From Dermatophagoides farinae (lineage: Eukaryota; Arthropoda; Arachnida; Sarcoptiformes; Pyroglyphidae): a DNA stretch of 64,000 nucleotides. The stretch spans positions 2,480,001-2,544,000 of the forward strand of contig NC_134678.1 in assembly GCF_024713945.1 (NCBI RefSeq). The letters are read 5' to 3'. Position numbers and translations under genes: made by a program. Of the stretch, positions 1 through 64,000 are shown piece after piece. Under the pieces are notes generated by a model, which worked only from the letters and a program-made list of their open reading frames with translations, was not told the DNA's origin and did not search any database. Every line of letters begins with the position of its first letter. The stretch's first letter is position 1.

Positions 1-985
1 TTTCTTGATCATTATTGTTTACAACAACAAAAAAATGAAATGAAATGAAATATATTGAACATATAAAAATATAAAAAAAAATTCCAAGAAAATTTTCGAA
101 TGATATATGTGTGGATTTTGTTTACGTGTTTGTGTTTGTGTATGTATGTGTGCGTTTGTGATAATAGTTGGAAAATGTGACAGAATAATGGAGTCAAAAG
201 AAAGAAAAAAAAAATTTAATAGTACAATTGAATGGTGACAATGTTTATAATATAAATAGGAAATTGGACTTGTTTTCCATTTACTTTGAAATCATAGTCA
301 CTGGTCATCAACAACAGTCAATAATCATTATCATAATTTTGTTCATTATGGAATTTTTCTTTCATCCGTAACGGTGATTTAAATGGATGGATGAATGGAT
401 GGACAGGAAAAAAAAACCCACGAGAAAATTCAAAAACAAAAACAAAAACCAGTCAAGTAATTCATACATGGATTTATTTTGGAGAAAAAACAAAAAATAA
501 ATATAACAATTATCTATTTTTCACCTTTTTTTTCTTTAGGGAAAACATGTTTATGTGATCAAATTATCTTGTCGGTTATCACATTATTTGACATATATAC
601 CATTTTGTTATTCAAAGTTGTAATCATGATCACATTCAATCACTTGTTTTTTTTACATTAGTATTTTATATCTCGATCAACAGGTGGCAGCAGTGTTTGA
701 CGTAAAAAAATGATAAATTTAAATTTTCAATTTTCAGTCTATTTTTTGCCTATTTTTGTGTCAGTATATTTATCCAGTACACATATAAAGAAAAATTGAT
801 TAACCAAACAAATAACAAGCGATCAACAAACGAGTTCATGAAAAAAAAGATATTGTGCCGAAAATAATAACCATTTACGTTGAACAAAAATGAATGTTCA
901 ACAGCAGCAGCACACAGAAAAAAACTTATTATGCATTGTCTGTATAGTTATTTGTTTTTTTTTCCAATCATAACCAACAGAAATA

Positions 986-1008
986 CCAACCAACCAACCA
1001 ACCAACCA
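986..1008. repeat. (CCAA)n microsatellite
   Basis: Nearly six tandem CCAA units are visible. It is a simple repeat with no gene context. Confidence 0.8.
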
Positions 1009-3456
1009 CGATAGGCAACAATCAAAAATACCGAAAACATGACATTCGATTGACGGCCATCATCATGATGATGATTGCCGTTTTTATTTTTATTTCCAAA
1101 CAAAATCAACTGAATAGTACACAGAGTAACACGAGAGATGTGTTCAATTGTTTGAACAAGATTCTTTTTATGTCTGGTCTTTTTCAGGATTTTTCTTTTT
1201 GTTAAAAAAATTTTCATCTTTGATTAGCAGCAAACAACTAACCGGCCTATCAAACAAGCAACCAATATAAAATTTTCATCATTTGATCGGATATTACGCA
1301 TATTATTTTGCTGTCCATGTTCATGATGATCATCTGTATGTGTTTATACAATGGCCAAACAATAATAACAAGGACAAGCTTGTAAACAAAAATAAAAGAT
1401 GATGCCAGCCGTTGGAAATTGTCTATTAATTTTTTTTCTCTCCATTCTTCAACATCATTGTGAAGATCATCATGATATATCATCATGTTGATCCGATTCG
1501 ATCTTTTCCATTGATCGTGTTTGCTTTTTTCCACTGCCAAATAAAAAAAAACTGGAAAGCCGTGTCTGTAATTGATTTTTTTTTATTTTTTCCACTGATG
1601 GTCAAAAAAAAAATTGAATGAATCCGAAAATAAAATGCTGCTACAGCTTTAAGATGAATCTATATATCCATAACAAATAATAGATGAATGGATGTATGGA
1701 TATATTGATTACGACAATGCCCAAAACATGCTGAATGATGATTTTTTTTTCTGTTGTTGTTTTTTCATTGATTATCTTAACCATCAAAGTTCAAAGAACT
1801 GTCGATCACTTTTTTTCTGTGAATATGATAAACTTTGAATTAGAATTGTTCCAAGTTTGTTTGTTTAACAACGTTTGAACAATTTATTGCTTGATTGAAT
1901 TCAGCAACTATTGACAATGAAATTGTTTTCAAAGAAAAAAAAAATTCAAATTCTTTTCGTTTTTTTTTGATAAAGTGATTGACCAATGATCAAAAAAAAA
2001 AAAAAAAATAAGACAACATAGCAGTTTGTCAAAACTGTGATTTTTTTCACATTCTTGAAATGAACAAAAAAATTTGTTAATTGATTGATTGGATAACAAG
2101 TTGTTTTTTTTGTTGTTGTCTTTTATCTATTTTAGTTTGAGAGAGAGAAAAAAACAGAGTAAAAAAATCAATCTGCTAATTGTTCAAAAATGTTATTTTC
2201 TGTGAAAATAAAACAATCAAGTAAATTACTCATTTACACCTGAATAATTTTCAAGCGAAAAATTAAAAAAAAAACAATCAACAAGATTCCTTTTTTCAAA
2301 ATCTTATTTACAATGGCAATGGAATGTTGGTCATTCTAAATTATTATAGGGGAAAAATCGTGAACAACAAACACAAAACAAAATAACTTTTTAAACATTC
2401 AAACAAACCAATTTTTTGACAGGTATTTGATCATCATGTTCTCCTATTTGTATGACACTGATGGCCGATTAAGAAAAAGAAAAAACAACCTATTTATTCT
2501 TACAAAAACTAAATATAAACCTTTAGAAAAATTCTTTACAACTTGGTTAGAAAATGACTTGATTTTTTAACAACAACAACACCATCACGAATACACGAAG
2601 ACATCAATTTTGTTGTCGATCAAAGATGACCTGACATTGACATTTTAATGGTTTTTTCTCTTGATACAATTTTATTGATCAATGGATTGATAAATGTATT
2701 GTTGTTGATTAGACAAACTACATTATTCATATAGGTTTGTATCATAATCGAGAATCATTTACTGGATGAAAACAAATCTCGACTACATTGGATTCTGATA
2801 TTTTTTTTTTTGTTTTTTTTTATTCAGAAGTCCTGAAGTATCTACTTCTTTGTAGTAGTAAAGGCCATGATCATTATCCACTTGCAGTTGCCTAAAGCAA
2901 TTTTATCTGATTATTATTTCAAACCAAAAAATGTGTGTACATACAAATCAAATTGCCAATCAAAAAACAGCAAATAAAGGATTAAAAATTCTACTATCCG
3001 ATCAATTACAACAACATCAACGTCTTGAAATAACATCATATAATTCAAGTTTACTTCATCCAAATAGCTTATGACCATAATTTCAAAATGCCAATAATAA
3101 TAATAATGGTAACGATGATGGATACTAAAGCAGACACAGATAATCTACATTTGTTAAAAATCTGGATGGATGAACAAAAAAAATGAATAAGCAATAAATA
3201 AAACAGAGAAAGAGAGAAAAAAGAACTGTAATCAAGATTTTTTTTTATTTCTGGTAACTAGTAATCATAATTTTTAATTGGCAATATTTGTTCAGAATTG
3301 TGATCATCTTTGTAAGTCATGACTTTTGACAATCCTAAAGGCGTTTGTAATTTTTTTCGATGCTTGAAGCATTTTGGTTGGAATTAGGTGCATTGAACGA
3401 GAGAAAAAGAGCTGTAGCATACACCAAAAAAAATGAGCTCAACCATGGCTAATCTA

Positions 3457-3490
3457 GTTGTTAGAAGAAGAATAGTCTTCTTCGAACAAC
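3457..3490. repeat. Tight inverted repeat (15-bp arms, 4-nt loop)
   Basis: The arm at 3457-3471 is the reverse complement of 3476-3490 with one mismatch, around the loop ATAG. It could form a compact hairpin or cruciform. No flanking target-site duplication or transposon ends were seen. Confidence 0.75.
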
Positions 3491-6400
3491 AAAAAAAAAT
3501 GTTTATAATTAACCTAACTAAAAAAAAACCTGGAGTGAAATCATTGGCATCAAAATCTAGCTATCTAAGTAGAGAAAAAGACATTAATCAATCGATTCAT
3601 CAGTAACGATACGAGATGAAAAGAACATGAGTTATTTTCAAATATTCAATAATAATGATTTGATAAGATCAAATTCAATTATACAAAAATAATTTGAAGA
3701 TCTGATTTTGTAATTTATATTTGTATTTGATATGAAAAAAAAATTTTCCTACCTTTTGACATGATGATCTAATAATGATGAAAACATGAAAACAATTGTG
3801 GGTGATTTTTTTTTGTTTCGGTCCACCCTGATCACGAAAACAATATTCACGAACTGAATACTTTAATATCAAAAATAAAATCTCGATAAAACAATGTGGA
3901 AGAATGATTTTTTTAAATGAAAAAAATGCAATAAGATACTCGGATCCATTTCCTTTTGATGGGTTGATCGTATCAACAACATCTCAACGATAATAATCAT
4001 CATGGTATAGCCATTTCAATGATGATGATGATGACATGCATACAAATCTTTTCATTATGTTTGTTGGAAATTTTTTTATGTTTCATCAAAAATTATTGTT
4101 GTCATCGTTTTTAGAATGTTAATAAATACATCATCCATTGGTCATTATAAATTTTATTGTTGAAAAGATGCGGCTGCAACAGATCCATCAACATAGATGA
4201 TTTTGATGATGGCTAGCCTTTACAACAACAACAGTAATCATCGAAATTATCATCATCATCATCATTTCTATAATTATAGCTTTGAAAATTTAGAATATAT
4301 TTATTTTTTTTTATTTAAATTTGTGGTCTTTCTATATCTTTGTGCGAATTGTTGAATGAAATTATCATTTTTCATTGGTCATTTTGCTTACATGTCGCAC
4401 ACACACAGTAATAATAAATAACACTTGTTACAACCAAATTCAATTCTACGAGGTTACATAATGTAGTATAATAATAATTTTATTTCATTTTTTTCATATT
4501 TCATGATGATATATATTGGGAAAAAAATAAAAGTCAAAACCTAATTTGGTTATAGCGAGAGATATAGAGATATAGAGAAAGAGACAGGCAATTAAATTTT
4601 ACGAATACATATTTCTATTGAAGCTTGTAGACCTGATTGTTGATCTAGTTTTCGGTACTTATTTTTTTCAAATTAGAAATCATCATCGTCAATCAAGCCG
4701 GCAGCATATATATTCAAAATAAAAAGAAAAGAAAAGGATTAATTCATGCTGATTTTGAGCTGTAGCCATGAATGATGGTCATGTGTTTTAGATTTAATTT
4801 CCATTATAATTTCCTTTTATTTTTTTCGCTTTGTTTTAGAGATTTTTTTTTATTTATTTTTTCATTCATGCTATAATCATCAATCTGATGGATGTGTTTA
4901 TACCTGTTGATCTGTGTGATTAACATTTGAATGTGTTGTTGAAAATGGGTTTTTAGAAAGAAAATTATTAATAATATATGAAATGATGTCATGTCAAAGC
5001 TCAGCTTGGTAAATCAAGATCATCATCATCATCATCATTTCAGGATGTCCAATCTTTATTGTTTTGTTGTTTGTAGCATCTTTTTAAAAAAATAGACAAC
5101 CATATAGCAACAATAGAATGAAAATTACAGCCATCATTATCACGAATAAAATAAATGCCAAGAATGTATGGATAAGAACGACGAATTTGAATTACAAATT
5201 CTAACAAATTGATAGGCATGTGTAAATGATTGTATGTGTTTCTGATGGCCAATCGATTCCTAGTAAAATGCTGGTAACATTAAATTTTGAATTTGGTTTG
5301 GGATCATTATCCTCATAAAAAAAAATTTTCATGATAATCAGGATTGCTACCCAAATATTCATGATCATGATCGAACAATTTTCAAAGAATATTTTTCTTT
5401 TTAAATTCTTTTTGTTTTTTTTCAGATAAACAACAGACGTTTCCAAGAATCCAATACTTTATCATAGCACGACCACAGCACAATATAAAAAATCAAAAAA
5501 AAACAAGAACAAAAGGAAATGAAATTGTATTTTAATCATTAAAATTTCCTTTGATGATTCATTCATTTGAATTTATCAACAAAGTTGAAATTGGAGAGTC
5601 TTTCGAAATTATGTGCCTGTGTCGGTTGCTTTTGTTTCGATTGCTCTCTATTTTTTCGCATTATTCATTCAACCATCTTTCTAACATAACGATCATTCGG
5701 CCATCAACATCATCATCATCACCATAATCGTGAAGAATTCGAATAACAACAACGAGCAACAAGTTCCAAGTTTTTTCTCGGAATAAACCAATGGTTCAGC
5801 CTTTAGCTATAGCTACTATCACACAACCATTAACTATCACAATTCTATTCAATATGATTCCTACCTGAACATACAACAACAAAAAAAAATAACGATAAAA
5901 CCTTTTCATGATGATGATGATGATGATTTGGCCAATAATTTTCTCTCATTCATTCAACCATTCATCCATTTGTTCAGTTAACCTGAATGTGTGTGTGTAA
6001 ATTGTAGCTTTTTTCTATACGCTATTACAATCATCAGAATAATGATGGTTGATGATGATGATGATTATTATTATCATCATCAAGGTCTTTGCTTGCTGCA
6101 AAAACAGCAAATTGCCTTTATGTTTGTGTGTGTGTTGTAATAATCATCCCAACAAACATAGAGAAGAAAATTTCAAAAAAAAGAGACACAATTGCTGAAT
6201 TGAATGAATAAATACAAGTCAATCTTGCTTCTGAAATTTTTTTTTTCATTTGTGTTTGTTACAACCCATCTCAGACAGAAAAAACTTATACAAGTAATTT
6301 GGGAGTCTTTCTCTCTTCTTTTTTTTTTGAAAATTGTTGCTGCAACATTTATATTGAAATTTGTATTGCCAGTGTTTTATTCTGGTTTATTTTTTGGTAT

Positions 6401-6583
6401 ATGCGTGGTTAGTTTCTATACTTTACTGTCGCGGTTATATATATCAAAATATTTCAAATGCGTCCAGTAAAAAAAAAATTTTTTTTCCTCAATATATTGT
6501 CCGTTGTCGATGAATGAATGAGTGGAAAAAAACGATCAAGTTGTCGTTGTCGTTGGTTTTTTCGATTCATTCGTCGATTGGTC

Positions 6584-6908
6584 GTCCATCAGTTCACAGT
6601 TCTCCGAATCTTTTTTCTTCAATTTCATTTCTTTGATTATTTTATTGGAAGAATTCAAAAAACTCTAATAAATCTTTACTGTTATTAGAGTTTGATATAA
6701 GCTTCCGATTTTTTTTTGTTATCAAAATTTGAAATTTCTTTTATTATTTGATCATCAATTCATATCTTTTTCGTTTGTTTTATTGTGTGTGTGTGTGTGT
6801 TTGCTTGCGAGTCTTTCAAATTAGATATATACTACACAGGTATATTCATCAATACTCTATTCTCATTTGATTGAAATTTACGTTTTCGAACAAAAAAATC
6901 AAAACAAA
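6584..6908 (+). promoter_or_regulatory. Candidate alpha-tubulin promoter and 5' UTR
   Basis: An arthropod-type initiator match TCAGTT sits at 6589-6594, after a CG-richer patch. A (TG)n tract lies at 6784-6800 and an AT-rich TATATA stretch near 6825, about 80 bp before the ATG at 6909. Either the initiator or the TATA-like stretch could define the start site. This is inference from motif and position only. Confidence 0.25.
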
Positions 6909-9954
<3,046 letters not shown>

Positions 9955-10116
9955 ACACATACATTTCTGATTATTTGAAATGATGATTAAAATTTATATA
10001 TCTTACCCCCGTCCAACCAGTATCACAATTTAATCAAAATTAAATCTAAAAAGCAATGATAAATTGATTTCAAGTGCAAATCTCAAAATTCAAAAAAAAA
10101 ACAAAATCCAAATTGA

Positions 10117-10122
10117 AATAAA
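10117..10122 (+). terminator. Candidate polyadenylation signal of alpha-tubulin
   Basis: AATAAA lies about 160 nt after the tubulin stop codon. AT-rich context makes chance matches common, so support is modest. Confidence 0.35.
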
Positions 10123-11588
10123 TAACCGAGATTTTACAGAACACAGATGATTTTTTTTCTTTGTTATTAATTAATTCAAAATAATAATTGGGTATAATAG
10201 AGAATTCAGAGAAAAAAAAATCAATGAATTTATCTGGATTGAATTTAAAATTCAACACCTAATGTGTGCTGCCATCCACCGATAAGAATATCAGAAGACG
10301 AAATATAGACGTTTTATTTTCAATCCATAGATGTCGACTGAATCGTTAGATTTTAAATATTTTCGCTCCAAATTTTGTCTCTCACCATTATTTTTTTTAA
10401 GGATCATTAAGAATATATTTTGTTAAACAATTAAGGAGAATGAAGAGAAAAAAAAACGGACGAAAAGATCATATGATCATCAAGGTCGAATGAATCGATC
10501 TATAGACGAATTGAAATGAATGTCATCAACATTTAACAAACTAATAATTACGAGATTCGGATTCTCATTTGTGATGGAGTTTTTTGGGTTGAATTATTAT
10601 TATTGTTTTTTGTTTACAATCGACTCACAACTCTTTTTTTTTTTTTTTGCTTATTATTTTACTATATATTGTGCATCATTCGAGATGAGATAGAGTAGGA
10701 TAATTGTGCATCCACATCGTGTAATGAAAATGTTGTTGTTGTTTATAGTATTTTAAAATGATTTATTGAATGACTATTTGAAGGGAAGATGAAGAAAAAA
10801 AACTCGAATTTACACCGGTATGTATGTGGACCACACTGATAATACATCCTCCCTTTTTTTTATCTTTCTTGTTCCTCACATTTTTTTTTATTTTTGATAA
10901 ATAAAAAAAAATCAACCAAAAAGAAAAAAACTCAAATTATGAAGAAATGTCCTGTCCACATCACATCATTGAATAGTTTTATATTTAACCACATTTACCA
11001 CTCATATACACATTTATTACACACACACACAATACAATAACAATACAATTCTATTATCATTTCGTAAATAAAAGATTTCTCTCTCATCATTTTTTTTTCG
11101 TTGTTCTTCTCGATTCATATCGACTCTTTTTTTTTGTTATTTCAGAAATTATCCATTTTATTGTGATGATGATGATGATGATGATCATACTCCCGCCGCC
11201 GCTGGGTGTATGTTCATCATCATCATCATCATCACAATAAAATACTGCTGCTGCTGCTGCTGCGGCTGATGATGATGATGATGGCGACAATTTGAATTTT
11301 CAAGAAAAAAAATCGATCTAACTCTTTATTGTTTAGTGATCGTTGATTTACTATTAGTTTTTTTATTACTAGTTTCTTTTTTCCTTGGACAATATTTTAA
11401 GTCAATGAAAAAAGAAAAAATTCTCTTTTTTTTGCAATTCGATTCAAATGATTTTTTTTTCTTTAGCTGGCCTACCAAATAAATTATATACCATTGTTGA
11501 TGAGATGATTTTCCATTGATGATGGTGATAATAATTATTTTCGAAATTGTCATGCGTACAAACGACAAGAAAAAAATATTTTGCCCAA

Positions 11589-11610
11589 CACACACACACA
11601 CACACACACA
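11589..11610. repeat. (CA)11 microsatellite
   Basis: Uninterrupted dinucleotide array. Confidence 0.9.
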
Positions 11611-12607
11611 TTCATTTATTGATATGGCATGTATCCAATACATCCAGAATTTTTTTTTTTCGTTTTATATTTTTCCATTCACAAACTTGCATTGTTGTTG
11701 TTGTTTGTGTTTCGTTGTTGCTACATTATATTTTTTTCCATATTCCAACCAGATGTATAGACACTTTTTTTTTGGTATATGCGTGATTGATAACTCGTCA
11801 ACTTCCTCACCCACCCTTCTTCACCACTGCTGCTGCCGTCGCCATCACTGATCATCATCATCATCATCAAGCCGATGAATGAAAAAATGAAATCAAACAT
11901 AAATCGAAAGGTTTCAGTCACAATGATCATCAAAAACCGAATTATGGATACTATATGCTATCATAATACGGTTACGCCTTAACGTTCGAATTGGTCAAAA
12001 CAGATAAATACAGATAATAATACAAACATTACACACAAAAGACAGTTTAGTTTTTCCAACATTTTTTTTTTACTCTAATAAAAAAGAGGAACAAGTTTTT
12101 TTTGCCCATTTCATTCTATTAACAAATTTTTCATTCATCTATGGCCACTTTTGTGATCATCAACATCATCACCATCACGATCAGGATTATGAGGAGGATG
12201 ATGAGGATAAGTGATGATGATGATACAAATTAGCTGAAATAAAATTCAATGCTACTACAACCAAACATAAACCAAACCAGCGTAACGAAATGAAACGAAA
12301 CCGAAAACTAACGAACAACAATTGTGAACAGAATGTAAAATAAAATAAAATAAAAAAAGAGATCCAACATTAATACACACAATCTTCTTAATAGAACTGC
12401 ATTATGCAGAAGCAACGAATGAAAAAAAAATGATCTCATCCTCTGAACACACACGATTGAACCAAGATCGACGACGACGACGATCAAGTTGAGATTCGCT
12501 TCCTTTCGCAAAAAATCATTTTCAATACACACACACACAATACACACATACATAAAAACGAAGGCAGACACGCTCACTTACTCACCTTCTTCAATCATTC
12601 AATTCAT

Positions 12608-12772
12608 TTCATTCATTCATTCATTCATTCATTCATTCATTCATTCATTACTAGGTGAAGGTCTTCGTCCTCGTTGATGGATTCTCTTCAATATTTGGTG
12701 ATATTTTACGGCGCCGCCGCATTATCAATGCATGAATGAATGAATGAATGAATGAATGGATGGATGGATGGA
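12608..12772. repeat. Facing TTCA and TGAA tetranucleotide arrays
   Basis: (TTCA)n spans 12608-12649. The complementary (ATGA)n spans 12732-12758 and grades into (TGGA)n to 12772. Since TGAA is the reverse complement of TTCA, the two arrays form an inverted repeat with a stem of up to about 27 bp and a loop of about 82 nt. Confidence 0.85.
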
Positions 12773-12988
12773 TCTGGTTGCTGTGTATTGATATGTCGCA
12801 TAAGATTGTCTTTATTTCTTATGTGGATGCAATATTGCATTTTTATGATCATAGAAACATTCTTGTTTATTTTCTTTGCTACTACAAATTATCCATATGT
12901 GAATGTATGTAATGGATACCGGTTTGTACTAGCAGTTGTTATCCATATCAATGCAATCTGTGTTTTTTTTTTTTTGGCCGACCGAGAG

Positions 12989-13023
12989 TATATAAAGACC
13001 ATCGTCATTGCACGATCCAGTAG
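12989..13023 (+). promoter_or_regulatory. Candidate TATA plus initiator core promoter
   Basis: TATATAAAG at 12989-12997 is followed by an initiator-like TCCAGTA whose A is at 13019, 30 nt downstream of the first T. That is the classic spacing for an RNA polymerase II start. No obvious coding sequence follows. It could drive a non-coding transcript or a distal 5' UTR exon of a plus-strand gene such as the kinase far downstream. Confidence 0.3.
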
Positions 13024-16000
13024 AGAGTCGATGTAATGTCTTTTTTTTTCGAAAGATTTCTCGTTGAACATCACTGGATGGATACAGACATTCATAATGA
13101 ATGATGGGGATGGGATAATGTGTTGAGGGTTTGGGTGATATAATCATTGGTAAACAAAAATGTTGGAATTTATTCAACCGACAATCATTATTATCATCAT
13201 CATCATCATTTTTGTTGTCGTCGTCGCCGTCGTCGTTGTCGTAGTAGTGCTAACTACAGAAAAAAATTGATCATTCGTCTGGGTTAGCATGAAAGTATTT
13301 TTCTTTTTCTTCTTGTTTGTTGTCCAGTTTCATCTTTTTTTTTAAAAAAAGTCAATGTACTATTGATAGTTTTGACATTGTCGATAAAAAGAACTCAAGC
13401 TGACCTTTTTTCCCTTGTAATCATCAGGCATCTGTGTGTCTTATTTCGATCATCTTTGTCATTCAATTTCATCTCACTAATTTATTATTGTTTAAATATT
13501 CAAGAATTTTTTTCAAAAAACAGCGCCATACTATTGCCGACTCATGCGTTGTTTGTAATATGAAAAAAGAGATGAAAAATTCTGAAAAAAAAACATTTTG
13601 AAACCAGCAAATCTTCTTACAACAACTTCAAGCTACAATTTCAATTGGTCCTGGCAATATATTGAATCCTTTTATTGTATGGATCGATCAAATTTGTTTG
13701 GTATTTACATAATATACTGACTACTGATGATGATGATAATAATTGGATTCTGTTATAAAAAAAAACTAGAATAGATATGACTGCTACTACAATGAATATA
13801 TCTTGAGCAGACAAACTTTAATAATTTTCCAAATCGATTCATTCATTTGGGTATAATAAATGAGATGGGATTCTTGCTTCTAGGGTTGTTTTTTTTTCAT
13901 TATCGTTTCGTATATTTTGAGTTTTTGTGGAGAAAAAAATTTTTCTCATTTTTTTCTTCGGAAATTTTTTTTTATTTTTTTATTTTTTCATTGTATTTAT
14001 CCATCATAGGCATCATCATTTCTTCGATTGAATGTAATATGTTCATGTTATTTTTTCCTGCGTAGTGGAAATCGAACAATCCAGAACAAAAACAACAACA
14101 GCAAAACAACAAAACAAAATCATCAACTTGATTCAATTGAATACAGAGTGATCACACGCATACACCTAAATACATTGGAGTTGTATGTGTTTGTTGTTTG
14201 CAGCAACGATTAATAGACAGTTTTTTTTTTAGTCGGGCGTTTTTTTTCCAAGCAAGTCATTGAATATATTCCATACTGGATTCCATAAACTTTCTGGCTC
14301 TTAGTAACAAAAAAAAACTACTTCCTATCTGATGGTGATAGATGGTGCTGTTCCAAATTCTACAATTTAATTATTTTCATTCGAAATTCTATAAGGTGGT
14401 TGTGTTTTTTTTTTGGTGTTTCATTATTCGAAAGTCCAAAAAAAGTAAAGATGTAAATTTTTATGTGAAAAAAAACAAAAGAAACAAAAATCATTACAAC
14501 ACACTAGAGAATTATGAGAATATGCATCGTATTAGATTTCTATTATTATTCAATGTTGGCAATTGAAATTGGAATTTTACAGTTATTTGCTACGAATGAC
14601 AAAAAAACAAGATGAAGAAGACAAAAACCAGAAAAACAATGTAGCCATTTTTTCGTAAATTCTCTTTTTTATTTTGTTGTATGTTTTCACCAGTTTTGTT
14701 GTTTCGTATGCATCATAATAATATCCCTCCCTCTAAAAAAAATTAATAATAATGAATTACGGATGTCGACATATATAATACAAAAAAAACGAACAAAATT
14801 TAATAGCCAGAATATGAATGAATGAATTCTATATGTTCTAGTTGTGCGCACGTTGGCGTATAAATCATTTTCCGGTTCTAATTTTTTTTTTGTTCCTTCA
14901 TTTATTTTTTATCCATTTTTTTTCCAAAATGATTTTGTATACACTACTTTCCTGCTTATTACCTCTTACTCCCACAATTGATTACACAACAAACAGAAAA
15001 AAAAACTTTATATCCAACAATTTTTTTTTCTTATATTCAAATACAAGACAAGAGAATTCCAAAAGAGTTTTACGCTGATGATGGCACATCTCATCGCACT
15101 GACACACACACACACAATTTCAAATGCCATCCCCATCAATATAAAAACAAAATTGCAGATAAACGAAGAGACGAACGAAAATTTAAATCAGAATCTCAAG
15201 TATCTATAGTTTTTAGCAATATAGAATTCTAGGAGAAAATATAAGAATTGAAAATTTAACAACCCACACACACACATATAGATAGTTATACATTTGGGAT
15301 TCTTCAACATTGACTAACATATTCACCTTCAATACATTAGTAGTAGAATTATCGGAATATCCATAGTATACAATAGGACAACATTCAACAACAACAACAA
15401 CAACCGCACAAAACTACGTGATGTATTTGGATTGGCTTCATTTTAACGTTACCTTCTTATTTTTCAAGAATTTTTCCAATTCTCAAAATTTTCTCTTTTT
15501 CTCTAGATGTTACATGTGCTTGTTAAACACATACAAACACATCACTGGTGTCATTCAATTGGTATTGTATTGTGTCATATATGTCTGTGATATCACACAT
15601 AATACAAATATTTTTCACATTCTATTCCATTTCATTTATATATCCAAAAGTTGAAATCTTTACAGTTTGGTTTCTTTTTTGTTCTTTTCTTTCGTTTCTG
15701 TTCTGTCCTTGCCCAGACACACACACACACACACACATACATAGTAGGTTCATTTCATTTTGTTAACAACACTTTTACTTTTCACACACAAACATAGAAT
15801 TTGAAAGGACAAAATAGAAAATTATAGTCAAACCAAGCCAAGAAAAAAAAATCTTCAAACAAGAATATATGGCGACTTATTCCTTGATGGAAGAATAACA
15901 CAGAAGAAAAAAAATCTGCTTCTTTCTTTCTCACTTTGTGTGTGTGTGTGTGTATGTTAAACATTTCATCTTGTTGTGTTTGGTTCACTCATATTTTTTC

Positions 16001-17148
16001 GTTTTCGTTTTCGTTGTTGTTGTTGTTATGCTAAACTCTATTCTTGCAAACTTATTCAATGCTTTGATCTATAGTTTTGAGTTTTAGTCAAGTATTTGAG
16101 AATTGAAGCCAAAAGAAAAAAAATGGCAAAAACTTCAGACCAAACAGAGCCCGATTTTTATATGATTCTGAACTCTAGCTAAAAAAAAATATGAACAGGA
16201 AAAAAGGGGCCAGCACAAAAGAACCAATAATGATAAAAATAAGGGAAAAATCTTCAGGGCCATTGATGCCTGCTTTTTTAAGGTCCAGAAGACCCACACC
16301 CAGACAACAGCAATATATAAGAAAAAAAAATTCTTCACTGTACATGTTGGATCCTAATATTCTTCACCATCATCTATCTATCTATGTGTACGTATTTGTG
16401 AAGAATCCAAAAAAAAGTTCTTTCTGTCTATCAACTGAAACTGTGTCTATGTGTGTGTGTGTGTGTTTATATTGAGTGAAATTGGAAATCAAGAAAAAAA
16501 GGAATAAAAGAGAAAAACGAAAATTCTATATCAAAATTCTTTGGTTCATCAAAATTGGCTTTTAAACATCAATATATCGCCATCTTGTAGTTCAAACGGA
16601 ATGAACAAATATACTGTTGTGTTATATGGATGTATACATTATGGAACAGGCCATCATTTTATTTTTTTCATGTTGATTTTTTTTTTTTTTTAGTTTTTCC
16701 TGTATTGATTACATCCCACCACCATCATTTAATAGCTACTACGTATGATTATTATTTTTATATAAAACAAAAGACAAAGATTGCAACGATAAACAAATAA
16801 AATAAAATAAAATAAAACAAACAAAAAAAACCGAAACAAATAATATAAGCCGATAGTCAGATTGATTGTAAATGAAATGATGATGATGATCAGATTCTGG
16901 CCACCGCCCGAAAAAAAAATCCAGCATTATACATCAGCACAGCACAACACAATACACAACACACAAACACATCATAAACAAAACCTCCTAAACAAGTCAA
17001 CGTCATTGTTTTGATTGCAATTTGCATTTCAATATTTTTTTTCAAGTTTTTGTTTCAAATATAATTGGTTTGTAATGGATTCATAAAACAAAAATTATAA
17101 CCAAGTCAGTATTATTGTCAACCTTAAAGGAATGATGACTTATGATAC

Positions 17149-17172
17149 GTATATATGTGTACACATATATAC
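17149..17172. repeat. 24-bp perfect palindrome
   Basis: The sequence reads identically on both strands, centred on GTAC between 17160 and 17161, with alternating purine-pyrimidine arms. It could extrude a cruciform. Confidence 0.85.
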
Positions 17173-17945
17173 TACACACATAATGTAAAAAAAATTGTCA
17201 CACATCCAATGAAATATCTCTCTTATGATGATGATGATGATGCTCATTATTGGTGGGTGATACAGGAATTCTTCGCTATTAGCTATTCATTATTGGAATA
17301 ATATTGTGATCATCAAAGAGTGTCTGTGTGTAATAATAATACATTTGAATGGCCAAAAAAAAAAAAAAAAAAAAATATAGAAACATTCAACATGTTTTCT
17401 CGAACAAAAAAAAAATCTCTATCTTGATGATTGTCTTTTTTTTTCTTGATGATGAAAATTTAAAACGCAAAATAAAATCAGGACATCATTTGTGTTGTAT
17501 ACATGCTTGGAAATATATATAATTGAGAACGAAAAATCAAGTGTTTCTTGTTCATCATCATCATCATCATCAATTTAATTTAACATTGTTCACACAATTG
17601 TCTTTGCAATATTTTCTATTGTTTGCCCATTTCAGCCATTTTGATTGTACTTTTTTTTCTGGTCATTTCTGCTGCTGTTGCTGTTGTTGCTGCTATTATA
17701 CTTTGGTTATATTCAACGCTATTTCTCTCTCTCCCTAGATATACTATCTCTTTTTTTTAACTAAAAAAAAAAACTTGGCCAACTCTTGTGTATTGTTGAG
17801 CCACAAAAATATATTCATCGAATTTCCAAATCACATTTGAATTGTATATACAATTCATACATACAAACACACATACACACAAATACAAAATGAACGATTG
17901 AATGCATGTGCTCAGAACATTTTTGATGATTCGGATGTATGTATC

Positions 17946-17968
17946 GTGTGTGTGTGTGTGTGTGTGTG
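17946..17968. repeat. (GT)n microsatellite
   Basis: Uninterrupted GT array of about 23 nt. Confidence 0.9.
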
Positions 17969-18292
17969 CTAGAAGCAGATTCCATTTCTATTTGTGAACG
18001 GTAAGTGTACATTTTATATTTATTACTAAACTTATACAAACACACAATGAGATAAAAACTCTAATAAAATAATTGGTTAGTTGAATAAAATAAACGGCGT
18101 TGATGGCGCATGTCCATATTGAAATGTGAATAAAATAAATGTGTCCAATAATAATAATGATAATGATAATATATATTGAACAAATGAATGGATTGTTGCC
18201 ACACACACACACACACATAGAGATGAAAAGTCATCCATCTATAATACATCATTGAAGGGTGGTTCGATTTCCGTTTCCGGATCTTTTAGATT

Positions 18293-18315
18293 ACCTACCT
18301 ACCTACCTACCTACT
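18293..18315. repeat. (ACCT)n microsatellite
   Basis: Tandem ACCT/CCTA tetranucleotides, between five and six units. Confidence 0.85.
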
Positions 18316-18423
18316 TATTCATTTACTATTGAATTTATTGATGAAGAAAAAAAAATAATTATTTGAATTCTTCAATGAAATCTTTATCGACCATTGGTAT
18401 TGAAAAGATCACATACAATTCAT

Positions 18424-18446
18424 ACACACACACACACACACACACA
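18424..18446. repeat. (AC)n microsatellite
   Basis: Uninterrupted AC array of about 23 nt. Confidence 0.9.
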
Positions 18447-21400
18447 TACACATAAGATGACACCTTGAGAATTTCCGGTTTTTTTATATTCGGTTCAACC
18501 AACCGGAAGTTGGATGAAGAAAATCAACAACAAACGTAAATAGAGATATATAGTATAAAAATCGAGTAAGATCTATGTAATCAAAATTGAAATCAAATTG
18601 AAAAATTATCCGCTAGTTGTCGTTGTTATCGTCATCATTTTTTTTTTTGTTCACATATCATTCATTTGTCTTTTTTTTTCTCGTATAAATGTCGATCATC
18701 ATCACCACCACCACTACTAATAACAACAACAACAACAATATTGTGAAATCAGAAGACGAGAAAAAAAATTGCAATGGCCAGTTCTGCATATATTTAGCCG
18801 TTCGGTAAGCTTGACGGAAAAAAATAGAAATAATAATGACAGCAACAAAGCAGCCTATGAATCCGGATAGCCGTTCATTCATTCGTTCATATACTGGAAA
18901 AATAAAAAAAAAAATTCATTTCATCGGCCAATCTTGTGTGTTTGTATGTGTGACACTAATTTACCTATGGTCGTCGTATTATACATTATTATTGGTGCCA
19001 TGAGGCACATTTATACATAAGGCCATTATTGAGTGCAACATAATAATGTGTGTGTGTTGTGTGTGTGTAATGCTTGCTGCTGCTGCTGTTTGTTGTGTTT
19101 AATTTTGTTTAAAAAAAAAACATTTTTCCCTTTGAAAATCCAAATTTTTTTTTTGTCTGACTTGAGTTTCAATCTGAATCAATTTTGTGTGTGTGTGTTT
19201 TTGTTCAATGTTTATAAAATGTCCATCATTCATCATCATCGTCTACCGTTTGTGTGTGTTTGCTGATTCTTATGTTTTGGTTTGTTGAATTCAAAATTAT
19301 TCCAAGATTGAATCTAATCGAATTATATATTTCAAAATCTTTTGAATAAAATTTATTTAAACAGAAAAAAAATAATTAATTAATTTTTTTGTTCACAGAA
19401 TATACAGAATCCACACAGAATAAATTCAATAAGAATCGCAAATATCGATCCAAAAAAAATTCGAAAAAAATGGAAACCAGAAAATAAACAATCCAGAAAA
19501 AAGTAGAACAGTTTTCTTAATTTCACATATTTTCTTTCTTCATTTTTTTAGTTGCTATTTTTTCCCATCTCTTTATCATATTCTTTTGGATAGAGGGGGG
19601 GAATATATGAGTTTTTTCCGTTTTCTATTCATCGTCGTCGTCGTCGTTGTCGTTGTCGATTTGATCAATAAACAAATGCGCATGCTTAAAAATTGTCCAT
19701 CATCATCATCATCATCATCAAGAACAACTGCAGTCAAAGTAGTCGTCATCTCGTTATAATGTCGTCGTTGTAGTTCCACCAGGAGACATCTGCTCTTCAA
19801 CAGAAACAAAAAAAAAGCATCCATCGACCGATCCAATGAAAAAAAAACAAACCCAAAAAAAAGGAGAGTGAAATGAAATCATCAAAAAAAAAAACAAAAC
19901 AAGAATCGAATTATTATTATCAATTTCTCCAAGAACACGTGATTCTAAACTAACTGAAAAATAACCTTTTTGTTAGAAAAAAAAGCTGAAAAATGACAAT
20001 GAATAAATCAATCAATAAATAATGTTTATTTCAACTAATAATCAGTGATCAATCATCATCATCATCATCATCATTATTGTGTGTACTGTGCTACATATAT
20101 AAATTTTATATATACAACAAGCCAAATCGAATGATTCACGAAAAAAAACCCGATAAACGAATGATTCAATTAGACAAAAAAAAAATTTTTTTCTGGCGAA
20201 AAATTGAAAAAAAAATCATTGAATTATCGTTGTCATCGTGTGTATCCAGTATGTATGCATGTTTGTCTCTCTTCGTGTGTGTGTGTGTGTCTCTGTGTGT
20301 GTTTATAAATGGTATATGTTAGTTAACAACTTGATCCAATGGTAATTTTTTTTTATAATAAAAAGTTACAGTGAAAAATTGTATGAACGTTCCGTTCGTT
20401 CATAATCATCATCATCATCGTACTTTGTATGTGGATTTGTGTTTGGATTGAGCAAAAAAAAAAAAAGCAAAACACCAAAACCAAACCAAGCCGAAAAATA
20501 AAATAAAATAAAATATACTAAACTACATCCTTGCACACACACACACAAGCCACGACCGAGACCTCGACACAAAGTTGAATCAAAAAATCAAATCGAGTGT
20601 ATTTGAGTGTGTGTGTGTTGTGTATGGTAAGTTCGATGAGTAGAGAGAATGGTATGTATTTGAGCCAATAACGAAAAAGCCAGAAAAAAAAGTAAAAATA
20701 TTCGAGTTGTGAATCGTCCGAACATTATACCCAAATAACAATAATAATAATAATAATAACGACGAAGACGACAACGGTCGACACAATCCTGTATATTTTG
20801 TATGTACATTTTGGCCATCATTTCAAATGATGACGACGATCCACTGATGATGATGATGATGATGAGGATCGCCTTTTCGATTATAATTTAGTGTGCGTAG
20901 AAGAAGAAGAAGAAGAAAAAGAAGACGACGACGACGATTGGCAACTATACACATAAAAAAATGTTTTATTTTTTCTGTCTTTCAATTCCGTTTTATTCTT
21001 TTTATACTTTTTTCTATGCTTAGGCTTGCTAAAATATTAGATCTCTTTTGTCTTGTCTGTGTGTGTTTTTTTTTCTTTGGCCTGTCAATATCATCATACT
21101 AACTCTATTGTTCAATTCCAGATTTTCTTTATCACAGAATTTATTTTTTTTTTGCCATGCAATTGAATATCAAACAACAACAACGATAATGAATCCAACG
21201 AATCTGTGATTATGTTTTGATTCTGTCTGTTTTGACTTGCGATTCCATCGATTTAGTCGCAATCATCAAATTCTTTTTTTTGAATCAAAAAACAACAAAA
21301 AAATATATTGCAATTAAATTAGAAGATAGAGGAAATCAATGTGAATCAATCCAATCCAATCATCATTATTATTGTGTATGGCCCGTTTTTTTTTGTTTGT

Positions 21401-24093
21401 GTTTTGAAAAATTGAATGAAAAAAAAAGGTTTTTGAGAGATATTTTTTTTTCACTGCCTTCATACACATACTCACACATTGCATCGCCTCCAATTTTTTT
21501 TTGTTTATTAGTTTTTGTTGTAGCAAATGTTCACTGTGTATATATCCTCTGTTCATTCATTCATTCATATTCGCCATTTTGATTATATACAGCATCATCA
21601 TCATCATCAGCAACATCATCAGAAGAGATATTTTCAAAGCATAACATAATTTGGCTATTGGTGGTGGTTTTAAGTATCTTTTGTCGAACTTTTTTTTCAT
21701 CATCATCATCATCATCATTTTCTTCTTTGGTTGTCGTCGATGTCGACGTCTTCATGTGTATTTGTATGTGAGTCTGTGTGTGTGTGTGTATATATCATTT
21801 TGTTGTTGTTGTTGTCGTTTGTTGATTCGATTCATATTCGAATTGAATTTTTTTTCTTATTTTCCTCCTTTATACGCCCGTGTTGTTGTCGTCGTTTAAT
21901 ATTCAAACAACTATCGACATATTGAAGTTTTGTTTTTGTGTTGAGCCTTTTTTTTCATCGACCATCTACAGCTCTTCAAAAAAAATTTCTGTATAAACGC
22001 AACGTGTGAGCATCTTCTGTGATTTGTTTGTTTGTTTGTTTCGTTGTTTTTTGAAAAAAAAAATGTTTTGATTATCATTTTTGGTATGTTTTGTGTATGT
22101 GTGTGTGTTTATGTTTGTTTGTGTTAAATGTATGTAATTTTAATTCTCATCTTTAAAAATATCCTTTTTTAGCCATTTCCGGCGTTCATTCGATTATCAT
22201 TGTGGAAATACGAAATCTAAATTGTAAAAATATAACCAGAATCTTTCTTTCTCATACATAATTGATACCAGAATTTGTATGATCATCATCAACAACAACG
22301 TTTATTTCTACTATTTTAACCTCATCAGCTTGTCTCTTTCTCTTTTTTCGCTTACTGTGTTGTTAAAGGTAGGTTGGAATTTCCGGAATTTGACATTCTG
22401 TTTAATTTTTTTGTTTATTATGATGGATAAATTCATTTTTTTTGTTTAGTGTTCCATCTATGATGTTTATAGTGAAACAATTTTTTTTGCCCATTTTTTT
22501 TCTTTGTTTGTTGAATCTATCTATCTTTCTCTTCACTTATCACCCACGGTTTGTCCACGGTAGTTCACAGAACTTTTGCTCCTTATTTTATATATGAACA
22601 CATTATAAATGGAACATTTTGAAATTGCGTTGTATTTTATAATAAAAACAGTGTAAAACCAAAAGAATCATCACACAAACACACAATCCTTGGGTGTACA
22701 ACAAAGTGAATAAAAATGCATTTATGAATTGAATTGAAAGATCTTGTGTGTTTGTGTGTGTATAAACCGTGGCGATAGCTCATTGCATTGCTCAAACACA
22801 AACATACAAAAAAAAAGTTCGGCGAGTAAGTGAATGAATGTGAGTGTGTGAGAGAGAGAGAGAAATGTTGAGAAAAAAAAGCTACAGTGAATGTTTGTAT
22901 AGACTCAACAAAATAGAAAATTTGACGGTTACATTTATGATAATAATCTGAAAAAACCCGTAAAATTTTTGCTCGTTTTATATATATCATGATGATTTCA
23001 AGAGTTTGACTTTCATTTTAAATGGATGGATACCATTCACAGGTATATTCTTTTTTGTGTTGTTGTTGTTTTTCTACTACTCGGGCATCAAATGGATCTG
23101 TATAAAAACTTCGGATGGCGTCATATATTTTCTCATATACAAGGGATACACAAAGATATAGAGTGGGGAAAAAAAGATGATATCCTGTGCATGTGTGTGC
23201 TTAGTAATAATATATCCCCACACATTGTGAAATACACAGTTATTGATGTCTTGCAACCTATGTGTGAGTGATATACCATTTTTTTTCAAGTGAATATATT
23301 TGGTGCATGTGTAGCTTTATTAATTATTATATTATTCATTTTATTTGTATTAATTACTTTCTGTTACCCATATAGCAACTCCTATTTATGAAACAGATTA
23401 AAATTCTTTTTTTTTTGGATCACTGTGCCAGATATCAATTGATTTTGTTTTTGTTTTTTCTTTTCTCTTTCTCATACACACCTCCAAGTTTACAATGATA
23501 AAAAAAATCTCTGACTTTAGATTTTTTTTATTTTCTAACTGAGTTTAATGAGATGAGATACTTTATGAACGAAAATTCTCTATCATTTTTTGATGTGACG
23601 AAGCTCTTATTGGTCGATTCGGTAATTTTTATTTCTTTTTTTTTTTTTTTTGATTTTGGCGAATCGACAAACCATGACGACGGCGATGGTGATGGTGATG
23701 GCACCAGTTATTGTGTTATAATAGCTAGGCAGATTCTTGTTATACCAAGAATAAGAGAAAGAGGGAAAGAAAATAACGAATCAAATTTACCAAAAAAAAA
23801 AAAAAAAAAAAATTTCTTGATATCCTGGGCATAATTTGCGCATATGCCACATCACACATACAAGCATTTAATGTATTTTTTTTCTTGTTCAATTCAGAGC
23901 CCTTTTTCTTTATTATTTCGCTTGCCGGGGGTGTTATTTTTTTCGTTGATTTTGGTTCGATTCAATATACGACATATATGGCCTAAGTTGTGTCTTTGTT
24001 TGTTTGTATGTATGCATGTATGTTGTGAAACAAAGAAAAAAACGGATTCTGTATTATACTTTGGTTACTCATATCTATGTGTAATAAGTATCG

Positions 24094-24115
24094 GTGTGTG
24101 TGTGTGTGTGTGTGT
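24094..24115. repeat. (GT)n microsatellite
   Basis: Uninterrupted GT array of about 22 nt. Confidence 0.85.
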
Positions 24116-25668
24116 AGGTGGCTATATCTAGTTTTGTTCGATTGTAGTGTATACACACAGAAAAAATTGACACCAATTTTTTTTGCGAATGATGGGGGAT
24201 AAAATAAAATAAAATTCGTACAGCAAAAAAAAAAAAAAAACAAAGCAATACTGAAGGACTTGATGTCGGTGAAAAAAGGGAGTCTACTCTCTTTGAATAC
24301 ATAAAAAAAAACTGGACTAAATGATTATTACTCACTCATCAATGAATAGCTGAATTTGTTTGATTTTGGTGGTTTCCATTAGAATCAGTCGTATGTTTTT
24401 ATTGATTATATTAACATCACACACAGAATTGTGATTGTGTTGGATGGTTTAGCATGTCCTTCAAATTGAAATTACAATGTTAACTAAAATCATCATCGTT
24501 AAGGCCAAGTTTTCCAATTTTTATTTTCCCAACAACAACAACAACAACTCAGCAATCCGAACCGATATTTGAAACAAGCTCTATTTGATTTGATTTCCCT
24601 TTTTTTCCTTTGTTTATTTGTGTTGTTGTTGTTGTTGTTCACCCCTCAGTTGTTTTCTCATCATATATAAATTGTTAGCTTCTGTACTGTGTGGTAATGG
24701 TATGGTTTGTACCTGAACACACACACACACACACACAACAGCAGCAGCTGCTTCTGATGTTTGGCCCTAATTGTTTACCTTTTCTGGTGATGATGATGAT
24801 GACCTTTTTCACCATTTTTTTTACATTACTATTTTCCGTATGGTTCCAACATTATCATTATTATTCATTGAATTAAATATAAGGCTGAAAGAATAAGAGG
24901 GCGATCATTCATTCAGTCACAAACAAATGTTTGAATGGAAATAGATTCAATGAATGATATTTGTAGAATAGTTTGAAGAATGATTGTTTCAATCTAAAGA
25001 AAAAAAATAGTTTTTCGTGTTGTGTCTATACATTGAAAATCTATGATTAGTAAAGAGATTATATCATTTTGTTACATGGTGACAAAATAATATTGAATGA
25101 TGAAGATGATGGTGGTGGTGGTGGTGATGATGGCGAAAAGTAGGAGGAGAAAAAAAAAGAAAAAAAAGAGTTGGTTGATATATTTATGTGAAAGGAAACA
25201 AGCTCATTGTACAGTTAATACAAACAAATAGTATTAACTTTATATTAATTGAATACTCTCTATAGCGAATCGGGCAAATGCACAATACACAAACACACAC
25301 AGGACATTTTATATCCTGATTATCATCATCATCATCATCATCAGAGAAAAAGATTGATAGAAAAAAAGAGAATTGAGAGGCCAAATTTACACATTGATAG
25401 TCAGTGTTTATGTGTGTGTGTGTGTGTCTGTTATATATGCAGGAATTTTAGAATTCAAACGGGTTCAAAAATAAACAAGATCAAAAGGCAGGTGGCGCTC
25501 ATTTTGAGTATAATAATCCTTGTAATATTTTTTTTTATTTGACCTTTGTTTAATAAAGTTCCGGTTCCGGTTATGATTGTTTTTCAAATTTTTTTTTTGT
25601 CATTTTCTGATTACGTACTAAATATGTGTGTGTGTATGCAATATTTTGAAATTTAATGTCATTTTTTT

Positions 25669-25693
25669 TGTGTGTGTGTGTGTGTGTGTGTGT
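25669..25693. repeat. (TG)n microsatellite
   Basis: Uninterrupted TG array of about 25 nt following a T tract. Confidence 0.9.
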
Positions 25694-28282
25694 CAATAAT
25701 AAATTTGTTGTTGTTATCAAAGCAAATCATAATAATTCACTTGTAATTATATGATTTTTTTTCTTCATCTTTTACGTTTCAATTATTTCTCATGTTATAT
25801 GTCAAGTTATTTCATTTGATTTTCTCTTGTATTTGATGTCTGTGTGTATGTATAATGAAAAAGAAATGCACATTTTCTGTTGAAGAACTTGTTATTTGTT
25901 TGTTGTTCTCAGCAGATTTTTTTTTCATTCCATGTTCATTCTCCATACACACACACAAAGACTTTGTAGATGATTTGATGATGATGATCGACCATGGTTA
26001 AGGCGTGATACTGTTGATGTTGTTGATGTTGATGATGATGATGATAATCATGAAGTCGATGAATGTTCATTATGATATTAGTGTGCATATATATCGGCCG
26101 ATGTATGGCTTTTTTTTCGATGGTAAAATTGACTTGTGTTTCTATAGAATTTCTTCATCTTTTTTTTTGTTACAAACGTAATTCGTACTATTATTACGAG
26201 CACATGCGTAAGAAATTTTTTTTTTTTTTTTTTGGTTCATCCCCCATAAATTTACGCGCGAATTTTGAATTATTTTGAAATTCTTTATGTAGCGTTTGAG
26301 TTTGTATGTGTGTGCATAAACTGCCACACCACTACAATTCGTTAAGTGTATTTGTATTCAACAAATTAAATATGACGAATTCACTATCAATTGCATTTAT
26401 TTTAAACAGGAAAAAAATCAACAACATTGTCGCCATCATGTGTCCGATTTTAATTTAAATTTTTCTAAAAAAAATTGGTTAACAATCAATGCCATTAAAT
26501 TATTGAATGAATAACAGTGAAAACTAACCCAAATTTTTAAAGCTGATCAATCAAAATCAATGTTGCATTCACAAAAACTTACACACGTTCAGTGACCGTA
26601 AGGGCGGCGGTGGTTATTACATACCTCTCGGAGGTTTTTCTTTTTGAATGAATGAATGAATGAATTGAATGAACAAAAAGATCAAGATACGTTGACTTTT
26701 GTATTAGCCAACAATAATAATAACAACAACAGTGACAATGACAATTACAAAAAAAAAGCGTTAGACAAACTAAAAAGAGGACATAAGATCATATGAATAA
26801 GTATCCCTTAATCACGTGAATCCATTGTTATATGGTAACGTTTCATTGATTCAAATCTAAGCATTTGTATCTATTACCGTCGGTTAGCTCATGCTAATAT
26901 TAGCACATCCTATCCGTTAGAACTTGACCTATTCCATTTTTAACCATCGAAATATCACTTTGATTATTTGTACGATTTTTTGAGTGGAAAATTTTTTCAT
27001 TCAATTTAATCAAGTTTTAGACAAAATTCTTTGTTATTCATTTTTACAATATTGCCGATTTGTTCATCAAAACTCTTATGATGTGTTCATCAAACTAGTC
27101 AACGTAAGGGATTATTTTTAGGAATTGAATTGACAATGAACAACAATAAAATGATCCAGAAAATTCATCAGAATCAACAGAATATTTTTCGTTTGTGTGC
27201 GTGTGCGTGTGCGAGTGTTTTATATATATCTACTACTAAATGCCGCGTCATCGTTGTACTTATTGTTATTGTCGATTTGGCCATTTGTTTTTTTTTCTAT
27301 TTTCGGTATTTTCCAGAAAATTTTCATTCTATTGTCGAAAATAATCAAGAACAATCATCATTATGAATTGGAGTGAAAAAAAATAGTCGAATTACGGAAT
27401 TTCTTTTATTATTGATGCTTAACTGGAAAAAAATACCGTTAAATAGAATCAAAAAAAAAATTTAACGGAAAAGGAAATAATTTGAATCGATTTTTCGATT
27501 GTAGTTATTCATATAATTCAAGCCAAACACGAATCTTATTATTACTGAAAAAAACTTTACCTACAATTCATTCGCCATTGTTATATGATGAAACCATATT
27601 ATCAAGGTCTGAAAATTTTAATTATGTACGCCTATGTACAAATACAAACAATGTATAAAATGTCAACTGTCAAACGGTTTTTTTTGGGGCCATTAGTGAA
27701 ATATACTTGTGATTTGTGCTTGCGCGTATTATCGTCCTGTGTGTGTGTTTGTGTGCAAATATGTCGAATACGTAAGAATCGAAAATAGAAAAGTTAAAAA
27801 AAATGCATTTTTAGGCACTGTGTGTGTGGAAAAACAATCGGTTTGTTATGTGTAGTTGTATTATTCATGAATAATAATTTTGTTTGTTCCGGTTTATTAT
27901 ATTCCTGTTTGTTCATGTGTGTATGTATGCTTTATTATACCATTAACTGGAAATAAAATAAATAAAAATTCTTTAATATCGTAGAGTTATATTTTTTTCT
28001 GGTTTAATCTAATAATAACCAGTACAGATGCTTGGATTAATCCACACACACATAATGATTATGTGTGAAAGCGATAGGATGAGGTAGATGATCGAATCAA
28101 CATTTAAGCCATTGTTTATGTGAATTTTGTTTTGTTTTTTTTTTTTCATTCTCTAAGATTTGAAATTAATACGACAACAATTATATAATTGAAGAGACCA
28201 TTAGTGGAAAGGACATTGACTGGCAGTTGGAAATATTTTGTTTATTCAACATTCGTTATTATTTAATTACGGATATTCAAGT

Positions 28283-28322
28283 GTTTGTTTGTTTGTTTGT
28301 TTGTGTGTGTGTGTGTGTGTGT
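28283..28322. repeat. Compound (GTTT)n(GT)n microsatellite
   Basis: About five GTTT units pass directly into about ten GT units. Confidence 0.9.
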
Positions 28323-30251
28323 AATTCATAATTTGTCATTTTACATTTCAATTGAAAATATTCACCTTTTTTTTCATTAATATTCTATGATGATGATGAT
28401 GATGATAATCACATTATGAAAATTTTTCAATCGATATCTACATGGATTTTAAATCATATATATATATCATATCATCATTATCACTTTAAATGATTAATAG
28501 AGGATTTAAAGATCAAAGGTTATAATATATTAGAAATAGGATTATCCTCATCCTCTCATAGAAATATATTCCTCTTTACTCATTTTTTTTTTCATTCACT
28601 TCCTCCCTCCCTCTCTCCTCTTCATCACCATCGAACAAGTGCATGTAATTGACCACACAATTATTATATTTAGATGGATGGATGTGCAACATGATATTGG
28701 CGTCATGCGCTCTCATCATATACATACATACATTATTATTGTGTAATGTAAACCAAAAAAAAAAAAAAGCCACTTAACATCATCATATATATTGATGAAC
28801 AGACGACATTTGACGCCATGGCATGCACACACACAAAAAAAAACAACAAACAAACAGCTGATTGTTCAATACCAATGTTAATAGAATCCGATACTGGCGC
28901 CACCAATTGTCATCAAATCAAAACATTTTTTTGAATATTTTCAAAAATTTTAAAAATGATAAAAAATAATATAATTCTATTTCCGGAATTAAGAATTTTA
29001 TTTTCATTTTTTTTTAAAATCTTGTCTCTATTTTTTTATCGATTGATTCGATAATAACATAAAGCATAGCCTTTTTATTTAAGAAATGCTTAAAATAATA
29101 ACAGCAGCATCAGAAAAAATAAGAAAACAAAACAATGAGATAAACAATAACCGGAAAAAACAATTTGTGTCAAATACCATTGTGTGTATGCACCGAAATG
29201 AGCCAAATAAAGGAAAAAAAACAACAACGAACAAACGAATAGTAAGCCAAACAACAACAACAACAACAACAAAATAAAAATCCAATATCATCAGCACATC
29301 ACATTGAAAAAAAAGTGTTGGTCTCTTTGTTCTTTTCGTATTTCTTTTCATATATTTCGTCTTTGCATTGTCAATTGCATAGGAAAGAAAAAACAAAATT
29401 TGCCGCTATATAACGGGATCATGATGATGATGATGATGATTTTTTTTCTTCTCTTCAATGCATTCAAAAGACCGTCTGTTCGTCAATGTTTGTTGTTTGT
29501 GTTGTACGTTGTTACCAAGTTATCTTTGGTTATCACCGCTACTACCAATATATATTAACAAATAAAATCAAAAAAAAAAAAAAAATGAAAAAAAAATGAA
29601 ATCAACCAAAAAAAGTGAATTGAAAAGAATTGAAGTGAAGAAAAACGTATTCATAAAAGATAAAAGAATCTCATTTTTTTCATCACTTACAATATGTTCT
29701 GTATTGTTTGTTCGAACCATCATCATCATCATCAGAAAAAAAACTGCTCAGCGTTTAGTTTTCAAACAAAACAAAACAAAACAAAAACTAAATATTCCAG
29801 ACTTTCAAATTTTGATTCTGGAAGTCTTTTTTTTTTGTAAAAATTAGCCACTGTTTTGCATGTGATGTAATAAATGAAATTTTTGTATTTGATTTCAAAT
29901 GTTTCACTCATATGATGATGGAAATGAATTGAAATGAAACTGAAAAAAATTTCCATAACTGATTTTTTCACTAATATTCTGTGTGTGTGTGTGTGTGTAT
30001 GTATGTGTGATGGTTCAATATGGACTTTTACTATTTCACTAAATTCTATGTCGTTTTATTTATTACTACTACATGTTTGTTGTATGGTTCCATATACTTT
30101 TTTTTGTTGCTTCTAAAATCTTGAATTCAAAATATTCTCAGAATTCTGCGTATGAGAAAGAATTTTTTTTTTTTTTTTGTTGTAAGATTAATATTGCGTT
30201 ATTATAATTGCATTTCATTCATTCATTCATACATACATACATACATAGATA

Positions 30252-30328
30252 TGGCTATGGAATGCTATCATTTTGGATGTTATTCTGTTGGTGTATATAA
30301 CATAACATCCAAAATGCCATTCATACCA
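30252..30328. repeat. Extended imperfect hairpin, pre-miRNA-like
   Basis: A perfect 15-bp stem pairs 30269-30283 with 30302-30316 around an 18-nt loop. Pairing continues outward through 30260-30264 with 30318-30322, then 30252-30258 with 30323-30328 across single-base bulges, for about 26 paired positions in 77 nt. Length, loop size and bulges fit a microRNA precursor on either strand. No conserved seed can be judged from the sequence alone. Confidence 0.5.
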
Positions 30329-32358
30329 CCACAAATATACACACACACACAAAACAGACATGTGAAAAATTTGGTAACCATCATCCATAACAACCATATA
30401 AAACGTTTCACACACACACATACACACACCTCCAATATCTGGGGTGGGCACCGTACTGGAACTGTTTGATTCTGATGCCTTTGCAAGGGCTGTATGTTTT
30501 TTTCATTTATCCATAATAAACGTATGTATCAATGCAAACGGAATGTTACTGGAAAAATGTTGGGTGGCCATTCTTTTGTTTGCGTATGTTTTTTTTCCAG
30601 TCATCAAATAACATCAAAAAAAAAATTCGACTACTACTGCTATCCTACTAGAAGTTCAGAATAATGAGACAAATTCTTTTTCTTTCTATTCATGTGTTTG
30701 TTTGGAATCTAGATGAATCTGGCTTGCTTGCTTGAAGCGTTAAATGTTCCATAAGTTTCTCACCGATGTGTTTTATACGAATGGAACATGACCGCCCTAT
30801 TCATCACCAACGGTATTATTAATTATTATTTTTATATACCCTAATTATTTGATTTCATCGTCATCATCATCACTATTGAATGCAATCTAATGTAAAAAAG
30901 GCAGAATTCTTTTTTTTCTCTTTCTCTCTATCTCTCTTACACCTTTCGACGCCATTTTTCTGGCTCGATCTTCTTGTTTTGTGAATGAATTTCAAATCCA
31001 TTAACCATCACTGTATATACCAGTGTTGTTTTCATTTATTAAACTAAATCATCAAACAACAACAAACCGATGGTGGTCACCCGACTTTAAACATGGAATA
31101 GTACGCTTCACCATTAACCAATCTTTCTCTCTCGGTGTGTGTGTGTGTAAATGTGAGTTTCTTTTTCATTTACTATTGTTGCAAAGAATTTATTCCTCCT
31201 TTATTCGATTCTATCCATTTATTCATCGATTGATGAAACATAGTAGGGTGAGTTTATTTTTTTTACACAGGCGCGTAATTTTTTTTTTAAATTTATTTAT
31301 TGAAAACCAGAAAATTGAATACACACCTATTCGAATCATATCCGGTTATTTAGTATTATTTGGTTATTATGAAGGTCCCGTAAGTTTTGTATAAAAATAA
31401 CTCTTTTTTCACCCTTCTTAATCGACAACGGCTGCTACGGTAGATTAATTAACCTTATACACACACACAAAAGAGTTTGACCTGTCAGGTTATTAGCCAA
31501 AAAGTTATCCATTCAGTTTAACCACATTGCTACTACCAATTTCTGTATGGTATTAACTTATAAATAACAGAGATGATTACCACGCCCAATCACTGAAATA
31601 TAATCAAATTGTGCAATATAAACGTAATGAAATTATACTTTATTACACATTTTGATGCCACTTTATATGAGATCTATGTTGTTATCTATGAGATAACTTA
31701 TTCAAATATGACGTACAATATAAAAAAATGGCTATATTCACATCAATGTGTTGTGTAATGTATGTGTTTGTTCAAATAGTATTCACTTTCTGGCTTTCTT
31801 TCCCCCTCATCATCATCATCATCATCATCATTCTTTACTATTCTCATCCTCCTCACATATACAAACACATTGCTACTGTTGTTTGTCTCTTTAAATGTAG
31901 CCATTTAATAATTCTTTTTCATTCGTTCGATATATCCCAGGAAAAAATAGTTGCACACATATACACACATAAAGAAAGCAATAGAGTCGCGATACATACA
32001 TGAAAAAAAAACCAGCCCCAGCGATATCTCAATCTCTCTCTCTTTGTATTCACTCTCTTCTCAAATGTTTTCGAACTGACTTTTTTTGCAAAAAAAAAAA
32101 TTTTTTTTTTTTTTGTTGCTGGTTGGTCGATTTGGTTTGGGAAGCAACAACAACATTGCAACAAAGAAATATTGTAACCAACCGCCAAATGCATGGTTTG
32201 GTGTTTGTATCTCTGTATCTCTGTATCTCTTGTATGTGTGTGTGACAGAAAAATGTGCCATGTCTCTTTTTCCGTATTACACATGCATTATATTGGTTTG
32301 CTCCTCTTCCTTTCTTTTCACCCCCTCAAAAAAAAAAATCTTTCGCTTGCTCCATCTA

Positions 32359-32362
<4 letters not shown>

Positions 32363-32405
<43 letters not shown>
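32363..32405. repeat. (TC)21 microsatellite
   Basis: Uninterrupted pyrimidine dinucleotide array, the longest dinucleotide repeat in the window. It is mirror-symmetric and could form triplex DNA. Confidence 0.95.
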
Positions 32406-32409
<4 letters not shown>

Positions 32410-33239
32410 CTCATTCGCCATCTTCAATTCTCATTCAATTAGGTTCCATTTGCTCGAGTTACTCCGTCTATTCTCGTTTATTTTTTTTTCATCATGTATA
32501 TACTCAAAAAAAAAAAAAATACAATATATACACCATTGATGAAACAAACACTCTGTATTGCCGTACTATTGCTGTGTGCTTGGTATTATAACTATTAAAA
32601 TGAACAAAAAAAAACAACAACAACAACAACAACAAACAAGAGTCCAAAATAATAATAACAACAAAAACAACAGCATCATCATCATTCACCAAAACCAAAA
32701 ATGATTGGACCAAGATATTGAGTGAAGATGGTAAAAAAAAAAAAATATATAAGGTGGTTCACAATCACACACACACACACACACATATAACAGATGAATA
32801 AAAAAAACAGAAAAGAGAAAAGGACAACAACCACCAATGAAAATCTACGGAAACATCTTGTTTTTCTTGTTGTGGTGCTTTATTGTATACACATCCGGAG
32901 CTATTCATATAATCAGTAATCATTTTTTTTTGAGTAAAAAAAATGTATAATGAAATCAACATAAAATATTTTGCTCATTATTTTTATAAGGTTTTTTTGT
33001 TGTTGTTGTTGTTGTTATTGTTGTTATTGCTGAATGGGGATATACTTATTTCAATGGTTATAATAATTGGATTGGATACTAAACACCATCTTCTCATTGC
33101 CAATATGATTGGCATGTGATGAGTGTGTGTTTGCATGCATGTATATGGTAAGCTCAATCTATCCTGCGACGAATTTTGTTGTTGTTGTTGTTGTTGTTGT
33201 TTCAAATAGAAATGTAAAATGTAAAAAAAAAATTGTGAA

Positions 33240-33282
33240 TGCCAATGATGATGATCATCACCATCTCTCATCATCATTGGCA
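33240..33282. repeat. Perfect 15-bp inverted repeat
   Basis: 33240-33254 is the exact reverse complement of 33268-33282 with a 13-nt loop. The arms combine a unique TGCCAA end with GAT/CAT triplets. A second, shorter inverted repeat with the same GCCAAT core lies nearby at about 33100. Confidence 0.75.
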
Positions 33283-33647
33283 AACATCATTGGGTACTAC
33301 CGTCATTATTTGCTATGTTTTAAGACTGTATAATAATAACGAAAAAAAACACACACAAAGAGAGAGAGAGAGATAGAGAAAACCAAAGTAAATCAAGATT
33401 GAGGAAAATGATGAAGAAAAAAAAATATTCATCTCTGCCGTATATATATTGTTAGTCTGTTTGGTTTGATGATAATAGGTGGAATGATGTTAACAAATTT
33501 AAAACCAATAGATTGATTAAATTCAAAATTCCATTTGATTTGCCAACAAGAATTTTGTGAAAATAAAAATTTCATTTTCTTTTTCTCTATAAATATCTGT
33601 GAGTATTTTATGTAAATTTTGGTGTCCAAAACAATAATGCCATTGAA

Positions 33648-33670
33648 CACCACCACCACCACCACCACCA
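33648..33670. repeat. (CAC)n triplet repeat
   Basis: Between seven and eight tandem CAC/ACC units. Confidence 0.85.
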
Positions 33671-36600
33671 AGGCCTATTGCAGACACACCTCTCTTAAAA
33701 AAAACTACAAATCAACGACAAATTTTCATCCTCCTCTTTTTTATCATCATCATCATCATCATCCTTAATGATCAGTATAATTTTGTGTTGCTTTCACATC
33801 ACAATGTATGTTTTCCATGGTTTGATTTTTGTTGTTGGTTAAGCCAAGTCGTCGGTATGTTGATGTTGATGATGATGATGATGATGAGTATCCGAAATGT
33901 CGAGACATACGATGATGGTTGATTTTTTTTTTTTTTTTTTTTGATCAGTTTAATGTTGTTGTTGTAATTGTGTGTGTGTTTGTGATTAACCTTAAAGAAC
34001 ACATTTTTTTTAAATATTCGATTCGTTATTTGAAAATGTGATATATGAAAAAAAAAATAAAATTTTATATTTTGGTGAACATTTGATTTAAATCGTCTTA
34101 TTGAATTCAATTGAAAAAAAAATTATTCAATTCAAAGTTCATTTCAAATGGTCAATTCGGTTAGTTTGTTGTACTGGTATTCAATTTTTTTTTATTATTA
34201 TTATTATTATTAAACATCTACATCATTTCCATCTGCTGAAAACAAAACAAAACAAAACAACGGTATTGGTCATCATAATAGGCCCCATAAGGTAGCTAAA
34301 TAAGACACAAGTCTCTTTTTAATTTATTCAATAAAAATATTATTATTTTGATGAATGATCAGGGCTGCAACAACAAATGTGTCTATATATTATAGCCCAA
34401 TCATCATCAATATCTTTTGTTGTTGTTTTTTTTTTTTTTGATTCGATGTCGCCATCGTCGTTTCATCATCATCATCATCAAGAAACTAAACCGAAATATA
34501 TAAAAAAAAAATCCAAAGCTCAAGCTGCTCTATTTGCTGTGTATGTTTAATGTGAGTCTATTTGTTGAAATGGCGAGCTCGCCTTTTTTTATTATTATTA
34601 TTATTTCTACCAAATATAACACGAATGAACCTCTGTATTTTGTTTTGCGTATAGAGTATTTTGGTTTGATGGATTCTCTTCCCAAAATAATAATAATAAT
34701 AATAATACAAGTCACTGAAAGGAAGAAAAAAAAATTTTCTTTCGTTTTCATTTTTTTTTCTATATTTTCGTTTGATTTTGTCTGTGTGTGTGTGTATTAT
34801 GGTTTGTCGGTGGTGGTGGTGGTGCTGCTGCTGCTGCTGTTGTCTATCTTTTTGTTACCATTTTACAATTTAGAGAGCCAATATTCTAATACGTTTGATT
34901 CAAAAAAAAAACAACAGAAAAAAAACTAAGAATTTTTTTTCCTGAAAAGAATCAGTCATATCATTTGCCATGAACTATTTTGATTCATCATCATTATCAT
35001 CATAATCATCATCAATATGAAAATGAGAATAACATTTGATGAACCTTGGAGAGAGAGAAAGAAAAAAAAATATTCAAATTCAAATGATCCATGAATTTTC
35101 TTTGTCCAGAATTGAATGTTTTTTTTTCTTTAGGACCGACCAAATGATGAAGACAAGAAGCATGAAGATAGCATCAGCAATTTTTCAGTTGTTTCTTGAA
35201 GAAAAAAAAATTATAAAAAAGAAATGAAAGAAAAAAACTATCGAACCACTAGCACACCCTGATACTACCACCGCTATTACGACACAACATTACGAACTAC
35301 TCGATTCTTTTCTTTTCATATTGTTGTTATTGGTTGGTATTTTTTTTTCTCTTGTTGTTGTTGTTGTTGTTGTTGTTGTTATTGTCAAATGTGGTGTATA
35401 TTTACAAAAAAAAAAAATATATTTTGGTGAGTGAGTAAAGTAAATGTGTGTGTGTGTATGTTTAAGGGAGGCAGCAAAGTGAATAAGTGAGTATTGTATA
35501 TTGTGAGTGAAATGAGTGAGTGAGTTTTGTTTCCTAAACGAATATAATTTAATGATATTATTATTATCACACATTCATTGATAATGTGTTTCTGTTATTT
35601 GTGTTGTTGTTGTTTTTGTTGTTAACGAATCATCATCATCATCATTCATCTTTGATGGCCAATATTTTTGATATTTAATCATCATGATGATTTATAATTG
35701 ATTCTGTTAATTTTTTTGAAAATTAATCCAACTAAATATTGATTCAAAATCTTTAAATCAGCTACAATAATTTCATTGGCCACACACACACACCTGGTTC
35801 TCAATATTCGTTTTTGTGTGTGATATTTTTCTTATTTAAGTGTCTAATTTCAAGTTTTGATTGGAAAATATTTTGTTATTTTTTTTTTAATAATCCAAAC
35901 GCCCAATTATCAACAAAATAAAAATCGAATCAACAACAATATAATCATACAAATACACATTGTGTATATTATTACAAATCAATTTAATTTCTTTCTGATC
36001 AATTATCATCATCATCATCATCGTCGTCGTCATCGCCAATAGTCAATATCATGGTATGTTCATCAAATTGTAAGAAATTATTTGGAAAAAAAATCATAAA
36101 AACACACACGACAACGATAAATGGTAAAAGAAAATTTTGTATATGTGTGTGTGTGTAACCAACCGACATTTATGATGATGACGATGCTCATTGATCATAA
36201 TAAGCATCCATCTTGTTTTTTTTCAACAAATTCATATATTCAATTTAATGTATAGTGATATAGTCGATTTTAAGCTTCTTGAATGTTGGTTTTTTTCTAC
36301 ACTTTTGTGTGTGTGTGTGTGTGATTTATCCATCAATTGTCGTTCTTGGTTACTGTTTTCTTTTTTTGGCGTCATTTCCAATTCATGCATCTCACAATAT
36401 ATTTATTTATTATATTATCACATTGGCTATGTTGTAGTATTTTTTTTTCTCTCTTTATCATCATTGCAATCATTGGCGTCATCAATGAAATTAAGCAAAT
36501 TTTCCTTGTTGTTTTTTTTTATTCATAATAATAATCTTCATTGATATCATCATTATTCTTGATGAAAATGTGTATATGTTTTCCATACAGTCATGATGTT

Positions 36601-39600
36601 CATTCAATCTTCATCATGTGTTGACCTTTGTCCTAACACAGCTTTGAGCTCCCCCCTCTTTATTAAATTTTTCTGATTATTACATTTATATAATTTTAAA
36701 AAATAAACTAAAGTATAATTATCATCATCATTCCATAATAATGACCATCATTGTCATTATTATTGAATGAAAATGGTGAAAATGTCAAGTCTGTAGACAA
36801 TTTACAGCTTGTGGTGTTCGTAGTATGTATATTCATTCATCATTAGATGAATTAATTCCATCTTTGAATTCTATTTTTTCTCTTTTGCTCTAAGATCGTT
36901 CATTTTTTACACACACAATAATGAACAATTGTTTGCCATAAAATAAAACACATACATATAGACATATATAACATATATACAAACCAAAATCGGATGGATG
37001 AATGAATAGATAGATAGTGAACATTACATTTTGATTACAACAAGATGTGTGTTGTCTATCTATCTTTTTTACTTCTGTCTGTCCATTTTTTTTGTATGAA
37101 TATATATGCTTATGTTTGTGTATGAGTGTGTGTGCATGAGTGAATGTAATCAAGCGAAACCAGAAATCGTTAAATCCGGTCTTTGGGCAACATTTTCAAT
37201 ACACCCATGACCATCATCATCATCATCATTTTTGTTTCTAATGGTGACAATAGAGAGTTTTCAATAAAGAATTTTTTTTTCTCATTTACACTATACGAAT
37301 GTCGACTAAAAAACTTTAATGAAATCGTTCCATTATATTACATTATAGTAGTATGGGGAAGGGGGCGTTTTCCGTTCTAGGTGTCAAATGATGATATTGA
37401 TTATGATGATGTCAAAAAAAACCAATATACAACCAGTATATGGATCTAATATTATCATCAATCGAATCAGAAGATGATGAGAGGAGATACCTTTTTTTCA
37501 ACTTTTTTATTATTTACTACTAGATATGCCTCATCATCACGAGCATCATCATCCTTTATTGATGACCTGACGCCAATCGTAGGCGTCTTCTTTAGTGTTG
37601 TTGTTGTTGTTGTTCTTGTTTCTGTTATTATTACGATGATGATAATGATGTTGTTGTTGTTGTTATTATATGGACTTTTTTTTGATTCCAATTTCAAATC
37701 AACATGATGATAGAACAACTGAGTAAAATATAAAGAAAAAGAAATTATTCAGAAATTTGGCCAGTTATGCTGGTTTTTTTTCCATCGTTTATACTCGTCA
37801 AAATTTTCTCCACACGAGTGGTGATGATGTGTTCTGGTCGCAAAGAGTTACATATTTTTGTTAGTGCTGGTTCATCATCATAGAATGTTGAATTGAAAAG
37901 ATTTGAGCACGACAACAACAATCATGATCTTTTTTCTCAATGTGAACGTAATCGTAACATCTTTGGTTTGGTTAAATTTGCCAATGATGATGATGATGAT
38001 GATGACCCTCTTATGCATTTATCCACAACAGTGTCTTTTATATATAATTGAGCCGATCGGTTTATAGCTTATCAGACCTCTCTCTTTTCTACCTCACTTT
38101 ATCCATATCAAACACTGTTTTTTAAACTAAATCAGTTTGTCTCAAATCAATTTTTGTTTTTTTTCTGTTTATAATATTGCTGGGTGCTTGGCTGTATTAT
38201 TATTATTATTATTATCATCATCCAGAAGTTAAAATATAACAAACTCAAAAAACAGACGACCTGTTCTTTTTCCGTTGAATGAAAGAATAAGGGTTAACAT
38301 TTGATAGGATTAATATATTGTTGAATTGAAATGAAAAATGCCACGTAAACAAGATTTTTTTTAAAAAACTCAAATATAAAGATAACCGGCCACAATGATG
38401 GTGAATAGTGTCCGGTCAAGTTTCATACATTTTTTTTTCATTCATTCATAAAGTTATGGATAATTTTTTTTGTTCATCTAGCAATTGATGAGCAATGGGA
38501 AATTTTGATGCGTATAAATCTATGTAGATGGCAGATTTGTTGGATATATCCCATTCTATAAGGGGAAAAGATAAATGATTGTCATCATCATCAATATATT
38601 TTACATTTATACATTGTTATAATTATCATCATTGTCAATGGATTTGTTGTATTATATTTTTTATTTATTATTATGATGAAAATATATGTGAATTTTCGAT
38701 ATAATATCATTATTACACAGATACATATAGATCATTTACAATGATAAAATACAAATATAATCATTGTAATAATAATAATAATGAAAACAAATACGACAAA
38801 CACTCATATATATCACGTTCATCATCAACCATGGAAACAACCAATCAAATCAACAAAAAAAAAAAATCTTTGAAAGTTGCCTTTTTTCCAACAAAAATAA
38901 AATGAAAACTTTCTTTGGACCTAGAAACATTTCTATAAAACTATAGAGCTATACACACAGACCAAGACCACCAAGCCTGTCTTCGGTCCCTTCAGTAGAG
39001 TAGTCGTCGTCGTAGTCGATTCTTGAATCGTAATGCAACATTTGTTTTTCGTTCATTTTCTAAATAGTTTACTTTCGGTTTTTTTTTAAATGCCTGTTTT
39101 GGTCCATAATTTTATTTCTTGTTTTCTTTTTCTTTTGTTTTTGTTTCAGGCCGATCATTTTTTTTTCCAGGTCTCTATGGATGATCGGTGTGTGTGTGTG
39201 TGTGTGTTATACACGTTCAACGTATGTAGAGACTTTATCACTAATTCCGTCAATTATCATAACCCTCTTTGGTGGTATATTTTACCAATCAGTCTTTGTT
39301 ACAAGTTTAACGTATGCGACAAGAAATTTCCAATGGCTACCGATAGAAGGTGTTGTTAAATTTTTCAATTTTCATTCTTTTTTCGAGTGTTTGATGTTTG
39401 TATACATCCAATTTTTGTACACACACACAAAAAAAAAATAACTACGGTTTTTTTTTTGTAATATGTGAAATTCTTTGTTTCACATAGAAAATCATTCTAT
39501 TCCGAATGGAATTTATCAGTGTATATAATGGATGAACTTTACTTATAGATTACTAATATCACATTTTATGCATATATAAAATATTCTGGCCAATTCAAGT

Positions 39601-39774
39601 CTGGAAAACTTTCCAACTTTGTTATGTTTGTTCGGATTTCGAGAAACAACTCGATCGTTTTTCTTCATGATCATCATCATCATCTTCTTCCACACTTTTT
39701 CTAATTCACATTTTTCGGTTCGTCACCAGAAACTAAAATGGCTATGGATATATGCCTTTTTTTCTGCTTTTTAA

Positions 39775-39826
39775 TGCTGCTGCTGCTGCTGCTGTTTTAA
39801 CATTTTCAACAATCCACATCTATCCA

Positions 39827-39857
<31 letters not shown>
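39775..39857. repeat. (TGC)n and (TAA)n triplet arrays
   Basis: Between six and seven TGC units at 39775-39794 are followed by ten TAA units at 39828-39857. Confidence 0.85.
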
Positions 39858-39858
<1 letters not shown>

Positions 39859-40257
39859 GACATCATCATCATTCAAAATTCACTTACTCTCTCTCACTTC
39901 CTCCCTCCCTCTCTTTTTTCTTTTTTTTTTTTTTTTTTTTTGACAGCGACAAAATACACGGCCTGACTCTTTTCTTCCTCTATGTCCTTTTACAATTTAC
40001 TTAAACACCCTCCCTCCCTCCTTCCTCAATCAAATCCGTATTCTGTCGCTCACTTTTTTTTCAATGATATGTGAATTACATACGTTTATTTTACACACAT
40101 ACACACACATATATTCTCCTCAATCCCAAAGTATTTTGGTATATATTGAAGTGATGGTGTGAGTAATTTTTTTTTCGATATTTCGTCTGCTCCTCATTTG
40201 CTCTTTCTCTCCCTCGTTTTATTTGTTGTTGTTGTTGTTGTTGTCGATGCTGATTTT

Positions 40258-40260
<3 letters not shown>

Positions 40261-40289
<29 letters not shown>

Positions 40290-40303
40290 TTGTTGTTGTT
40301 GTT
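40261..40303. repeat. Compound (GAT)n(GTT)n triplet array
   Basis: About nine GAT units run straight into five GTT units. Confidence 0.85.
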
Positions 40304-41449
40304 ATATCTTCTTCTGTCGCTTTAATATCTGTATATGTGTGTTTGGTTCGATGGTGTCTCCAACAACAAACTCAATTCGCTCAAAGGCCGTGTATATTCA
40401 CATTTTTTTTTCTTTTCTCGTATTGGCATATACACACACACACACACATTAAAACCAATGGATAGCGCTTTGGCTATTGCTTGTGATTTTATATTTTTCT
40501 CCCTTATTACTTTGTGATGAATGAATTGTAATGTATGTATGGTTATAGCTTTAATCTATGTAATGTTGTCGCACTGTCTATGTGTTGTTTTTGTTGTTGT
40601 TGTTGTTGTTGAGCCAAACAAAACAAAAAAAAACTCGACGCCATTTTGTTATTTTCTTATGTGTTGGTGTTTTCCGATGTGTGGTCTTATTATTATTATT
40701 ATTATTTTTTGTTGTTGTTGTTTTTGATTCAATCATTTTGCCACCATCACATCGGTTGTGTTAATCATCCTAACCAATTTTTTTTTGTTCAGTTTCCATT
40801 TTTTTTTCTGTAATCTGTTCATCTTGTTTTGACTAAATAAATTCATTTATTTAGAATTTGGGTTCCCATCTAGTGTGTGTATAATAATGTACATTGTTGC
40901 ATTCGGTATGTAATTGCAAAAAAAATTGTATGTTTTGAAATTGATTCAATTTGATCTGGTAATTTGTTGATTGTTTTTTTTCTGTTGTTCGGGTTTAAGT
41001 AAATTATTGTGTGTTGTTGATTTTTCTCATTTTAAATGACTTGTATACGTGTATTGTTTATATTTTTTTTTTTTTTATTTTCTTCCTTTGATTATCTGAT
41101 TTCATTTCCAGCTTTATCCATTTCCTTTTTTTTTCGCATTATCATTTTTCGATTGATTGGTATACCTTTGTTGTTTGTTAGTGAGTTCTCTTTTTATGTA
41201 TGTGTGTATGTGTGTGTTGAAAGGAATGTTGTCCTCATCGTTGATGTTTTAAATTTATCTCAAAAAATGATAATGATGATGATGACGACGACGACAACTC
41301 CATCCAACGATTATTATAATAATGGTCATGATTATTGTTGTCAAAGACTAAGACTATCATCTTTTTCTCAGTTTATTTATATTTATTTTTATCGGAAAAT
41401 TAATATAAATTTTTTTTCAATTTTTATCATTTATTTTCAAAAATTATAG

Positions 41450-41539
41450 TGGACCTGTGAGCTTGGCGACTCGATTCTTAGAGCCGTCAGCTAACACAAG
41501 TTCGCAATTGCAGCAAAAAAGCAACATAATTTCGTGGAT
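41450..41539 (+). other. Candidate 5' UTR exon segment of the Tousled-like kinase
   Basis: A pyrimidine-rich tract ending in ATTATAG at 41449 looks like a 3' splice site 90 nt before the chosen ATG. An in-frame stop at 41492-41494 shows the segment is untranslated in the kinase frame. If correct, the true promoter and first exon lie upstream across an intron of unknown length. Confidence 0.45.
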
Positions 41540-44500
41540 ATGTTGTCTTCGGTGATGTTTGCAGCCATGGAACATAACCTCCAGCAGCCGGTACCGGCGC
41601 CAACAACCAGTACAACGGCGCCTGGATCTAATCATCATCCATCAATTGATCCAAGAAAACAAGAGCTGCTCGAGGCTCGTTTTATGGGCACAAGTCAACG
41701 TCTATCAACTGTTGGTAGTTATCATAGTACACAATCACAGCAATCGATACCGCCTCATTATATTCCGGCAGCAGTTACCGTTGCCGCTGCCAATACCCAT
41801 CCATCGAGCATTTATTCATTATCAAATCAACATCATCCACCATTAGCGCCTCCCGGGCCACATGCTCATCTGGTATCACCACATACGAAGGTTCCATCAC
41901 CATCATCATTGATGCAGCCACAGCACCAGATCCATTCGGCCACATCTTCATCAACAAACTCCAATCCATCATCATCCAGTCCTAGCATTCCTATCGCTCC
42001 AAATAGCTCGCCATTGTCTTCAACATTGAATCCACAGCAATCACAATCTCAACAGCCTCAACCTCTTCCACCACCGCAACAAGGTGGTCAACCACAACTG
42101 ACATCACAACAACAAGCACAGCAACAAACTGCTGCTGCTCAAGGCTTAAATCCATCGACAGTACCTCCACCATCGTTTTCGTTGGTCAATACGACGGTGG
42201 CCAACAACAACGCCAATAACATTAATAAAAATAATAATACCAACAATAGTAATAATAATAATAATCCTTCTAACTCATTGGCAAATAATAATAATTCAGG
42301 AGGGTCAACACAATCGTCATGTCATTATTCTGCTCATTCCTCTTCACATAATCAAGACTCTAATCTTTCAACTGCATCTGGTGGTAGTCATTGTTCCGAT
42401 AAACAAGATAAACCAACATCGATGCATTGTGATAATATCCATTCTCATAACCTAACCGTGACGCCTGAGAAACGTTCATTAAGCCAATTAGACCATAATG
42501 TGTCGACCGGAACGCCTCCCTCAGGCTCTAACGGAGCCAATAATGTCACATATGCTAATCAAAGGAAAAGAAGGAAAAAGGATTCTAATGAAACAACGGT
42601 ACCTGAACGTAGCAATTCAACCAGTTCCAAACGTGAAACAAATAAAAAAGTGACCGAGTATTTCAAAGTATGTCCCCCAAAACGATATTTTCATTTTTGT
42701 TTGTATATACTAATTTCAATATTCTTTTCTCCATTTCAGAATCATTCAAGCCCTAGTCGATATAATGCAGCTGGCGCTAAATCGCCAACGTCCAGTTCTC
42801 ATCCATTCTATTCAATGTATCCACAACAGCAAGTTGTTTCATCAACATCTACTACGGCTACTAGTGCTTCGACAAATCTACTTGCGACAACGTCCGCCGC
42901 CTCCACTGCCAATGATCACAGTTTAATTCATCATCAGCATTCGATATCGAGCTCCTTTATGACTCCACAAAATCGTGTGTCCGGTTCTACGGCGAATCAT
43001 TTGCAGCATCTAAATTCCATCAACAATCCAAATATGAGCTATAATACGAAAAATATGGTATCATCGTCTACTCAAACCGATCTTACAATGTCCAAATTGA
43101 TCAATCAAGATGAACATTATGCTGCCGAGCTTGAGCAACGTGATAATAAAATTGAAGAGCTGACACGTTCTATAGAAGAATTGAGGAGACAAGTCAAAGT
43201 ATATCGCGAAGAAAATGAATCCCAAAAATCTCGACTTAACAAATGTATTGATGTTACCAAGCAATTATTGGTAGAGAAAAGCCTGATGGAGAAGAAAGCA
43301 GCAAGGCAGAAATGCATGCAAAATCGATTGAGACTTGGTCAGTTTGTAACCCAAAGACAAGGTATGTGATGATGATGTATTATTTTATTGAAAATGATGA
43401 TAAAACTTTTCTAACATTTGTACTTTTTTAGGAGCTGTATTTGCCGAAAATTGGGTCGATGGTACCGCATTTACAGAATTAATCAAAAAACAAGAACAGA
43501 TTGCAACAGCTAGAGAAGAAATTGAGCGACAACGTAAAATGTTGATGAAAAAACGGCCATTAACTACTGGCAAATCAAAGTCTTCTTCGAATGGTGATAA
43601 TTCAAATGGTGAATTCGCTAAACCCGAATCACCAAAAGAAATGAATTGGTACGAATATTATGAACAAGATGAAATTCTCAAGCTACGATCTCAAGCATTG
43701 AAAAAAGAAGATACCGATCTACAATTGGAATTGGAAAAGCTTGAACGTGAGAGAAATTTACATATCCGTGAATTGAAACGCATCCATAATGAAGATCAAT
43801 CAAGGTTCAATAATCATACTACATTAAATGATCGATTTCTATTACTCATGTTATTGGGTAAAGGTCTGTATTTTTTTTGTCATCCATTTTAGAAAATTAC
43901 CATTCTCAATCCTTTTAATCGACATATATTATAGGTGGATTTTCCGAAGTACATAAAGCATTCGATCTAAAAGAACAACGTTATGTTGCCTGTAAGATAC
44001 ATCAATTGAATAAAGAATGGAAAGATGATAAGAAAGCCAACTATATCAAACATGCATTACGAGAATATAACATACACAAACAATTGGATCATCCACGGGT
44101 GGTTCGATTGTATGATGTATTTGAAATTGATGCCAATTCATTCTGTACAGTCCTCGAATACTGTGATGGTCATGATCTTGATTTTTATTTAAAACAACAT
44201 AAAAGCATTCCTGAACGTGAAGCTCGTTCAATCATTATGCAAGTGGTACATGCACTCAGATATCTGAACGAGATCAAGCCACCAATCATTCATTATGATC
44301 TTAAACCTGGTAATGTCATTCACATATTCATTGGAAAAAATGATTATTTTAATAATTTATATTCACCAGGAAACATACTATTAAGTTCTGGAACACTTTC
44401 CGGTGAAATTAAAATTACCGATTTTGGTCTTTCAAAAATAATGGACGAGGAAAATTATTCACCGGAAAATGGAATGGATTTGACAAGTCAAGGTGCCGGT

Positions 44501-45021
44501 ACTTATTGGTATTTACCACCAGAATGCTTTGTTGTTGGCAAAAATCCTCCGAAAATTTCATCCAAAGTTGATGTAAGTTTTTTTTTAATTTCTTCAAATC
44601 AATATTATTTCAACTATAATCTATCTTTCAGGTTTGGAGTGTTGGTGTTATATTCTATCAATGTTTATATGGAAAGAAACCGTTTGGTCATAATCAATCA
44701 CAAGCGACTATCTTGGAAGAGAATACTATCCTAAAAGCTACAGAAGTCGAATTTGCCTCTAAACCTCCAGTCAGCAATGAAGCAAAGGTTGGTATTCTTT
44801 TTATTTTTAATATTTTATCTTTAATATTCCTTTTTATTATTTATTCATTTCAGCAATTCATTCGCCGTTGTTTACAGTATCGTAAAGAAAATCGTTTAGA
44901 TGTGATAGGATTGTCCAACGATGAATACCTCAGGCCTAAAACTAAACATGGTTTTGGGATAACAGAACGAAGCGATAGCAAACATAATAACAATAGTAAC
45001 AGCAGTAACAATAGTTTGTGA
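41540..45021 (+). CDS. TLK: Tousled-like serine/threonine kinase
   Basis: Nuclear kinase that phosphorylates the histone chaperone Asf1 and supports chromatin assembly in S phase (family knowledge). Exons are 41540-42667, 42740-43361, 43432-43863, 43935-44309, 44370-44572, 44632-44787 and 44854-45021; all joins keep frame, giving 1027 aa. The first 250 residues are Ser/Gln/Asn-rich after the family motif [12 protein letters not shown]. Then come a basic NLS-like cluster (RKRRKK), the conserved EYFK and TQTDLT segments, a long coiled coil, and the kinase domain with GKGGFS (about 727), Lys748, HYDLKPGN (Asp849), DFG (870-872) and PPECFVVGK. All catalytic residues are present. HYD instead of HRD is normal for this family. 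Alternative ATGs at 41555 and 41567 would shorten the N-terminus; the latter has the better context. Two introns are multiples of three and stop-free. Confidence 0.95.
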
Positions 45022-47032
45022 TAATCCAGACATTACCACCTTTACACCTACAACGTTCTTAAATTTATTTGGATCCATAATCAAAATTGTGTGGCAAATT
45101 TTCACAAGAATGGACAAAAGAATTAAATGGTGATTACTGAACCCCCCACAGCAAAATTGGTCATTATTTCAGCTTAATTATATTCATCTTTAGTTTCAAT
45201 TCTTGACATCGGAATTTTTGCAAATCTGTTTTGTATGGTGGATGGATACATTAAACATTCGAATCGGAACCAAAAAAAAAACAAACAAACAAACATGAAA
45301 ACTAAATCTGTGATGTTAAACTCTTATTCACTTTCTCTCTTGCTTGATGTCGATTTATGATGTGAATTGTCCAATCCAAGGAAGATTTAACAGGAAAATC
45401 TATGGAACAACAAATCAATGTTTTTTGAGACATTTGAATTAATCTCTGATATATTCTGGAAAAAAAATTCATTCATTCAGTTTATTGTCATAGTTGTTTT
45501 TTTGATGAAAGGTTGTTGTACAAAATAGAGAAAGTGAGAAAGACAAGAAAAAAATTGATTACACTTATTACATCATCATTATCATCATTATCATCATCAT
45601 CATCATCAATGCACATAATTCTTTTCTTTCCTTCTTTTTTTTATATATATCCATAAGCAAAATGATGAAACCTTTGTTTATTTGTATTTATAAAATTATT
45701 AATATTATTGAATGGGATTAATTCATTTTCTTCTCTTCTCTAACACACACATACACACAAACATGGATAATGAAAAAAAATCTGTCAATTAAATTTGTAA
45801 TTTTGTGTAATTTTGAATTCATTATAACAGTTAAAAAAAATTGACACAAACACAAACACACACACACACATTGACAGAGATAATTTGGATTCTCTTTTTT
45901 TTGTCTACCTTTTTATTTTCAATGTATGATCATTTTGTTTGTAAAAGAAATTTCTTTTGTTTATTTCGAAAAAAAATTTAATGAACATTTAAAAATATAT
46001 GATCCAATCGAATCCAATCAATGCATATAAAATATCACATTACACATATACGTGGTAACATTTAACATGCATACAAATAAAATGGCCAATCAAAACCAAA
46101 TGGCAAAGAGAAAATGTTGCAAAATCTTCGATTCGAATTTCAATGATTCTGTACAAAAATATACATAGATTCGAAACTTTTTCCATCATTAAAATTCGAT
46201 TCAAATGATAAAAAAAAGATTATTATCCACATATATCAATTTTACAACTGAAAATGGAGGTTACACAGAATAACAGAACAATGATGATGATTTGAAATAA
46301 ATGAAATAATCCGTAATAATCGATCAATCAATCAGTGATTTTGTTTCATCAATTGATACAATTATATTCATAGGATTTTCTCCTTTTTAAATTTTTTTTT
46401 TGTTCAAAATGAAAACGCAAAAACTTTATCATTTAAATTTGAATTCAAAATTGTTAACCATTTTTTTCTGTTAATTCATCCTTTCTTTCGTCATTATTCA
46501 TCATTCAAAAAAAAGTCTTTCGTATTCATATTAATAATACTTTTCTCTTTTCTCAATTTGTATCACAAATGACCTTTTTTTCTCGACCCAATTCGCGGAT
46601 ATGATGTTGTGATCTAAATAAGTCTCTTTCTCTCTCTCTCTCTCATCATTCTTTTCATCTCTTGACTCGCTATCATTATTTGATTAGCCAACCATCACCA
46701 ACATTATAATATTATCGTAACCATTTTCAAATTGATGATGCATGATTTGTTAAATAAACTATTGTTTTATTTTGATACAAGATTTCAAATATTAATTTTT
46801 TTTTCGTTTTGATTAATAAAAAAAAATGATATGTTCATGATGGTGAAATGGCGGCCATTTTTTATTGACTATATAATTCTGTTTTGATTGATTAACTGGT
46901 TTGTTTCATATATTGTCCGTGTGGTCAGAAATGGACAATTTGTATCCATAGAAACGAACCGATTAGCTCAGCTAATTCTTGCTCATTCATGTAATACAAG
47001 AATGAGATCCATTTGTATATTTCATCATCATC
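45022..47032. other. Intergenic: kinase 3' UTR and upstream region of the Ly6-like gene
   Basis: AT-rich sequence with CAT triplets, CA arrays and poly-A/T tracts. No open frame with family resemblance. Several AATAAA-type signals could end the kinase transcript, but none can be singled out. Confidence 0.6.
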
Positions 47033-47557
47033 ATGAAGTTATCACTGTGGATTAGTTTGCTAATAATTTTCTTATTCATTGACAATTGGACTTTGGCTCA
47101 AAGACCTGGTCAACGTCGGAAACCCACACGTAAACAACCAAAAAATCGAGGACGTAATCGTGGACAAAAAAATGATGATCCTGGAATCTATTGTTATACT
47201 TGTTTTGCAGATTTTGAACGTGTTCCATTGACGGTATTCAATCCGGTCACTTATATTTACAATAATCCATGTTATAATCCAGCATTAAATTATACGCTTA
47301 CAGATAATGAGTATCTAACCAAATGTTCATCGACTACCAAATATTGTATGGTTGATGTAACACGATTGAATGGAGTACTCATTTCGGTCGATCGACGTTG
47401 TGGACAATCAACCTGTCGTAAAACTTGTCTTTCACGTGGATATGGTGTAATCCGTGAAACTTGTACATTTTGTTGCGGTGGTCGTATAAATGAAGATCAT
47501 CCGGATTATGATGAAGAAATAAATTCTGTTTATAAATGTCCTAGTGAACCACATTGA
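47033..47557 (+). CDS. Small secreted cysteine-rich protein, Ly6/uPAR-like
   Basis: Single-exon 174-aa protein. Residues 1-22 form a clear signal peptide (hydrophobic core, likely cut after TLA). A very basic spacer (24-46, rich in Arg, Lys, Gly and Pro) is followed by a cysteine domain with cysteines at 54, 57, 80, 98, 105, 123, 128, 132, 144, 147, 148 and 169. The opening CxxC and the late CC pair resemble Ly6/uPAR three-finger proteins, which act as extracellular ligands or channel and receptor modulators. There is one N-glycosylation motif (NYT at 86-88). It lacks the hydrophobic C-terminus expected for a GPI anchor, so it should be released. The family call rests on cysteine spacing only. 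It converges on the synthase gene, whose stop is 171 bp away. Confidence 0.65.
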   Translation: MKLSLWISLLIIFLFIDNWTLAQRPGQRRKPTRKQPKNRGRNRGQKNDDPGIYCYTCFADFERVPLTVFNPVTYIYNNPCYNPALNYTLTDNEYLTKCSSTTKYCMVDVTRLNGVLISVDRRCGQSTCRKTCLSRGYGVIRETCTFCCGGRINEDHPDYDEEINSVYKCPSEPH

Positions 47558-47728
47558 ATACAAATGAATTGAATTGTTTTAATTATTCTCTATTAAAAGT
47601 CTATCATATTACTAATACAATGAAAAATGTGTCGTGTGTTATTATTTTGAATTATGAAATTCTGTCAATGATTTTCTGATTGTTTCTTTATCAGCTATAG
47701 AAATAAAATAAATTTTTGTCAAATTAAA
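47558..47728. other. Shared 3' region of two convergent genes
   Basis: Only 171 bp separate the stops of the Ly6-like gene (+) and the synthase (-). An ATTAAA lies at about 47591 and AATAAA at about 47702 on the plus strand. If the second is used, the two transcripts overlap at their 3' ends. Confidence 0.4.
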
Positions 47729-50700
47729 TTAGCCATCATTACGCATACAATAATTGTTTTTACCTTTTCTATATTCTTTGATCATACCAACGGTTAATTT
47801 TTTAATTTCATCCGAAGTCAATACCACTTCATATTCTCGTTCGATACGTTGTTGCATTTCAACTGCCAATATAGATTCCATGCCCACATCACCCAATGAT
47901 AAATTATCTGGTAATGAATCCATATCGATACCGATTCCTTGCCAGATATGATCTTTAGCATTGGAATTATTACCTAAGATTGAAAAATCAGAAAAAGAGA
48001 TTAAACCAATAAACTATAGTGATGAAAATTTCACAAACCAGCTTGCTGTGTGGTTTCCAAACGAATGATAGAGGTAACAATAGGATAATCAAGAACTAAA
48101 AATCGATCCAATACTTCCATACAACTTGGAATGCGTTGTGTATCGATTACCATACCGATGCTGGTCAAATCTACATGTTCATTTTGAGCCCATAAGCCGA
48201 CATCGCCAATTGGACCATATGCGATAGCTTGTCCAGGTAATCCATCACGGCGACGTTTTTCACAAATATGTTCCATAACTGAATTAGCATAGCCATAATT
48301 GTTTTGTCCAAGAAAACCACGAGCCGAACTTTGTGATGAAAAGGCGACAAAATAATCAAGTTCTGGACACATTTTGCGCGTTACGACATCCAAATGACCA
48401 AGAGCATTCATTTTTGGAGCGCAAACTTTTTTAAATGAACCAGGAGTTTGATCTTCAATGAATGCATCACTTAAAACTGTTGCAAAATGAAATAAACCAC
48501 CGATGGGTCCAATTTTTTCCGAGTCCATTATTAATTGTTCCGCGCCTTTCATTGATGTTGGATCGGATGTTGAAATTTCTACTTTAACAGTTTCACAATT
48601 TTTAACAGCATTTTCGATTCGCTTCACAAAAACATATTGATATTCGTTTTTGATACCACTCCTTGAGACAAGAACCAACTTTCGGGCTCCTCTAATGGCC
48701 ATCCAATAGGCAACTTCCAATCCGAGGCCACCAAGACCACCGACAAGTACATAACATTTATTCGAATCAAACAGTGTTTTTGGTTTGGCTTGAATCTTGA
48801 ACGATGATGATGATGGTGTCACAATACTTACCTGATCACGAATACGAATCAGTACTTTTCCAATATTTTCTTCTCGATTCAAAACCTCAAATGCTTGATT
48901 GAATGAATCCTTATCAAATATAGTTTGTGGAATCGGATCAAAACATTCTAAAAAAAATTAGAAAATTAGCTTGAATCTAATCAAACATACAAATAATAAA
49001 TCACATACTTTTAACGTATTGGTCAAACCAGATTCTAAAATTCTTCATTAATCTAGGCATAAAGTTACGGAATGATTTTTCACATATGAGAGAAGATATG
49101 TTCAAATAATGTGCATTGCTTGATAATGGACTGTTAAAAGTGGATTTCGGTTGATCAATATCAATGTAACGTCCATAATCTCGAACGATGGGCGATAAGT
49201 TGTGTAATTTTTGGTTCGAAAATGAATTGAATACAACATCAACACCTGTGTAGGATGTGGCAACCAGAACCTGATCTATGAAATCGGAATCTTCAGGATT
49301 TAAAATATTTTTCTCGGGTATGTCGAAATTTTCCATTAAATATCGTCGTTTTCGTTCGGTGTTTGCCGTAGCGATAATAGTACAATCCATTTGATTGGCA
49401 ATTTGAAGAGTCGTTAGACCAATTGCGCTGGTACCCGGATGAATGAGAATCGTTTCGCCTAGAGTGAAAAAATATATCATAACGGTTAATTGATGTAAAT
49501 TAATTAATAACACTAATGAATAGTACCGGGTTGAAGATGAGCTTTATGAATCAAGCTACACCAAACAATGAATAAAGAATTAATTGAAGCAGCGCCATCT
49601 TCAAGTTTCCATTTGTCTGGAATTGGTATCAATAATTGAGGATCAATATCAATCGAAGTTGATATAGCTCGATGAAATGCTATTCCCATGACACATTCAC
49701 CTGTATCGGTTCGATAGCCAGAAAACTCTGTGCCTAATGATCGTTCTATGAATTCTATACCCATTGAACCAGAACTGAGAAGCGAATCTTTTAGATCTAA
49801 TCCAGCATAATGAATTTGAACGTTCACATCATTATGATTGATATGTTTGATCATAGGTGAAACAAGCCACTTTATGCTGGACATGTCTCCTTTTTTGACG
49901 ATATCCAAATAAACTTCATTACTTTCGACAGTATTATAATTACGTTCCAAATCTAATAATCGATAAGTACCCCATTGACCATCTTTGAATACATTCATAG
50001 ACAAATCTTTTTTCAAGATTTCATTATAAGGTGCTTGATTGAAATCGATTGGTTTTGGCAATTCTGTATCACTGTAAATGCAACGGAACCGATCACCTCC
50101 AGGCTCTTGACGAAGACAATTTGTCATACCAAGAATTCCGTTGAGAGTGCTATCATCTGAAACCATCCAGATATTTTCATTTTTAGGGCGATTCTTGTAC
50201 GAAGTGAATGAATTCTTTAATTTATCAACCCATTCATCAAAACGGACCAAAATAAACGGGCACGGTAATCTGTTTAGTTGGATCTAAGCTTTCAACTTGT
50301 TTGCGGAATAATAGACATGTTGATGTGATACAATCACTTTTCTTTGATATTAAATTAAAACCGGCTGCTTTGGCACCATTTTCAAATTGTTCAATTCTTT
50401 GGTTTAGATTAATAGTATTTATCGATTTTCCTGAAAAATCACCAATAGTTTTAAAAATGTTAATATTGATAAATTATGAATTCATACCGAAAAAATTGTG
50501 AACCATTTGTTCAGCCTTCGAAATATTTGAACGAAACACAGCAAACAAGAAACCATTTTCTTTAACACTAGATGAAATTTCTTTAGCGAAAATTTTAAAA
50601 TCAAGATTATCAAGATCAAAAGAATCTCTAAAAATAAATAGATCAGCTGGTGCTTCAATTGCTGGTAATTTTGATTCTTCTGCATTCCAATTAACGAGTT

Positions 50701-53700
50701 TATGAGCCGAATTTTGAATTTCGTCAGATAAATTGGAAATATTTTTTGCTAATAAAAGTGAATCTACAACAAGAGGATAATGAAAATGACCATTCATATG
50801 ACGCATCAAATCATCGATCAAAATCTGTTGATTATAATTAGCTTCAACCACTGTCAAATTGCGAAGACTGTTTTCATTGATGATATCTAGAAAATGATAA
50901 TGAAATCATTCAAAAAACTTTGTCATCTCGAAAAAGCCACATACCTAGTGATGATCTAATTAAGCGACCATTTTTATGACATGTATTGAGACAATCTTGT
51001 GAAAGATCATAGCCATTATCGGCAACAATTTTCTGCACAGTAGGCCAATTCAAAATTCCATCACCAATGATGTTGCCATTTTCATCGACGATGTATTTGA
51101 AACAGTCCACAAGAATATTGAGCAATACTTGTTCTGATGATAATTTTTGATTAAGAATGCGAGTCACATTTTTATTAATAAATTGTTGTGTTGATGATTT
51201 GTTTCCAGCCAAAACGATAGATAGAGCGATTGTGTTGCAATCTTCAATATATTGTTCAAGTTCATTATAGTCAACAATTTCGATTGCTTTTTGCTCATGA
51301 AACGGAATGAATTTATATTTTTCTAGTTTTACATTACGCATAACATTTTTCAATGGAATATGAACAAACTTCAATCCACGCATTTCGATACCACGACTGG
51401 CAACATATTTAAGATTAGCATCAATGATTACAGGTAAATCTTCTTGTGGTAAATCACAAAACCCTCTTGGATCACATTTAAATGATGGCAAAACAGAAGC
51501 TACATAAATAAACCGTTGATCAGTATGTGCGACACTAAGTTGAATCATTGATTCAACAAATGTGATAATATTATTCGACCATCGAACCATTGCACGGGAT
51601 CTATTAAAACTGGCGAATTCAATTTCCTGAATTTGTTTGAATTTGGGCCCATAATCATAACCTCGAACATTCATTTCGGTATAAAATTCATTAGTATTCA
51701 ACTTGTGTCCCGATCTAAACACAGAAAATAGATAAAAATAAATCAGTATAAATAATTCACTTACAGAGAAGAATTTTCTTTTTCAAAATTGTCAATTAAA
51801 TTCTGATATTGGAATTCAATCTGGTCGGGTCGACGAATTCTCCCTGAAGCGGCTATATTGTTTCCATCAAGTATGACGAATTCTCCAGTTGGATCCAAAA
51901 AACGAACTTTAAGTGCCATTTCATCTTCGGATAATGGAACTAATCGTTTGAATTCAACATTTTCGAATATTACTGGAAATGAGAACCAAGGTTGACCCAA
52001 AGATACTCCCAAACGTCGCCATGCCATTAGTAAATAACTGGTTGCTGGCAGAACACATTTTCCATCGAAGGCATGATCTTTCAAAAATTGATCATCCGGA
52101 TTTGATAATGAAAACTTTGAAACAAAGTCAGAAGCAGTTGCTTGAGAATGATATTCAGGATATTTTTTCACTAGGAATGATTTACTATGTTCCCAACGAA
52201 TCAATGAGCCAATCGATTGTGTATTTCGTGGAACAGGCCATTCGATTTGAGGGTACAATGCTTTGATTGTAAGATTCACACCGAATTGGTAGAGCTGACC
52301 AAGTGAATTGAAATAAAAATCAAGATTTCCTGCATTATTTCCACGTCTCATTAATCCAACATAATCGGAATTCGGCATGCTTCGTTTGAATATAGCAGAG
52401 AATAATGTATGCGCTGCAACTTCAATGATGATTGCATTCTTCGGAATATGTTTAGTAGCATCATGCAACAGGACTGGATTAATTAAATTATTTACAAAAT
52501 ATTCGGGTGAAGCTTTTCTAGCTTTATCTGAAGACCATTCATTTTCGGGTATAGAAGTTGAAATCCATTTTTCGCTTCGATATTTTGGTTCAGTAATGAT
52601 TTTTTTGAGAGCTTCCATCATTGGTTCGCCGGCTGGTGTCAAGAATGGTGAATGGAAAGGAATGTTGGAGCATTGAACTTCTTTGACAAAAATTTTCTCT
52701 CTGATCATAGCTTTAACACACGAATCAACAGCTTCATAACTTCCAGAAATAGTAACTGAATCTTCTGAATTATGGCAAGCAGCATAAACACCGGGTGGAC
52801 ATCTTTTAACTGTTTCTTCCCAAGTAAGTCCAACAGCGGCCATCATACCATGTTCAATATTAGAATCTTTAACAGCTTTACCACGCCAGAAAGATGTTAT
52901 GATTGCCTGTTCCAAAGTCAAACATCCATCAGCATATGCACAAGCAATTTCGCCGAATGAATGGCCCACTATGCAATCGGGTTGAACACCTAGGGCTTTG
53001 AATAAATCAACCAAAGCGATTTGTACTGATAAAATGGCCACAAAATTATGAACTTTATCTTCCATAGCTTTCGGATCTTCTGATAATAAAATGTAATTCA
53101 AATCAAGTTGAAATGGTTTTAGAATATCTGCACATTGCTTAATAGCAGCGGCGAATATATCAATGTTCATCATAGCTTTAGCCATACCAGACCATTGACT
53201 TCCCACACCGGGGAAGAAAAAACAAATTGGACGTTTGACGTTTTCAACTTTGGAAATTTTTCTGTTATATTGATATGAATCGGTAGAAGATTTTTTGATC
53301 AACATTGAACCTCGATAAGGAAAACCAGCTGAATAAATACTTGGTTCATAATTTACCGTTTCACCTAGAAGAGTAAGAAATTCTTGTGTAACACGATTCG
53401 GGTTGTTTTCGATGAAATCAAATATGTGATTAATTGCTTCTTCAGTACGCCCATTGATGTTGACGAGTCGAGGAACATTTCTAACAATCTGATAACTTTC
53501 TTCATTACATTCTTTCTTATTCGGTCTTGTTAAAGCATGAGCATTGACACCACCGATTCCAAATGAATTAATTCCCACAATTCCCGGCTCATAATCTCTA
53601 TTCGCAGTGACTGGATCAAGTGGTGGAACCATTACAGCTATGTCGGTCTTAATTTTTTTCAAGTTAAGATTGGCAGGAATTTTTTTGTTCTCATAAACAA

Positions 53701-54871
53701 TGCATAGTTTGGATAGTGATGCTACACCTGACGCACCTTCACCATGACCAATGTTGCTTTTTAGCAGACCAATCGGTAGTTTGCCTTTTCGATTTTTGCA
53801 ATATGCTTCCAAAATAGCTTTTGCTTCTTGTGGATCTCCAGCTTTTGTACCAGTACCATGACTTTCAAAATAATTTACTTCCAATGGATCGATACCAGCC
53901 TCAGAATAAGTAGCCACCATGAGATCATATTGGCTTTCAGTTGAAGGAAAAAACATTCCAGTAAGTTTATAGCCATCGATATTGGTTTTAGCATGAAGAA
54001 TTGTAGCATAAATTCGTTTGGAATCAGATTTTTTCTGTAGAAATAAACTGCACACAGTTTCACCACGAACATAACCATTCGCTTCTTGATCCCAAACTTT
54101 GGATCGACCATCAGGTGCAGCAATGTTATTAACTTTATAGATATGATTTGTAAATGGTTGAAGATTGATACTGACACCTGCCACAATTGCTTGATCACAT
54201 TTTCCTAATCGTAGATCTGTAACGGCAATGTCAAGACAAACCATTGATGATGCACAGGCGATATCGATTGACATTGAAGGGCCATGGAAATCATAAAGAA
54301 ATGAAACTCGATTCGCATAGAATGCTTTTGATCCACCTTGAAACCATAGTAGTGATTCTACTTTGGAAGCTTGGAATATCGTCTTGAACTTCTTGCGGTA
54401 CTCCATCTGGCATAGCGACTGATGTATATCCAACATAAACACCAGTGTTACTTCCTCTTAATGTTTGAGGATTAATTCCAGCATCGACGATTGCTTCCCA
54501 TGTTGTTTCCAGAAGAATTCTGCCTTGAGGATCTACTTCATCGGCCACTTTTGGTATGATGCCAAAAAATGAAGCATCAAACTTATCAATCTCTTTGAGT
54601 TTTCCCATTCGATTGGTGATTCCATAAAGATCTTTATAAGAAAAATAAAATAAATTTATTTATTGTAATTCATATATTTCTATAATAACTGACCTGTTGG
54701 CCAACGACGATCATCCGAAGTGATCATATCTACATTGTTGTACAAGTTATCACGAAATTCATCCAATGAATTCGATTCCGGATAACGACCACCAATTCCA
54801 CTGATAACGATCTCATCATCAATAACATTCCAAGGGAGCAGTTTTCTTACAGCCGTTTGATGATTTTCCAT
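47729..54871 (-). CDS. FASN-like: Type I fatty acid synthase-like, lacks thioesterase; two frame breaks
   Basis: Cytosolic multidomain synthase elongating acyl chains from malonyl-CoA. Exons (minus): 54871-54694, 54631-51765, 51714-50945, 50886-50488, 50430-49527, 49458-49009, 48947-48039, 47973-47729. KS has Cys185, His317 and His355; MAT has GHSFGE (Ser617); DH has HxxxGxxxxP (His912) but Glu1069 where animal FAS has the catalytic Asp; a pseudo-methyltransferase/KR part follows; the ER nucleotide loop reads GTSAIG (1714-1719), not GSGGVG; KR has GGLGGLG (about 1925) and Ser/Tyr; ACP has GMES (Ser2192). The protein stops about 47 residues later, so the usual C-terminal thioesterase is absent. 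Two +1 frame breaks (about 54375-54385 and 50240-50266) lie in conserved sequence; without them the length is 2239 aa. The gene may be a diverged paralogue, a decaying copy, or intact with assembly errors. Confidence 0.92.
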
Positions 54872-55494
54872 GATTTTGATATTTTTTTTCGAATGATGAT
54901 AAAATTTATAAATTCTTTAAAATCCACACAAGCGAATATTATAGTTCGCTATAAATTTTATAGTTTTACGTTTAGATTCAAAAAATTAATTTATCATCGG
55001 ATAGACGATGCACAACACCACTTGATGAGAGCATTTGTTTACAAAGAAAAAAATGAATTTTCTTATCCTGTTTAAAAAAAAACACACCAATATTTAAATC
55101 AATCAACGTCTTTTGTTCAAAAAAATTTTAACCACAAAAAAAATTATTTTTTCATCGATTGATACCCTGAACAATGAACAATTATTATTGTCTCGATTAT
55201 ATCTATAAAAATCTATATAAAAAAGTCTTTGAATTCTAAGAAATTTTTTTATTCACAAAAGTCCTAGATATTTCCTCGATGATGCGGTACTATTTTCTAC
55301 AATGTACTAATTTCTAAACAAATCAGATAGAATCTACCTTGAATTGTACGAATTGATTACAATTAAAATTAATAGAATTGTACAAGTAGGCCAATTTTTT
55401 TTTTGAACACAACAGAAATTGTATGAACTTGAAATAATTTATTATACTTTTTTCACACATTTTTTCAATAGTTTCTTTTGTTATTGATCTTAAA
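54872..55494. other. Intergenic: upstream region of the synthase gene, 3' region of the GMC gene
   Basis: AT-rich, no open frame of note. On the minus strand an AATAAA signal (55438-55443) lies about 52 nt after the GMC stop and probably ends that transcript. The remaining 550 bp or so should contain the synthase promoter. Confidence 0.5.
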
Positions 55495-57413
55495 TTATAT
55501 ACCATTATCCTGGCGTATCATGTCAAATCCATATTCAGAAAACATCATGATTGGTGCGTTTGTATTGCCATTGGTGATGTGTGGATAGATGGATCCATCT
55601 ATAACTCGAAGACGATTAACACCACGTACTCTTAATCTTGGATCAACAACTGAATCGGTTGTATTACCCATTTTACAAGTGCCAACTTGATGGCCAACAG
55701 TTGTTGTTATTGTTCTTGCATAACATTCTAGATATGATCTACATTTCCAGATTGGACCATTTGGACAAAGCTGACAACCAGGTATTGGTTGTCGATATAA
55801 TCGTACATATTGATTAAATGGTGGCATGCTTGCTAATTCCAAAGCTGTTGATATGACTTCAACCATTGAATTCACATCATATGGATCAGTCAAATAACGT
55901 GTATCAATCAATGGAAAATCATGTGGATCAGACGAGTTTAGATAAAGTCGACCAGTTGAACGTGGTCGATAATGAAAACATAGAATACCTAGACGATTTT
56001 TTTGGCCAACATGTGAACGATAATAGTTTCGCCATTGATCTCGATAAATTGGGCTATAACGTGCAACAATTTGTTCAAGATCATTGACCAATGGACTAAC
56101 GGTGAAATCAATTTGAAGATCAGGCCAATCAGTTTCATTATTCATACGACTATTAAAGTACATATATACTAATGGAAATTGAGACAATGGTCCAGCTGAA
56201 TCGACGAAATTATAGTACATGTTTTCAAGTGTCCATTCGATTCCCGAAGTAATCAATGATTCATTGAAAATTTCATAATCTAATTGAACAAAGATATGAT
56301 CCTTTAGATTATATCCAACGGGCAAATCGACTAAAGTTTCGATTCCAAATTCATTGAGATGATTGGATGGTCCAATTCCAGACAACATCAATAATTGAGG
56401 TGAATTTATTGAACCTAGAAAAAATAAATTAGCTTCGAATACTTTTGGATGATTTTAATTTACCTGCACTCAGTATGACTTCTCGCGAAGCATAAACTCT
56501 TTGCGTTTGATTTTCATGTTCATATTCAAGACCAATTGCTGTAATTCTGCCATCTTTGTCACGAGTTTCATTGAACAAAATTCTAGTAACGAATGCTTTT
56601 GTTAGGATTTGTAAATTCGGTCTTTCAACATTAGCTTCAAGATATGCACTAGCTGTTGTTGAACGAGTTGCATTTTCATATATGGTTTGTTGAAAATAAT
56701 TGATACCTAATTGTGTTGGTCCATTTTGATCAACTTCGGGAATTCCTCGTTTCATTAATTCTTCTTTGAAAATAGTGATAATCGGATCAGGATTTTTGGG
56801 TGTCATAACACTTACGGGGCCACTTGTGGAATGATAAGCGGAATTCATTGCAATAATTTTTTGATCAGTATTGTTTTCAGACCGAATAAAATATGGTAAT
56901 ACTTCTCGATAACTCCAACCAGTAGCACCGAATTCTTCAACCCAAGAATCATAATCTCTAGGACTTCCACGACTATAGACAAGATAATTGAGATTATGAG
57001 AACCACCAACGACTAGACCACGAGGATAATCCCACATGACCATCAAAAGCACGACCAGAATATGGAAGTTGAGATATAGTTGCATATCCCCAATCGACTT
57101 CAGTTCCAACTTCTTGCCGAGCCCAACTAGGCGTATCAGTTGCAATTGTTTGTGGTCCACCGGCTTCTAACACTAACACTTTGATATTAGGATTCTCTGT
57201 TAACCTTGCAGCAAGTATAGCACCCGCTGTTCCAGAACCGACAACAAGAAAATCATATTGATCAGCGATTGGTTGTTTAGTTGTGATTGAATTATGACGA
57301 ATTGTTCGCTGTAATATGATGACCGAAACTGTTAATAATTGTACAGTCAATGATGGTAATGTTGGCAATTGTGGCAATACAGGTTGCCTTGCAAATAAAA
57401 CTTGAGGCTCCAT
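55495..57413 (-). CDS. GMC-family FAD oxidoreductase (glucose dehydrogenase-like); one frame break
   Basis: Flavoenzyme oxidising an alcohol or sugar hydroxyl to a carbonyl. Exons (minus) are 57413-56464 and 56414-55495 with a 49-bp phase-1 intron. It has the FAD dinucleotide motif GSGTAG (59-64), the EAGG acidic end of that fold, the first GMC signature (PRGLVVGGSHNLNY), the second (GSINSPQLLMLSGIGP) spanning the intron, and a C-terminal active-site region with GHQVGTCKMG and GNTNAP. The N-terminus has a hydrophobic stretch (about 19-34) that could be a signal or anchor. A +1 frame break at about 57035 lies just before the first GMC signature; without it the length is 622 aa, typical of arthropod members. 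It follows the SDR gene by 203 bp on the same strand. The substrate cannot be told; insect relatives include glucose dehydrogenase and leaf-beetle salicyl alcohol oxidase. Confidence 0.93.
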
Positions 57414-57616
57414 GATTATTTTTGTGCATATAAAAAATAATTTTTCTGTTTTCCAAAAAATTTATATCCTTCGTAATGACCATATGATGTCAACCATCAT
57501 AAGTATTTGAATAATTAATAACCAGCTTGTTTACGATAATCAACTTGTATATTTATTAATTTATTTTGAAAAAGTGATCAAAACATGTCAAATCGAAAAA
57601 AATTGTATTTCAAATG

Positions 57617-58773
57617 TTAAACGTAAACAGAGCCCCCATCAACAACCAATGAATGTCCGGTAACAAATGATGATTCTGAAGAAGTCAAATATGCAATAGC
57701 ATTGACAATATCTTCGGTTGTTCCAATTCGTCTCAATGGATTGGTTTGTTCCAGATGTTTAAGTACGCCATCAAGAATTTCTCCAGCACCAGTTGCAGCT
57801 TGAAAATTGGTGCGTACAGCAGTCGGACTAATTTTTTTTTATATAAATGTGGGTAATTTTAATAAGATGTGTAATCAGAATTCCTATACTTACTTGACGG
57901 TATTGACACGAATGCCTTTTGGTCCAAGTTCCATGGCAATACATTTGGTAAACATGTCGACAGCCGATTTGGCCACACAATATGGCATGAAATGTACATT
58001 CTTAAAAAAAATTCCCGTAAAATTAACATATTTATTGAATATTATCATGATTACATACCGGTTTGAATGATAATGTACTCGAAATATTCACTATGACACC
58101 ATTTGTCTTTTCCAGATGTGGTACAGCCATCTGAGTAACCATGGCAATTGATTTAACATTCAAATTGATCATATGTTCCAATGTTTCCAAAAGTTTTGGA
58201 TCATAAATAGAGCCAAAAGCTCCAGCACCTGCATTATTGATAAGGATGTCCAATTTTCCGAATTGATCGATAGTGGTGGCAATCAAGCGTTTACAATCAT
58301 CTTCTTTGGTGACATCAGCTTTCATCTGTAAGGCCCGATATTCTGGAATTACAATAATAATGAAATTATTTTGATAATAATTTTTTTTTCAAACAAAAAC
58401 ATAACTTACTTTTAGGTGAAATACATTGACATTCTTCTGCAGCTTTTGCAATAGCCACAGGATTACGTCCATTGATGACCACTTTGGCACCACAACGTGC
58501 AAAATATTTTGCTGTAGCCAAACCAATACCACCGCTGGAACCGGTTATCAGTACAACTTTTTCGCTAAAATCTCGATTACGATTAGACATTTTTTCAGTT
58601 GTAACTTGCATCAACGGTAAAGATGAATGATTACCGGATATTTCCTGTGAATTTTCAATATTATGATTAGCCGAAAGATTGGTTTTGTCACTACCACTAT
58701 TTGGTGAATCAATTTTGACCGATCGATGTGAACCACAAGACAATTGTGAGAATAATGATTTCACACTTCGCAT
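57617..58773 (-). CDS. Short-chain dehydrogenase/reductase with N-terminal extension
   Basis: NAD(P)-dependent oxidoreductase of the classical SDR family. Exons (minus) are 58773-58410, 58342-58059, 58000-57894 and 57827-57617, giving 321 aa in frame. It shows the cofactor loop TGSSGGIG, NNAG, the catalytic serine in NISS, and YCVAK (YxxxK). The first 61 residues precede the usual SDR start; their beginning is basic and serine-rich without acids until residue 22, suggesting a mitochondrial presequence. A second in-frame ATG at residue 62 would give a standard 260-aa cytosolic enzyme. AATAAA signals on the minus strand lie about 50-65 nt after the stop. The last two exons (107 and 211 nt) match those of the plus-strand SDR at 61015 in length and phase, so the two are paralogues. 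The substrate is unknown; FabG-like or carbonyl reductase activity is the general expectation. Confidence 0.93.
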
Positions 58774-61014
58774 CTTGAATGTAATATATTTATTTGAATT
58801 AAGGTAAAAATAAATAAATTGTCGACAATAATTGATTCAAAATTCAGATAACTTTGTTCAATGTTGAAACAATAAGAATTGTTGCAATATTTTCCATTTT
58901 CATTAGTGGTAATCATTCAAACACTTGCACATTTATATCTTAACTTGATCATCAGTTGAATAAATGGGAAAAAAATCGAATAAATGTAGAAAAAGTGTAA
59001 TATATAAAATAATCGATAATAATGAGACATAAAGAAAGAAAGGACTGTTGACGACGGAAAAAAAATGTTAATCGACTAATTTGGAGAATTTTTAGCATTG
59101 AATCTTGTTTTTTCATTGAATAAATAAAATGCGTTTAGGTTATGATCGATATCTATGTTTGTGTATGTGTATATGAGTCATATTTTTCCCTCTCAATTAT
59201 ATATGAAAACAAAACAAAACAAAACAAATCATTCATAATGAAATTAAAAGTTTGTAATTGTAGGTTTTTTTTTACCTTTATTGACAATTTTGAAAATGAA
59301 TAAATGAATCCTTTCAATATAAAATCACATCCGCTATAGAATAGTGTGTGTTCCATAACAACCAACAAATGTTTTGAATCAAAAACTATCGGTTGTCAAA
59401 CAAAAGTAGAGAAAAAACAATATATAGCTAGTGATGATGGTAAGCTACCTTGATTTGGAAATAATATTTATTTTTATCTAATATCGCCATCTTGTTGAAA
59501 AAATGATGAAAAAATTGTTTAAATTTAAAGATCATCGATTCAAGAATATCCTAATAATATAAAATTAAAAGTCCTAGTTGGTTATACCGTATGAAGATGG
59601 CGCCCATTTGTTATTTGTGGCCGAAATGCAAAACAAATCGAACAAAAATTAAAGTCCAACTATATGTTTATGAAAAAGTGTGTACAATTATGAAAAACCA
59701 ATTTCAATAAATGAATTGAAATTTTTTTTTTTATCATCATCAGCAAGCTCCAATGATGATAATTAGAATGAATGAAAACATGTTCAAACAAGGTCACCAA
59801 CTTTTCTTTTCTTTCATTTTGCTCAAATCTTTTTGCTATTCTTGCCATATTCTACCTTTACATTTCTGGTGATCATTTTTTCGTCTGATTATTAGCTGCT
59901 GGTTGTTGTTGTTGTTGTTGTTGCTATACACGATATATCATCCCGTAAGAAAAAAAATACAAGAATATATTTTGCATTTCATAGAATGGTAAACATATAA
60001 TTATAGGTTTATTTATTTTTTTTGTTGAAAAAATTACGAAATATTGTTTATATCAAACCATATAGAAGAACAGCAGCTGCATTGATGAATCTAACAAAAA
60101 AGAACAACAATAAAATCTTCATCAATCAACACGAATAATGTATGTATGTATGTATGATTCCATCCATTCTTCATGTTGCTATGACGTTTTTTTTCAATAC
60201 TACTACATCCTCGTTTGATCGATTCATTCGGTGGAAACAACGATAATGATTTCTAACTCATTCAAAAAAAAAAACGCATTCATAGTCAATTGAATGAGTG
60301 TGTGTATCATTTTTCAATAACATATCCATTGGCGGTTTTGATGATCAAACAACAAAGAATATAGCCTGAAGTGGGAAATATATACTTCAAAATAAAAAGA
60401 TATTTTCTATTGACAACCATTTCTGGTTAGATGGTTGACAATTTATATTTACTGCTATATGCTACTATATTCAATTGTTCTTCGTCGTCGTTGTTACCAA
60501 CTATAGATTTTTTATTTTATTTTATTTTTTTCTACCCATACATTTGTCAACACTTACATGAAAGCACAAACACACGAATCATCATCATTTGATAAATTAT
60601 TTTTTTTTTGATAATTAATTGAAGATTCATTTGCATTTTGCATCACCAAAACAACTGCATTGATCGGTATGTTTGTTATCATATCAAATTTTTTCTGCCC
60701 ATCATGACCTTGTTTTGATTTTGTTAATATTAATTCTGGATAATCATTCATTTGAGACATTAAAAAAAAAATTTAGCTGCCGTTATTTGATGCTTCTGCT
60801 GCTAGTTTAAAATTAACCATCCGTTATAGCCTTCAACAAAAAAAAATGTACATAACACAAACAAAGCCATGTCTTTCATACACAGATTTACACATCAATT
60901 CTTTCAGATTATTTTCTGATTCGCTTAAACATTTCATTCTGAGCTGTTGTTATATCACTTCATAATCAAAATAATCAATTTTTTATCTGTTTATTTTCCC
61001 TCAACAGAAAAAAA
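58774..61014. other. Shared region between two divergent SDR genes
   Basis: These 2.2 kb separate the starts of two oppositely oriented SDR paralogues and should contain both promoters. The sequence is AT-rich with GTT and ATGT arrays and poly-A/T tracts. A pyrimidine-rich tract ending in CAACAG at 61002-61007, seven bases before the plus-strand ATG, looks like a 3' splice site, so the plus gene probably has a spliced 5' UTR exon here. No other coding sequence was recognised. Confidence 0.5.
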
Positions 61015-61923
61015 ATGGCAACAGAATTCAATTTCATCAATAAAGTTGTCCTTATCACTGGCTCATCCGGAGGTCTTGGCTCAGTTCTAGCTCGTGAATT
61101 CGCTAAACGTGGTGCTAATTTGGTCATAACTGGGCGTCGACAGGATGCTGTTGATAAAGTTGTTAGTGAATGTTCGTCATTGTCACCTAATGGCGCTGAA
61201 CATTTCTCACATTTAGCTGATGTAACTAAAAAAGAGGATCTAAAATGTTTGGTAGATTCGGCTATTCAAAAATTTGGTCGCCTTGATGTACTCGTCAACA
61301 ATGCTGGCGGTGGAGCTTTTGGCTCTATCTATGATGAAAAATTACAGGATCAACTGAATTCTATGATGAATTTAAATCTAAATTCGGTTGTTGCATTGAC
61401 ACAATTAGCTGTTCCTCATCTTGAAAAGGTCAAAGGAGCTATTGTCAATATTTCTTCTATTCTTGGACAACGACCGGTAATGAATATAATATATATCTAC
61501 CGAAATATGCTAATTTTATAATCTTGAAATTTTCTATAGAATCAATATTTCATGCCATATTGTGTGGCTAAAGCTGCTGTTGATATGTTTTCTAAATCAA
61601 TTGCCATCGAGCTTGGACCAAAGGGTGTACGCGTAAATTGTGTTAGGTATGATACAAATAAAAAATAACTTATCAATTAATCAACTAATTAAAAAATTAT
61701 CTTAATTCACAGTCCAACTGCGATACGTACTAATTTTCAACAAGCAAGTGGTGCTGGTGAAGCATTGGAAGGTGTACTGAAACATTTGGAAGAAACAATT
61801 CCATTACGTCGTATTGCCACTGTTGAAGATGTGACAAACGCTGTATTGTTTTTGGCTTCCGATAAAAGTTCGTTCATTACTGGATCAAACATTGTTGTTG
61901 ATGGTGGTAATAGTCTTATCTGA
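61015..61923 (+). CDS. Short-chain dehydrogenase/reductase
   Basis: Classical NAD(P)-dependent SDR of 259 aa, the standard length. Exons are 61015-61476, 61540-61646 and 61713-61923, with introns of 63 and 66 bp. Motifs are TGSSGGLG near the N-terminus, NNAG, the catalytic serine in NISS, YCVAK, and the family's C-terminal VDGG. It is closely similar to the minus-strand SDR at 57617-58773, including segments such as GAFGSIYD and the PTAIRTNFQ region, and shares the positions and phases of the last two introns. It has neither the N-terminal extension nor the extra intron of the other copy. AATAAA at 61963-61968 is a good polyadenylation signal 40 nt after the stop. It probably acts as a cytosolic carbonyl or ketoacyl reductase; the substrate is unknown. 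Confidence 0.94.
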
Positions 61924-61962
61924 AAAAAATGAAAATAACTGGAAGTTGACAATGACAACGGA

Positions 61963-61968
61963 AATAAA
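61963..61968 (+). terminator. Polyadenylation signal of the plus-strand SDR
   Basis: AATAAA 40 nt after the stop codon, in the expected position for the compact genes of this region. Confidence 0.5.
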
Positions 61969-62563
61969 ATTTCTGACAATGACACAATTGTGGATTTTAA
62001 CAGCAACACCAAAAACACAAAACTAAATCGATAAAATGTTTATCAAAGATGAATTTTAAACAAATTATATAGTGTATCAAAATAAAATATTAACAATGAA
62101 ATCAAATAAAATGATGATTTTAATTAATTTGAAACATTGACCTGTTGAAATTATTTGTTGAAAAATTGGGTTTAACCGAAAAACACTGCCTTCCTGTCCG
62201 TAAGCAAATGAATAAAAGCAGACGAAAGCTATAGAAATTAAGTGTAGTGGCATTGGAATCAATTGAAATGTTAAATCATATCGTGTGTTTTTGTGTTATA
62301 AACAGCAGCACGGGGTGATACGCTCATCTGTATTTTTTGATACATGCATGGCTCATCTAAAAATTGTCGACCTCAAACATTTTGCCAATAAATTTTGAAG
62401 TTTCGGAAAATTTTTTGTTATCTATTGCCTGTGTTTCGATCTAAACTTTTGATGATAAATTAGTTCACAATCGAACGAATAAAAACAAACTGTTCATCAT
62501 CAACATCAAAAGTTATTATCAATTCTGTCTGTATAATTAATTTGTGTGACCAATAATAACGAA
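61969..62563. other. Intergenic: upstream region of the peptidase gene
   Basis: AT-rich with no convincing open frame. It should contain the promoter of the acylaminoacyl-peptidase-like gene that starts at 62564. Confidence 0.5.
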
Positions 62564-64000
62564 ATGGAAAATTTTCGTGATCGATATAACGTAATTTATA
62601 TGATATTATTATCGATTTGTTGTCATTTCTATTTTCTATTATTATTCTTTTTTCTCATTAAACATTTTAGATTGATAGATTGAAATCACTATATAATGAA
62701 TATAGCTTTAAGCCGATTCCGACTAGAGTAACTTTCATAGATGATAATTCATCATTTGAATCGGATCCAAATTTTCGTCCGCAAACATTGAAAATTTCTT
62801 ATCAATTTCGTGATACGTATCAAGTGAAAACATCTTGTTACAATAAAATTTATTGTTGGGATCAATCATCTGGTACCTATAAAAATAAAGGATTGCCGGA
62901 AGAACAATCAGAGTATGTACCTAGTTTTAAGTAAATTTATTTAATGAAATTCTATCCAAATCAAGTGTTTCTCTTCAAGCAACAAGCCTAGATGGAAAAC
63001 GAACTGTTTATCTTAAATCAAAATCCGATTCAAAAAGTTCTAAATCAGAACAATTTATTGTCATCTATGATAAAACTGGTGTATGCACAACTATCGATGT
63101 TAAATCTTTAAATGATGAATTGCAAATAATTGAAAATCTTCATATGTCTAGTTTTGTATTGAATGAAGATGGCAATTATTTGTTATGTTTAGCTGAGATT
63201 CAGGACAAATCAAACAAAGATGAAAGTCCATCTGTTTCTAAGGAATACAATATTAATAGCCATGAATACAAACAATCTTGGGGTGAAAAATTCAGCACAA
63301 TTTATCATACTTCAATTGCTTTAATCGATCTGCAGAAATCGAAATGTATCTTATTGGATAAAGTTGGCGTTTCATTGTGTCAGCCATTCTTTTTTAAATC
63401 CGGTGATTCATCAATTCTTTCAATTGGATGTATTGGATTCAAAGAAGTGCCCTATAAATTGGGATTGATCTATTGTACCAATCGTGTAAGCTATTTGTTT
63501 GGTGCAAAAGTTGTTCGTGATCCTTTTGGTTCTACAAATGTCGAACCTGAAATCTACTATGGTGATTCTGCTGATCTATCGATTCGTTCACCTCGAGTCT
63601 ATTATTCAAATGGATACGATAATAAGATTGTTTTTCTTGAAAGTAATGCCGGAGGAGCTCATGATAAAGCCGCACGATTGCAATACTTTGATGTAGAAAC
63701 TAGAAAAATTCGGACAATCATTGATGACAAAATCAAACGAGAAGTAATCAAAAAAGAAGATGGCACTGTCAGCTATTCGGATATTGGACCCATTTTTTCT
63801 TCTGGATTGCCGAAAAATTGTTTCACAAAAGATGGAAAATACATCTTGTTTGACTCTGAAACACCATTTTACAGAAAAAGCTTTGCTGTCAAAATGGAAG
63901 ACCACTCAGTTCAGATGTTAGATTTTGCTGATTCTACTCAAATTATTGATGTTAACCATGATTGGGTTTGTGCTATTGGATCATCAATCAACCAGCTACC
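62564..64000 (+). CDS. APEH-like: Acylaminoacyl-peptidase-like (S9 family), N-terminal part
   Basis: Serine peptidase that removes N-acylated amino acids from blocked peptides. Only the N-terminal beta-propeller part is in the window; the catalytic alpha/beta-hydrolase domain lies beyond the right edge. Exon 1 is 62564-62590 (nine codons), followed by an 80-bp intron; exon 2 is 62671-62912; exon 3 starts at about 62966 and stays open to 64000. Family features are the WGEKFS segment followed by an IALIDL strand, and the LGLIYCTNR motif found in APEH. The join between exons 2 and 3 is uncertain. I chose the GTATGT donor at 62913 and the AAG acceptor ending at 62965; an alternative using a GTACCT donor about 40 bp earlier and an acceptor near 62932 would keep an EILSK segment also seen in the family. 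Confidence 0.87.

Follow-up and report, generated by a model that had tools for sequence, protein, structure and literature searches.

The window, i.e., the whole stretch of 64,000 nucleotides that was analysed, comprises positions 2,480,001-2,544,000 of contig C2 in a mite genome of 62.4 Mb and 22 contigs. Genes of the group-2 and group-5 mite allergen families are present in this genome, which fits an astigmatid mite; the group-2 protein scores about 109 bits against Der p 2 / Der f 2 and was judged by eye to share roughly half of its residues with them. The minus strand of the window carries three genes arranged in tandem and in the same orientation, namely SDR1, a GMC oxidoreductase gene and a gene for a FAS-like synthase, with gaps of 203 and 623 bp between them; a further SDR gene (SDR2) begins 2.2 kb past SDR1, on the opposite strand and facing away (Table 1). 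Open frames and GT-AG splice sites served as the basis of the gene models, and Pfam was run on the exons of the synthase, GMC and SDR2 genes. An earlier note on this DNA had described the same tandem order and the same gaps, and frames, splice sites and Pfam agree with that description. The note had also held the outward-facing SDR to be a paralogue of the other, and SDR2 is indeed 60% identical to SDR1 over 251 residues. The enzyme families that it had named are confirmed by Pfam for the synthase, the GMC protein and SDR2, and for SDR1 by its identity to SDR2. The boundary of the synthase gene, which had been placed at 47729, is corrected here to 47642, because a short last exon comes after the ACP.

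The small cysteine-rich protein encoded next to the synthase matched no family in a Pfam search, and the left flank also has a protein kinase. The right flank contains a gene with the N-terminal domain of acylamino-acid-releasing enzymes (23.4 bits against a cut-off of 23.1) and, further on, a peptidase S9 domain and a carboxylesterase.

Table 1. Features of the locus (positions within the window)
Feature	Position	Strand	Details and basis
FAS-like synthase	54871-47642	-	9 exons, 6,740 coding bases; open reading frames, GT-AG junctions, Pfam
Synthase exons 1-5	54871-54694, 54631-51765, 51714-50945, 50886-50488, 50430-49527	-	
Synthase exons 6-9	49458-49009, 48947-48039, 47973-47764, 47694-47642	-	
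KS, MAT and first part of DH	51765-54871	-	Pfam; aligned with mammalian FAS (human, pig), EcPKS2 and the paralogues of the mite
Degenerate enoylreductase region (approximate ends)	49009-49870	-	51 of 112 positions kept
Ketoreductase exon	48039-48947	-	Pfam KR, 141 bits; alignment
ACP and C-terminal end	47642-47973	-	Pfam PP-binding, 30.4 bits; alignment
GMC oxidoreductase	57413-55495	-	Exons 57413-56464, 56414-55495; Pfam
SDR1	58773-57617	-	4 exons (58773-58410, 58342-58059, 58000-57894, 57827-57617), 321 aa; splice model
SDR2	61015-61923	+	3 exons (61015-61476, 61540-61646, 61713-61923), 259 aa; splice model, Pfam
Cysteine-rich small protein, secreted-looking, convergent with the synthase	about 47006-47557	+	

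A KS search of the large contigs, the counts of which are lower bounds, found at least five FAS-like genes, i.e., those on C7, C9, C5 and C3 and that of the window, and listed besides these one separate single-KS gene (C7:125683). The FAS gene on C7 is canonical, with a thioesterase (TE) and an open frame of 2,474 codons. Over KS-MAT, the window protein is 46% identical to the paralogue on C7, 49% to that on C5, 51% to that on C9 and 38% to that on C3; the corresponding values are 39 and 42% for human and pig FAS and 39% for EcPKS2. In a tree of this region the C5 and C9 genes are joined with a support of 100, and the window gene joins this pair with a support of 98. The tree, which is small, contains one animal FAS-like polyketide synthase (AFPK) and has its C19 outgroup placed with a support of 24-43, sets the window gene with the mite paralogues and not with EcPKS2. 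Membership of a molluscan AFPK clade is without support in this small tree with its weakly placed outgroup. Against KS-MAT, mammalian FAS scored slightly higher (669-674 bits) than EcPKS1/2 (633 bits).

On the exons of the synthase, Pfam recognised KS, AT, DH, FAS_pseudo-KR, ADH_zinc_N, KR and PP-binding. Alignment revealed that the Cys-His-His of the KS, the Ser/Arg/His of the MAT, the Lys/Ser/Tyr/Asn of the KR and the Ser of the ACP have all been kept, and these are the residues that we take to be the catalytic ones. The DH has kept HxxxGxxxxP and has a Glu at the site that is Asp in the C7, C9 and C3 proteins; because of this substitution, dehydration is uncertain.

Decay of the synthase is seen mainly in the enoylreductase (ER). 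Taking as reference the positions that are identical in the four other mite FAS proteins, the window protein keeps 72 of 84 in the KS, 76 of 87 in the MAT, 36 of 43 in the N-terminal half of the DH, 32 of 36 in psiME/psiKR, 64 of 76 in the KR and 8 of 11 in the ACP, but 51 of 112 in the ER. The C-terminal half of the DH (14 of 21 kept) was scored against three references, because the C5 protein was cut short there. When the ER is set against the KS, MAT, N-terminal half of the DH, KR and ACP together (256 of 301), Fisher's test gives p = 4e-15, a value to be read in the knowledge that the five proteins are paralogues from a single genome, so that neither positions nor sequences are independent. 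In a leave-one-out count of the ER, the four paralogues keep 51/53, 51/54, 51/53 and 51/57, respectively. The nucleotide-binding GGVG/GAVG of the paralogues has become SAIG in the window protein, and further conserved blocks of the ER are altered. The Pfam score was of no use as a gauge of this decay, as ADH_zinc_N did not discriminate between the window gene (35.7 bits) and its paralogues (37.9 bits for C9 and 39.5 for C3, both partial; 57.0 and 49.4 for the other two). Since the fold is still matched by Pfam, calling this ER inactive rests on the lost residues and not on the fold. Despite their divergence the ER exons still have open frames, as would be expected if the whole protein had long been in use.

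The window gene is also the only one of the five FAS-like genes found from which the TE region is absent. The alignment stops after the ACP, and the protein itself ends about 19 residues past the last of the ACP blocks. The convergent neighbour has its stop codon 84 bp from the end of the synthase, which leaves no space for a TE. The thioesterase family was matched in the C7, C9 and C3 genes, and the C5 gene is alignable across the TE region (~834,280-835,380, minus strand); the nucleophile motif is altered there, and Pfam did not recognise the region.

The GMC protein next to the synthase matches Pfam GMC_oxred_N and GMC_oxred_C and has kept both PS00624 and the catalytic-type His. It departs from PS00623 at two positions; the exact pattern is present in only two of the eight GMC loci scanned, which makes PS00623 a weak criterion here (patterns as printed in the excerpt of PMC12198266). 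Seven other GMC loci are 34-49% identical, by match, to the larger piece of the window protein, the solved relatives of which include choline oxidases (the best), aryl-alcohol oxidases and patulin synthase. The models of SDR1 and SDR2 both have TGxxxGxG and YxxxK motifs, and adh_short was matched on SDR2 with 123.8 bits. Elsewhere in the genome, the gene closest to SDR2 is at C8:756799-757695 on the plus strand, with 63, 84 and 82% identity by exon, whereas SDR1 reaches only 50-73% by exon. The best solved relatives of SDR2 are 1xkq, 1spx and 1xhl (short-chain reductase family), DHRS4 and 7-alpha-hydroxysteroid dehydrogenases, the first three of which are presumably nematode proteins. Judged from sequence, the solved relatives of the GMC protein and of SDR2 fix no substrate for either enzyme.

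How unusual is this grouping of genes? With 12 GMC genes (derived from 19 matches), about 40 related SDR loci (derived from 55 matches), 5 FAS-like genes and an assumed total of 10,000-15,000 genes, the chance of a FAS gene adjoining a GMC gene anywhere in the genome is about 1%, and that of having an SDR gene at one end as well is about 4e-5 to 1e-4. As the combination was picked after being seen, the grouping is only mildly unusual. The other four FAS genes have no comparable neighbours, as a search of approximately 30 kb around each yielded neither an SDR nor a GMC match at E 1e-3.

The reading that we favour, and hold tentatively, is that an animal FAS was duplicated and that the copy, the synthase of the window, may have been turned into a partially reducing, TE-less enzyme of polyketide type. 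It is based on the sites kept in the KS, MAT, KR and ACP, on the lost ER residues and on the absent TE, and is favoured by the adjoining GMC gene with its catalytic-type His, by the intact look of the SDR motifs and by the other four FAS loci having no such neighbours. It is weakened by three frame breaks in two of the genes, by the ADH_zinc_N fold that Pfam still sees in the ER, by the Glu of the DH, by SDR2 being nearer to the C8 gene than to SDR1, and by KS-MAT scoring slightly higher with mammalian FAS than with EcPKS1/2. Such a synthase would condense malonyl units, reduce ketones to alcohols and perhaps dehydrate some of them, and would itself be unable to saturate the chain. The product would be short and oxygenated or unsaturated, and could be released without a TE of the enzyme's own, either by spontaneous ring closure or by a separate hydrolase or reductase. 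The GMC oxidase and the SDRs next door might then interconvert alcohol and carbonyl groups of this product. No match to the acyl-reductase family (PF07993) was obtained on contig C2, so that reductive release finds no enzyme of that family there, and the same search gave no candidate at the locus for turning a thioester or acid into an alcohol or aldehyde. In one study, FAS is said to have been switched between reducing and non-reducing mode. A 6-methylsalicylate-type aromatic would be the boldest version of the partially reducing reading and is not its default.

The frame breaks mentioned above, which do not figure in the earlier note, are of a single base each and are located near 54,345 and 50,246 in the synthase gene and near 57,036 in the GMC gene, whereas both SDR genes are unbroken. 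Possibly, the locus is recently dying, the synthase and GMC genes being pseudogenes and the decay of the ER part of the same process. Two breaks in one gene and one in its neighbour are what such a process would leave. However, the FAS gene on C3 contains a frame break as well, and so does a chaperonin (CCT) gene (C8:1487654-1488956), where the sequence itself was checked; HSP70 genes on C9 and C4 are apparently broken too, as judged by match coordinates only; breaks in conserved genes elsewhere make assembly error a plausible cause of those at the locus. This defence is itself weakened, as the FAS genes on C7, C9 and C5 showed no abutting frame changes, and neither did the window's alpha-tubulin gene (identified by eye). 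Against a dying locus stand both SDR genes being unbroken, and decay that is concentrated in one domain, with about 85% of the invariant positions kept across the other domains counted. On balance, we consider it unlikely that the locus is dying.

Two further explanations leave the synthase functional. It may be an ordinary lineage-specific FAS paralogue that makes lipids for the cuticle or for storage and leaves release and enoyl reduction to other proteins, the proximity of GMC and SDR genes being coincidental in a compact genome. The clear FAS descent and the grouping with two mite paralogues (support 98-100) are in keeping with this, as are the large GMC and SDR families of the genome and the shaping of locust hydrocarbons by FAS paralogues (PMC10764717, in the part available); however, the joint loss of the TE and of ER conservation is seen in none of the other four genes, and we regard this explanation as possible but somewhat unlikely. 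A very improbable explanation, modelled on the synthesis of lovastatin in fungi, is that a second reductase stands in for the ER in trans and that the product is still largely saturated. In the lovastatin system, LovB and LovC are partners, the reductase acting in trans. The solved relatives of KS-MAT do include LovB, but it is a distant one (267 bits versus 674 for pig FAS), and a non-exhaustive survey of the open reading frame list showed no gene for a separate medium-chain reductase next to the locus. The earlier note had proposed a special chemistry for this locus, and this idea gains support, as the window synthase, unlike the other four FAS-like genes found, lacks a TE and has a degenerate ER. 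The locus, where a FAS paralogue has apparently lost two functions and is closely flanked by genes for redox enzymes, is of greater interest than a mere copy of FAS, but it falls short of a proven cluster.

With animal type I FAS (human and pig FAS, and the C7 protein of the mite), the window synthase has in common its descent and the order KS-MAT-DH-psiME/psiKR-ER-KR-ACP; it differs by the absent TE, the degenerate ER and the change from Asp to Glu in the DH. Like AFPKs such as EcPKS1/2, it is derived from FAS. According to the excerpt of PMC10764717, a TE is present in all animal FAS and in arthropod AFPKs (with a few exceptions that have other end domains), whereas the molluscan AFPK clades 1-3 have none, and TE-less FAS-like synthases producing polyketides are known in molluscs; the absence of the TE from the window synthase thus resembles the molluscan clades and differs from what is reported for arthropods. 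Fungal 6-methylsalicylic acid synthase (6-MSAS) has a working set of KS, AT, DH/TH, KR and ACP, without ER or TE (PMC4797705, in part), and the working domain set of the window synthase matches it, in architecture only and with the ER judged by its lost residues; it differs from 6-MSAS in that the decayed ER region is still present. Descent from a fungal or bacterial 6-MSAS is not borne out, as the best relatives are mite and mammalian FAS. The GMC protein shares its superfamily, the catalytic-type His and PS00624 with the salicyl alcohol oxidase of leaf beetles and other aryl-alcohol oxidases, the beetle enzyme being likened by family only, and differs from them in having choline oxidases as its best solved matches and in its two departures from PS00623. 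As in the oroidin gene bundle of sponges, genes of primary metabolism are gathered in one region; that bundle is conserved across species and has been biochemically tested (PMC12833800, in part), whereas the mite locus is known from the sequence of one genome.

A modular polyketide synthase (PKS) was found on contig C19 (282,697 bp), where an open frame of 5,507 codons at 3-16523 on the minus strand encodes three KS domains and adjoins genes for an ATP synthase/V-ATPase subunit c and a LUC7-like protein. There are further long, mostly unbroken CCT matches on C14, C16, C17, C20 and C21, and three long HSP70 matches on C15. As these small contigs carry extra CCT and HSP70 matches, a second, apicomplexan-like eukaryote may be present in the assembly. 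A bacterial-type PKS of the mite is not what this frame offers, as the only modular PKS found sits on a contig that seemingly comes from another eukaryote.

2-Hydroxy-6-methylbenzaldehyde is the aldehyde corresponding to 6-methylsalicylate. According to the excerpt of PMC7542773, labelling has shown that simple aromatics are produced de novo in an oribatid mite through a polyketide-like route, this aldehyde being made from malonate and acetate; a bacterial-type PKS has been proposed for that mite, and the synthase is described there as not established. The window locus can be tied to this aldehyde by analogy. By the same analogy, the locus could be an arthropod polyketide cluster of animal origin, in which a FAS paralogue without ER and TE would make a 6-methylsalicylate-type tetraketide, and the GMC and SDR enzymes would convert it for secretion as an aldehyde, e.g., 2-hydroxy-6-methylbenzaldehyde, with no bacterial-type PKS involved; we think this rather improbable. 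No description of this gene set in a mite was found in the literature covered, which lay mostly outside the subscription journals. The locus is thus best described as a candidate for polyketide synthesis in an arthropod, and not as a demonstrated gene cluster. If the partially reducing reading is true, the loss of the last reducing step and of the release domain from a FAS paralogue would offer a simple, home-grown way of getting from fat synthesis to polyketides.
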